Assembly: GCA_025356275.1 (NCBI GenBank)
Contig: JANXUK010000077.1
Span: 1-45,194, forward strand
Source: Sphingomonadales bacterium
GTDB taxonomy: Bacteria > Pseudomonadota > Alphaproteobacteria > Sphingomonadales > Sphingomonadaceae
Direction of reading: 5' to 3'
Length of the DNA: 45,194 bases
The notes below the pieces were generated by a model. The model worked only from the letters and a program-made list of their open reading frames with translations. It had not been told where the DNA came from and did not search any database. Position numbers and translations under genes: made by a program. This document shows, piece after piece, positions 1 to 45,194 of the stretch. Position 1 is the stretch's first letter. The number at the start of each line of letters is the position of its first letter.

Positions 1-28
1 GCGGTTCGGCGTCAGTTTTGCGCAAGCG

Positions 29-107
29 CTAGTGGATTGATTTTGACATTCGAGTTCCGCTTGCGGCAAAGGGTGCTTTCGAATGTCAAAATCATAAAAT
101 CCACTAG
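29..107. repeat. Palindromic repeat, family A copy 1
   Basis: Imperfect palindrome bounded by CTAGTGGATT (29-38) and its exact complement at 98-107. A second perfect 15-bp arm pair lies inside (39-53 with 79-93, core TTTTGACATTCGA). The same CTAGTGG boundary and GACATT core recur at 122-197 and 19290-19363, so this is a dispersed family rather than a chance hairpin. It resembles REP/REPIN or small MITE-like elements. It lies upstream of mrp with no gene inside. Confidence 0.8.
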
Positions 108-121
108 AAACAATATAATTT

Positions 122-197
122 CTAGTGGTTCTGATGTTTCCGACATTTGCCTCTGCCCTTGCCGAAAGGGATGCAAATGTCGGAAACGAACCACTAG
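122..197. repeat. Palindromic repeat, family A copy 2
   Basis: Second copy, 14 bp after copy 1 and separated by the AT-rich AAACAATATAATTT. CTAGTGGTTC (122-131) pairs with GAACCACTAG (188-197), and GTTTCCGACATTTGC (136-150) pairs perfectly with 173-187. The inner arm differs from copy 1 but both sides changed together, so pairing is kept. This suggests selection on the folded form or gene conversion between arms. Confidence 0.8.
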
Positions 198-224
198 AGG
201 CTGTTTGGCCGCCGTCGGCGGCGC

Positions 225-312
225 AAGCCTGTGCCGTCCCGCGCGCCCTCCCGACCTCCCACAGAATATCCTGCCAGGAAGATCGGGAGGGGGCGCGGGA
301 CGGCACAGGCTT
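225..312. repeat. Long palindromic repeat, family B copy 1
   Basis: Two 30-bp arms (225-254 and 283-312) are complementary at 29 of 30 positions, starting AAGCCTGTGCCGTCCC, around a 28-nt loop containing TCCCACAGAATATCCTG. A second copy in the opposite orientation lies at 17572-17665 with the loop also conserved. It ends about 36 bp before the mrp start and could form a strong hairpin in the leader transcript. Mobile REPIN-like origin is inferred. Confidence 0.8.
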
Positions 313-347
313 CAATCAACACGGATTTCTTGGAGTTTTGGGCCAGC

Positions 348-1328
348 ATGACGGGCGATAGGGCGGAGATCTTGCGGGCACTTCTGCCCGATGGGGCGGC
401 GGCGCGGGCGGTGTCGCTAAAGGCGGCGGGCGGCGTGGTGACGCTGGTGCTGGACGGCAGCGGCTTTGATGCGATCGAGCGCGAGCGGCTGGAGACTTCG
501 GCGCGCGAGGCTTTGGCAGGGGCGCCGGGGGTGACCGAATTGCGCGTGGCGGTGATGGCCGACCGGGCCGAGGGCGCGCCCAACCGGCCCCGGATCATCG
601 CGGTGGGATCGGGCAAGGGCGGGGTCGGCAAATCCACGCTCTCGGCCAATCTGGCGGTGGCGCTGGCGCGGATGGGGCGCAAGGTCGGCTTGGTCGATGC
701 CGACATCTATGGCCCGTCACAGCCGCGCCTGCTCGATACCGAGGGGCAGAAGCCACAGGCGCGTGAGAAGCACTTGCTGCCGGTGGCCAGCCGCTTTGGC
801 GTCAAGATGCTGTCGATGGGGCATCTGATCGCGCCGGGGCAGGCGATTGCGTGGCGCGGGCCGATGGCCGGCAATGCGCTGGGCCAGCTGATCGATGCGG
901 CCTGGGGCGATACCGAGTTCCTGATTGTCGACCTGCCACCCGGCACTGGCGACGTGCAACTGACCATGCTGCAACGGCACAAGCCGGTCGGTGCGGTGAT
1001 CGTCTCGACGCCGCAGGATCTGGCGCTGATCGATGCGACCCGCGCGATGCAGCTGTTCGGCACCGCCGGCGTTCCGATTATCGGGCTGGTCGAGAATATG
1101 GCGGGGTATCAATGCCCGCATTGCGGCGAGATGTCCGATCCGTTCGGGCAGGGCGGCGTCGAAGCGGCGGCCAGGGCGATGGGGCATGCGTTTCTGGGCC
1201 GGGTGCCGTTGACGCTGGCCACGCGCATCGCCAGCGACGACGGCATGCCGCCCGCCGCCAATCCGGGCGAGCAGGATTTCACCGCGATTGCCCGGCGCGT
1301 GCTGACCTGGCTCGATAATCAGCGGTAA
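348..1328 (+). CDS. apbC: Mrp/ApbC family iron-sulfur cluster carrier ATPase
   Basis: P-loop NTPase of the Mrp/Nbp35/ApbC family, which binds a labile 4Fe-4S cluster and passes it to apo-proteins in the cytoplasm. The 326-residue protein has an N-terminal MIP18-like region (about 1-75), the deviant Walker [10 protein letters not shown] (about 89-97), the [11 protein letters not shown] segment, DLPPGTGD (about 195-202) and the metal-binding CPHC (about 256-259). An in-frame upstream ATG exists, but it would translate repeat B, so I place the start at 348 with GGAG about 12 bp upstream. It is one base from the next gene, a molybdo-flavoenzyme-type subunit, so co-transcription is likely. Family assignment is firm; the client proteins are unknown. 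Confidence 0.93.
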
Positions 1329-1329
1329 G

Positions 1330-3585
1330 ATGGCTGGCCCGCCTGCCTTGGCCTTGTCGCGGCGCCGCATGCTGATCGGCGGCACCGTGGCTGGTGCGCT
1401 GGTGCTGGGGTGGGAGCTGTTGCCGCGCCGCTATCCCTCGCCGCTGACGCCGGGACCGGGGGAGACTGCGCTGGGCGGGTGGCTGATGATCGGAGAGAAC
1501 GGGCTGGTCAGCGTGGCGGTGCCGCAGCTGGAGATGGGGCAGGGCATCACCACCCTGCTGCCGCAGATCGTGGCCGAGGAACTGGGCGCCGATTGGCGCC
1601 AAGTGGCCGCGCTGGCGGTGCCGGTCAGCGAATTGTTTGCAAACGTGCCGCTGGCCCTGCGCTGGGCCGAGCTGTGGTTGCCCCCCTTTAGCGAGGCTGG
1701 TGAGGCTGGCGAAGGTGTGGCGCGGCATTGGGCCGAGGGTGCGCGCTTTATGGTGACGGCGGATGGCATGTCGCTGGACGCTTATGAGGCCCCTGCGCGC
1801 AGCGCCGCGGCGGCGGCGCGAGATATGCTGGCGATGGCGGCGGGGCGGCGCTGGGGGGTGGATTGGCGGGAGTGTAGCGTGGCGCGCGGGGAGGTACGGC
1901 ATGGGGCGCGCAAGGCGGGCTTCGGGTCGCTGGCTGCCGATGCCGCCGGGTTTACGCCGCCCGATCCGCCGGTGTTGCGCGGGGCCTCGGCGGGGGCTGC
2001 GTACCCGAGGCTCGACCTGCCCGGCAAGGTGGATGGAACCGCGCGCTTTGCAGCAGACATCCGCCTGCCCGGCATGGTGTTCGCCGCGATCCGCCATGCG
2101 CCGATCGGCGAGGCGGCGGGCCTGGCCGATTATGATGCGAAGCGCGCCGCAGACGTGCCGGGGTTCATCGCTCTGGTCAAAGGGCCCGACTGGCTCGCCG
2201 CCACCGCGACCACCTGGTGGGCGGCCGAGCGTGCGCTGGGGCTGATCGCGCCGCGCTTTACCGTTCACCGCCCGATCGAGACTTTGCGGATCGAGGCCGC
2301 GCTGGACAAGGCTGTGCGCGAGGGGGCGGCGGTGTCCATAGCGCATGTGGGTGATCCCGACGGCGTGCTGGCGCAGGCGGGCAGCTTCACCCAGCGCTAT
2401 GACGTGGCGCCCGCGCTACATGCCGGGATCGAGACCGCTGCCGCCACCGCGCGGCTCCGTGACGGCAGGCTAGAGCTATGGATCGCGGCGCAGGCGCCCG
2501 AGGCGGCGCGGCGCGCGGCGGCGAAGGCTTTGGGCATGGGCGTGCGCGATGTCATCCTTTATCCGGTGCCGGCCGGAGGGAGCTTCGACGCCAGGCTGGA
2601 GCATCCGCATGGCGCCGAGGCCGCGTTGATCGCGCGCGCGGCGGGCTGCCCGGTGCAGCTCATGTGGTCGCGCTGGCAGGAGGCGGCGGGGGGGGTGGTG
2701 CGTCCGCCGGTCGCGGCATTGATGAGCGCGCGGGTCGGCGGCGACGGGGTAATCTCGGCGTGGCGGATGCGCGCGGCCTTGCCGGCCAGCGCGCGCGAAT
2801 TTGGCGCGCGGCTGCTCGATGGCGCGGGACGGGCGGAGGCGGCGCGCGGTGCGGGCGATCATGGCGATCCGCTGGCGCTGGAGGGGGCGGTGCCGGCCTA
2901 TGAGATCGCCAATCTGGCGGTCGAGCATGTGCCCACCGCGATTCATCTGCCCACCGGACGCCTGCGCGGCAATGCGCATGGTTATACCGCGTTTTTCACC
3001 GAATGCTTTATCGACGAGCTGGCCTTTGGTCAGCGCCACGAGCCGCTGTCGTTCCGCATGGCGATGCTGGAGGGTGACGCGCGTCTGGCGCAGTGCCTTC
3101 AGCGGGTGTCGGCGCTGGCCGGGTGGAACGGCGGCAATGATGGCAGCGGCGCGGGCCTCGCCTGTCACCGCATGGGCAGCGTCGAGGCCGGCGGCTGCAT
3201 CGCAGCGATCGCGTCGGCGCGGCGCGGGGCCGACGGCGTGCGGGTGGAGAAGATCAGCGTCGTGGCCGATATTGGCCGGATCGTGAACGAGGACATCGCG
3301 CGTCAGCAGATCGAGGGCGGGCTGGTGTTCGGGATCGGCCTCGCTTTGGGGTCCAGCACCGGCTATGCGCGCGGCCTGCCGGTGACGGGCCGGCTGGGTG
3401 AGTTGGGGCTGCCCCGGCTGGGCGATTGCCCTGAGATCGTGGTGGAATTAATCGCAAGCGACGCGGCTTCGTTCGATCCGGGCGAACTGGGCGTCGCGGT
3501 GGCGGCGCCGGCCATCGCCAATGCCCTGTTCTCGGCCACCGGGCTCCGGTTTCGCAAACTGCCGCTGATCGGCGAAGAGGAATGA
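1330..3585 (+). CDS. Molybdopterin-binding subunit, xanthine dehydrogenase / isoquinoline 1-oxidoreductase beta family
   Basis: A 751-residue large subunit of the molybdenum hydroxylase family, closest in layout to IorB and membrane-bound aldehyde dehydrogenases. A twin-arginine-like leader (SRRRMLIGGTVAGALVLGW, about 10-28) suggests export or membrane anchoring. Later landmarks are MGQGITTLLPQIVAEELG, the LPGKVDGTARFAADI region and the C-terminal DPGELGVAVAAPAIANAL, which holds the position of the catalytic Glu. The small 2Fe-2S subunit and cytochrome partners that normally accompany IorB are not in this window. It follows mrp by one base and overlaps hemH by four bases. Substrate cannot be read from the sequence. 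Confidence 0.85.
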   Translation: MAGPPALALSRRRMLIGGTVAGALVLGWELLPRRYPSPLTPGPGETALGGWLMIGENGLVSVAVPQLEMGQGITTLLPQIVAEELGADWRQVAALAVPVSELFANVPLALRWAELWLPPFSEAGEAGEGVARHWAEGARFMVTADGMSLDAYEAPARSAAAAARDMLAMAAGRRWGVDWRECSVARGEVRHGARKAGFGSLAADAAGFTPPDPPVLRGASAGAAYPRLDLPGKVDGTARFAADIRLPGMVFAAIRHAPIGEAAGLADYDAKRAADVPGFIALVKGPDWLAATATTWWAAERALGLIAPRFTVHRPIETLRIEAALDKAVREGAAVSIAHVGDPDGVLAQAGSFTQRYDVAPALHAGIETAAATARLRDGRLELWIAAQAPEAARRAAAKALGMGVRDVILYPVPAGGSFDARLEHPHGAEAALIARAAGCPVQLMWSRWQEAAGGVVRPPVAALMSARVGGDGVISAWRMRAALPASAREFGARLLDGAGRAEAARGAGDHGDPLALEGAVPAYEIANLAVEHVPTAIHLPTGRLRGNAHGYTAFFTECFIDELAFGQRHEPLSFRMAMLEGDARLAQCLQRVSALAGWNGGNDGSGAGLACHRMGSVEAGGCIAAIASARRGADGVRVEKISVVADIGRIVNEDIARQQIEGGLVFGIGLALGSSTGYARGLPVTGRLGELGLPRLGDCPEIVVELIASDAASFDPGELGVAVAAPAIANALFSATGLRFRKLPLIGEEE

Positions 3586-4592
3586 CCATGACGCCTGAGC
3601 ATCCTGACGTGGCCTGTGGCAAGGTGGGCGTGCTGCTGGTCAACCTCGGCACGCCGGATGCGCCGACGCCTGCTGCGGTGCGCCGCTATCTGGCGGAGTT
3701 TCTGTGGGACCGGCGGGTGGTGGAGATCCCGCGCGCGCTGTGGTGGCTGATCCTGCATGGCGCGGTGTTGCGGACCCGCCCGCGCAAATCGGCGCATGCC
3801 TATGCGCAGGTGTGGGGCGAGGGCGGATCGCCGCTGGCGGTGATCACAGCGGCGCAGGCGGGTGCTTTGCAGGCGCGGCTGCCGGGGGTGCAGGTGGCTT
3901 ATGCAATGCGCTATGGCCGGCCCGCGATCGCCGCGGAGATGGCGCGGCTAAAGGATGCCGGGTGCGAGCGTATCCTGTTCGCGCCGCTCTATCCGCAATA
4001 TTCGGGGGCGACCACGGCGACCGCGTTCGATGCGATGGCCGCAGGGCTGGGGGCGATGCGCTGGCAGCCGGCGGTGCGGACCTTGCCGGCGTATCACGAT
4101 GATCCGGCGTATATTGGCGCGCTGCGTGGCGATCTGGCGCGGCAACTGGCGGGGCTGGCGTTTGTGCCAGAGGTGCTGCTGCTCAGCTTCCACGGAATGC
4201 CGCAGCGGACTCTGACGCTGGGCGATCCGTACCATTGCCATTGCCGCAAGACCGCGCGCCTGCTGACCGGGGCGTTGGGGCTCAGCCATCCGGGTTTGCG
4301 GGTGGAGGTATCGTTTCAGTCGCGGTTTGGCCGGGCGGAGTGGCTGGGGCCGGCGACCGATGTGGTGCTGGCGCAGGAGGGCGCGCGCGGCACGAAGGCG
4401 CTGGCGATTGCCGCGCCGGGGTTCTCGGCCGATTGCCTTGAGACGCGCGAGGAGCTGGCGATCCGGGGCCGGGAGCAGTTTGTTGCCGCTGGCGGGGCGG
4501 AGTTTGCGGTGCTCGATTGCCTCAACGATGGGACGGCGGGGATGGCTATGCTGGAGGCGCTGGTGCGGCGTGAGTTGGGGGGGTGGGTTTAG
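3582..4592 (+). CDS. hemH: Ferrochelatase
   Basis: Inserts Fe2+ into protoporphyrin IX, the last step of protoheme synthesis. The 336-residue length is normal for a bacterial enzyme. Landmarks are VGVLLVNLGTPDAPTP near the N-terminus, AYAMRYGRP, FAPLYPQYSGATTATAFD, the signature LLSFHGMPQRTLTLGDPYHC with the catalytic His near residue 204, and VSFQSRFGRAEWLGP near the C-terminus. The ATG overlaps the preceding stop as ATGA; a second in-frame ATG two codons in is an alternative. Two of the three genes in this run serve metal-cofactor biology. Confidence 0.96.
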   Translation: MTMTPEHPDVACGKVGVLLVNLGTPDAPTPAAVRRYLAEFLWDRRVVEIPRALWWLILHGAVLRTRPRKSAHAYAQVWGEGGSPLAVITAAQAGALQARLPGVQVAYAMRYGRPAIAAEMARLKDAGCERILFAPLYPQYSGATTATAFDAMAAGLGAMRWQPAVRTLPAYHDDPAYIGALRGDLARQLAGLAFVPEVLLLSFHGMPQRTLTLGDPYHCHCRKTARLLTGALGLSHPGLRVEVSFQSRFGRAEWLGPATDVVLAQEGARGTKALAIAAPGFSADCLETREELAIRGREQFVAAGGAEFAVLDCLNDGTAGMAMLEALVRRELGGWV

Positions 4593-4910
4593 GATTAGCC
4601 GAGCCGTTGCCGGCCCCCTGATGTTAGAATTTGCAGAACCGGGTCTACAAGCCGCGAAGGCAATGGATCTCCACCAAATGCGCAATGATTATCTTCGCGA
4701 ATTAGATGCGAGTGAGGTGATGCCAGACTGGGCGAGGGCGATGGCCCGCCAGAGCGTTGACCAAATACCTTTTGGTCAGGTTCGCGCTCATTACCCGAAC
4801 AGGTTACGAGCGCTACTTTCTTGAGGACGTCCGCTATCGGGCACGCGTCTTAAGGAATTGGATGGCTTATGGTTGGGCGACAGGCGACATCGCACCCGGT
4901 CCCCCGCAAC
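4593..4910. other. Lower-GC intergenic island between hemH and the DUF1674 gene
   Basis: About 320 bases with clearly lower GC than both sides, mainly 4615-4900. One frame reads a 67-residue peptide from ATG 4621 to the stop at 4822-4824, including LHQMRNDYLRELDASEVMPD. The next frame carries a protein-like run (TRTGYERYFLEDVRYRARV) from about 4790. The two partly overlapping frames look like one coding sequence broken by a frameshift, or an unrelated small ORF. I recognise no family. A remnant of a transferred gene is the simplest inference. No clear terminator for hemH was found. Confidence 0.35.
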
Positions 4911-5087
4911 CTAAAAATCCACCGCGATGCCGTTTTTCTCCCAATCGCCGTAGCGGGTGGGGGATAGGGCTTCGCCGTCTGGCTTTGGGGCGGCGGGGGC
5001 GGGCGCGGGGTCGGTGCTCCAATAGGCCGGCTTGGCAAAGGGGGCGGGGCGGGTGGTGGCTCGGCGTGCATCGGCGGGTTTGCTCAT
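4911..5087 (-). CDS. DUF1674 protein, succinate dehydrogenase assembly factor 4-like
   Basis: A 58-residue protein ending in PTRYGDWEKNGIAVDF, which matches the conserved C-terminus (PTRYGDWExxGxxxDF) of the DUF1674/SDHAF4 family common in alphaproteobacteria. The rest is Pro/Ala-rich and probably disordered. Family knowledge: SDHAF4 proteins help load FAD-containing SdhA during complex II assembly. The ATG at 5087 gives the usual short form; an upstream in-frame ATG at 5123 would add 12 residues. It is transcribed away from the rsmB-like gene, with 55 bp between the starts. No sdh genes are in view. Confidence 0.8.
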   Translation of the reverse strand: MSKPADARRATTRPAPFAKPAYWSTDPAPAPAAPKPDGEALSPTRYGDWEKNGIAVDF

Positions 5088-5142
5088 AACGCCAAGCATG
5101 ACGGCGCTGGCCCGCGAAGGCAATGCGCGATAGGGGGCCGCG

Positions 5143-6378
5143 ATGGATATTCCCGGACTTCCCGCGCGCCGCGCCGCGCTGCGCCTGATCGATGCGGTGT
5201 TGCGCCGGGGCGAGACGCTGGACCAGGCTGGGCATGGCGCGTGTCAGGGCCTGCGCGAGGGGGCGGACCGCGCGCTCGCGAAGGCGCTGGCGGGCGAGGC
5301 TTTGCGCTGGCTGACCGATCTCGATGCGCTGATCGATAGTGCCACCGCGCAGGTTCTGGCGCATGATGCCAAGCCGCGCGCCGTGCTGCGGCTGATGCTT
5401 GCAGGGTGGCTGCGGCTGGAGACGCCGCCGCATGCGGTGATCGCGACCGCCTTGCCGTTGCTTGTCGGCGGGCCGAGGCGGCTGGCGCATGGCGTGTTCT
5501 CGGCGCTGGTGCGCAGCGGCGCGAAGCTGCCCGAGGTGCCGACCTTGCCGGCGGCGGTGGTGGAGCGGTGGGGCGAGGCGATGGCCGGGCGGGTCGCGCC
5601 CGCTCTGGCGGTGCCGCCGCCGCTCGATCTGACGCTGAAGGATGCCACGACAACGGGCGCGTGGGCGCAGCGGCTGGGCGGGGTGTCGCTGATGCCGGGC
5701 CATCTGCGCCTGCCGAGGGGCGAGGCGGTGGAGCGGCTCGATGGCTTTGGTGAGGGCGCGTGGTGGGTGCAGGATTTGGCCGCATCTTTGCCGGCAAGGG
5801 TGCTGGGCGCGGGCGAGGGGCGGACGGCGCTCGATCTGTGCGCCGCGCCGGGGGGCAAGAGTTTGCAGCTGGCAGCAGCGGGCTGGCGAGTGACCGCGCT
5901 GGACAATAATGCGCGGCGGATCGAATTGCTGCGGGCCAATCTGGGGCGGTGCGGGCTGGGCGCCGATCTGGTTTGTGCCGATGCTTTGGTGTGGGAGCCC
6001 ATGGAACGCTTCGATGCGGTGTTGCTGGATGCGCCGTGCACCGCGACGGGCACCTGTCGCCGGCATCCCGACGTGCTGCACCGGATCGGAGCACGGCATA
6101 TCGCCGAGATGGCGGCGATGCAGGCCGGGTTGCTGGCGCGGGCGGCGGGTTGGTTGAAGCCGGGCGGGCGGCTGGTTTACGCGGTGTGTTCGCTGGAGCC
6201 GGCCGAGGGCGAAGATATTGCGGCGGGCCTCGATATGCCGCGCGATCCGATCACGGCCAGCGAATTGCCCGCCGGGTTAGCCCCCACACAAGAGGGCTGG
6301 CTGCGCAGCGAGCCGGGGATGCTGGGCGATGCGGGCAGCCTCGACGGGTTTTTCGTGGCGCGCTGGCGGGCAGGCTAA
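5143..6378 (+). CDS. rsmB: RsmB/NOP family 16S rRNA (cytosine-C5) methyltransferase
   Basis: SAM-dependent m5C RNA methyltransferase of 411 residues. An N-terminal NusB-like helical domain (about 1-130, RRAALRLIDAVLRRGETLD) is followed by the Rossmann methyltransferase domain with motif I LDLCAAPGGKSLQLA, motif IV LLDAPCTATGTCRRHPDV and motif VI VYAVCSLEPAEGE; the motif IV and VI cysteines are the expected catalytic pair. The NusB-like domain supports RsmB (C967) over RsmF. A GC-rich leader precedes ATG 5143. A family C palindrome starts directly after the stop and may end transcription. Confidence 0.9.
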   Translation: MDIPGLPARRAALRLIDAVLRRGETLDQAGHGACQGLREGADRALAKALAGEALRWLTDLDALIDSATAQVLAHDAKPRAVLRLMLAGWLRLETPPHAVIATALPLLVGGPRRLAHGVFSALVRSGAKLPEVPTLPAAVVERWGEAMAGRVAPALAVPPPLDLTLKDATTTGAWAQRLGGVSLMPGHLRLPRGEAVERLDGFGEGAWWVQDLAASLPARVLGAGEGRTALDLCAAPGGKSLQLAAAGWRVTALDNNARRIELLRANLGRCGLGADLVCADALVWEPMERFDAVLLDAPCTATGTCRRHPDVLHRIGARHIAEMAAMQAGLLARAAGWLKPGGRLVYAVCSLEPAEGEDIAAGLDMPRDPITASELPAGLAPTQEGWLRSEPGMLGDAGSLDGFFVARWRAG

Positions 6379-6380
6379 AG

Positions 6381-6424
6381 CGTGATGACAAAAAGTGGGA
6401 GCCGGTTTTTGTCGGTCAATCACG
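6381..6424. repeat. Palindromic repeat, family C copy 1
   Basis: Hairpin-forming element with outer arms CGTGAT (6381-6386) and ATCACG (6419-6424) and inner arms GACAAAAA (6387-6394) and TTTTTGTC (6406-6413), centred on GTGGGAGCCGG. Near-identical copies occur at 35414-35459 and 35470-35515. It begins two bases after the rsmB stop codon. The T-run after the inner stem could make it act as a terminator; this is an inference. Confidence 0.75.
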
Positions 6425-6530
6425 TGGCAACATAGGCCTTGAGCGTGACGACGTCTCGACGAAACGTCATCACGCACTGCGCGGCCAAACCCGCTTGCCA
6501 GCGGTGGCCAATGCGCGCAATTCGCATGCC

Positions 6531-8027
6531 ATGACCACAAGCCTGATCGCCGCCATCCTCGACATCGCCGCGCCGCTGGGGCGCAAGCCGTTCCTGATCG
6601 AGGGCGAGGCCAGCGTGCTTGCCTATGGCGACATTGAGCGCGAGACCGGGCGGCTGGCGGCGCGGTTGGCGGCTTTGGGCGCGGCGCCAGGCGACCGGAT
6701 CGCGGTGCAGGTCGACAAATCGCCGTCAGCGGTGCTGCTGTACCTGGGGGCTTTGCGTGCCGGGTTGGTGTTCGTGCCGCTCAACACCGCCTATACCGCC
6801 GCCGAGCTGGGCTATTTCATTGGCGATGCCGGACCGGCGCTGGTGGTGTGCCGGCCCGGCGATGCGGAGGTGGTGCAGGCTGAAGCGACACGGGCGGGGG
6901 CGGGCGGGGCCAAAGTGGTTACGCTGGACGCCAATGGTGGGGGCAGTCTGCTGGCCGATCTGCCCGAGGAGCCGGCACCGCTGGTGGCGCGGGGGGCGGA
7001 TGATCTGGCGGCGATCCTCTATACGTCGGGGACCACGGGGCGCTCCAAGGGGGCGATGCTGAGCAACGGCAATCTGCTGAGCAATGCGTTGGCACTCAAG
7101 GATCTGTGGCGGTGGCGGGCGGAGGATGTGCTGATCCATATCCTCCCGATCTATCATGTGCATGGTCTGTTCGTGGCGCTGCATGGCGCGCTGCTGGCCG
7201 GGGCGAGTGTGCGGTTTTATCGGGGGTTCGAGGCCCCTGCGGTGATCGCCGATTTCGCGCGGAGCAGCGTGTTGATGGGGGTGCCAACGCATTATGCGCG
7301 TCTGCTGCGCGAGGAAGGTCTGACGCCCGGGGCCTGTGCGGGGATGCGTCTGTTCGTGTCGGGATCGGCGCCGTTGCTGGCCGAGGCGCATCGCGATTTT
7401 GCGGCGCGCAGCGGGCATATGATCCTTGAACGCTATGGCATGACCGAGACCGGGATGATCACCTCCAACCCCTATGACGGCGCGCGGATCGCGGGGACGG
7501 TCGGCTATGCGCTGCCCGGTGTCGTGGTGCGGATCGATGCGGCGGAGGGCGAGCCGGGCGTGCTGGGGGTGCGCGGGCCCAATGTGTTCAAGGGCTATTG
7601 GCGCAATCCGGAAAAGACTGCGCAGGAATTTCGAGGGCACTGGTTCATCACCGGCGATATCGCCACGCAGGCCGATGATGGGCGCATCACGCTGGTCGGG
7701 CGGGCCAAGGACCTGATCATCGCCGGCGGCCTCAACATCTATCCCAAGGAGATCGAGGAGGCTGTCGATGCCCTGCCCGGCGTGGTGGAATCGGCGGTGT
7801 TCGGCGTGCCGCATGCCGATCTGGGCGAGGGCGTGGTCGCGGTGGTGGTGGCGCTGCCGGGGGCGGGCTTGACCGAGGCGGCGGTGCTGGCGGGTCTGGC
7901 GGGGGGCCTGGCGCGGTTCAAATTGCCGCGCCGGGTGATCGTGGTCGAGGCGCTGCCCAGGAATGCGATGGGCAAGGTGCAGAAGGCGGCTTTGCGGGCG
8001 GAGTATGCCGCGGTGTTTGCCGGCTAA
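6531..8027 (+). CDS. matB: Malonyl-CoA synthetase (malonate--CoA ligase)
   Basis: ANL-superfamily enzyme of 498 residues, best matching MatB, which makes malonyl-CoA from malonate, ATP and CoA. Motifs: P-loop YTSGTTGRSKGAMLSNGN, substrate-pocket HILPIYHVHGLFVALHG, RYGMTETGM, WFITGDIA, hinge GRAKDLIIAGGLNIYPKEIE and the catalytic-lysine region PRNAMGKVQKAAL. The HVHGLF segment and overall spacing are typical of MatB. ATG 6531 starts the conserved protein; the upstream open frame would read through repeat C. The matA decarboxylase and matC transporter are absent here. It converges on the NTF2-like gene with a 4-bp overlap. A different short dicarboxylate is possible. Confidence 0.82.
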   Translation: MTTSLIAAILDIAAPLGRKPFLIEGEASVLAYGDIERETGRLAARLAALGAAPGDRIAVQVDKSPSAVLLYLGALRAGLVFVPLNTAYTAAELGYFIGDAGPALVVCRPGDAEVVQAEATRAGAGGAKVVTLDANGGGSLLADLPEEPAPLVARGADDLAAILYTSGTTGRSKGAMLSNGNLLSNALALKDLWRWRAEDVLIHILPIYHVHGLFVALHGALLAGASVRFYRGFEAPAVIADFARSSVLMGVPTHYARLLREEGLTPGACAGMRLFVSGSAPLLAEAHRDFAARSGHMILERYGMTETGMITSNPYDGARIAGTVGYALPGVVVRIDAAEGEPGVLGVRGPNVFKGYWRNPEKTAQEFRGHWFITGDIATQADDGRITLVGRAKDLIIAGGLNIYPKEIEEAVDALPGVVESAVFGVPHADLGEGVVAVVVALPGAGLTEAAVLAGLAGGLARFKLPRRVIVVEALPRNAMGKVQKAALRAEYAAVFAG

Positions 8028-8548
8028 CCCCGCGCCCCCCTTGCGAACAGCCGCATCGTAAGCTCGGCATAGCTGGGGTCGGCGGCGGCATCGGGCTGGG
8101 AAATCGGGGCCCCGACATAGGGCCTGCGCAGCCGCAAGTCATAGGTGACGACCCGCCAGGCAAAGCGCCACCCCCCATCGGCGCAGCGGCGGTAAGTGTC
8201 GATATAGCGGACCGTCATCAGGTCCTCCTGCTGTGTGCCATCCGCGCCCGGAATGATGTGCCAGGCGATGGCATAGACCTCGCCGCAGCCGGTGCCCGCC
8301 GCGCTGTCCACCGCGATCAGGTGATTGCAGATGTGGTGGCCGCTATACGGCATATGCGGGAAGGACCGTTCGAGGAAATCGCAATAAGCCGCTGCCGGGC
8401 CGTCGAAACTGTCGCCATGGGTGTCGGTGGCGTCGTCGGTGTAGAGGTCGCGGAGCAGCGCGCCATCCTTGCGGTCCACCCCGCGTGCATAGAGCAGCGC
8501 AAGGTCGCGGATCGCGTGCTTGGCGATGAGGTCATCGAGCGTAGTCAT
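8024..8548 (-). CDS. NTF2/SnoaL-like protein
   Basis: A 174-residue protein with the SnoaL_4-type start LIAKHAIRDLALLYARGVDRKD, the YTDDATDTHGDSFDG segment and the SGHHICNHLIAVDSAAGTG strand. This cone-shaped fold serves as small-molecule isomerases, cyclases, dehydratases or ring-hydroxylating dioxygenase subunits; the specific reaction is not readable. The start at 8548 is chosen because it overlaps the stop of the upstream TIM-barrel gene (ATGA), implying translational coupling. It is the last gene of the marR-TIM-NTF2 run next to the F420 locus. Confidence 0.8.
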   Translation of the reverse strand: MTTLDDLIAKHAIRDLALLYARGVDRKDGALLRDLYTDDATDTHGDSFDGPAAAYCDFLERSFPHMPYSGHHICNHLIAVDSAAGTGCGEVYAIAWHIIPGADGTQQEDLMTVRYIDTYRRCADGGWRFAWRVVTYDLRLRRPYVGAPISQPDAAADPSYAELTMRLFARGARG

Positions 8549-9372
8549 GTTCGGGGCTCCATCAAGCGGCGTGCGGCGGCGACACATGGGGCGAGCCGGG
8601 CCTCGGCATCGAGCCCGGCGAGCGCACGGGGGCCCATCGGCACCTCCAGCCCGATCGGGCATTGCGGCCGCAAGGCGGCGATAAATGCGGCCAGCGGCAG
8701 CACGCCCTCGCCCGGTCCGAGGCGGTTGTTGCGGGCTATGTCGAAATAATCGGGGCCAACTGCGGCTTTGGAGGCGTCGCACAATTGCGCATAGGTGATC
8801 AGCGCCGGATCGACTGCAGCCAAACCCTCGGGCGTATCGCCGCCGCACAGCAGGTGCATCGCATCCACCAGAACCCCAGCATTGGGTGCGTCGGCGGCGC
8901 GCAGCAATGCCAGCGCCTGCGCCAGCGTGCCGATAGGCATCCCCGGCAGGAACTCCACCGTAACCGGCAGATTGTACGCCGCAGCGGTGCGGGCGAAGCT
9001 TGCGAATTCGGCGGCGGCGCGGGGGGCATCGGGTTCCAGCACGCAGGTATTCAGCCGGAGGGCACCCAATTCGACCAGCAGCGCGATGTCGGCTTGGGCG
9101 TCGGCGATGCTGGCGCCCGGGCGGATCAGGAAGCCCTCGCCCAGCGAGATTCGCACCCCGTTTGCGATCAGGGCGGCGCGGACTTCGCGCCTGAGCGCCG
9201 GATCATCGCGCAGGCTCCATACAGCGCCGCCCAGCGGATCGGCAGTAATCGGGCTCAACGCCAGCCCGATCGCGCCGCAGCCCAGCCGCGCCGCCAATTC
9301 CACAAACCCGGCGGGAGGCATGCCCAACCCGCTGATGAATTCGATCCCCAGCCGGTCCGCCGCAAATGTCAC
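8545..9372 (-). CDS. Sugar phosphate isomerase/epimerase-like TIM barrel protein
   Basis: A 275-residue AP-endonuclease-2/xylose-isomerase-like TIM barrel. Features seen are an N-terminal strand LGIEFISGLGMPP, PVTVEFLPGMPIGTLAQALAL with a metal-type Glu, GVLVDAMHLLCGG with Asp and His, and YAQLCDASKAA followed by GPGEGVLPLAAFIAAL and GLEVPMG. The Glu-Asp/His-Asp-Glu arrangement fits a divalent-metal isomerase, epimerase or aldolase-like enzyme. It overlaps both neighbours by four bases, so the three-gene unit is tightly coupled. The substrate is unknown; the name reflects family only. Confidence 0.78.
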   Translation of the reverse strand: MTFAADRLGIEFISGLGMPPAGFVELAARLGCGAIGLALSPITADPLGGAVWSLRDDPALRREVRAALIANGVRISLGEGFLIRPGASIADAQADIALLVELGALRLNTCVLEPDAPRAAAEFASFARTAAAYNLPVTVEFLPGMPIGTLAQALALLRAADAPNAGVLVDAMHLLCGGDTPEGLAAVDPALITYAQLCDASKAAVGPDYFDIARNNRLGPGEGVLPLAAFIAALRPQCPIGLEVPMGPRALAGLDAEARLAPCVAAARRLMEPRT

Positions 9373-9830
9373 GCGGGCGGACCGTCGCCGCGCGCATCGC
9401 GCAGCATCCGTGCGAACAGCTGAACCTCACCCACGCTATAGGCCGCAAGATTGGTGGTGATGATCGCGGCGATCCCGGCGCGCACCTGCCCGCTGGCCCT
9501 GAGCCCCAGCGGGGTCAGCGTCAGTTCGCTGCGGCGGCGGTCATCCGCTCCGGCCCGGGTGCTGATCAAGCCGGCGACGGTGAGGCGCACCAGCTCGGCC
9601 GTGATCAGGCTGCGCCCGATCTTGAAGGTGGCGGCAAGATCGCGCGGGTTGACCGGGCCATCCTCGATCAGGTTGAGGATAGAGGCGCCGCGCGGGCCCA
9701 GATCATACGCCGCGGTAACCGGGCCGGTGGCGCCGCGCAGGCTGCGATGAGCAAGGCCCAGCCCCTGACAGACGAGGGCAATTTCGGCCCAGGACAGCCC
9801 GCCCGTTTCTTCGGCGGCAATTCGCGGCAT
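9369..9830 (-). CDS. MarR family transcriptional regulator
   Basis: A 153-residue winged-helix protein: VNPRDLAATFKIGRSLITAE is the recognition region and LISTRAGADDRRRSELTLT is the wing with the DxRR signature. MarR proteins usually repress their own operon and respond to a phenolic or other small ligand. It is the first gene of a run with the TIM-barrel and NTF2-like genes and starts 131 bp after the SDR stop, so it may have its own promoter or be read through from the F420 unit. ATG 9830 is preferred; a longer open frame upstream mostly shadows the SDR gene. Confidence 0.85.
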   Translation of the reverse strand: MPRIAAEETGGLSWAEIALVCQGLGLAHRSLRGATGPVTAAYDLGPRGASILNLIEDGPVNPRDLAATFKIGRSLITAELVRLTVAGLISTRAGADDRRRSELTLTPLGLRASGQVRAGIAAIITTNLAAYSVGEVQLFARMLRDARGDGPPA

Positions 9831-9961
9831 GCTCCGTGGTTTGGCAGCGGATTTGCGCAAGATGTTACATCTTTCGGGTCGGATACCGTCCGGGTTGCAA
9901 CGCCTGGGCCGTGATTTTGATCCGGGGCGGAGCGCCTGGTGTGCCGGCTGGGCCATTGCGC

Positions 9962-10834
9962 TTACCCGGCCGCATCGGCGCGGGCATCGGGGGGCAGCAT
10001 CCAGCCGCCGGCGCCCTGGCTGCGCACCCAGCCGCCGGCGCCCCATGTGCCGCCATCGATCGGAATGATCGTGCCGGTGATATAGCTGGCCATGGCGGAG
10101 GCGAGAAACACCGCCAGATGGCCGCATTCGGCGTCTATGCCGGGGCGCCCGGCGGGGATGCGGCGGGCCAGCGCCTCGGCCTGCGCGGGGCTGGGCTGAG
10201 GCCATAGCGCGGGGTCGGTCACGTCTGACCCGGCGCCGGTGGTGCCGGGAGTGCGGGTGAAATCCGGCGCAATGGCGTTGACGCGGATGCCGTGATCGGA
10301 CAGTTCCACCGCCAGCGTGCGGGTCAAGTTGTTGATCCCCGCCTTGCACGCGGCATAGACCGCATAGCCCGGCGCGGCGCGCGCGCCCTCGATGCTGGTG
10401 ACATTGATGATCGCGCCGCCCCGTGCCCCGGCGATCATATGCGGGATCGCGGTGGATGTTGCGGTAAGGTTGCTGACTAGATTGAGGTCGATATGGCGGC
10501 GCCAGTTGGCGGGCGAGAGCTCTGCAAAGGCGCGCCGGCTGACCCCGCCGGCATTGTTGACCAGAATGTCGAGCCGGCCAAAATGCGCGGCGGACCGATC
10601 GACTGCGACCCGCAGCGCATCGGCGTCCATCACATCGGTCATGAGCGGCAGCGCGCGGCGGCCATATTCGGCGATGCGCTGCGCAGCTTCCTCGGCGCGG
10701 GGCGCGCTGCGGTCGATCACGCAGACATCGGCGCCATGTGCGGCGAGGCACAGCGCGATGGCCCGCCCGATGCCGCCGCCGCCGCCGGTGACGATTGCGG
10801 CTTGCCCGGCAAGGTTGAGGGTTCCGGTGTCCAT
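9962..10834 (-). CDS. SDR family oxidoreductase co-transcribed with cofC and fno
   Basis: Classical short-chain dehydrogenase of 290 residues: TGGGGGIGRAI (TGxxxGxG), NNAGG, Ser in VTSIEGARAAPGYAVYAACK and YxxxK at the end of the same segment, then SYITGTIIPIDGG. The Asp after the second strand (CVIDRS) favours NAD(H). The start at 10834 overlaps the cofC stop by one base (TGATG), and cofC abuts fno, so this SDR belongs to the F420 transcription unit. It carries no F420-binding fold, so any link is metabolic, such as acting on the substrate or product of an F420-dependent step. Confidence 0.88.
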   Translation of the reverse strand: MDTGTLNLAGQAAIVTGGGGGIGRAIALCLAAHGADVCVIDRSAPRAEEAAQRIAEYGRRALPLMTDVMDADALRVAVDRSAAHFGRLDILVNNAGGVSRRAFAELSPANWRRHIDLNLVSNLTATSTAIPHMIAGARGGAIINVTSIEGARAAPGYAVYAACKAGINNLTRTLAVELSDHGIRVNAIAPDFTRTPGTTGAGSDVTDPALWPQPSPAQAEALARRIPAGRPGIDAECGHLAVFLASAMASYITGTIIPIDGGTWGAGGWVRSQGAGGWMLPPDARADAAG

Positions 10835-11421
10835 CAGGGCTCCTTTGGCAGGCAAGATGACGCATCGGTCAGGTCTTGGGGCAGGTCGATATCGCGCGCC
10901 AGGCCCGGCGTGGCGATCAGGCGGTGGGTCAGGCCAAGCCGCGCGGCCGCGGCCTGATGCGCGGCGCAGCTGTCTGTGCCGAAGGCGAAGGTGAAGATGG
11001 CCGCCTCGGGCAGGGGCAGGGACAGGGCGTTGGTGCCGTTGGCATGGCGGTCGGGGGCGATGAGAACTTCGTTGTCGCGGGTGGAGAGCAGCAGCGCGAT
11101 ATCCTGTGAGGTGATCTGGGGGAGGTCGCCGGGGAGCACGATCAGCCGGCTGGCCCCATCCTCCACCGCCGCCAACAGCGCCGCCTGTAGCGCGGCATTG
11201 AGCCCGCCTCCGGGGTCGGGCATCAGTGCCACATCCAGCCCGTGGCGAGACGGCCCGATCAGCGCGATCTCATCCACCCCCGGCGTATCACGCGCCGCCG
11301 CCACCACCCGGCCCAGCATCGCTGCCACCAATACGCCGCGCGCCGCCGGGCTCAGCACGCCCGACAGGCGGAGCTTGGCGGTCTCGGGCGGCTTGACCGG
11401 GATGACGACCCGCGTGGTCAT
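10834..11421 (-). CDS. cofC: Phospholactate-type guanylyltransferase of F420 synthesis
   Basis: CofC family (195 residues): activates 2-phospho-L-lactate, phosphoenolpyruvate (FbiD) or 3-phosphoglycerate with GTP to the guanylyl donor used by CofD. Seen: the start VVIPVKPPETAKLRLSGVL, the nucleotidyltransferase segment DPGGGLNAALQAAL, RLIVLPGDLPQIT with the metal-type GD, and APDRHANGTNALSLPLP. Family membership is clear, but which three-carbon phosphoacid is used cannot be read by eye. It directly follows fno (stop and start abut) and overlaps the SDR start. Confidence 0.9.
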   Translation of the reverse strand: MTTRVVIPVKPPETAKLRLSGVLSPAARGVLVAAMLGRVVAAARDTPGVDEIALIGPSRHGLDVALMPDPGGGLNAALQAALLAAVEDGASRLIVLPGDLPQITSQDIALLLSTRDNEVLIAPDRHANGTNALSLPLPEAAIFTFAFGTDSCAAHQAAAARLGLTHRLIATPGLARDIDLPQDLTDASSCLPKEP

Positions 11422-12069
11422 TCAAACAGCCGGCGCGGTCGTCAGCCCGGTGAAACGGATGCCCGCGCCGTCGGCGGCATAGGTCTTGTTGAGATAGATC
11501 AGCACGCTGGTCAGCGCCTCCGCCGCTGCCGAATTGGCCAGCGCGCCCCCAGAGAGCCCGCGCAAACCCATGTCGGCGGCCAGCCCGATCACCACATTGC
11601 GCGCGGGCACATCGTCCCCGAAGACCAGCACGTCGCAATCGACCAGGGCATCGGTATCGAGGATATGCGCCGCGACATTGTGAAACCCGCTGACCAGCCG
11701 CACGGCGGGGCCAAGCAACGCCGCCGCCGTCTGCGCCGCCGAGCCCGCCGCCGGCAATTGCACCCGCATCACCTTGGGCGGGACCAGCGGCACCGTAGTA
11801 TCCACCACCACCGCATCGCCGATATGCGGCGCGATCTCGGCCAAGGTCGCCGCCTGCGCCGCGAAGGGCACGGTGACGATCAGCACCTCCTGCCCCGCCG
11901 CCATTGCGGCATTGGTGCCGCCCGTGCGCGCGCCGATTTCGGTGGCGGTGGCGCGCGCCCGCTCTCCGTCGCGTGAGCCGATGCTGACGCTGTGCCCCGC
12001 CTTGGCCAGCCGCCGCGCGATCGCCTTGCCGAGGTGGCCGGTGCCGCCGATGATCCCGATTGCCGCCAT
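11422..12069 (-). CDS. npdG: F420H2:NADP+ oxidoreductase (Fno/NpdG)
   Basis: Exchanges hydride between NADPH and F420, supplying reduced F420. The 215-residue protein begins with the dinucleotide fold IGIIGGTGHLGKAIARRLAKAG, then SIGSRDGERA, whose Ser-Arg fits NADP phosphate binding. Further Fno-like landmarks are VIVTVPF-type and VVVDTTVPLVPPKV segments, SGFHNVAAHILD and DVLVFGDDVPARN. A strong Shine-Dalgarno (AAGAAGGAAG) lies 7 bp before ATG 12069. It leads the - strand unit and is divergent from cofE across 134 bp. Its placement beside all four synthesis genes supports true F420 specificity. Confidence 0.88.
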   Translation of the reverse strand: MAAIGIIGGTGHLGKAIARRLAKAGHSVSIGSRDGERARATATEIGARTGGTNAAMAAGQEVLIVTVPFAAQAATLAEIAPHIGDAVVVDTTVPLVPPKVMRVQLPAAGSAAQTAAALLGPAVRLVSGFHNVAAHILDTDALVDCDVLVFGDDVPARNVVIGLAADMGLRGLSGGALANSAAAEALTSVLIYLNKTYAADGAGIRFTGLTTAPAV

Positions 12070-12203
12070 GGCGATGCTTCCTTCTTGCAAGTGGCCCCTC
12101 ATTGCCGGCAGGAGCTGGGGGCGCCTAGCGCTAATTTGAATTGCGCCGGTTTGGCGAATGGGATCGGTCGGGCGATATGGATGGTGCGGGAGGAAGGTTG
12201 AGC
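12070..12203. promoter_or_regulatory. Divergent promoter region between fno and cofE
   Basis: The 134-bp gap between the two F420 transcription units must contain both promoters. No convincing -35/-10 pair was found by eye. An 8-bp perfect palindrome TAGCGCTA (12126-12133) sits inside a looser GGCGC/GCGCC inverted repeat and is a possible operator. Shine-Dalgarno sequences are visible at both ends (AAGAAGGAAG for fno, GGGAGGAAGG for cofE). Confidence 0.45.
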
Positions 12204-12959
12204 GTGGCGGTGCTGAGCGGGCTGCCGCTGTTCGCACCGGGACAGGCCTTGGCACCCGCAATCGTCGCAGCGGCGGCGCGGCAGGGCGAGACCTTGGGCG
12301 CGGATGACGTGCTGGTGGTGGCACAGAAGATCGTGTCGAAGGCCGAGGGCCGGCAGGTCGCTTTGGCCGGAGTGGCCATCACGGCGGCGGGGCATGATCT
12401 GGCCAGACGGACCGGGCGGGCGCCGGCTTTGGCGCAGCTGATCCTCGACGAAAGCAGTGCGATTTTGCGCGCTTCCCCCGCCGCGATCATCGCAAGGCAC
12501 CATAGCGGGCATGTGCTGGCCAATGCCGGGATCGATGCCTCGAATGTTGCGGGGGGGGATGCGGATGAAGTGCTGATCTGGCCGGCGGACCCTGATGCCA
12601 GCGCGCGGGCTTTACGGGCGGAACTGGCGGCGTTGTTGGGCGCGGCGCCGGCGGTGGTGATCGCCGATTCGCTGGGGCGGGCGTGGCGGCAGGGTACGAT
12701 CGGCACCGCAATCGGCGCGGCGGGCATCGCGGCGCTCGACGATCAGCGCGGGCAGAGCGACCTCTATGGCCGCACCTTGCAGGCGACGGTGATCGCGGTG
12801 GCTGATGCCATCGCTGCCGCCGCTGTGCTGGCGATGGGCGAGGGCGCGCAGGGTACGCCGGTTGCCATCGTGCGCGGCGCCGGCGCCTGGACTACGGCGG
12901 AAGATGGCCCCGGCGCGGCGGCGGGGCTCAGGCCGGTGGCGCAGGATATGTTTACATGA
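12204..12959 (+). CDS. cofE: Coenzyme F420-0:L-glutamate ligase
   Basis: GTP-dependent ligase adding gamma-linked glutamates to F420-0. The 251-residue protein shows GLPLFAPGQALAPAIV, DVLVVAQKIVSKAEGRQV, a run of small residues around HHSGHVLANAGIDASNV, VVIADSLGRAWRQGTIGTAI and LYGRTLQATVIAVADAIAAA, all typical CofE blocks. I choose GTG 12204 because GGGAGGAAGG lies just upstream; ATG 12177 is an in-frame alternative. It is stand-alone: it lacks the C-terminal FMN domain found in FbiB. It leads the cofE-cofD-fbiC unit. Confidence 0.92.
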   Translation: MAVLSGLPLFAPGQALAPAIVAAAARQGETLGADDVLVVAQKIVSKAEGRQVALAGVAITAAGHDLARRTGRAPALAQLILDESSAILRASPAAIIARHHSGHVLANAGIDASNVAGGDADEVLIWPADPDASARALRAELAALLGAAPAVVIADSLGRAWRQGTIGTAIGAAGIAALDDQRGQSDLYGRTLQATVIAVADAIAAAAVLAMGEGAQGTPVAIVRGAGAWTTAEDGPGAAAGLRPVAQDMFT

Positions 12960-12993
12960 GGCGGAGCCGGGGGATCACATGAGGCGGAGCCGG
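12956..12993 (+). repeat. Short direct repeat at the cofE/cofD junction
   Basis: The 15-mer ATGAGGCGGAGCCGG occurs at 12956-12970 and again at 12979-12993, offset 23 bp. The first copy overlaps the cofE stop as ATGA but is out of frame with cofD; the second carries the cofD start. It looks like a small tandem duplication that moved cofD away from an overlapping start. Confidence 0.75.
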
Positions 12994-13950
12994 AAAAGCG
13001 ACGGACAGGGCCATGTTCTCGCGCTGTCGGGCGGAGTCGGGGGCGCCAAGCTGGCGGCGGGGCTGGCGGCGGTTTTGGCGCCTGAGCGGCTGACCATCAT
13101 CGTCAACACCGGCGATGATTTTGAGCATCTGGGGCTGACCATCTGCCCCGATATCGATTCGGTGGTCTATGCGCTGGCTGGGCTCAATGACACGGCGCGC
13201 GGCTGGGGCGTGGCGGACGAAAGCTGGCATGCGCTGGGCATGCTCGGGCGTTTGGGCGAGGCCGACTGGTTTCAGCTCGGCGACCGCGATCTGGCGATGC
13301 ATATCGCGCGCAGCTGGCGGATGCGGGAGGGTGAGAGCCTGAGCGCAGTGACGGCGCGGCTCTCGGCTGGGCTGGGGATCGCGCATCGGGTGGCGCCGAT
13401 GAGCGATGATGCGCTGCGCACGATGATCGAAACCGACGCCGGCTGGATGGAGTTCCAACGCTGGTTCGTGGGCGAGCGCTGCGCACCTGCGGTACGCGGC
13501 ATCAAGTTTGAGGGGGAGGCGGGAATGTCGCCGGCCTTGGCACAGGCGCTGGCGCGCGACGATCTGGCGGTGGTGGTGGTGTGTCCTTCGAATCCCTACC
13601 TATCGGTCGATCCGATCCTGGCGGTGGCCGGCGTGCGTGCCGCTTTGGGGGACGTGAATGTGCCGCGCGTCGCCGTATCGCCGCTGATCGGGGGCAAGGC
13701 GGTGAAGGGGCCATTGGGCGCGCTGCTGGCCGATCTGGCGGGCGGGGCCGATAATGCGGCGATCGCGCGGCATTACGGCGGGCTGATCGACCATCTGGTG
13801 ATCGACCGCTCCGACGATGCCGGGGCGGAGGGATTGCATGCACAGGGCCTTTGCGTCACCGTCACCGATACGCTGATGCGCGGGGTCGAGGATCAGGCCC
13901 GGCTGGCGCGCGCGGTTCTGGGCGCGGTGAAGGTGGAAGCGGATTTGTGA
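12979..13950 (+). CDS. cofD: 2-phospho-L-lactate transferase (F420-0 synthesis)
   Basis: Transfers the phospholactyl-type group from the CofC product to the 7,8-didemethyl-8-hydroxy-5-deazariboflavin core. The 323-residue protein begins with the LSGGVGGAKLAAGLA loop, then IIVNTGDDFEHLGLTICPD, YALAGLNDTARGWGV, WFQLGDRDLAMHIA, CPSNPYLSVDPIL and SPLIGGKAVKGP, all diagnostic of CofD/FbiA. The start is the ATG in the second copy of a 15-bp repeat. Its stop overlaps the fbiC start by one base (TGATG). Confidence 0.95.
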   Translation: MRRSRKSDGQGHVLALSGGVGGAKLAAGLAAVLAPERLTIIVNTGDDFEHLGLTICPDIDSVVYALAGLNDTARGWGVADESWHALGMLGRLGEADWFQLGDRDLAMHIARSWRMREGESLSAVTARLSAGLGIAHRVAPMSDDALRTMIETDAGWMEFQRWFVGERCAPAVRGIKFEGEAGMSPALAQALARDDLAVVVVCPSNPYLSVDPILAVAGVRAALGDVNVPRVAVSPLIGGKAVKGPLGALLADLAGGADNAAIARHYGGLIDHLVIDRSDDAGAEGLHAQGLCVTVTDTLMRGVEDQARLARAVLGAVKVEADL

Positions 13951-16301
13951 TGATTCTCGCACCCGATAGCGCGCTGATCGCCGACCTGCTGGCACTGCCG
14001 TTGGACGTGCTGATGGCGCGGGCGCGCGACCGGCGGGAGGGGCGCGGTCCGGCGCGGCTGACCTATTCGCGCAAGGTGTTTATCCCGTTGACCCGGCTGT
14101 GCGCCGATGTCTGCCATTATTGCACCTTTGCCGCCGCGCCCTCACAAGTGCCGGCGCCGTTCCTGACGCTGGACGAGGTGCTGGTTATTGCCCGGGCCGG
14201 AGCGGCGGCGGGGTGCAAGGAGGCGCTCTTCACGCTGGGCGATGCGCCCGAGCGGCGGTATGCGGCGGCTCGCGAGTGGCTGGCGGCCGCAGGGTTTGCG
14301 CGGACGCTGGATTATGTCCGCCACTGCGCCGAGGCGGTGCTGCGCGAGACGGGCCTGTTGCCGCATATCAATGCCGGGCTGATGGATGCGGCGGATTATG
14401 CCGCGTTCAAGCCGGTGGCGGCGTCCTGCGGCCTGATGTTGGAGAGTGTGGCGGACTTGGGCGCGAAGGGCAGCGCGCATTATGGCTCGCCCGACAAGGT
14501 GCCGGCTTTGCGATTGGCTTCGCTGGCGGCGGCGGGCGCGGCTATGATGCCCGTGACCAGCGGCATCTTGTGCGGGATTGGCGAGAGAGCTGAGGAGCGG
14601 TTGGCGTCGCTGGTCGCTCTGCGCGACTTGCATGCCGCGCACGGGGCTTTGCAAGAAGTCATCATCCAGAATTTCTGCCCCAAGCCGGGCACGAAGATGG
14701 CCGGGGCGCCCGCATTGTCCGAGGCGGAATTCCTGCGCGTGGTGGCGGCGGCGCGGATTGTCCTGCCCAATGATGTCAGCGTGCAGGTGCCGCCGAACCT
14801 CAATGACGCGCGTCTAGCCGCGCTGATCGACGCCGGGATCGACGATTGGGGTGGGATTTCGCCGGTTACGATCGATCACGTCAACCCCGAAGCGCCTTGG
14901 CCCGAGGTTGAGCGGCTGGCGGCGATTTGTGCTGCAAAGGGCCTGCCATTGGTCGAGCGGCTGACCGCCTATCCGCGCTTTGTCCGCGATGCGTTTGGCG
15001 TGGGCGCGGCGAAGGGCTGGATCGATAAAACGCTGGCCCCGGCGGTGCTGCGGCTGGCCGACAGCGAGGGTCTGGCGCGTGACTCGGCGTGGAGTCCGGG
15101 GGTGGTCGAAGCCGCTCCGGGGAGCCCCTCGGCGCCTCTGGGCGCCCAGCATGCGGGGCCGGTGGCGGTGAGCCTGCACCGTATCCTCGATCGCGCGGCG
15201 GGCGGGTTTGCGCTGAGCGAGGCGGAGATCGTCACGCTGTTTTCGGCACGCGGCGCGGCGGCAGCGGCGGTGGTTGCGGCGGCGGATGCTTTGCGGCGCG
15301 AGGTCAAGGGCGACACCGTGACCTTCGTGATCAACCGCAACATCAATTACACCAATATCTGCACGCATTCCTGCAGCTTCTGCGCCTTTTCAAAGTCGTC
15401 CGCGAAATCCGGCATGCGCGATCCCGGCTATGTGCTGGATTTCGGCGAAGTGGCCGAACGCGCGGCGGATGCGGTGGCGCGGGGGGCCTCCGAAGTGTGC
15501 CTGCAAGGCGGTATCCACCCCAGCTACACCGGCGACACCTATGCCGGGATAGTTTCGGCGGTGAAGGCGCGGTGCCCCGATCTGCATGTCCATGCTTTCT
15601 CACCGCTGGAGGTCAGTCAGGGCGCGCGGACTTTGGGTGTCACCGTGGGCGACTATCTGGCGCGGCTGCGCGATCTCGGGCTGGGCTCGCTGCCAGGGAC
15701 GGCGGCGGAGATTTTGAGCGACGATGTGCGGGCGCGGATTTGCCCCGACAAACTGCCCACGGCAGAGTGGCTGGCCGTGGTGAGCGCGGCGCATCGCGCG
15801 GGCCTGCCGACCACCGCCACGATCATGTTCGGGCATTGTGAGGGGCCGGAGCATTGGGCCAGGCATCTGCTGGCGATCCGCAATCTTCAGGGCGAGACCG
15901 GGGGCTTTACCGAATTCGTGCCGCTGCCGCTCGTGCATATGGAAGCGCCGATGTACCGGCGCGGGCAATCGCGCCGGGGGCCCAGCTGGCGCGAGGCGGT
16001 GATGATGCATGCGGTGGCGCGGATCGTGCTGCACGGGCGGATTTCGTCGATCCAGGCGAGCTGGGTCAAGCTGGGGATGCCGGGTGCGGCGGCGGTGTTG
16101 AACGCGGGGGTCAATGATCTGGGCGGCGTGCTGATGAATGAGAGCATCAGCCGGGCGGCCGGCGCGGCGCATGGGCAGGAGGTTGGCGTGGCCGAGCTTA
16201 TCGCTGCTGCCAGCAGTGCCGGGCGGACCTTGCGCCGGCGCAGCACGCTGTATCGCGATATGGGGCCGGCGGAGGGGTGGCTGGCGCTGGAGCCCGCTTA
16301 A
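13950..16301 (+). CDS. fbiC: FO synthase, CofG-CofH fusion
   Basis: Two radical-SAM domains in one 783-residue chain make the deazaflavin FO from tyrosine and a flavin-pathway pyrimidine. The first (CofG-like, about 40-365) has CADVCHYC with cluster cysteines near 51, 55 and 58. An Ala/Pro-rich linker (about 375-410) leads to the CofH-like half with CTHSCSFC (cysteines near 471, 475, 478), NRNINYTNI, CLQGGIHP and SIQASWVKLG. The order matches actinobacterial FbiC rather than the split archaeal proteins. The start overlaps the cofD stop. Its stop interlocks with that of the converging DUF1501 gene, leaving no room for a separate terminator. Confidence 0.96.
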   Translation: MILAPDSALIADLLALPLDVLMARARDRREGRGPARLTYSRKVFIPLTRLCADVCHYCTFAAAPSQVPAPFLTLDEVLVIARAGAAAGCKEALFTLGDAPERRYAAAREWLAAAGFARTLDYVRHCAEAVLRETGLLPHINAGLMDAADYAAFKPVAASCGLMLESVADLGAKGSAHYGSPDKVPALRLASLAAAGAAMMPVTSGILCGIGERAEERLASLVALRDLHAAHGALQEVIIQNFCPKPGTKMAGAPALSEAEFLRVVAAARIVLPNDVSVQVPPNLNDARLAALIDAGIDDWGGISPVTIDHVNPEAPWPEVERLAAICAAKGLPLVERLTAYPRFVRDAFGVGAAKGWIDKTLAPAVLRLADSEGLARDSAWSPGVVEAAPGSPSAPLGAQHAGPVAVSLHRILDRAAGGFALSEAEIVTLFSARGAAAAAVVAAADALRREVKGDTVTFVINRNINYTNICTHSCSFCAFSKSSAKSGMRDPGYVLDFGEVAERAADAVARGASEVCLQGGIHPSYTGDTYAGIVSAVKARCPDLHVHAFSPLEVSQGARTLGVTVGDYLARLRDLGLGSLPGTAAEILSDDVRARICPDKLPTAEWLAVVSAAHRAGLPTTATIMFGHCEGPEHWARHLLAIRNLQGETGGFTEFVPLPLVHMEAPMYRRGQSRRGPSWREAVMMHAVARIVLHGRISSIQASWVKLGMPGAAAVLNAGVNDLGGVLMNESISRAAGAAHGQEVGVAELIAAASSAGRTLRRRSTLYRDMGPAEGWLALEPA

Positions 16302-17533
16302 ACCAGACCCAGATCCACCGGGGCCGCACCGGGGAACACATGCGCGATTTGCGCCGGCGACAGGCCATATTGCCGCGCCACGATCCCGCCGATCAGCGCG
16401 CGGTAATCGGTCAGCACCGGCAGGTCGCGGCCCTGGTTGAGCGTCTGGGGCGAAAGCGCGACTTGCGGCCCCGCGATGCGCCCGCCGCGCACCCCGCCGC
16501 CGAGCACCCAATAGGCGCTGCCATGGCCGTGATCGGTGCCCCGGTCGCCATTCTCGCGGAAAGTGCGGCCGAATTCTGAGATGACGACGACGGTGGTGTC
16601 CCGCCACGCATCCGGGCCGATCTCGGCGGCGAAACCGGCTAGCGCGCGGCCCAATTCGCCAATGTGGTTTGCCAGATAGCCCTGCGCGCCGCCCTGATTG
16701 ACGTGTGTGTCCCAACCGCCGACATCGACGAAAGCGAGGTTGTAATCGCTGCGCATCAGATGGCCGATGCGCTGGGCGGCGAGTTCAAAGCCCTTGGCGC
16801 TGACCGCGCCGCGCCCGGCCGCCTCCATCTCCTGATTGATCGAGGCGAACACCTGCTCGCGCACCGCGAAGCCCTCGGACACCGCATGGCCAAGGTCGGC
16901 GCCGCCCAAGTTCTGGCCCTTGTACATCGCGGCGATAAGCTCCGACTGACGCTGATCGAGCGGGGGTTTGCCAGCGGCATTGAGCGCGATATTGGGAATT
17001 ACAGGCCCGCCCCGGCAGCTGAGGGGGACCTGCTGGGTAAAGGCGATCGGCATACACTTCGGAGAGCTGCGCCCCGCCTCCAGCACGCCGGCCAGGCGGC
17101 CCATAAAGCCCGACTGATAATTGCGGGTGCCGGCGACCGGCTGGCCCAGTTCGATACTGTCCTGCGTTTCGAAATGGCTGCGGCTCATATCGTCGGTGCC
17201 GGCGAAGGGCACAAAGGCGATCTGGCGCGCGGCCCACAAGGGCGCGATGCTGTCCTTGAGTGCGGGGTGCAGGCTCCAGTCGGCATCGAGCGGCAGCGCG
17301 GCGTCCGGGTTGGCGGGGTCGGGGTGGGCCAGCGCGATATTGGGCCGCGCCTCGTGGTAGAACGCATTGCCGGTGGGGGCGATGATGTTGGCGGCATCAT
17401 AGGCGCCGCGCAGGAACACCACCAACAGGCGGCTATCTTTCGCCGCCGGTGCGGCAAAGGCGCGACCCACCACCACCGACGGTGCCAGCAGAGCAGAGGC
17501 GGCGAGCAGATTGCGACGGTTGATGATCAGCAT
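16298..17533 (-). CDS. DUF1501 family exported protein
   Basis: A 411-residue protein of the DUF1501 group, related in fold to alkaline phosphatase/sulfatase-like proteins. The N-terminus MLIINRRNLLAASALLAPS has twin Arg plus a hydrophobic stretch, so Tat export is likely. Family landmarks are LLVVFLRGAYDAANIIAP, the LALxxxWSLHPAL-like LDADWSLHPALKD, FVDVGGWDTHVNQGG and VVISEFGRTFRENGDRGTDH, which holds probable metal ligands. It sits downstream of a DUF1800 gene, the usual partner. Function in the family is poorly defined. Confidence 0.88.
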   Translation of the reverse strand: MLIINRRNLLAASALLAPSVVVGRAFAAPAAKDSRLLVVFLRGAYDAANIIAPTGNAFYHEARPNIALAHPDPANPDAALPLDADWSLHPALKDSIAPLWAARQIAFVPFAGTDDMSRSHFETQDSIELGQPVAGTRNYQSGFMGRLAGVLEAGRSSPKCMPIAFTQQVPLSCRGGPVIPNIALNAAGKPPLDQRQSELIAAMYKGQNLGGADLGHAVSEGFAVREQVFASINQEMEAAGRGAVSAKGFELAAQRIGHLMRSDYNLAFVDVGGWDTHVNQGGAQGYLANHIGELGRALAGFAAEIGPDAWRDTTVVVISEFGRTFRENGDRGTDHGHGSAYWVLGGGVRGGRIAGPQVALSPQTLNQGRDLPVLTDYRALIGGIVARQYGLSPAQIAHVFPGAAPVDLGLV

Positions 17534-17571
17534 GGCGGGGACCTTTGGTTTGATTGATCGCCTTGCGGCGA

Positions 17572-17665
17572 TGAAGCCTGTGCCATCCCCCGCCCCCTCC
17601 CGACATCCCAATCAGGATGTATTCTGTGGGAGGTCGGGAAGGGGCGGGGGATGGCACAGGCTTCA
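17572..17665. repeat. Long palindromic repeat, family B copy 2
   Basis: Arms of 33 bp at 17572-17604 and 17633-17665 match at 32 of 33 positions, starting TGAAGCCTGTGCCATCCC. The 28-nt loop, read on the other strand, shares TCCCACAGAATA with copy 1 at 225-312, so the element is inserted in the opposite orientation. It lies between the DUF1800 stop and the DUF1501 start and could form a large hairpin in their shared transcript. Confidence 0.82.
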
Positions 17666-17679
17666 CCCAACAAAGACTC

Positions 17680-19173
17680 TCAACGCTTCATAAAATCGGG
17701 CGAGGCTAGCAGCAACATGTTCCATTCCTGCGGTGTTGTCGCGGCGGCGAGGGTTGCGCGGGTTTGCGGCGCCAGCGTCGGCTCCAACCCGTTATAATAG
17801 AGCGCGTTCTGCATTTGCGGAAAAGCGGGCTGGTCGGATACTGCGCCGTCGCTGCGGAACAATCCGGCCGACCCGTTGCCGATGGCGCGCGCGATTTCGA
17901 AGCGGGTTTCCATCTGGCCCGGCCCGCTCCACGCCGCGGCGCCCAGCGGATAGCCGTCGGGCGTCTCATGCATATACAGGCCCTCGCCCATCTGGTTCAG
18001 CCAGTTGATCATCGGCCGCGCGTTCAGGATCACGCGTCCGTCATAGGCATAGCGCACCGCCGAGACGACGTAATGCACCGGGTCCTTGAAGCCGGTGGCC
18101 AGGCTGGCCTGATATTCGGGCGCGGCGAACATCGCGCGCAGCACCGCCGAAATGTCGCCATGCGTGCGCAGGAATGTGTCTGACATCGGCTGGGTCAGCG
18201 CAGGCGCCGGGTTGTCGCCGACGAAATATTCGGCGATTTTGGTGGACACATGATGCGCGGTGGCAGGCGATGCGGCGATCAGGTCCAGCGCCTGCTCCAC
18301 CTCGCCAAAGCCCGAGCCGTGGATGGTATGGCCCAGAAACTGCTTGTCACCGAAATCATGCCGGCGCGGGTCGAACTGAAATAGGCCGTCGTGGATTGCC
18401 AATTGCTGATATTGCGGGCGCATCTGGGCGCCATCGGGCCGGATGCTGACCCCGACCCCGGTGAGGATGCGCGCCAGTTCCTGCACATCCTTCTGGGTAT
18501 AGCCGGAGCCTACGCCCATTGAGTGCAGCTCCATGATTTCGCGGGCGTAATTCTCGTTGATCTTGCCCGCCGCGTTCTGATCATTGTCCAGATAGCGCAG
18601 CATTGCGGGATGCCGCAGGCTGGCCTCCAGCAAGCCCCTGTACGAACCCAGGGCATGCGCGCGCAGGACGTCCTGATAATCGCCGACCATCGCCCGGATG
18701 TCGCGTTTTTGCGCATGGACGCTGAACAGGTTGGACCAGAACCAGCCCATTTGTTCGGTCAGCTGGGCCGGGGAATACACATCGCGGAGCAGCGCGCGGG
18801 CCTGTGCCTCGCGCAGCAGGTCGTTCATGTCCTGCTGCCATGCCTTCTTGGCGGCTTCGCGCGCGGCGGGGTCGGTGATGTCCTTGGTGGCGCGCTGCTG
18901 GGCGTCCATTTCCTGCACCAGCTGGGCCATTGGCTCGCGGCTGATCCGCATCGCGGCGATCTGGGCCGCGACTTCGGGGGGAAGCGAGGAATCGGCGGGT
19001 GGACGCGCGAAACTGGGTGCGGGGGTGCTGACCGCGCCTTGCGTGACGCCCCAGGTGACGCGGTTGGCGGCGGCGATGCTGGCCGCCGGGATGGTCTGCG
19101 GTGCGGCGTGTGCCCCAACCGTGCCCAATGCGCCCGCCGCCAGCAGCGCGCCGCCTATCCACACTCTCGCCAT
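17680..19173 (-). CDS. DUF1800 family exported protein
   Basis: A 497-residue protein with a cleavable signal peptide (ARVWIGGALLAAGALGTVGAHA). DUF1800 landmarks include the QMGWFWSNLFSVH helix, YRGLLEASLRHPAMLRYLDN, the signature NENYAREIMELHSMGVGSGY, YTQKDVQELARILTGVGV and HHVSTKIAEYFVGD. DUF1800 proteins usually pair with a following DUF1501 gene, as here, although a family B palindrome separates the two. ATG 19173 is used; a TTG two codons upstream is less likely. The biochemical role is unknown. Confidence 0.9.
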   Translation of the reverse strand: MARVWIGGALLAAGALGTVGAHAAPQTIPAASIAAANRVTWGVTQGAVSTPAPSFARPPADSSLPPEVAAQIAAMRISREPMAQLVQEMDAQQRATKDITDPAAREAAKKAWQQDMNDLLREAQARALLRDVYSPAQLTEQMGWFWSNLFSVHAQKRDIRAMVGDYQDVLRAHALGSYRGLLEASLRHPAMLRYLDNDQNAAGKINENYAREIMELHSMGVGSGYTQKDVQELARILTGVGVSIRPDGAQMRPQYQQLAIHDGLFQFDPRRHDFGDKQFLGHTIHGSGFGEVEQALDLIAASPATAHHVSTKIAEYFVGDNPAPALTQPMSDTFLRTHGDISAVLRAMFAAPEYQASLATGFKDPVHYVVSAVRYAYDGRVILNARPMINWLNQMGEGLYMHETPDGYPLGAAAWSGPGQMETRFEIARAIGNGSAGLFRSDGAVSDQPAFPQMQNALYYNGLEPTLAPQTRATLAAATTPQEWNMLLLASPDFMKR

Positions 19174-19289
19174 TGCCAAGCCTCGCCGAAAATTCCGATG
19201 CGGCGGTGGTAGTGCGCCCTAGTTGAGCGGCAGCTTAACGGCGCTGGATAAATGGCAATGCTAAGTGGTAATAAAGTGTCGCAGACGCG

Positions 19290-19363
19290 CTAGTGGATTG
19301 ATTTTGACATTTGCATCCCCTGGCGGTTGGGATGGGTCTGCAAATGTCAGAATCGGACCACTA
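19290..19363. repeat. Palindromic repeat, family A copy 3
   Basis: CTAGTGG at 19290-19296 pairs with CCACTA at 19358-19363. The inner arm GATTTTGACATTTGCA pairs with TGCAAATGTCAGAATC at 15 of 16 positions. The outermost bases provide the TAG stop codon of the VOC gene, so the element sits exactly at the gene end. Copies 1 and 2 are at 29-107 and 122-197. Confidence 0.78.
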
Positions 19364-19828
19364 CATGCCGTGAAGTTGTTCCCACATGCCGTCGGACATG
19401 CAGGTGTATTCGAGGTAATGTCCGAAAGCCTTGCGGCCATCGAGATAGAGAAAGCGCAAGTGATCGGGGCCGAGGTCGCGTTCCATTACCAGCGGCATGT
19501 CCTGGACATCCACCCGCGCGCGGAACCCGTCCCAGTCATTGATGCGCATGCAGATGTGGTGAAAGCGTAAGGGCCCGCCATTGCTTTGCGCGTTGGCATA
19601 GAGCCCGGTCTCGTCCTTGATCGTCTCGATCAATTCATATTGCAGATCGCCGATCCAGATAAAGCAGATGCGGCTGACGATGTGTTTCGGCCCGGCGGGG
19701 GTGGTGACCATCTGGTCGACATCGATGATATGCGGCTCTTTGGTCAGACCCCGCCCGCGAAACTGGTCGATGCCCACCGCGATATCGTCGCAGGCATAGG
19801 CGTTCTGGTAGTGGTGGCCTTCGAGCAT
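19361..19828 (-). CDS. VOC (glyoxalase/dioxygenase fold) family protein
   Basis: A 155-residue protein of the Glyoxalase_4-like group: GHHYQNAYACDDIAVGIDQF at the start, the DLQYELIETIKDETGLY strand with a likely Glu ligand, GGPLRFHHICMRINDWDGF with the second-half His, and GHYLEYTCM near the end with another Glu. Metal ligands therefore appear present. Family members include epimerases, lyases and extradiol-type enzymes; the reaction is open. It starts 15 bp after the sulfotransferase stop, so the two are probably co-transcribed. Its stop codon lies in a family A repeat. Confidence 0.8.
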   Translation of the reverse strand: MLEGHHYQNAYACDDIAVGIDQFRGRGLTKEPHIIDVDQMVTTPAGPKHIVSRICFIWIGDLQYELIETIKDETGLYANAQSNGGPLRFHHICMRINDWDGFRARVDVQDMPLVMERDLGPDHLRFLYLDGRKAFGHYLEYTCMSDGMWEQLHGM

Positions 19829-19843
19829 GTTTGCGGTCCCTGA

Positions 19844-21007
19844 TTAGCCTTCGCGCGCGACATCGTAACGGGCGAGGTAGTGTTCGAACATGGGCTCCAA
19901 CTGGGCCAGGCTGACGCCATATTTCGCCAGCTTGTATTCGTGGCGGCCGAATTTATCCTGCGGATTGTCGGCCAGCCAGCCGGCGATCCCGGCCTCGGCC
20001 TCGGGCGTGAAGGCGTCGCCCAGCTTCGTGTACAGCCGCTTCATCACCCCGATCGGATCGGCCAGCATGTCGGCGTAATGCACATCGATGATCCGGTCTT
20101 CGCCGAATTTGTCGCGAAAATCCATGATACGCTCGGCATGTTCGCGCGCCTGCCATGGGTAATTCTCGCCGAGCCATGCGGTGTCGATCCGGCCCATATG
20201 CGCCTGATGGCTGAGCGAGATGAGGCTGCACAGCGAGGCTGCGGCGGCATAGGGGTCGCGGTGGGTCCAGATCACCCGCGCATCTGGGTACTCGGCGAAC
20301 AAAGCCTCCAGATACAGTGCATGGCTGGGCATCTTGAGGTTCCATGTACCCGGCGCGTCGGCGCCCAGCACGCTGAGAAATTTGCGGTGATAGGCATAGG
20401 CGGAAGCCATGTCGCAGCCAAAGATGAACTCCTTGTATTCGGGCAGGATACCCTTGGATTCCAGCATCAGCGTCTTGAAATCATGCGCCATGAAGAACAC
20501 GCATTCGTTGGGATAGGTGGCCGAGCCGCGATAATATTTGCCCATGTCGGGATTGGCGGCCAGCATCGCCCGCTCCTGCGCCAGCCGCGCCAACGCACGC
20601 GGATCGGTCTTTAACGTCGCAGAGGTGGCGGGGGGAACCGGATCGTCCACCTCCCACGTCAGGGTCGAGCGCCGCGCCGGGTCGGCGCCGAGCAGATTGG
20701 ATAGCAGCGTGGTCCCGGTGCGCGGCACGCCCATCACGAAGACCGGGCGCTCGATCTTGCGTGCGGCCAGTTCCGGGCGCTGGCGCAGGTAATCGGTGAT
20801 CTTCAGGCGGTTTGTGAGGTAGTGGACGATGTCGTCACGGGTGCGGGATATGCCGCGCTCATTATACAGGTCTGTGGCGATGCCCCGGTTGAAATCGCGC
20901 ACCAGCACGCCCAAACCTTCGGCGTAGCTATCGCCGCCCATGTCGCTGAGGCCAGTGCCGACCTGCGCGGTTTCGACCAGTCTCTCAGCGATCAGTGCTT
21001 CGGCCAT
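19844..21007 (-). CDS. PAPS-dependent sulfotransferase (Sulfotransfer_3 type)
   Basis: A 387-residue cytoplasmic sulfotransferase transferring sulfuryl from PAPS to a hydroxyl or amine acceptor. The 5'-phosphosulfate loop GVPRTGTTLLSNLL is at about 93-106 and the 3'-phosphate motif ARVIWTHRDPYAAAASLCS at about 243-261 contains the expected Arg250 and Ser259. An N-terminal segment of about 85 residues precedes the core, as in the bacterial Sulfotransfer_3 branch. No membrane segment is seen, so a small-molecule acceptor is likelier than a glycan. The gene is divergent from an SDR-ADH-MBL-cysDNC-cysQ run that could supply PAPS and remove PAP. The acceptor is unknown. Confidence 0.87.
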   Translation of the reverse strand: MAEALIAERLVETAQVGTGLSDMGGDSYAEGLGVLVRDFNRGIATDLYNERGISRTRDDIVHYLTNRLKITDYLRQRPELAARKIERPVFVMGVPRTGTTLLSNLLGADPARRSTLTWEVDDPVPPATSATLKTDPRALARLAQERAMLAANPDMGKYYRGSATYPNECVFFMAHDFKTLMLESKGILPEYKEFIFGCDMASAYAYHRKFLSVLGADAPGTWNLKMPSHALYLEALFAEYPDARVIWTHRDPYAAAASLCSLISLSHQAHMGRIDTAWLGENYPWQAREHAERIMDFRDKFGEDRIIDVHYADMLADPIGVMKRLYTKLGDAFTPEAEAGIAGWLADNPQDKFGRHEYKLAKYGVSLAQLEPMFEHYLARYDVAREG

Positions 21008-21177
21008 GGCGCGTGTTCTCCCAAACTGCCCGGCGCTTGTGGGGCCTGCGTGCCGCGATGTCGCGCAGGTTTGGGCGCGGGCATCGTAACCATCGCCGAA
21101 GCGATTGGCGCAGCGCGGGCGCGCGGGGTATGGCCACAGGATTGGGAATGCCGGGTTAGATGTTTGAGGAGACGACT

Positions 21178-21969
21178 ATGGCCGCGCGGCTGTTCGATTG
21201 TAGCGGAAAGGTCTCGCTGGTGACCGGCGGCAATGGCGGGATCGGGCTTGGCTTCGCCATGGGCACCGCCAGGATGGGCGGCGATGTCGCGATCTGGGCG
21301 CGCAATGCCGAGAAGAACGCGGCGGCCAAGGCCGAGCTGCTGGCAGCGGGCGCGGGCCGGGTCGAGACCTATCAGGTCGATGTTCGCACCGAGGATGCGA
21401 TTGTCGCGGGCTATGAGCGGCTGATGGCCGACTTTGGCCGGATCGATTGCGTGTTCGCCAATTCGGGGGCCAGCCCGCGTTACAATTCGGTGTTCGAAAT
21501 GCCGACCGCGCATTGGCATGAGTTTCAGGCGGTGGCGCTGCACGGCGCGTTCTTTACCCTGCGCGAGGGCGCGCGGCATATGGTCGCCCGCGCCAAAGCG
21601 GGGGAGCCCGGCGGCAGCCTGGTCGCCTGCGGCAGCCTGTCGCTGTTTCAAGGCCTGCCGGGGAAGCTGGAATATGCCGCATCGAAGGCGGCGGTGGGCG
21701 CGGTGATCCGCTGTCTCGCGGCCGAGATGGGGCAGTATAATATCCGCGCCAACATGGTTGCGCCGGGGTTGATCATCACCCCGATGATGGGCGACAACCC
21801 GGCGGTGGCGCAGCATCTGAAGGCGGTCTACGGTCCGCAGACGCCGCTGCGCCGGGTGGGTGCGCCTGAGGATTTCGAGGGTATCGGCGCCTATCTGTGC
21901 TCGGATGCCTCATCCTTTATGACCGGCGAGACGATCATCCTCGACGGCGGATACATGATCCGCGCGTAA
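21178..21969 (+). CDS. SDR family oxidoreductase
   Basis: A 263-residue short-chain dehydrogenase: TGGNGGIGLGFA nucleotide loop, ANSG in place of NNAG, catalytic Ser in CGSLSLFQGLPG, Tyr-Lys in EYAASK, and FMTGETIILDGGYMI at the C-terminus. Arg after the second strand (IWARN) suggests NADP(H). ATG 21178 has GAGGAG about 7 bp upstream; ATG 21160 is an alternative. It is the first gene of the + run divergent from the sulfotransferase and is followed 24 bp later by an alcohol dehydrogenase. Confidence 0.88.
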   Translation: MAARLFDCSGKVSLVTGGNGGIGLGFAMGTARMGGDVAIWARNAEKNAAAKAELLAAGAGRVETYQVDVRTEDAIVAGYERLMADFGRIDCVFANSGASPRYNSVFEMPTAHWHEFQAVALHGAFFTLREGARHMVARAKAGEPGGSLVACGSLSLFQGLPGKLEYAASKAAVGAVIRCLAAEMGQYNIRANMVAPGLIITPMMGDNPAVAQHLKAVYGPQTPLRRVGAPEDFEGIGAYLCSDASSFMTGETIILDGGYMIRA

Positions 21970-21993
21970 CCAGAATTTCCCCGGAGATAGCCT

Positions 21994-23004
21994 ATGCGCC
22001 TGCTCAAGATTCACGGTGTCGGTGATGTCCGGCTTGACGATTACGCCCGGCCCGCCGCCGGGCCCAAAGATGTGGTGGTGGCGATGAAGGCGGTGGGGAT
22101 CTGCGGCAGCGACCTGTCCTATATCAAGATAGGCGGCATGCCGGCGGAGCCCGGCGGGACCACCGCGCTCGGCCATGAGGGCGCCGGCGAGGTGATCGAG
22201 GTCGGCGCCGAGGTCAGCGGCATTGCGGTGGGCCAGAAGGTCATCGTCAACCCGATGATGACCCCCAGCAACATCGGCAGCGGTGGGCCGGAGGGCGCGT
22301 TTACCGAGGAATTGCTGGTGCGTGAGGCGCGGCTGGGCTCCTCGATCCTGCCGATCCCGCCGGGCATTTCGTATGAGGTGGCAGCTTTGTGCGAGCCGCT
22401 GGCGGTCGCGATGCACGGCGTCAACCGCGCCGAGGTCAAGGCCGGCAACAAGGTGGTGGTGTTCGGCTGCGGCCCGATTGGGCTGGGCATGGTGCTGTGG
22501 CTGGTCGACCGGGGAATCACCGATGTCGTGGCGCTGGATCTGGCACCCGAACGGCGGGCGCGGGCGATGGCGCTGGGGGCGCTGGCAGCGCTCGATCCCG
22601 CCGCATGCGACGTCCGGGCCGAGCTGATGCGGCTGCATGGTGAGGCGAGGTCCTTCAACCGGCATGGCCCGGCCACCGACGCCTATATCGACGCGGCGGG
22701 GGCGCCCAATATCGTCTCCGACGTGGTGATGATGGCCAAGTTCCATGCGCGGCTGGTGATTACCGCCGCCTATATGAAGCCGATCGAATTTCCCGCCGGG
22801 CGGATGCTGACCAGCGAGATGACGATCACCGCCGCCGTCGGCTATCCCACCGAAATGCCCGAGGTGATTGCCGCGATGCCGCGGCTTAATGCCAAGCTGG
22901 AATCCCTGATCAGCCACAGGCTGGGGTTCGACGATATGATGGAGGGGCTGCGTATCGCTGCCACCCCGGGTTCAGCCAAGGTGATGATTGCGATGGGCGT
23001 ATGA
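21994..23004 (+). CDS. Zinc-dependent medium-chain alcohol dehydrogenase
   Basis: A 336-residue MDR-family dehydrogenase. Catalytic zinc ligands are visible: Cys37 in GICGSD, His61-Glu62 in GHEGAGEV and Glu134 in CEPLAVAMHG. The cofactor fold is VVVFGCGPIGLGMV with Asp in VALDLAPERR, favouring NAD(H). The structural-zinc lobe with four cysteines, expected around residues 85-110, is missing and replaced by a Met/Gly/Ser-rich stretch. The gene overlaps the MBL gene by four bases (ATGA). The substrate is an unknown alcohol, plausibly linked to the adjacent sulfation or desulfation genes. Confidence 0.87.
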   Translation: MRLLKIHGVGDVRLDDYARPAAGPKDVVVAMKAVGICGSDLSYIKIGGMPAEPGGTTALGHEGAGEVIEVGAEVSGIAVGQKVIVNPMMTPSNIGSGGPEGAFTEELLVREARLGSSILPIPPGISYEVAALCEPLAVAMHGVNRAEVKAGNKVVVFGCGPIGLGMVLWLVDRGITDVVALDLAPERRARAMALGALAALDPAACDVRAELMRLHGEARSFNRHGPATDAYIDAAGAPNIVSDVVMMAKFHARLVITAAYMKPIEFPAGRMLTSEMTITAAVGYPTEMPEVIAAMPRLNAKLESLISHRLGFDDMMEGLRIAATPGSAKVMIAMGV

Positions 23005-24245
23005 GCGAGGCGAAACCCCAGCTGGCGGCGCTGGTGCGCGGCGGCGATGCGCAGACCGCGGCATTGGTGATCACGCCGTTCATCTTTCAGGCGAACGACA
23101 TCTCCAACGCCTATCTGATCAACACCGGCGACGGCGATGTGATGGTCAACACCGGCTTTTTCGACGATGCCAACCAACAGCGCAATCTGGCGCTGCTGAC
23201 GCCGCATCGCACCGGGCCGATGCGGCGGATCATCCTGACGCAGAGCCACGCCGATCATTACGGCGGGGTGCCGGTGTTCCGCGAGGCAGGGACCATCGTG
23301 ATCGGCGGGCCGTGCTATACCGAAAACCTGAACGATATGATGGGGTTGCAGGCATTTTTTGGCCCGCGCAGCAAGAAGCTGTGGGGCACGACGATGCAAC
23401 GCGGCGCCGCGCCCAAGCCGGCGCCCGAGGTCGTGCCCGATATCGAGATCGACCGCATGTACAGCTTCGAGCAGGGCGGGCGCCGGTTTGAGCTGATATA
23501 TACGCCCGAGGGTGAGACGCTGGACGGATTGACCGTGTGGCTGCCCGACGATGGCGTCGCGTTTACCGGCAATCTGTGCGGGCCGGTGTGGTGTTCGATG
23601 CCGTTCCTCAATACTGTGCGCGGGGACAAGCCCCGGCTGGTTCGCAATTACCTCAAATCACTGATGAAGCTGCGCGCGCTGGGGGCGGAGATCATCGTTA
23701 CCGGGCACGGCGAGCCGATCCGGGGCGCGGCGAAGATCGCCAGCGACATCGATCTGATGCATGGCGCGGTATCCTGGGTGCGCGATTATACGCTGGCGGG
23801 GATGAAGGCGGGCAAGACGGTGCATCAGCTTATGCGCGAGGTGGCACTGCCGGCCGAGCTCAAGATCGGCGAGTTCCATGGCAAGGTCAGCTGGGCGGTG
23901 CGCAGCATCTGGGCTGAATATTCGGGCTGGCTGCATTACGAGGACGGCACCACCGCGCTCTATGGTGTGCCGCGCAGTTCGGTCGACGGCGATCTGGCCG
24001 AGCTGGCGGGCGGGGCGGAAGCTATCGCGGCGCGGGCGCGGGCGCGGCTGGATGCGGGGGATGCGCTGGAGGCGGTGCATCTGTCGGATATCGCGCTGGG
24101 CGCCGATCCGGGGTTGAAACCGGCGTGGATGGTGCGGCGCGATGCCTGTGCGGCGTTGCTGGTGGCGTCGGGCGGGACCAACTTGTCGGAGACGATGTGG
24201 TTGAAGTCGGAGATCGCGGCGGCCGAACTGACGCTTAATAGATAG
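23001..24245 (+). CDS. Alkyl-sulfatase-like metallo-beta-lactamase fold hydrolase
   Basis: A 414-residue MBL-fold protein with the layout of type III alkyl sulfatases (SdsA1/BDS1) but no C-terminal SCP2-like domain. The metal motif reads QSHADHYGG (81-89) instead of HSHADH. The segment usually written AEN...HNLYTLRG is here TGNLCGPVWCSMPFLNTVRG, so two further ligand positions appear changed. VTGHGEPIRG keeps a His. The helical part that follows (HGAVSWVRDYTLAGMKAGKT, LPAELKIGEFHGKVSWAVRS, YSGWLHYEDG) matches the alkyl-sulfatase dimerisation domain. Sulfate-ester hydrolysis is possible but altered chemistry is equally so. Confidence 0.78.
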   Translation: MSEAKPQLAALVRGGDAQTAALVITPFIFQANDISNAYLINTGDGDVMVNTGFFDDANQQRNLALLTPHRTGPMRRIILTQSHADHYGGVPVFREAGTIVIGGPCYTENLNDMMGLQAFFGPRSKKLWGTTMQRGAAPKPAPEVVPDIEIDRMYSFEQGGRRFELIYTPEGETLDGLTVWLPDDGVAFTGNLCGPVWCSMPFLNTVRGDKPRLVRNYLKSLMKLRALGAEIIVTGHGEPIRGAAKIASDIDLMHGAVSWVRDYTLAGMKAGKTVHQLMREVALPAELKIGEFHGKVSWAVRSIWAEYSGWLHYEDGTTALYGVPRSSVDGDLAELAGGAEAIAARARARLDAGDALEAVHLSDIALGADPGLKPAWMVRRDACAALLVASGGTNLSETMWLKSEIAAAELTLNR

Positions 24246-24258
24246 TACGCACTATCTA
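24239..24258. promoter_or_regulatory. 20-bp inverted repeat, candidate operator upstream of cysD
   Basis: TAGATAGTACGCACTATCTA is an inverted repeat with two perfect 8-bp arms around ACGC. It overlaps the stop codon of the MBL gene and lies 74 bp before the cysD start. Arm length and spacing resemble operators of TetR-family repressors. The TetR gene at 34709-35419 is one candidate binder, but nothing here proves this. Confidence 0.6.
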
Positions 24259-24331
24259 AAAGAGATACTTGATTGCGCGGGTGCGCGCCGGCTGTCAGGG
24301 CCGGCCCAACATAACAAGAAAGCGGCGGATA

Positions 24332-25237
24332 ATGGCACGAACCCTCACCCATCTCGAACGGCTGGAGGCCGAAAGCATCCACATCATCCGCGAGGTGGTG
24401 GCCGAGGCTGACAAGCCAGTAATGCTCTATTCGGTGGGCAAGGATTCGGCGGTGATGCTGCATCTGGCGCGCAAGGCGTTCTATCCCTCGCCGCCGCCGT
24501 TTCCGCTGCTGCATGTCGATACGACGTGGAAATTCAAGGCGATGTATGAGCTGCGCGCCAGGATGGCCGAACTTTCGGGCATGGAACTGCTGGTCTACAA
24601 AAATCCCGAAGCGGTCGAAAAGGGCATCAACCCGTTCGATCACGGCGCGCTGCATACCGATATGTGGAAGACCGAGGGCCTCAAGCAGGCGCTCGACAAA
24701 TATGGCTTCGACGTGGCGTTCGGCGGCGCGCGGCGCGATGAGGAAAAATCGCGCGCCAAGGAGCGCATTTTCTCATTCCGCACCGCCTCGCATGGCTGGG
24801 ACCCGAAGAACCAGCGGCCCGAGTTGTGGAACATCTATAACGCCAAGAAGAGCAAGGGTGAGAGCATCCGCTGCTTTCCGATCAGCAACTGGACCGAGCT
24901 GGACGTGTGGCAATATATTCACCTCAATGACATCCCGATCGTGCCGCTGTATTTTGCCGGCATGCGCCCCACGGTGGAGCGCGACGGGATGCTGTTGATG
25001 GTCGACGATGACCGTTTTCCGCTGCGCCCCGGTGAGGTGCCGGTGATGCGTTCGGTGCGGTTCCGCACCCTGGGCTGCTATCCGCTGACCGGCGCGGTGG
25101 AGAGCACCGCGAGCACGCTGCCCGAGGTGATCCAGGAGACGCTGCTCACCACCACCAGCGAGCGTCAGGGCCGCGCCATCGACAAGGATGCCGGCGGCGC
25201 GGGCATGGAGAAAAAGAAGCAGGAGGGGTATTTCTGA
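24332..25237 (+). CDS. cysD: Sulfate adenylyltransferase subunit 2
   Basis: Catalytic small subunit of ATP sulfurylase, forming APS from ATP and sulfate with the CysN GTPase. The 301-residue length is typical. Landmarks: [20 protein letters not shown], the PP-loop [64 protein letters not shown] and the C-terminal [12 protein letters not shown] 24332 is preceded by AAGAAAG. A 20-bp inverted repeat upstream may regulate it. The stop overlaps the cysNC start by one base. Confidence 0.97.
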
Positions 25238-27204
25238 TGTCCGACGTGAAAACCCCAGAAGCCATTTACGTTACCGAGGCGCTGATCGCCGAGGATATCG
25301 ACGCCTATCTGGATCAGCATCAGCACAAGACCATGCTGCGCTTCATCACCTGTGGGTCGGTGGATGATGGCAAGTCAACGCTGATCGGCCGGCTGCTGTA
25401 TGACAGCAAGATGATCTTCGAGGATCAGCTCGACGCGCTGGCGCTCGATTCCAAGAAAGTCGGCACACAGGGTCAGGAGATCGATTTCGCGCTGCTGGTC
25501 GATGGGCTGGCCGCAGAGCGCGAGCAGGGCATCACCATCGATGTCGCATACCGCTTCTTCAACACTGAAAAGCGCAAATTCATCGTCGCCGATTGTCCGG
25601 GGCATGAGCAATATACCCGCAACATGGTGACCGGCGCCAGCACCGCCGATCTGGCCGTGATCCTGATTGATGCGCGCAAGGGCGTGCTGGTGCAGACCCG
25701 GCGGCATTCCTACCTGTGCCACCTGATCGGCATCACCAACATGGTGCTGGCCGTGAACAAGATGGACCTCGTCGATTACAGCGAGGCGCGGTTCAACGAG
25801 ATCCTGGCGGACTATACCGCGTTCGCGCACTCGATCGGGATTACCGAGTTTACCGCGATGCCGATCTCGGGCTTCAAGGGCGACAATATCATCGGCGCAT
25901 CGGACAATACGCCGTGGTACAAAGGCCCCAACCTGGTCGAGCATCTGGAGGCGGTCGAGGTCAATTCGGCGCGCGATGCCGGCAAGGCGTTCCGTATGCC
26001 GGTGCAATGGGTCAACCGGCCCAATCTCGATTTCCGGGGCTTCGCAGGCCTGATCGCCTCCGGCAGCGTCAAGCCGGGCGACGCCATCCGCGTGCTGCCC
26101 AGCGGCAAGACCAGCAGCGTGACGCGAGTGGTAACGATGCCAAGTGCCGGTTTCGCAGGCGAAACCGCTGGCGATGGCGACCTCGACGAGGCGATGGCCG
26201 GGCAGTCGGTGACGGTATGCTTTGCCGATGAGATCGATTGCTCGCGTGGCAGCGTGATCACCGCCGCCGACAATCCGCCCGAGGTCGCCGATCAGTTCGA
26301 AGCGACTCTGGTATGGATGGATGATGCGCCGCTCAACGTCGGCCGCGCCTATTGGCTGAAGCTGGGCACGCAGCTGGTTTCGGCCACGGTGCAGGCGCCC
26401 AAATATGCGGTCAATGTCAATGATGCCGGGGGTTCCGGGTCACACGTTGCGGTCAAGACGCTGGAGCTGAACGCCATCGGCGTGGCCGAACTCGCCACCG
26501 ACAAGCCGATCGTGTTCGAGGCTTATGCTGAGAACCGGACGCTGGGCGGGTTCATCCTGATCGACAAGATGACCAACCGCACCGTGGCGGCCGGCATGCT
26601 GCATTTCAGCCTGCGCCGCGCGCAGAACGTCCATTGGCAGGCGACCGATATTACGCGGGGCGATCACGCAGACCTCAAGAACCAGACGGCACGGGTGCTG
26701 TGGTTTACCGGCCTGTCGGGGTCGGGCAAATCGACCATCGCCAATGAGGTCGAGAAGGCGCTCAACCTGATGAACCGCCATACGTTCCTGCTCGATGGCG
26801 ACAATGTGCGGCACGGGCTGAACAAGGATCTCGGCTTTACCGAGGCGGACCGGATCGAGAATATCCGCCGCGTCGGTGAGGTCGCCAAGCTGATGGCGGA
26901 CGCGGGCCTGATCGTGCTGACCGCGTTCATCAGCCCGTTCAAGGCCGACCGAGATCTGGTGCGCGGCATGCTGCCCGAGGGCGAGTTCATCGAGGTATTT
27001 GTCGATACCCCGCTGGCGGTGGCCGAGGCGCGCGATGTGAAGGGCCTGTACAAAAAGGCACGCGCCGGGACGCTCAAGAATTTCACCGGGATCGACAGTC
27101 CGTATGAGCCGCCGGCGTCGCCGGAAATCCGCGTCAACACCGTGGAGATGTCGGCGCAGGAGGCGGCGGCGCATATCATCCGCCAGCTGATGCCGCTGAA
27201 ATGA
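25237..27204 (+). CDS. cysNC: Bifunctional sulfate adenylyltransferase GTPase subunit / APS kinase
   Basis: A CysN-CysC fusion of 655 residues that couples APS formation and its phosphorylation to PAPS. The CysN part has [17 protein letters not shown] (about 40-56), the switch region [25 protein letters not shown] and VNKMDL, followed by EF-Tu-like beta domains. The CysC part (about 480-655) has Walker [18 protein letters not shown] (about 489-505), [17 protein letters not shown] and [20 protein letters not shown]. The fusion means the locus is equipped for PAPS rather than only APS. It overlaps cysD by one base and cysQ by four. Confidence 0.97.
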
Positions 27205-27989
27205 GCGCCGCGATGACCAACGACGCCGATCTTGCCGCGCATCTGGCGCAGGTTGCGGGCCGCTTGCTGATCGGCGTGCGCGACGCCGGGCTGTTTACGG
27301 CCAAGGCGCTGGGCAAGGCGGGGGATGCCACCGCCAACCAGTTCCTGTGCCACGCCATCGCCGAACAGCGACCCGACGATGGCCTGCTGTCTGAGGAAGC
27401 GAAGGATACCGAGGAGCGGCTGGGCAAAAGCCGCGTGTGGATCATCGATCCGGTCGATGGGACGCGCGAATACTCCGAAAAAAACGAACAAGGGCTCGCG
27501 CGGACCGACTGGGCGGTGCATGTCGCGATGGCGGTGGACGGCGTGGCGAGCATTGGCGCGGTGGCTTTGCCAGGGGCCGATGACGGGAAAGGGCTGGTTT
27601 TGCGGTCGGACAGGCCCGGCACCGTGCCCCCTGCGCCTGCAACTTTGCGCATGGTGGTCAGCCGCACCCGGCCCGCGCGTGAGGCGGTCGCGGTGGCCGA
27701 GAAACTGGGCGCGGTGCTGGTGCCGATGGGCTCGGCGGGCGCGAAGGCGATGGCGATCGTGCTGGGCGACGCCGACATCTATCTCCACTCGGGCGGGCAA
27801 TATGAGTGGGACAGCTGCGCGCCGGTGGCGGTGGCTCTGGCGCACGGCCTGCATGCCTCGCGCATCGATGGCAGCCCGCTGATCTATAACCAGCCGAACG
27901 TCTATATGCCCGACCTGCTGATCTGCCGGAAGGAACATGCACAGCGCGTTCTGGCCGAGGTTGCCGCGCTCTGTCCCGCAGGGGGATAG
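27201..27989 (+). CDS. cysQ: 3'(2'),5'-bisphosphate nucleotidase
   Basis: A 262-residue inositol-monophosphatase-superfamily enzyme that hydrolyses PAP, the product of sulfotransferases and PAPS reductase, to AMP. Metal motifs are [22 protein letters not shown] and [23 protein letters not shown] overlap with cysNC and a 2-bp gap to the following ligase place it in one operon. Removal of PAP fits the nearby PAPS-using sulfotransferase. Confidence 0.92.
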
Positions 27990-27991
27990 CG

Positions 27992-29698
27992 ATGGGCGAT
28001 GCTGCGGGCGCTGACACAGGCATGGCGCTGGCGCGGGGGATTGCGCTGGAGGATGAGGCCGGGATCGGCGCGCTGACGCTGGGTGGGTGGCTGCGTGCGG
28101 TGTGTGAGCGTTATGGCGAGGCCGAGGCGTTGGTGCTGCACACGCCGGCGGGGGTTGTGCGGTGGTCCTATGCGCGTTTGTGGGATGAAGCATTTGCGGT
28201 GGCGCGGGCGCTGGTGGCCTGCGGCGTGGGCAAGGGCACGCGGGTCGGCGTGCTGGCCACCAACCGCCCCGAGTTTCTGGCCGGCGTGTTCGGCACCGCG
28301 CTGGCAGGCGGGGTTGCCACCACGATCAGCACCTTCTTCACCGCGCCAGAACTGGGCACCGTGCTGGAGATGGCCGGATGTTCGGTGCTGCTGGCCGAGC
28401 GGCAGGTGCTGAAGAAGGATTTTGCCGCGATGCTGCTGACGCTCGATCCGGCGATCGCCGAGGCGGCACCGGGGCGGATCGCTTCGACGCGGTTTCCGTT
28501 CCTGACGCATATCGCCCTGATCGACAGCGAACAGGGTGAGGGCGGCATTGAGGGCTGGCGCGATTTTTGCGCGCGCGGGCACGGCGTGGACCCAGCGATG
28601 GTCGAGTCGCGCGCTGCCAGCGTGGCACCGTCCGATCCCGGCGCGCTGTTCTTCTCGTCGGGTTCGACCGGCAAGGCCAAGGGCATCCTGTCTGCGCATC
28701 GGGGCGTATGCCTGCAATTGTGGCGCTGGCCGCAGTGGTATGCGATCAAAACACCGCCGCGCACCTGGTCGGCCAATGGTTTTTTCTGGTCGGGAAATTT
28801 CGCGATGGCGCTGGGCGGCACGCTTTCGGCGGGCGGATCGCTGGTGCTGCAACGCTGGTTTGATGCCGAGGAGGCTCTGGACCTGATGGCGGCTGAGCGC
28901 GCCAGCATGGTGCTGGCCTGGCCGCACCAATGGGCGCAGCTGACTTCGGCGGCGGGGTACGCCGGGGCCGATCTGTCGGCGCTGCATTATATCGACGCCG
29001 GAACGCCGCTGGCGCAGCACGCATCTGTGAACACCGATTGGCGCGAGCCGGCGCGGGCCTATGGCAATACCGAGACGTTCACGCTGATCACGGTCTATCC
29101 GGCGGGCACCCCCGACGCGGTGGCGGTGGGGAGCCATGGGTTGCCTACCGCCGGCTCAACGGTGAAGGTGGTCGATCCGCTGAGCGGTGTGCTGCTTCGG
29201 GTGGGCGAGCGCGGCGAGATTGCGGTTAAAGGCCCGACGTTGATGCTTTGCTATCTCGGTATTCCGCTCGATCAGAGTCTGGACGACGAAGGCTTCCTGC
29301 GCACCGGCGACGGTGGGTTTATCGACGCCGAAGGGCGGTTGTTCTGGGAAGGGCGGCTCAACGACATTATCAAGACCGGGGGCGCTAATGTGTCACCGCT
29401 GGAGATCGATGCGGTGATCCGCGCCTGTCCGGCGGTGAAAATGTCGCAGACGGTGGGCGTGCCCGACGAACTGCTGGGCGAGATGGTGGTGACCTGTATC
29501 GTGCGGCACGCGGGCGCCAGCCTGGACGAGGCGGCGATCCGCGACTTTGCCAAGGCGCAATTGTCGAGCTATAAATTGCCGCGCCGGGTGCTGTTCGTGG
29601 CCGAGGACCAGTTGCAGACCACCGGCAGCGCGAAGATCAAGACCGCCGACTTGCGGGCCTTGGCGGCGGGAATGCTGGCGGGGTCGACGCGCGCGTAA
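27992..29698 (+). CDS. Acyl-CoA synthetase (AMP-forming) in the PAPS operon
   Basis: A 568-residue ANL-superfamily ligase activating an unknown carboxylic acid to its CoA thioester. Motifs: FFSSGSTGKAKGILSAHRG (P-loop), ARAYGNTETFT, FLRTGDGGFIDAEGRL, LNDIIKTGGANVSPLEID and the lysine region TTGSAKIKTADLR. It starts two bases after the cysQ stop, which is unusual company for a CoA ligase and ties it to sulfation genes. The substrate cannot be read from motifs. It converges on the cupin gene with only 3 bp between stops. Confidence 0.88.
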   Translation: MGDAAGADTGMALARGIALEDEAGIGALTLGGWLRAVCERYGEAEALVLHTPAGVVRWSYARLWDEAFAVARALVACGVGKGTRVGVLATNRPEFLAGVFGTALAGGVATTISTFFTAPELGTVLEMAGCSVLLAERQVLKKDFAAMLLTLDPAIAEAAPGRIASTRFPFLTHIALIDSEQGEGGIEGWRDFCARGHGVDPAMVESRAASVAPSDPGALFFSSGSTGKAKGILSAHRGVCLQLWRWPQWYAIKTPPRTWSANGFFWSGNFAMALGGTLSAGGSLVLQRWFDAEEALDLMAAERASMVLAWPHQWAQLTSAAGYAGADLSALHYIDAGTPLAQHASVNTDWREPARAYGNTETFTLITVYPAGTPDAVAVGSHGLPTAGSTVKVVDPLSGVLLRVGERGEIAVKGPTLMLCYLGIPLDQSLDDEGFLRTGDGGFIDAEGRLFWEGRLNDIIKTGGANVSPLEIDAVIRACPAVKMSQTVGVPDELLGEMVVTCIVRHAGASLDEAAIRDFAKAQLSSYKLPRRVLFVAEDQLQTTGSAKIKTADLRALAAGMLAGSTRA

Positions 29699-29701
29699 AC
29701 C

Positions 29702-30247
29702 TCACCCGCCAAACGCGATGCCCGAGGGCGGCGCCAGTTGCGTCGGCCAGCTTGCCTGGACTTCGTCGAGGCGCTCCAGCGCTTTTTCCCACCATGCCGG
29801 ATTGCCGGCCAGCAGCTTGATGTCGAACGCATCGGCGCTGCGGAATTCGAGCACCTCGACGCCGTCCGGCCCTGGCACATAGCTGTAGGGCACGCCATCG
29901 CCGACGAAGAAGCCGTCGCCTTTGGCCAGCTCCTCAGTGCCGATGCGCAGCGAGCCCGACAGGATGAAATACAGGCAATCGGTGTCATGGCTGTGGCGCG
30001 GCAAGGGGAAGCCGCTTTTGAACCACGCGTGCGACAGCGACAGGCCGGGCCGCTTGAACAGCAGGCGTACTTTTGTGCCTGCCATCACCCCGCGCGCCAT
30101 GGCGCTGCCCATCGCGGCGATCACGCGGGGATCGGGCGTACCGCTGCCCGCCGGGGGCGCGACGGGGGACATGATGCCCGCCTCGTCAAAGTCGGTGGCG
30201 TCGGCAGCGCGGAAGATCGCAAACGGGGGTGCGGCGGGGTCGGTCAT
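29702..30247 (-). CDS. Cupin domain protein
   Basis: A 181-residue single-domain cupin. Cupin motif 1 is PLPRHSHDTDCLYFILSGSL, with two His and a more distant ligand position taken by Asp or Cys. Motif 2 is around GDGFFVGDGVPYSYVPGPDG. It may bind a metal and act as a small-molecule isomerase, dioxygenase or binding protein; no specific function is evident. It is divergent from a marR-efflux pump pair across 81 bp. GGAGA lies about 9 bp before ATG 30247. Confidence 0.8.
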   Translation of the reverse strand: MTDPAAPPFAIFRAADATDFDEAGIMSPVAPPAGSGTPDPRVIAAMGSAMARGVMAGTKVRLLFKRPGLSLSHAWFKSGFPLPRHSHDTDCLYFILSGSLRIGTEELAKGDGFFVGDGVPYSYVPGPDGVEVLEFRSADAFDIKLLAGNPAWWEKALERLDEVQASWPTQLAPPSGIAFGG

Positions 30248-30286
30248 CGCGGGGTCTCCATGCGTGAAGTTGGATGGCGAAATAAA

Positions 30287-30306
30287 TAGGCTGGAATATA
30301 TTCAGC
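30287..30306. promoter_or_regulatory. Candidate MarR operator in the cupin/marR intergenic region
   Basis: GAATATATTC (30294-30303) is a perfect 10-bp palindrome in an AT-rich patch, with GCT and AGC just outside. It lies 26 bp before the marR start and between two divergent genes, where MarR repressors commonly bind. TTGGAT (30270) and AATATA (30295) could form a weak promoter with a long spacer. Confidence 0.45.
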
Positions 30307-30328
30307 ATTGCTATTATTACCGATTGCC

Positions 30329-30751
30329 ATGGATGACAATATCGGCTCGATGCTGGCACAGGTCGCGCGGCTGATGCGGCGCCGCTTTGATGAGCGCGCG
30401 CGCCAGATCGGGGTTACCCGCCCGCAATGGCAGGTTCTGAGCCTGTTGTCGCGCCATGAGGGGATCAATCAGGGCGGGCTGGCCGATATTCTGGAGGTCG
30501 AGCCGATCACCATGGGCCGGATGATCGACCGGCTCCAGGACGCCGATATGGTGGAGCGCCGTGCCGATCCGGCCGACCGCCGGGCATGGCGGCTGTTCGT
30601 CACGCCGCGCGGGCAGGCGCTGATCGATCAGTTGCAACCGCATGCCAGCGATACGTTCGAGCAGGCGCTGGAGGGGATCAGCGAGGCGCAGCGCGATGCC
30701 CTGATGGCGATGCTGGGGCGGATGCGCGGCAACCTGTCACGGCGGGCATAG
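30329..30751 (+). CDS. MarR family transcriptional regulator
   Basis: A 140-residue winged-helix regulator: MRRRFDERARQIGVTRPQWQ, recognition region GGLADILEVEPITMGRMIDR and wing MVERRADPADRRAWRLFVT. It is followed 20 bp later by a DHA2-type transporter, the classic marR-efflux arrangement (as in EmrR-EmrB), so it probably represses that pump and itself, and perhaps the divergent cupin. ATG 30329 begins the conserved N-terminus. Confidence 0.9.
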   Translation: MDDNIGSMLAQVARLMRRRFDERARQIGVTRPQWQVLSLLSRHEGINQGGLADILEVEPITMGRMIDRLQDADMVERRADPADRRAWRLFVTPRGQALIDQLQPHASDTFEQALEGISEAQRDALMAMLGRMRGNLSRRA

Positions 30752-30771
30752 GACCGGCTGTGTCAGACGGA

Positions 30772-32310
30772 ATGGCCGAAGTTTTGCCCGTGGCGGGGCC
30801 AGAGCAGAGTGCCGCCGATACCGCCACGCTGCCGGTGCGGCACCGCATGGTGCTGATGTGGGGGATCATGGCGCTGACCGTGTGTCAGTTTCTGGATGCC
30901 ACCATCGCCAATGTCGCGCTGCCGCATATGCAGGCGGCGCTCGGCGCGTCGGCCGATACCGTCAGCTGGGTGCTGACCAGCTTTATCATCGCCGGCGGCA
31001 TCTGTACGCCGATCACCGGCTGGCTGTCCGACCGGATCGGATCGCGGCGGTTGTTCCTGATGTCCGCAGTTGGCTTTCTCGGGGCATCGGCACTGTGCGG
31101 GGCGGCGCCGTCACTGGCCGCAATGGTAGTGTTCCGCACCATTCAGGGCGCGGCGGCGGCATTCATGGGCCCGCTTTCGCAAACCGTGATGTTCGACATC
31201 AACCCGCCCAGCAAGCAGGCCGGCGCACTGACCCTGTGGGGCACGGTGTCGATGGTGGCGCCGATCAGCGGGCCGTTCCTCGGCGGATTGTTGACCGATT
31301 CGCTGAACTGGCGCTGGGTCTATTACGTCAATCTGCCGATCGGCATCCCGGCGGTGTTCGTGCTGTGGCGGCTGTTGCCGAGCCGGCCGATCCTGCGCCG
31401 CAGCCTCGATCTCTATGGCTTTTCGATGATAGCACTGGGACTGGGGGCGATGCAACTGGTGCTGGACCGGGGGCAGCAGCAGGATTGGTTCGGCAGCTGG
31501 GAGATCATCATCGAGGCGATCGTCGCGGTATCGTGCCTGTGGCTGTTTGTGCTGCGCACGCTGAGCACGCCGCATCCGCTGTTCAATCCCAAACTGTATC
31601 AGAACCGCAATTTCGTCGCGGGTCTGGGCTTTATGGTAGCGCTGGGGATCGCCAATATCTCGCTGTCGGCCACGTTGCCGACCATGTTCGAGCATATGTA
31701 TGGCTATCCGGTGATGACCACCGGATTGCTGATGGCGCCGCGCGGATTTGGTTTGATGGTGACGATGCTGGCCTCCACAAGGCTGCTGAAGCTGATGGAT
31801 TTCCGCATGATGATCTGCATCGGGTTTCTGATCCTGGCCGGCGCGCTGTCGCTGATGGGCAATTGGTCGCCGGACATGGGCGCGCAGCCGATCATTGTCG
31901 CCGGGTTGGTGCAGGGGTTGGGGCTGGGGCTGATCTTTACGCCGATCAACCTGATCGCGTTCGGCACGCTGTCGCCCGATCTGCGCACGGATGGCTCTAG
32001 CCTGCTGGCGCTGTTCCGCTCGCTGGGTGGGTCCTTCGGCATATCGTTCATCGTGACGATGCTGGCGCGCACCGGTCAGGCGGTGCACGCCGACCTGGCG
32101 ACGCATATCACCGCTGCGATGGCGCCCTGGCGCGGTGATGGCGGCGAGGTCACGGCGGGCGACATGGGACGGATCGACGGCATGGTACAGCGGCAGGCGG
32201 CGATGATCGCCTATCTCGCCAATTTCCGGCTGCTGACCTGGCTGATGCTGGCGCTGGCGCCGCTGCCGTTCGTGCTGCGCAAGGCGGGGCAACCCGGCGC
32301 GGCGCGGTGA
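30772..32310 (+). CDS. DHA2 family (EmrB/QacA-type) MFS efflux transporter
   Basis: A 512-residue inner-membrane protein with about 14 hydrophobic segments. Signature blocks are FLDATIANVALPHMQAALGA (TMS1), SWVLTSFIIAGGICTPITGW, LSDRIGSRRLFL (motif A) and SMVAPISGPFLGGLLTDSLN (motif C), followed by WRWVYYVNLPIG. It exports drug-like or toxic organic compounds by proton antiport. The HlyD-type EmrA partner is not adjacent. ATG 30772 is used; GTG 30760 in frame is possible. Confidence 0.92.
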   Translation: MAEVLPVAGPEQSAADTATLPVRHRMVLMWGIMALTVCQFLDATIANVALPHMQAALGASADTVSWVLTSFIIAGGICTPITGWLSDRIGSRRLFLMSAVGFLGASALCGAAPSLAAMVVFRTIQGAAAAFMGPLSQTVMFDINPPSKQAGALTLWGTVSMVAPISGPFLGGLLTDSLNWRWVYYVNLPIGIPAVFVLWRLLPSRPILRRSLDLYGFSMIALGLGAMQLVLDRGQQQDWFGSWEIIIEAIVAVSCLWLFVLRTLSTPHPLFNPKLYQNRNFVAGLGFMVALGIANISLSATLPTMFEHMYGYPVMTTGLLMAPRGFGLMVTMLASTRLLKLMDFRMMICIGFLILAGALSLMGNWSPDMGAQPIIVAGLVQGLGLGLIFTPINLIAFGTLSPDLRTDGSSLLALFRSLGGSFGISFIVTMLARTGQAVHADLATHITAAMAPWRGDGGEVTAGDMGRIDGMVQRQAAMIAYLANFRLLTWLMLALAPLPFVLRKAGQPGAAR

Positions 32311-32442
32311 ACGATGGCGCGGCGCGCGGGTTTGCCCGTATCGCGCCCGCGATAGGCGGAGGCGCGGGCGTTTAAGCGCTTGTGGCGGCGCCACGATACT
32401 GAAAAGCCAGGTTCACGAGAATTATAAGTCGAGGATGGCATT
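32311..32442. promoter_or_regulatory. Intergenic region with small inverted repeats before an SDR gene
   Basis: GTGGCGGCGCCAC (32382-32394) is a perfect 6+1+6 inverted repeat adjacent to the 8-bp palindrome AAGCGCTT (32374-32381). They lie about 50 bp before the SDR start in a 132-bp gap and may be an operator or promoter-linked site for the SDR-ALDH-TetR unit. Confidence 0.35.
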
Positions 32443-33183
32443 TTGGGTAAGATCATCGTCATAACCGGCGCGGGCGACGGGCTGGGCCGGGCGCTGGCGC
32501 GGCGCTTTGCCCGCGATGGCGAGACCGTGGTGCTGCTGGGGCGCACGGCGGCCAAGGTGCAGGCGGTGGCCGGGGAACTGGGCGCGCCGGCGATGGCACT
32601 GTGCTGCGATGTCGGCAACCCGGACAGCGTGCGTGAGGCCTTTGCCGAGATTGCCAAGGTCCATCCGCGCATCGACGTGCTGATCAACAATGCCGGTATT
32701 TTTGAGCCGTTCACGCTGGGCGAGGTCAGCGACGCGCAGATCATGGCCCAGCTGATGACCAATCTGGCGGGGCCGATGTTCGTCGGCCGCACCGCTTTGC
32801 CGATGCTCAGGGACGGCGGGCACATCATCAACGTCAGCAGCGAGACGGTGCATCTGCAAATGCCGATGCTGTGGCTGTATGGCGCGACCAAGACCGCGCT
32901 GGAATATGCCTCTCGGATGTGGATGGATGAGCTTGCCGCCGATGGCGTGCGCGTGACGGTGGTTCGCGCCGGGCCGATGATGGACGAGACCAAGACCGGC
33001 ACGAGCTGGCCGATAGAGGTTGCCATGCGGTTCCATCAGGCGAACGTCAAGGTCGGCATCGACATGCGTGAGCGTCCGATCAGCCATTACAATTCGGCCA
33101 CCGATGTGTTCCGCGCGGTGCTGGACATGCCCGCCGATCTGCATCTCGGCCTCGTGACCGTCGGCGCCCAACGGCCAGCTTGA
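32443..33183 (+). CDS. SDR family oxidoreductase with TTG start
   Basis: A 246-residue short-chain dehydrogenase: ITGAGDGLGRALARRFA, INNAGIF, Ser in NVSSETVHLQMPMLWLYGAT with Tyr-Lys at YGATK. Arg after strand two (LLGRTAAK) suggests NADP(H). No ATG precedes the Rossmann strand in frame; TTG 32443 has GAGG about 8 bp upstream, while ATG 32435 is out of frame, so TTG initiation is likely. It precedes the aldehyde dehydrogenase by 42 bp, suggesting successive oxidation of an alcohol. Confidence 0.87.
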   Translation: MGKIIVITGAGDGLGRALARRFARDGETVVLLGRTAAKVQAVAGELGAPAMALCCDVGNPDSVREAFAEIAKVHPRIDVLINNAGIFEPFTLGEVSDAQIMAQLMTNLAGPMFVGRTALPMLRDGGHIINVSSETVHLQMPMLWLYGATKTALEYASRMWMDELAADGVRVTVVRAGPMMDETKTGTSWPIEVAMRFHQANVKVGIDMRERPISHYNSATDVFRAVLDMPADLHLGLVTVGAQRPA

Positions 33184-33225
33184 TTACCCATTTTTGATCG
33201 CTCCATTTTTTTGGGAAACGCCGCC

Positions 33226-34707
33226 ATGACCACTCTGCCCGACGCCCAATTGTTCATCGACGGCAAGCTTTGCGGCGCAGCAAATGGCTCCACCTATGAC
33301 GTGATCAGCCCGTGGACCGGGCAGCCTGCGGGCAAGGCCGCCGATGCCGGCGCTGCCGATGTCGATGCCGCGATCGCCGCCGCGCGCCGGGCGTTTGACG
33401 ACACCGACTGGGCAACCAATCACGTTTTGCGGTTGGAACTGGTGACCAAATATCGCGCTTTGTTCGAGGCCAATCGGGCGCGGCTGAGCGATCTGGCATT
33501 GCATGAGGCCGGGGCGGCGCTGGGCGCGGTGGGGCGGGCGCATGTCGATATGGCGCTGGATGGCTGGGACGATTATCTGCGGGTGTTCCCGGCGCTGAAA
33601 TACGAACGGGATTATGGCACGCGACCGGCATTCGGCGGGGAGCATCACCGCTTTGCGGTCTATGAGCCGGTTGGCGTGGTCGCGGCGATCACGCCGTGGA
33701 ACGTGCCGCTATATGTCAATATCGGCAAGGTGGTGGCCGCGCTGCTGGCCGGTTGCACCGTAATCCTCAAGCCCGCGCCGAATACGCCCGGCATGGGCGC
33801 GATCTTTGGCGAGCTGGCGGCCGAGGCCGGGTTCCCGGCGGGCGTCATTAACGTGGTGTTCGGTAGCGATCCGGCGCTGGCGGGTGAGATGCTGGTGCAT
33901 GATCCGCGCGTCGATCTCATCTCCTTCACGGGCTCGACCGGGGTGGGCAAGCGGATCATGGAGCAGGGCGCGCAGACGCTGAAGCGCATATTCCTGGAGC
34001 TTGGCGGCAAATCGGCCAAGATCGTGCTGGAGGATGCGCCCGATTTCGCGATGGAAGTGGCCAGCACGATGCTGGTATTCCACGCCGGGCAGGGCTGTGC
34101 GGTGCAAAGCCGCCTGCTGGTTCCCGCCAGCCGCTATGAGGAGGCCAAGGCGATCCTCGGCCACGCCTACGGCCGGTTTGGCGACAATTGGGGTGACATC
34201 ACCAATCCAGCCCATATTATGGGCCCGGTGATCTCCAAGCGGCAGATGGAACGGGTGATGTCCTATATCGAACTGGGCAAGGCTGAGGGCGCGACGCTGA
34301 TCGCCGGCGGCAAGGCAAGGCCCGACAAATCTCCGGATGGGGGCGGCGGCGGGTTTTTTATCGAGCCGACCTGCTTTGGCGATGTCACCAATGACATGCG
34401 CATCGCGCAGGAGGAGATCTTCGGCCCGGTGCTGGTGGTGATCCCGTTCAAGGATGACGCCGACGCGATCCGCATCGCCAATGACAGCAGCTATGGCCTG
34501 TCGGGTGGGGTCAGCTCGGGCGATGTCGACCGCGCGATGAAGGTGGCGCGCGCGATCCGCACCGGCACGATGAGCGTCAATGGCGGCATGTGCATCGCAG
34601 GAGACATCCCGTTCGGTGGCCGCAAGGCCAGCGGCATGGGCCAGGAATGGGGCCTTGAGGGCATCGAGGAATTCCTCGAAACCAAGCTGATCGCGCGGCG
34701 GCTCTGA
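33226..34707 (+). CDS. NAD(P)+-dependent aldehyde dehydrogenase
   Basis: A 493-residue ALDH-superfamily enzyme oxidising an aldehyde to an acid. Motifs: ITPWNVPLYVNIGKV, SFTGSTGVGKRIM, catalytic Glu258 in LELGGKS, catalytic Cys291 in AGQGCAVQ, EEIFGPVLVVIPF and PFGGRKASGMGQEWG. It is followed by a TetR gene one base later, so the pair is co-transcribed, and it lies downstream of an SDR. The acid formed could feed one of the CoA ligases nearby. Substrate unknown. Confidence 0.94.
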   Translation: MTTLPDAQLFIDGKLCGAANGSTYDVISPWTGQPAGKAADAGAADVDAAIAAARRAFDDTDWATNHVLRLELVTKYRALFEANRARLSDLALHEAGAALGAVGRAHVDMALDGWDDYLRVFPALKYERDYGTRPAFGGEHHRFAVYEPVGVVAAITPWNVPLYVNIGKVVAALLAGCTVILKPAPNTPGMGAIFGELAAEAGFPAGVINVVFGSDPALAGEMLVHDPRVDLISFTGSTGVGKRIMEQGAQTLKRIFLELGGKSAKIVLEDAPDFAMEVASTMLVFHAGQGCAVQSRLLVPASRYEEAKAILGHAYGRFGDNWGDITNPAHIMGPVISKRQMERVMSYIELGKAEGATLIAGGKARPDKSPDGGGGGFFIEPTCFGDVTNDMRIAQEEIFGPVLVVIPFKDDADAIRIANDSSYGLSGGVSSGDVDRAMKVARAIRTGTMSVNGGMCIAGDIPFGGRKASGMGQEWGLEGIEEFLETKLIARRL

Positions 34708-34708
34708 C

Positions 34709-35419
34709 ATGCTGGGGGGACATCTTTCGGTCGTGGCCAATGCGAATCAGCGCGACGATTCGGAGCTCAGCCACAATCTCAACGGGCAACGCCTGGGACG
34801 TAAGGGCCGCGATACCCGTGACCGGATCATCGCGGCGGCCAGCGAGCTGATCGCCAATGCCCCTGCCGGCACCGCGCTGTCGCTGAGCGCGGTGGCGCGG
34901 GCAGCGTCGCTGCGCATGACGTCGCTGTACAATTACTTCGCCGACCTGACCGAGCTGTTGCTGGCGGTGCTGGAGCCGGTGATGGACAGCGCCGAGGAGG
35001 CCTATCTGGCGCGGCTGCGCAATCCGTGGAGCGACGGCGATCTGGCGGCGCATTGCGATGATTTTGTGCGCGGGTACCACGGTTTCTGGGCGCGTAACAC
35101 GCGGCTGCTGCATCTGCGCAACACCCTGTCGGATGGCATGGATGAGCGGATCACCACCGCAAGGCTGCGCGCGACCCAGCCGATTATCCGGCTGTTGGTG
35201 ACGCAGATGGGCGGCGATCCCCGCGCGCTGCGCAGCCGTGAGTTCGGCATGTCGACGGTGCTGATGATCGGCATCGAACGCTCGATGACCGCGCTGACCG
35301 ATGCCGATCTGCCGTCACGGATGGCGGAGAATCTCCAGCATGATTCGAACCATTTCCTGGTGCCCTGTGCCCGGCTGCTGGAGATGGCGATCCGCGATAT
35401 GCGGCAGGCAAAAGCATGA
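34709..35419 (+). CDS. TetR family transcriptional regulator
   Basis: A 236-residue repressor. An N-terminal tail of about 30 residues precedes the HTH: RDTRDRIIAAASELIANAP, LSLSAVARAASLRMTSLYNY, FADLTELLLAVLEP. The C-terminal ligand domain is divergent as usual. It starts one base after the ALDH stop and probably controls this unit. Its last codons and stop fall inside a family C palindrome, so the C-terminus may have been altered when the element inserted. The inverted repeat at 24239-24258 has TetR-operator geometry but lies 10 kb away. Confidence 0.9.
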   Translation: MLGGHLSVVANANQRDDSELSHNLNGQRLGRKGRDTRDRIIAAASELIANAPAGTALSLSAVARAASLRMTSLYNYFADLTELLLAVLEPVMDSAEEAYLARLRNPWSDGDLAAHCDDFVRGYHGFWARNTRLLHLRNTLSDGMDERITTARLRATQPIIRLLVTQMGGDPRALRSREFGMSTVLMIGIERSMTALTDADLPSRMAENLQHDSNHFLVPCARLLEMAIRDMRQAKA

Positions 35420-35459
35420 TGACAAAAAGTGGGCACCGGTTTTTGTCAACAAATCATGC
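35414..35459. repeat. Palindromic repeat, family C copy 2
   Basis: GCATGATGACAAAAAG begins a 46-bp palindrome ending in AAATCATGC, with inner arms GACAAAAA and TTTTTGTC. It contains the TGA stop of the TetR gene. It is almost identical to copy 3, which starts 56 bp later, and similar to copy 1 at 6381-6424. Placed between converging genes, it may serve as a bidirectional terminator. Confidence 0.8.
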
Positions 35460-35469
35460 GACAACAAAA

Positions 35470-35515
35470 GCATGATGACAAAAAGTGGGAACCGGTTTTT
35501 GTCAATAAATCATGC
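35470..35515. repeat. Palindromic repeat, family C copy 3
   Basis: Tandem copy of the preceding element, differing at few positions (for example GGGAACC for GGGCACC at the centre). With copy 2 it fills the gap between the TetR stop and the converging enoyl-CoA hydratase stop at 35543. Confidence 0.8.
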
Positions 35516-35542
35516 GATAACAAAAGCCTGGACTTTGATCGA

Positions 35543-36412
35543 TCAGGATTTCCTGCCGCCAACGCCCTTCACATATTGCTTCATCCGCGCCATGTAGTCG
35601 GGGTTCAGCATCAGCGCGGAATTGGCCATGCGCTCAACATGGCGGCCCATTTCGGGGCTCATTTCCGCCGCCATCTCGATCGCCAGTTTCGCCGCGCCCA
35701 TCTGTTCGCCGCTCTGCCGCGCCAGATGCTGGCAGAAATCCATGACTTCGGCCTCGAAAATATCCTCGGGGAACACCTGATGGACCAGGCCCATGGTGTA
35801 GGCCATTTCGGCGCTGGCCGACTTGTTGGCCATGATCAGCCAGCGCGCCCAATGCGGCCCGCATAGCCGCGCCAGCCGGCTGACCCCGCCAGACGCCGGC
35901 AGCACGCCGAACAACCCCTCGGGGAAGGCATAGGCGGCGTTGGTGGAGGCAAGGCGAAAATCGCAGCTCAGCGACATCTCCAGCCCGCCGCCGACGCACA
36001 TGGCATGATGCGCCACCACGATGGGCTTCTCGATATGCTCCATCTCGTCATAGATGCGGTGCATGCCGTTGAGATTGATGCGATGATTTTCGCGGATGCC
36101 GCGCGCGGTATGAGTCTGCTGGATGTGCTTGTCGCCCAGCCCACCGCGCAGATCGGCGCCCGAGCAGAAATAGCGCCCGGTGGCGCGAATCAGCATGACC
36201 TTGAGATCGGCGTTGTCGCGGAAGCGCAGCACAGCTTCCCCGAACAAATCCATCATTTCGGAGGTGATGGCGTTGAGCTTGGCGGGTCGGTTGAGGGTGC
36301 AGATGATGATCCCCTCGGGCGTGGTATCGACCAGCAGATGCGGCGAAATATCTGGCATTTGGAGCGCCTTGGCGAATGTAACGGGAACGTCGTGCGGGGT
36401 CAGGTCGCCCAT
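35543..36412 (-). CDS. Enoyl-CoA hydratase/isomerase family protein
   Basis: A 289-residue crotonase-fold protein: IIICTLNRPAKLNAITSEMM, oxyanion-hole segment YFCSGADLRGG, HHAMCVGGGLEMSLSCDFRL and AFPEGLFGVLPASGGVSRLA. The first catalytic-type Glu (GGLEMS) is present; at the second site the segment reads LPASGG, so the chemistry may differ from simple hydration. The start at 36412 overlaps the SDR stop (TAATG); a shorter start at 36358 is possible. It forms an SDR-hydratase pair in a beta-oxidation-like pathway. Confidence 0.87.
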   Translation of the reverse strand: MGDLTPHDVPVTFAKALQMPDISPHLLVDTTPEGIIICTLNRPAKLNAITSEMMDLFGEAVLRFRDNADLKVMLIRATGRYFCSGADLRGGLGDKHIQQTHTARGIRENHRINLNGMHRIYDEMEHIEKPIVVAHHAMCVGGGLEMSLSCDFRLASTNAAYAFPEGLFGVLPASGGVSRLARLCGPHWARWLIMANKSASAEMAYTMGLVHQVFPEDIFEAEVMDFCQHLARQSGEQMGAAKLAIEMAAEMSPEMGRHVERMANSALMLNPDYMARMKQYVKGVGGRKS

Positions 36413-37236
36413 TACGCCGGTTGCCGCCGCATCATCCGCGACAGATCGACCTGGCCGGTGGGAATGCCGCCCATAAAACCGCCATCGACCGGCAGCACCA
36501 CGCCATTGACGATCGTGGCGAATGCGCTGTTCAACCACACCAGCGGCGCCGCCTGTTCATAGGGCGTGGAGTAACGCCCCATCGGCTGGGTCGCGGCCTC
36601 GATCACATCCTTGCCCGAATTCTTCTCGAAATCGGCCATCATCGGGGTCTGGGTGGGTGAGGGCAGCGTGCAATTGATGCGGATGCCGCGTTTGATCAGG
36701 TGAGCGCCCATATATTGCGTCCAGACGATGACGGCCTCCTTGGAAAAGGAATAGCCCTCCGCCACGGTGGCCATATTGGCGGCGCACCAATCCATAGCGC
36801 CCTGCCAGCCCTTCGTGGTGACGAATCCCATGCCGGTGGGGATGCGCCGGCTCCAGCCGAGGCCGCCGGTGGACGCGATGCTGGCGATGGCGCCGCCTTC
36901 GCTCATCCGCTCTGCGACCAGTTCGGTCATCAGACGCAGGCCGATGAAATTGACCTTCATCACATCCATCGGGTCGAAAGAACCATTGGGCAGACCGGCG
37001 CAATTGAACAGCGCGTCAATGCCGCCGGAGATGCCCGCGACCCCCGCCTCGATCGAACCGGCATCGCGCAGGTCAACCTGGGTAAAGCTGGCCAGCGGCA
37101 GCGCGCAGGGCTTGTAATCGAAGCCATGCACCTCGGCGCCCAGCTCGATCAGCAATTTCGCCGCTGCCTCGCCCATGCCGGAAAAACAGCCGGTGACGAT
37201 GACGCGCTTGCCGCGATAGCCCAGAATTTCTGACAT
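36412..37236 (-). CDS. SDR oxidoreductase, 3-alpha-hydroxysteroid / coniferyl-alcohol dehydrogenase-like
   Basis: A 274-residue SDR with VTGCFSGMGEAAAKLL, Asp after strand two (VHGFDYK, favouring NAD), FNCAGLPNG in place of NNAG, Ser in SIASTGGLGWS, and YSFSK as the Tyr-Lys pair. The insertion of over 40 residues between the Ser and Tyr is typical of the 3-alpha-HSD/carbonyl reductase and coniferyl-alcohol dehydrogenase branch. GGGAG precedes two adjacent ATGs (37239 and 37236); the second is used. It is coupled to the enoyl-CoA hydratase. Steroid or aromatic alcohol oxidation is a guess from the branch. Confidence 0.84.
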   Translation of the reverse strand: MSEILGYRGKRVIVTGCFSGMGEAAAKLLIELGAEVHGFDYKPCALPLASFTQVDLRDAGSIEAGVAGISGGIDALFNCAGLPNGSFDPMDVMKVNFIGLRLMTELVAERMSEGGAIASIASTGGLGWSRRIPTGMGFVTTKGWQGAMDWCAANMATVAEGYSFSKEAVIVWTQYMGAHLIKRGIRINCTLPSPTQTPMMADFEKNSGKDVIEAATQPMGRYSTPYEQAAPLVWLNSAFATIVNGVVLPVDGGFMGGIPTGQVDLSRMMRRQPA

Positions 37237-37342
37237 CATTGATACTCCCGCCGGCGTATTGCGCCGCAATTGGTGCAGTGGAGGCAAATGTCGCGGGGAT
37301 CAAGGCGGCTGCGGCAAACCAGGCACGTCACCCTGGGCTGGT

Positions 37343-37421
37343 CGTCACCCGAGAGCCGAGCGCGGCGATTGAGAGTGTCGGTGCTCCCAATCGCCTCGTC
37401 ATCCGCTCCTCGCGGGTGACG
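37343..37421. repeat. Imperfect long hairpin between an SDR gene and an iclR gene
   Basis: CGTCACCCG (37343-37351) pairs with CGGGTGACG (37413-37421), and GGCGATTG near 37364 pairs with CAATCGCC near 37388, giving a long interrupted stem. It lies just past the IclR stop and 100 bp upstream of the SDR start. It may be the iclR terminator or another repeat element; no second copy was seen in the window. Confidence 0.55.
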
Positions 37422-37423
37422 GG

Positions 37424-38266
37424 TTACGCGGCGGTGGGCAGCGCTTCGATCCGTGTTGGCTCGGCCTCGGCCTCGGCCGGGGTGCAGCAGGCGCGGATGC
37501 CTTCACGCAGGCATTCGAGCAGGGCGTCGCCCTGAACCCGTGCCTCAGGGCCATAGACAAAGCCGACCGCCATGCGGTGCCCGCTGCCGTCATCGGGCAG
37601 CAGCGCGACCAACGCCTCGGCATTGGCGTCGAAGCCGGCGGGGCCGACGGCATATTGCCCGTCGCGGCAAAGCTGAAGCCGCTGGGTCATTTCGGAGCAG
37701 GAGAATTTTGCGTCATTGGGCGCCTCGGCGTTGAGCCGGCGCACGATGCCATCGACCCGCGACTGCGGCACCGTGGACAGCAGCAGCCAACCCGCTGCCG
37801 AAGCATAGAGCGGTTCTTGCAGGCCCCCGAACAGCCCGCGCGTCGCGCTATGGCCATTGGCGCTGGTGGCGCGCGGCGAGGTACGCCAGCTGACGATCTG
37901 GGTATTGAGGCCCACCATGCCGAAGATCCCGACCGCAAGCCCGGTCTGGGCGACCAGCCGGTCGACCAGCCGGATCAGCGAACCGCCCCGCGCCGTCCCG
38001 CTCTGGCTGGCGGTGCCCAGCAGGGCCGCGCGCGGCGCCAGGCAATAGGACCGCGAATAGGGGTCCTTGTAGAGCAGGCCCAGCTCAACCAGGCTGGACA
38101 GCAATTCCGAGGTGCTGGATTGCGGGCGGTTATAACGCCGGACGATGTCCATCACGGTAGCCTCGCGGTGGGTGTCATCGAAATATTCGAGCACCTCGAC
38201 CACGCGGCGCGCGATCTTTGCCTTGTTCGATTGTGCCCGATTAGCTGGGCTATTGCAGGTCGCCAT
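37424..38266 (-). CDS. IclR family transcriptional regulator
   Basis: A 280-residue regulator with the N-terminal winged helix ARRVVEVLEYFDDTHREATV, MDIVRRYNRPQSSTSELLSS, LVELGLLYKD, then a GAF-like effector domain (GSLIRLVDRLVAQTGLAVGI, SAAGWLLLSTV). IclR proteins often control aromatic or short-acid catabolism. It is likely to regulate the SDR-hydratase pair downstream or the ligase unit. ATG 38266 has AGAGG upstream; ATG 38305 would add 13 residues. Confidence 0.87.
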   Translation of the reverse strand: MATCNSPANRAQSNKAKIARRVVEVLEYFDDTHREATVMDIVRRYNRPQSSTSELLSSLVELGLLYKDPYSRSYCLAPRAALLGTASQSGTARGGSLIRLVDRLVAQTGLAVGIFGMVGLNTQIVSWRTSPRATSANGHSATRGLFGGLQEPLYASAAGWLLLSTVPQSRVDGIVRRLNAEAPNDAKFSCSEMTQRLQLCRDGQYAVGPAGFDANAEALVALLPDDGSGHRMAVGFVYGPEARVQGDALLECLREGIRACCTPAEAEAEPTRIEALPTAA

Positions 38267-38395
38267 TGCGCTATCCTCTCGTCCCTTATGGTGCATAGAT
38301 TTCACCTGATGGGGGCGGATGTCAATGATAAATGATTGCTTCTCGTTTTTTAATTACCTGGCTTAGTATTTGGCCGATGGGGCAGGATTAAAATC

Positions 38396-39889
38396 CTACA
38401 TTTCCGCGAAAATTCGCGTGATGGCGGCGCGGTCGATTTTGAGCGAAGGGTTGCGCGGCAGCTCCGAAACGATCCGCCAATGCGCCGGCAGATGCGTCGC
38501 GGGCAGGTGCTGGCGCAGATGCGCGGCCAGCGCGGCGGGCACTGCTCCGGCGATATCATCGCCGAGTCGCACCATCGCGCCCGGCACCTGACCGACCCGC
38601 GCATCGGCTACCACGACCACCGCCGCCTCGGCCACGGCGGGGTGCAGCAACAGCGCGGTCTCGATGCTCTCGGGCAGCAGCTTGAAGCCGCCACGCATGA
38701 TCGCTCCGTCGGCGCGGCCATGGATGAACACAAAGCCGTCGGCGTCGATATGACCGATGTCGGCGGTGGCGATCCAGTCGGCGGCGATGCGCGGCGCGTG
38801 AACCTCTATACGGCCCTCTGCGCCGGGGGGGAGGGGCGCGCCGCTGACGCTATCGACGATGCGCAACCCGCAGCCGGGCATTGCGCGTCCGACCGAGCCG
38901 AGCTTGGCGCGGCCATAGACGCGGTGTAGATCGAGGCTCATCCCCGCCACCGGCCCGCCAAATTCGGTGGCGCCATACGAGACCAGCACCGGGATGCCAT
39001 AGCGATCCTCGAAAGCGGTCTGCACCGCCGGAGCCAGCGGCGCCGCGCCCGAACCCATCGACTTCAGGGAGGCGAGGTCCGCCGCCGGGATGTCGGCATC
39101 GAGCAGCGCCTGCAACATCGAGGGCGGAACGCCGTGCGATGCGGGCCGGAAGGTTCGCACGTAATCGACCCAGCTCGCGATGCTGAACCGTTCGAGCAGC
39201 CGTGCATTCTGGCCATTCAACAACGCCGGCAGAGTGGTGTAGATCCCCGAAATATTACCCAGCGGCATATAGAGCAGCGAAGGGGGTGCCTCTGGCAGCG
39301 GTGTCGCGGCGATATGATGCCGGGCGATCATCGCGAAGGGGATGGGAAAATGCTTGGGCGGCCCGGTGGTGCCGCTGGTCAAGATGGCGATATGGGGCTC
39401 GCCGGTGGCGGTTGCGGCGGCATTTGCGGATTGAGGCTTCGCGGCGGCGGGGATGAGCGTCGGGGCCATGCCATGGAGGGCGATTGCCGGGATGCCCTGG
39501 CGGGCGCATTCGGCACGGATTTCGGGCGCGTCATCGGCCTGGGTCAGCACGAAAGCGGCGGGGGCGATGCGGGCCAGATCACGCGCGATACCGGCGGGCG
39601 ACTGAAAGCCATAGACCATCGCGATGCTGTTTTCATGGGCGATCAGGCCTAACAGGGCAGCAATCGTGGCGGGGTGATTGCGCGAGACCAGCGCTATAAT
39701 GGCGCCCGGCGCCACCCCCGACAGGTGGCGGGTGATTGCGGCGGCACAGGCGGCCATCTCGCCCCAGCTATGCCAGATACCGTCAAATTCGATGGCGCGG
39801 GCGGCGGCGGGGCGAGCGAGCGCACGCGCGGCATGGCTGCTCAGCGATTCCACCTGTGGCCTGCTCCTCTGCGTTCCCGGAGCGACCAT
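38396..39889 (-). CDS. Class I adenylate-forming acyl/aryl-CoA ligase
   Basis: A 497-residue ANL enzyme: P-loop ILTSGTTGPPKHFPIPFAMI, SYGATEFGGPVAGM (A5), WIATADIGHIDADGFVF, GRADGAIMRGGFKLLPESIE and the lysine region NPSLKIDRAAI. The P-loop tail (KHFPIPF) is atypical compared with the two other ligases here, so it probably handles a different acid. It is divergent from a crotonase-like gene across 74 bp, suggesting shared control. Confidence 0.87.
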   Translation of the reverse strand: MVAPGTQRSRPQVESLSSHAARALARPAAARAIEFDGIWHSWGEMAACAAAITRHLSGVAPGAIIALVSRNHPATIAALLGLIAHENSIAMVYGFQSPAGIARDLARIAPAAFVLTQADDAPEIRAECARQGIPAIALHGMAPTLIPAAAKPQSANAAATATGEPHIAILTSGTTGPPKHFPIPFAMIARHHIAATPLPEAPPSLLYMPLGNISGIYTTLPALLNGQNARLLERFSIASWVDYVRTFRPASHGVPPSMLQALLDADIPAADLASLKSMGSGAAPLAPAVQTAFEDRYGIPVLVSYGATEFGGPVAGMSLDLHRVYGRAKLGSVGRAMPGCGLRIVDSVSGAPLPPGAEGRIEVHAPRIAADWIATADIGHIDADGFVFIHGRADGAIMRGGFKLLPESIETALLLHPAVAEAAVVVVADARVGQVPGAMVRLGDDIAGAVPAALAAHLRQHLPATHLPAHWRIVSELPRNPSLKIDRAAITRIFAEM

Positions 39890-39963
39890 GCGGAGGTTGG
39901 CGGGTGCTGGTCAACAGGCAAGATTTGCCGCATGCCGCCACAAAACAACCACCGGGACCGGCA

Positions 39964-40950
39964 ATGCAACTGGAGCACTATCGGATCGAGCCGGCGCAAT
40001 TGGGGACGGAGGCGGCGCTGTGGCGGGGGCCGCTGGCGGTCGTCGATCTGGCGGCGGTGGGTGAGGTTCCCGACGCGATCACCCTCCCGCCATGCCCTGT
40101 CGTGGGCGTGGGCGTGGGCAACGCGGCGCATCCGCTGACGGTGCGGCTGGATTGCGTGATCGAGCAGCCCGTCGGCCTCGCGGCGCTGGCGGCGCAAGTT
40201 TTGGCGCAGCCCGAGGCGGCGGCGGTGGCGGTGGCGCTGTTGCGGCTGCTGCCCGGTATGACCATGGCAGACGGGCTGGTTGCCGAATCGCTGGCCTACG
40301 GCCTGTTGCAGGGCAGCGCGGGGCATCGCCGCTGGCTGGCGAGGCGGGAGGCCGCGCCGATGGCCGCGCCTGGGGCGGTGGGCTGCGAACGGCACGGCGA
40401 TACGTTGGCCATCACGCTGGCGCGGCCATGGGCGGGCAATGCCATCGATGCCGGTATGCGCGATGCTTTGGCGGAGGGGTTCGGCGTGGCGGCGCTGGAC
40501 CCGTCGATCACGCGGATCAGCCTGCGGGCCAAGGGCCGCGCGTTTTGCCTTGGCGCCGATCTGGCGGAATTTGGCACCACCAGCGATCCGGCGACCGCGC
40601 ATGGCATCCGGCAATTGGCCCTGCCGGCGCGGGTCATCGCGGCCTGTGCCGGGCGGCTGGAGGTCCATGTCGATGGTGCTTGCGTCGGGGCGGGGCTGGA
40701 GATGGCGGCGTTTGCTGCGCGCCTTACCGCGTCCCCGCGCGCCTGGTTTCAGCTGCCCGAACTGGCCATGGGGCTGTTGCCGGGGGCGGGGGGGTGCGTA
40801 TCGCTGGTGCGGCGGATCGGGCGACAGCGGAGCGCTCTGATGATCCTGTCGGGGCGGCGGATTTCGGCGCGGACGGCGCTAGGCTGGGGGCTGGTCGATG
40901 GCATCATGGACGAGGGCCCCGGCGACGATGGTGGCGGCGACATCGGCTGA
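39964..40950 (+). CDS. Crotonase-fold protein with N-terminal extension
   Basis: A 328-residue protein. The crotonase core starts near residue 140 (ERHGDTLAITLARPWAGNAI) and includes FCLGADLAEFG (oxyanion hole), HVDGACVGAGLEMAAFAARL and FQLPELAMGLLPGAGGCVSL. The first about 130 residues are extra; part of them (MADGLVAESLAYGLLQGSAG) resembles the C-terminal helices of crotonases, hinting at a duplicated or permuted arrangement. The last 72 bases overlap the end of the converging amidohydrolase. Function is probably CoA-thioester hydration or isomerisation. Confidence 0.8.
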   Translation: MQLEHYRIEPAQLGTEAALWRGPLAVVDLAAVGEVPDAITLPPCPVVGVGVGNAAHPLTVRLDCVIEQPVGLAALAAQVLAQPEAAAVAVALLRLLPGMTMADGLVAESLAYGLLQGSAGHRRWLARREAAPMAAPGAVGCERHGDTLAITLARPWAGNAIDAGMRDALAEGFGVAALDPSITRISLRAKGRAFCLGADLAEFGTTSDPATAHGIRQLALPARVIAACAGRLEVHVDGACVGAGLEMAAFAARLTASPRAWFQLPELAMGLLPGAGGCVSLVRRIGRQRSALMILSGRRISARTALGWGLVDGIMDEGPGDDGGGDIG

Positions 40951-42297
40951 CCCCACATCGCCTGAGCTGAGCCGTGTCCGGGCCTTGGCCCACGGCTTGG
41001 CCAGCAGGCACAGGTCGGCCTCGGCGCCCACCGCGATGCGACGCTGGCGCGCCAGGTCGGCGGGGTCGGCGAGGTAGAGGGCCAGCGCGGCCTCGGGGCT
41101 GAGCGCCTCCGCGCCGCCGATCACCCGCCCCGCGTGCGTGCGGCGCGTGATGGCGGCGGCCATGCCGGCCCACGGATCGGCGCTGCCAAACGGCGCGTCA
41201 CTGCCTGCGGCCAGCGTGATGCCTGCGCCCCGAAACGCGGCTAGGCGGTAGAGATGGGCGTGGGTTCCGGCCGGGATCGCTGCGGCATATTCCTCACCGC
41301 GTTCGGCGATGAAATGCGGCTGGCTGACCACCGACAGGCCGCTTTGCGCGATTTGGGCGACCAATGCGTCGGAGGCGATCCCGGCGTGTTCGATACGGTC
41401 GCCGCGCATCGGTCCGGCGGCGGCGAGGGCGGCGAGGGTGAAAACCAGCTCGACCTCGGTGGTGCAATGGCTGGCGATGGCGCGGTCCTGACGGTGCGCG
41501 GCAGCGATGAAGGCGATGGTGGCGTCGAGATCGGGCAGCGCGGCTTCATGCAGGTGGAGCTTGGCCGGGCCGATCCGCCAGCCATTTTGCGCCGTTTCCG
41601 CCAGCGCCAGCGTGCCCGCCAGCATGACGCGTTGGGTGAGCTTGCCAGCGGCGATCTGGGCGGCGAAATGCGCAGCGGCGGGGGCGTCATTGCGCACCGA
41701 CATGTCGGTGAGGCCGGTGATGCCGTGCCGCGCCAATTCGGCCGAGGCGGCGGCGAAATCGGGCATCTGGCCCGCCAGCGCGCCGGCCAGCCAAGCATCC
41801 TCGTCGAACAGGCGCCCGGTATAGGCCCCGTTCGCGCGCTCCAGCCCCGGCGGGGCGGCGGCGTTGGCGAGCGCGCGTGCCAGCCCCGCGCTGTTGAACA
41901 GCCACATCCGGCCCGACCGGTGCTGTATCCGCATCGGGCGGTGCGTGATCAGGCGGTCGAGCGCGGCGGCATCGGGCAGGCCCATGACGCTCTCGTGGTA
42001 GAGGATGCCGCGCAGCCAGCCCTCGCCCGGCGCCGCGCGCAGGCTGGCAGCGAGTGCGCCCTCATCGGCGATCTTGGGCGGGCCGCAGACCAGCGAGCTT
42101 TGCCGCGCCGCGAGGCCCGCGAGATGAATGTGATGATCGTGCAGGCCGGGGAGCAGCGCGCCGCCCCTGGCATCGATGATGCGCTCGCCGGGGTGGGGGG
42201 TGAGCTGGCCGATGGCGGCGATGCGGCCCTTGGCGATGCGCAGGTCGGCGCTGGAGTGCCCGAGGATCTCGGCACCGTGGATCAGCACGCGAGCCAT
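40879..42297 (-). CDS. YtcJ-like amidohydrolase (Amidohydro_3)
   Basis: A 472-residue metal-dependent hydrolase. Metal motif GLHDHHIHLAG is near the N-terminus, followed by ASHCTTEVE, GDRIEHAGI, VVSQPHFIAERG and GITLAAGSDAPFGSADPWAG with the catalytic-type Asp. YtcJ-like enzymes cleave amides, formamides or ring C-N/C-O bonds; the substrate is unknown. Usual family length is about 520-550, so this is a compact member. Its start overlaps the CoA-transferase end by 16 bp, indicating one operon. Confidence 0.88.
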   Translation of the reverse strand: MARVLIHGAEILGHSSADLRIAKGRIAAIGQLTPHPGERIIDARGGALLPGLHDHHIHLAGLAARQSSLVCGPPKIADEGALAASLRAAPGEGWLRGILYHESVMGLPDAAALDRLITHRPMRIQHRSGRMWLFNSAGLARALANAAAPPGLERANGAYTGRLFDEDAWLAGALAGQMPDFAAASAELARHGITGLTDMSVRNDAPAAAHFAAQIAAGKLTQRVMLAGTLALAETAQNGWRIGPAKLHLHEAALPDLDATIAFIAAAHRQDRAIASHCTTEVELVFTLAALAAAGPMRGDRIEHAGIASDALVAQIAQSGLSVVSQPHFIAERGEEYAAAIPAGTHAHLYRLAAFRGAGITLAAGSDAPFGSADPWAGMAAAITRRTHAGRVIGGAEALSPEAALALYLADPADLARQRRIAVGAEADLCLLAKPWAKARTRLSSGDVGSADVAATIVAGALVHDAIDQPPA

Positions 42298-43520
42298 TGT
42301 GGATTATCGAAGCCAAGCGGTTGTACCGATCCGGTGAGTGGACGCGGTGGCGGCGCGGGGAAGGGCTGGCCCTTGGCCTTAGCCCATGCGGCAAGCGTGC
42401 GGAGGAGCGCGGCGGGGTTGCGGGCGCGTTCCTCGGCCAGCGCCTGCGCTACCACCCCGCTCATCGCTATGCCCAGCCGGACGCCTCGGCCCTGCGCCCA
42501 TGCTTCCCAGCCGGCGCGCGCTGCAGCGATGCCGGTCAACGGGTCGGCGGGGGCGTCTCCGGCGAAACCGATGGTGCCGCAGGCTTGGTGGAGCGCCGCC
42601 GTCAGCCCGCCGGCCACCGCGCAATCATCGCCGAAGCCGACCCAATCCGCCGCGGCCCCGCGCGCGCCATGAGCGGTGATGCTGAGCCAGACGAGGCCGG
42701 GATGCGAGCGCGCGAGCGCATCGGCGTCGATGCCGAGTTGGCGGAGTGCGCGAGGGCGGGCGGCCTCGATCACGATGTCGGCCCGGGCGATCAGGGCAAG
42801 CAAGGCGTCGCGGCCTGCTGCATCGCGCAGGTCGAGGGCGACGCTGGCCTTGCCCTGGTTGAGCGCGGCGTAGAGGGCGGGGTCGCCCCGGTTGCTGCCA
42901 TTTGGCCTAAGGCCGTCGGGGCGGTTGGCGCTCTCGACCTTGACCACTTGCGCCCCCGCCAGCCACAGCAGATGCGCCGTCAACGGCCCCGCCCACAGCG
43001 CCGACAGATCGATCACCAGCGGGATTTTATGCGCGGGCGGCTGGCGGCCCGGGCCATGGATCAGGGTTGTGATGGCCTCAGCGGTCGGGGCCTCGTCCCA
43101 CCCCGCGATCGCGAGGCCCAGCGCGCGGCCTTGGGCCAGCAGGTCGGCACTGGCGCTGGCGGCGATGTTTGCGGCGATCGCTGTGTCGCCGACAAGGTTC
43201 CTCGCGGCTTCGCCGAACAGCGCGGGGAGGAGGGCGCGGTCATCCTCGCGCGCCAGGTTGAGCGCGATCCAGCCGCCGCGTGCGGGATAGAGCCGGCAAC
43301 CGCCGCCCGCCGACACCTGCCCCGGAATGCGAAAATTGTTGAGCGCCGCCCGTTCGCCCATCAGGCCGGCGCCGCTCAGCTTGGCGATGGCAGCCGGCCC
43401 GCTGACGGCGGCCAGCGCGGCCAATTGCCGGTCGGCCCAGCCGCTCAGCGGGATCGTGGGCGCGGGTTCAGCCGGCAAGCAGGGCCTTGACCTCGCGGCG
43501 CAGCAGCTTGCCCATCTCAT
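42282..43520 (-). CDS. CaiB/BaiF family CoA transferase with rearranged domain order
   Basis: A 412-residue class III CoA transferase. The hallmark LVIDLSALWAGPLTAHLLWL, AGAQVVKVES, segment appears only near residue 165 rather than at the start, followed by LNQGKASVALDLRD, DIVIEAARPRALRQLGID and DWVGFGDDCAVAGGL with a possible active-site Asp. The first about 160 residues contain a piece (NFRIPGQVSAGGGCRLYPAR) that looks like a CaiB C-terminal half. The start is uncertain: ATG 43520 lies inside the preceding ligase by 53 bp. Moves CoA between an unknown acid pair. Confidence 0.8.
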   Translation of the reverse strand: MRWASCCAARSRPCLPAEPAPTIPLSGWADRQLAALAAVSGPAAIAKLSGAGLMGERAALNNFRIPGQVSAGGGCRLYPARGGWIALNLAREDDRALLPALFGEAARNLVGDTAIAANIAASASADLLAQGRALGLAIAGWDEAPTAEAITTLIHGPGRQPPAHKIPLVIDLSALWAGPLTAHLLWLAGAQVVKVESANRPDGLRPNGSNRGDPALYAALNQGKASVALDLRDAAGRDALLALIARADIVIEAARPRALRQLGIDADALARSHPGLVWLSITAHGARGAAADWVGFGDDCAVAGGLTAALHQACGTIGFAGDAPADPLTGIAAARAGWEAWAQGRGVRLGIAMSGVVAQALAEERARNPAALLRTLAAWAKAKGQPFPAPPPRPLTGSVQPLGFDNPQWLAC

Positions 43521-44970
43521 TATACGGCAGCTCAGCGACGAAGCGCACCGTATCGGGCACCCGGCTGGAGCGCAGGCGCGCGCGGATCAAGTCCTTCAGC
43601 TCATCCTCGCACGGCGCGGCGTGGCCGGGGCGGCACACCAGCGCGATGCCGATGCCCTCACCCCATTCCGCCGTGGGCACCGCCACCGCGCAGGCATCGG
43701 CCAGCGCCGGATGGGTAAGCAACACGTCCTCAATCTCGCCGGGGGAAATATTCTCGCCGCCGCGCACGATTACGTCGTCGGCACGGCCCGAGAGGAACAG
43801 GTAGCCCTCGGCGTCGAGGTAGCCCGCGTCGCGCGTCGGGAACCAGCCGGCGGCGTCGAGCGCGCTGCGTTCCTTGTATTCGCCAGAGACCTGATCCCCG
43901 CGCACGTAGATTTCGCCCGGCGCACCAGGGGCGCAGCATTCGCCATCCTCGCCGCGGATCTCGATCTCCACCGTCGGCAGCGGCTTGCCAACCGAGCCGA
44001 GGCGCGCGCGCTGCGCCGGGTCGCTGGCGGCGTGGGCTGCGCGGTGTTCCACGGGGCCGAGCAGGGCGACGGTGGAGCTGGTCTCGGTCAGGCCATAGGC
44101 ATTGGTGAAGCCGGTATCCGGCAGCAGGTCTAGCGCCTGATGGATCAGCTCGGTCGGCATCTTGCCGCCCCCGTATGCTATCGCGCGCAGGTGCGGCAGG
44201 TGGGTAGCGCCCATCGCCCCCGATTTCATCAACCCTATGATCCTCGACAGCATCGTGGGGACGACAAAGGCATTGCTGACCGCCTCGGCACTGGCCAGTG
44301 CGAGCCAGGCCTCGGGCGAGAAGGCCGGCAGCAGGACGATCCGGCGCTGGGCGTAAATCGAAGACAGCAGCGCCGAAATGCCGGCGATGTGATAGGGCGG
44401 CACGCTGACCAGCGCGGCGTCGCTTTCCTCCGCCCCGGCAAATTCCACAGTGCCCAGGATATAGGCGAGGAGGTTGGCGTGGCGCAGGATCGCCGCCTTG
44501 GGCGCGGCCGTCGTGCCGCTGGTGAACAGTTGGATCGCAATCCCTTCGCCCTCGTCATATTCGGCATCATCGGCGCCGAGGTTTTGCCTCGCGTGGGCAA
44601 TGAAGCCCTCGCGGGTGAGGCAGGTGTGTACTTGTCCGGCGGTCAAGCGCCCGGCGCGCACAGTGTCACCCACCACCAGCGCCGGGGCAATGCGCGCCAA
44701 CAGCGCGGCAAGATCGGCATCGGCAAGGCGGTAGTTGAGCGGGCAATAAGGCACCCCCGCCAGCGCCGCCCCGAACAGGGCGATCACCGCAGCGGCCGAA
44801 GATTCGTCGAGCAGCGCGACATGGTCGACCTTCGCGGACGAGATGATCCCGGCGGCCCCGCGCGCAGCGGCGAGCAGCTCGGCATAGGTCCAGCGCTCAC
44901 CCTCACAGACCAGCGCGATGCGGTCCGGTGCGGCCTCGGCGGCCATTTCGAGGAGCAGGGCGAGATTCAT
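43468..44970 (-). CDS. Acyl-CoA ligase (AMP-forming)
   Basis: A 500-residue ANL ligase: LFTSGTTAAPKAAILRHANL, SVPPYHIAGISALLSSIYAQ, NAYGLTETSS, WFPTRDAGYLDAEGYL, GRADDVIVRGGENISPGEIE and the lysine region YNEMGKLLRREVKA. Similar in layout to fatty-acid or aryl-acid CoA ligases. It overlaps the CoA-transferase start and follows an unidentified gene by 10 bp, so the - strand operon reads unknown gene, ligase, CoA transferase, amidohydrolase. Confidence 0.9.
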   Translation of the reverse strand: MNLALLLEMAAEAAPDRIALVCEGERWTYAELLAAARGAAGIISSAKVDHVALLDESSAAAVIALFGAALAGVPYCPLNYRLADADLAALLARIAPALVVGDTVRAGRLTAGQVHTCLTREGFIAHARQNLGADDAEYDEGEGIAIQLFTSGTTAAPKAAILRHANLLAYILGTVEFAGAEESDAALVSVPPYHIAGISALLSSIYAQRRIVLLPAFSPEAWLALASAEAVSNAFVVPTMLSRIIGLMKSGAMGATHLPHLRAIAYGGGKMPTELIHQALDLLPDTGFTNAYGLTETSSTVALLGPVEHRAAHAASDPAQRARLGSVGKPLPTVEIEIRGEDGECCAPGAPGEIYVRGDQVSGEYKERSALDAAGWFPTRDAGYLDAEGYLFLSGRADDVIVRGGENISPGEIEDVLLTHPALADACAVAVPTAEWGEGIGIALVCRPGHAAPCEDELKDLIRARLRSSRVPDTVRFVAELPYNEMGKLLRREVKALLAG

Positions 44971-44980
44971 CGGCGCGGCG

Positions 44981-45194
44981 TCAGTCGGAAGCCGGCAGCG
45001 GCTTGGCGTCCTTGGTGGTCATCGCCACGCCATCGACGCTGAGCGAGCCCTTGCCCGGCTTGACGCAAAGCAATTCGAACGTGCCGGCCGCATCAACATA
45101 ACGTTTGCCGATCAGCGTGCCGTCCGCAAAATCGGGGTCGAGCGGCGCGGCTAGGTTTGAGTCAAAGTTTGGGGGCTTGGCTTCGCCCCCAACC
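44981..45194 (-). CDS. Partial unidentified protein (C-terminal 70 residues)
   Basis: Open frame entering from the right edge and ending at TGA 44983-44981, with its 5' end outside the window. The visible part reads FADGTLIGKRYVDAAGTFEL, LCVKPGKGSLSVDGVAMTTK, DAKPLPASD. It appears to be a small beta-rich domain with Gly/Lys turns. I do not recognise the family. It lies 10 bp upstream of the CoA ligase and is likely the preceding gene of that operon. Confidence 0.6.
   Translation of the reverse strand, partial: VGGEAKPPNFDSNLAAPLDPDFADGTLIGKRYVDAAGTFELLCVKPGKGSLSVDGVAMTTKDAKPLPASD

Follow-up and report, generated by a model that had tools for sequence, protein, structure and literature searches.

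The locus analysed here lies in a 45,194-nt stretch of Sphingomonadales DNA (hereafter the window) and consists of a divergent pair, coding for a VOC protein and a sulfotransferase (ST), opposite the run SDR-ADH-MBL-cysD-cysNC-cysQ-ligase, with all genes intact (Table 1). The genes are closely spaced, with gaps of 15 bp between VOC and ST, 152 bp between the divergent ST and SDR, 24 bp between SDR and ADH, 86 bp between MBL and CysD and 2 bp between CysQ and the ligase, while ADH/MBL and CysNC/CysQ overlap by 4 bp each and CysD/CysNC by 1 bp. The gene list and coordinates of the original prediction were found to be correct, every named gene being present, intact and close to the others, and its remark that PAPS reductase and sulfite reductase are absent from view is true of the locus, both being located on a separate contig. 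CysD and CysNC are adjacent and each exceeds its curated NCBIfam cut-off, as expected of a cysD-cysNC sulfate activation operon. The phosphatase is termed CysQ-like because it fell below the TIGR01331 equivalog cut-off (84.9 against 228.8 bits) and matched the Inositol_P family. The gene arrangement is more than chance, the same order being found again in other genomes.

Table 1. Genes of the locus; coordinates are positions in the 45,194-nt window (contig JANXUK010000077.1, assembly GCA_025356275.1, Sphingomonadales bacterium).
Feature	Position	Strand	Basis
VOC protein (Glyoxalase_4-like), module partner gene	19361..19828	-	Pfam Glyoxalase_4 E 1.4e-4, 22.6 bits, under the 27-bit cut-off
Sulfotransferase (ST), Stf9-like, presumably PAPS-dependent	19844..21007	-	PF13469 E 6.3e-42
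Short-chain dehydrogenase (SDR)	21160..21969	+	PF13561 E 2.4e-50
MDR alcohol dehydrogenase (ADH)	21994..23004	+	PF08240/PF00107
Alkylsulfatase-fold MBL (predicted), Gln81 and Asn191 replacing metal ligands	23001..24245	+	PF00753 and PF14863 (Alkyl_sulf_dimr)
CysD, sulfate adenylyltransferase small subunit	24332..25237	+	NCBIfam PRK12563 515.8 bits, cut-off 413
CysNC, GTPase subunit fused to APS kinase	25237..27204	+	NCBIfam PRK05506 1018.9 bits, cut-off 715
CysQ-like PAP phosphatase	27201..27989	+	PF00459 (Inositol_P) E 1.6e-30
Acyl-CoA synthetase (AMP-ligase), peripheral to the module	27992..29698	+	PF00501 E 3.9e-54

The ST matched PF13469 with 144.7 bits (cut-off 27) and is similar over its full length to a solved member of the family, its residues 10–387 aligning with residues 33–412 of PDB 2z6v (E 6e-90), followed by a match to PDB 2zq5 (E 4.2e-42). 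These structures, which we take to be the mycobacterial Stf9 and Stf1, belong to the same family as the window ST over the whole length, and the PDB lists them without a function. The translation contains GVPRTGTT, presumably the motif with a role in the use of PAPS as sulfuryl donor. Two relatives with 41 and 40% identity to the window ST are present in Mycobacterium colombiense, which pairs them with the same kind of MBL (each has an MBL upstream, and one of the two pairs an ADH downstream; the ST-MBL pair of locus L171 is additional), the stretches fetched around these pairs being devoid of cysDNC. For a few MBL genes the neighbouring ST is less closely related, a paralogue with about 25–40% identity.

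The MBL is the only PF14863 match in this genome, both PF00753 and PF14863 scoring over their cut-offs, and by profile it is related to SdsA1 (E 1.7e-41), YjcS and Pisa1. Its AlphaFold2 model (pLDDT 94.1) was closest to alkylsulfatases, with Pisa1 first (Z 34.2, rmsd 2.5 over 397 residues), and the predicted fold and dimerisation domain are those of the type III alkylsulfatases SdsA1, SdsAP and Pisa1 over about 395 residues (Z 31 to 34). The protein is, judging from profile and model, a true relative of Pisa1 and SdsA1. A C-terminal domain after the dimerisation domain is a feature of type III alkylsulfatases; unlike these enzymes, the window MBL (414 residues) stops where that domain begins, model residues 1–413 aligning with residues 96–533 of Pisa1 (alignment end 531–533; chain of 639 or 631 residues), and it adjoins a sulfotransferase. 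No signal sequence was seen by eye in the window MBL, whereas SdsAP, in the excerpt of its description used here, has one of 41 residues (PMC5426288). The same excerpt gives the zinc ligands of SdsAP as D196, H197, E322 and H367, and H192, H194, E303 and E322 (PMC5426288). The full binuclear set is broken in the window MBL, which has Gln81 for His192 and Asn191 for the bridging Glu322, and the other five ligands are kept (H83, D85, H86, E172 and H236), E172 corresponding to Glu303 of SdsAP, the Glu of the Zn2 position. The original prediction that an alkyl-sulfatase-like protein could remove sulfate stood as far as kinship is concerned; on residue and model evidence, this does not look like an ordinary sulfatase, with two ligands substituted and the C-terminal domain missing. 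The accompanying idea of a sulfated intermediate that is made and then cleaved is not supported as stated, because of these substitutions and the shorter end, and MBL genes of the Q81/N191 kind should not be read as sulfatases.

The association of ST and MBL, for which a synteny survey had been suggested, was found to be strong. In the family survey, an MBL homologue with at least 35% identity was carried by 10 of 199 genomes (window included), and in nine of the ten an ST homologue lay within about 5 kb of it, the exception being G049. VOC, ST, SDR, ADH, MBL, cysD, cysNC and cysQ occurred in the same arrangement in G172, of the same genus, and in G168 and G021, of another genus; in G111, also of the same genus, homologue searches found neither MBL nor ST. 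A wider scan of named genomes with an MBL alignment as query, which covered the best 80 of 394 relatives as ranked by similarity to the MBL, included loci from Novosphingobium, Sphingobium, Solimonas, Steroidobacter, Halieaceae, Myxococcota, Frankia, Pseudofrankia and M. colombiense. The 80 scan loci and 10 family loci made up 90 MBL loci scored by profile, 88 of them distinct since two contigs were counted twice (L077 = L104, L076 = L139). L080, with its MBL split over two frames, was counted once, and L156, in which the ORF was not called, was left out; it was later read as His/Asp type with no ST match and about 28 bp of sequence on its right. Gln81 and Asn191 always occurred together (82/90 homologues), the remaining eight having His81 and Asp191. 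Within 5 kb of the Q81-type MBL an ST was found in 67/82 loci, an ADH in 60/82 and a VOC gene in 47/82, and the ST value was 51/58 among Q81 loci with more than 5 kb on both sides, compared with a chance expectation of about 3% (own estimate, from about 7 PF13469 genes with 8 matches in 3.18 Mb) and with one in eight H81-type loci (L165, at 3.8 kb). Similarly, an SDR lay within 5 kb in 64 of the 71 Q81 loci of the wider scan (at least 40% identity in 56), as against none of the eight H81-type loci. MBL and ST distances were correlated over 67 pairs (r 0.81; best of 2000 permutations 0.30). The module spans Alpha- and Gammaproteobacteria, Myxococcota and Actinomycetota, with ST within 5 kb in 37/41 alphaproteobacterial and 6/13 gammaproteobacterial Q81 loci. 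Seven long-flank Q81 loci were without ST within 5 kb (L081, L106, L107, L126, L134, L145 and L152); in the two that were followed to other contigs, L126 and L134, an ST was present there, with 55 and 59% identity, respectively. The grouping of ST with MBL and ADH was borne out, these three and the SDR being kept together as a unit across genomes, and the module itself is real.

To our knowledge, bacterial Stf-type sulfotransferases are numerous and mostly without a known substrate. A conserved partner with a sulfate-ester-breaking fold, its metal site changed in the ST-associated members, offers a handle on ST function, since the product of the ST should then be the substrate of the MBL. In the scheme proposed here, ST, SDR, ADH, MBL and VOC would form one catabolic or detoxifying module for a hydroxylated, probably cyclic substrate. 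CysD-CysNC would make PAPS, the CysQ-like phosphatase would remove PAP, and the ST would add sulfate to one hydroxyl of the substrate. The MBL with its altered metal site would act on this ester so that sulfate leaves, whether by hydrolysis (inverting, as in Pisa1) or by elimination, which would amount to a dehydration paid for by PAPS, and SDR and ADH would oxidise or reduce the alcohol or ketone before or after this step. In the excerpt used, Pisa1 is described as an inverting enzyme in which water activated by zinc cleaves the C-O bond (PMC3920027), and the loss of two ligands in the window MBL may favour elimination or a different use of metal. The best single reading, to which an even chance is given, is that the ST makes a sulfate ester on which the MBL then acts; a substrate shared by the two proteins, its class, the cleavage of the ester and the type of cleavage are the inferred parts of it, and sulfate on the alcohol would serve as an activating or leaving group. 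Against it, the presence of Gln81 and Asn191 may imply that the MBL has lost hydrolytic activity altogether. Also counted against it were the share of Q81 loci with cysNC (only 23/82), the 6/13 Gammaproteobacteria with ST and the seven long-flank loci without one. The occurrence of ST, altered sulfatase-fold protein and ADHs together over several phyla suggests alcohol sulfation as a working intermediate, and if sulfate is the leaving group, PAPS would serve in catabolism as well as in conjugation and sulfur assimilation. More tentatively, and with the chances rather against it, the amide-substituted alkylsulfatase-fold family and the Stf9-like STs might together perform PAPS sulfation followed by loss of sulfate through elimination or inverting cleavage, removing or inverting unactivated hydroxyls; were this two-step reading true, bacteria would have a general way, paid for by PAPS, of dehydrating or inverting hydroxylated cyclic compounds during catabolism.

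Rather doubtful, yet the strongest competitor, is the explanation that the ST uses PAPS from the neighbouring operon to make a stable sulfated end product (conjugate or signal) and that the MBL is a non-hydrolytic partner, involved in binding, scaffolding or a different reaction. The change of two metal ligands to amides in 82 of the 90 homologues is in keeping with it, as is the replacement of two more in six of these, which have Asn85/Gln86 and all lie near an ST. PqsE, whose MBL fold serves for more than hydrolysis, was among the lesser structural matches to the MBL model (Z about 21). The active site nevertheless seems to be kept, as His83, Glu172, Arg207 and Arg212 were invariant in 90/90 homologues and His236 was present in 89/90, the other deviating relatives being one with Ile86 and one with Tyr236. 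Arg207 and Arg212 align with the RG..R of SdsA1 and may hold the sulfate. The Asn85/Gln86 change may have arisen twice, the group needing two changes in the MBL tree (built with FastTree, L156 being labelled Q/N there by default). The adjoining SDR and ADH and the nearby aldehyde dehydrogenases, moreover, look catabolic and speak against an end product.

Whether the sulfate activation genes belong to the module is a separate matter. Profile searches of the 143-contig draft found no second cysDNC: PF01507 matched two genes, the window CysD and one CysH, and PF01583 (APS kinase) matched the window CysNC alone. A dedicated second cysDNC was consequently rejected for this genome, which shows no extra sulfate-activation copy beside an ST of the kind expected of a dedicated sulfation operon, although a near-identical duplicate could have been collapsed in the draft, considering that the two copies in G168 are 99.5% identical in CysNC. 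CysH was located together with DUF934 and sulfite reductase on a separate contig (C134), and since the window holds the only cysDNC copy found, it must also serve assimilation, which in the proposed scheme would mean additionally feeding these enzymes.

It is, however, unlikely that cysD-cysNC-cysQ is merely the ordinary assimilation operon placed by chance downstream of an unrelated accessory locus, the alternative named in the original prediction. This explanation draws on the sole cysDNC in the genome, needed by cysH and sulfite reductase elsewhere, on the 59/82 Q81 MBL loci without cysNC within 8 kb in the stretch examined, and on the proteobacterial genomes with linked cysNC in the fetched locus, of which 17/18 have that single copy (the exception being L129, from G213), so that there linkage alone is no proof of dedication. 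Against chance placement, module-linked cysNC, although restricted to a minority of the Q81 loci (23/82 within 8 kb), occurs in two separate lineages, Sphingomonadaceae and Frankia/Pseudofrankia. In a quick IQ-TREE tree, made without bootstrap, the linked CysNC grouped with the CysNC of their own lineage (branch supports 98 and 94), which indicates that they were recruited at least twice, and well-supported branches force at least eight changes of the linked/free label. A second cysDNC was found elsewhere in the genomes of G168, G021 and G213, and extra cysNC copies also in two Frankiales genomes (Frankia sp. AgB1.9 and Pseudofrankia). The two copies in G168 and G021 have identities of 99 and 100% in CysD, 99.5 and 88.7% in CysNC and 66 and 63% in CysQ, respectively, a pattern suggestive of either gene conversion or a recent cysD(NC) duplication. 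A division of CysQ into clean locus and housekeeping types was dropped, as identities overlap (77% in L082 and 73% in L089, both without MBL). An ST lies within 5 kb of all eight cysNC copies found in Frankia sp. AgB1.9 (five, two of them cut by contig ends) and Pseudofrankia (three), and an MBL is present as well in three of these loci (L151, L208 and L153 = L210). Twelve sphingomonad cysNC stretches without MBL served as a control, of which L082 alone holds an ST; another of the 12, L209, shares its contig with the MBL locus L098 at a distance of about 11 kb, and the genome concerned (G220) carries a second cysNC on a different contig. A full cysNC was not found in G025, the genome of L077.

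The housekeeping alternative was thus right in part, namely about the role of cysDNC in this genome. The original prediction had named as jointly opposing it a sole cysDNC copy and an ST never co-occurring with the MBL; the former was found here, and the latter is contradicted by the 67/82 Q81-type loci. With a conserved unit joined to PAPS synthesis in two lineages and second cysDNC copies in some genomes, PAPS is likely used for sulfation at this locus. Finally, the notion that the MBL is a plain scavenging alkylsulfatase, which supplies sulfur by freeing sulfate from esters outside the cell and has the ST as a mere neighbour, draws on the fold and sequence family shared with SdsA1/Pisa1 and is highly improbable in view of the substituted metal ligands, the missing C-terminal domain, the tight pairing with ST and the covarying MBL/ST distances.

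With respect to known systems, genes for sulfate activation also adjoin a sulfotransferase gene in rhizobial nodPQ-nodH and Xanthomonas raxPQ-raxST, where they are often additional copies. The likeness is a distant one, the window adding an altered alkylsulfatase-fold protein, an SDR and an ADH, with no second copy found in this genome. The CurM sulfotransferase-thioesterase of curacin synthesis has a carrier-bound beta-hydroxy acyl chain as its substrate, and its reaction includes decarboxylation and involves no MBL. Sulfate as a leaving group is the chemistry that would be common to CurM and the window module, the carrier-bound acyl substrate and decarboxylation being confined to CurM and the MBL to the window module. 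No description of an ST-MBL-SDR-ADH module was seen in titles and abstract starts among the open-licence matches listed.

Steroid catabolism was rejected as a claim for the pathway and is suggestive only: a KstD-like FAD family occurs in 10 clustered loci, with two representatives under the NCBIfam cut-off, and the two KstD-like genes of this genome, also under the cut-off, are a weak indication given that the same search matches all 14 controls. The acyl-CoA ligase, counted by the original prediction as part of the locus, was rejected as a core gene together with a cupin, since neither belongs to the block conserved in L072, L074 and L075; the ligase family is present in 15 of the clustered loci.

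A sulfotransferase gene was found to precede each cysD-cysNC detected in Frankia sp. AgB1.9 and Pseudofrankia (cysNC loci L203-L208 and L210), and the gene for the alkylsulfatase-fold protein (MBL) was absent from five of these eight sulfotransferase-preceded cysD-cysNC pairs, which together represent a set of putative sulfation operons. Two sulfotransferases and ADH also flank cysDNC-cysQ in the sphingomonad genome G118, where no match to MBL was found.

Features in and around the module and in G118
Feature	Position	Remark
Coenzyme F420 gene group	window 10834-16301	neighbours of module
DUF1501 and DUF1800 pair	window 16298-19179	adjoins VOC and sulfotransferase genes
SDR and aldehyde dehydrogenase genes	window 32443-34707	
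cysDNC-cysQ with two sulfotransferases and ADH	L082 3.0-16.4 kb	genome G118

The DUF1501/DUF1800 pair was not found in the conserved block of the relatives L072, L074 and L075. The SDR and aldehyde dehydrogenase at 32443-34707 perhaps catalyze a later step in the module's pathway; their families were present in 12 and 14 clustered loci, respectively, and matches to them were likewise obtained from Steroidobacter and Halieaceae. The F420 group encodes CofC, an F420-dependent NADP oxidoreductase, an F420 ligase, CofD and a fused CofGH/FbiC scoring above its cut-off, and each of these gene families occurred again in 10 to 19 clustered loci.
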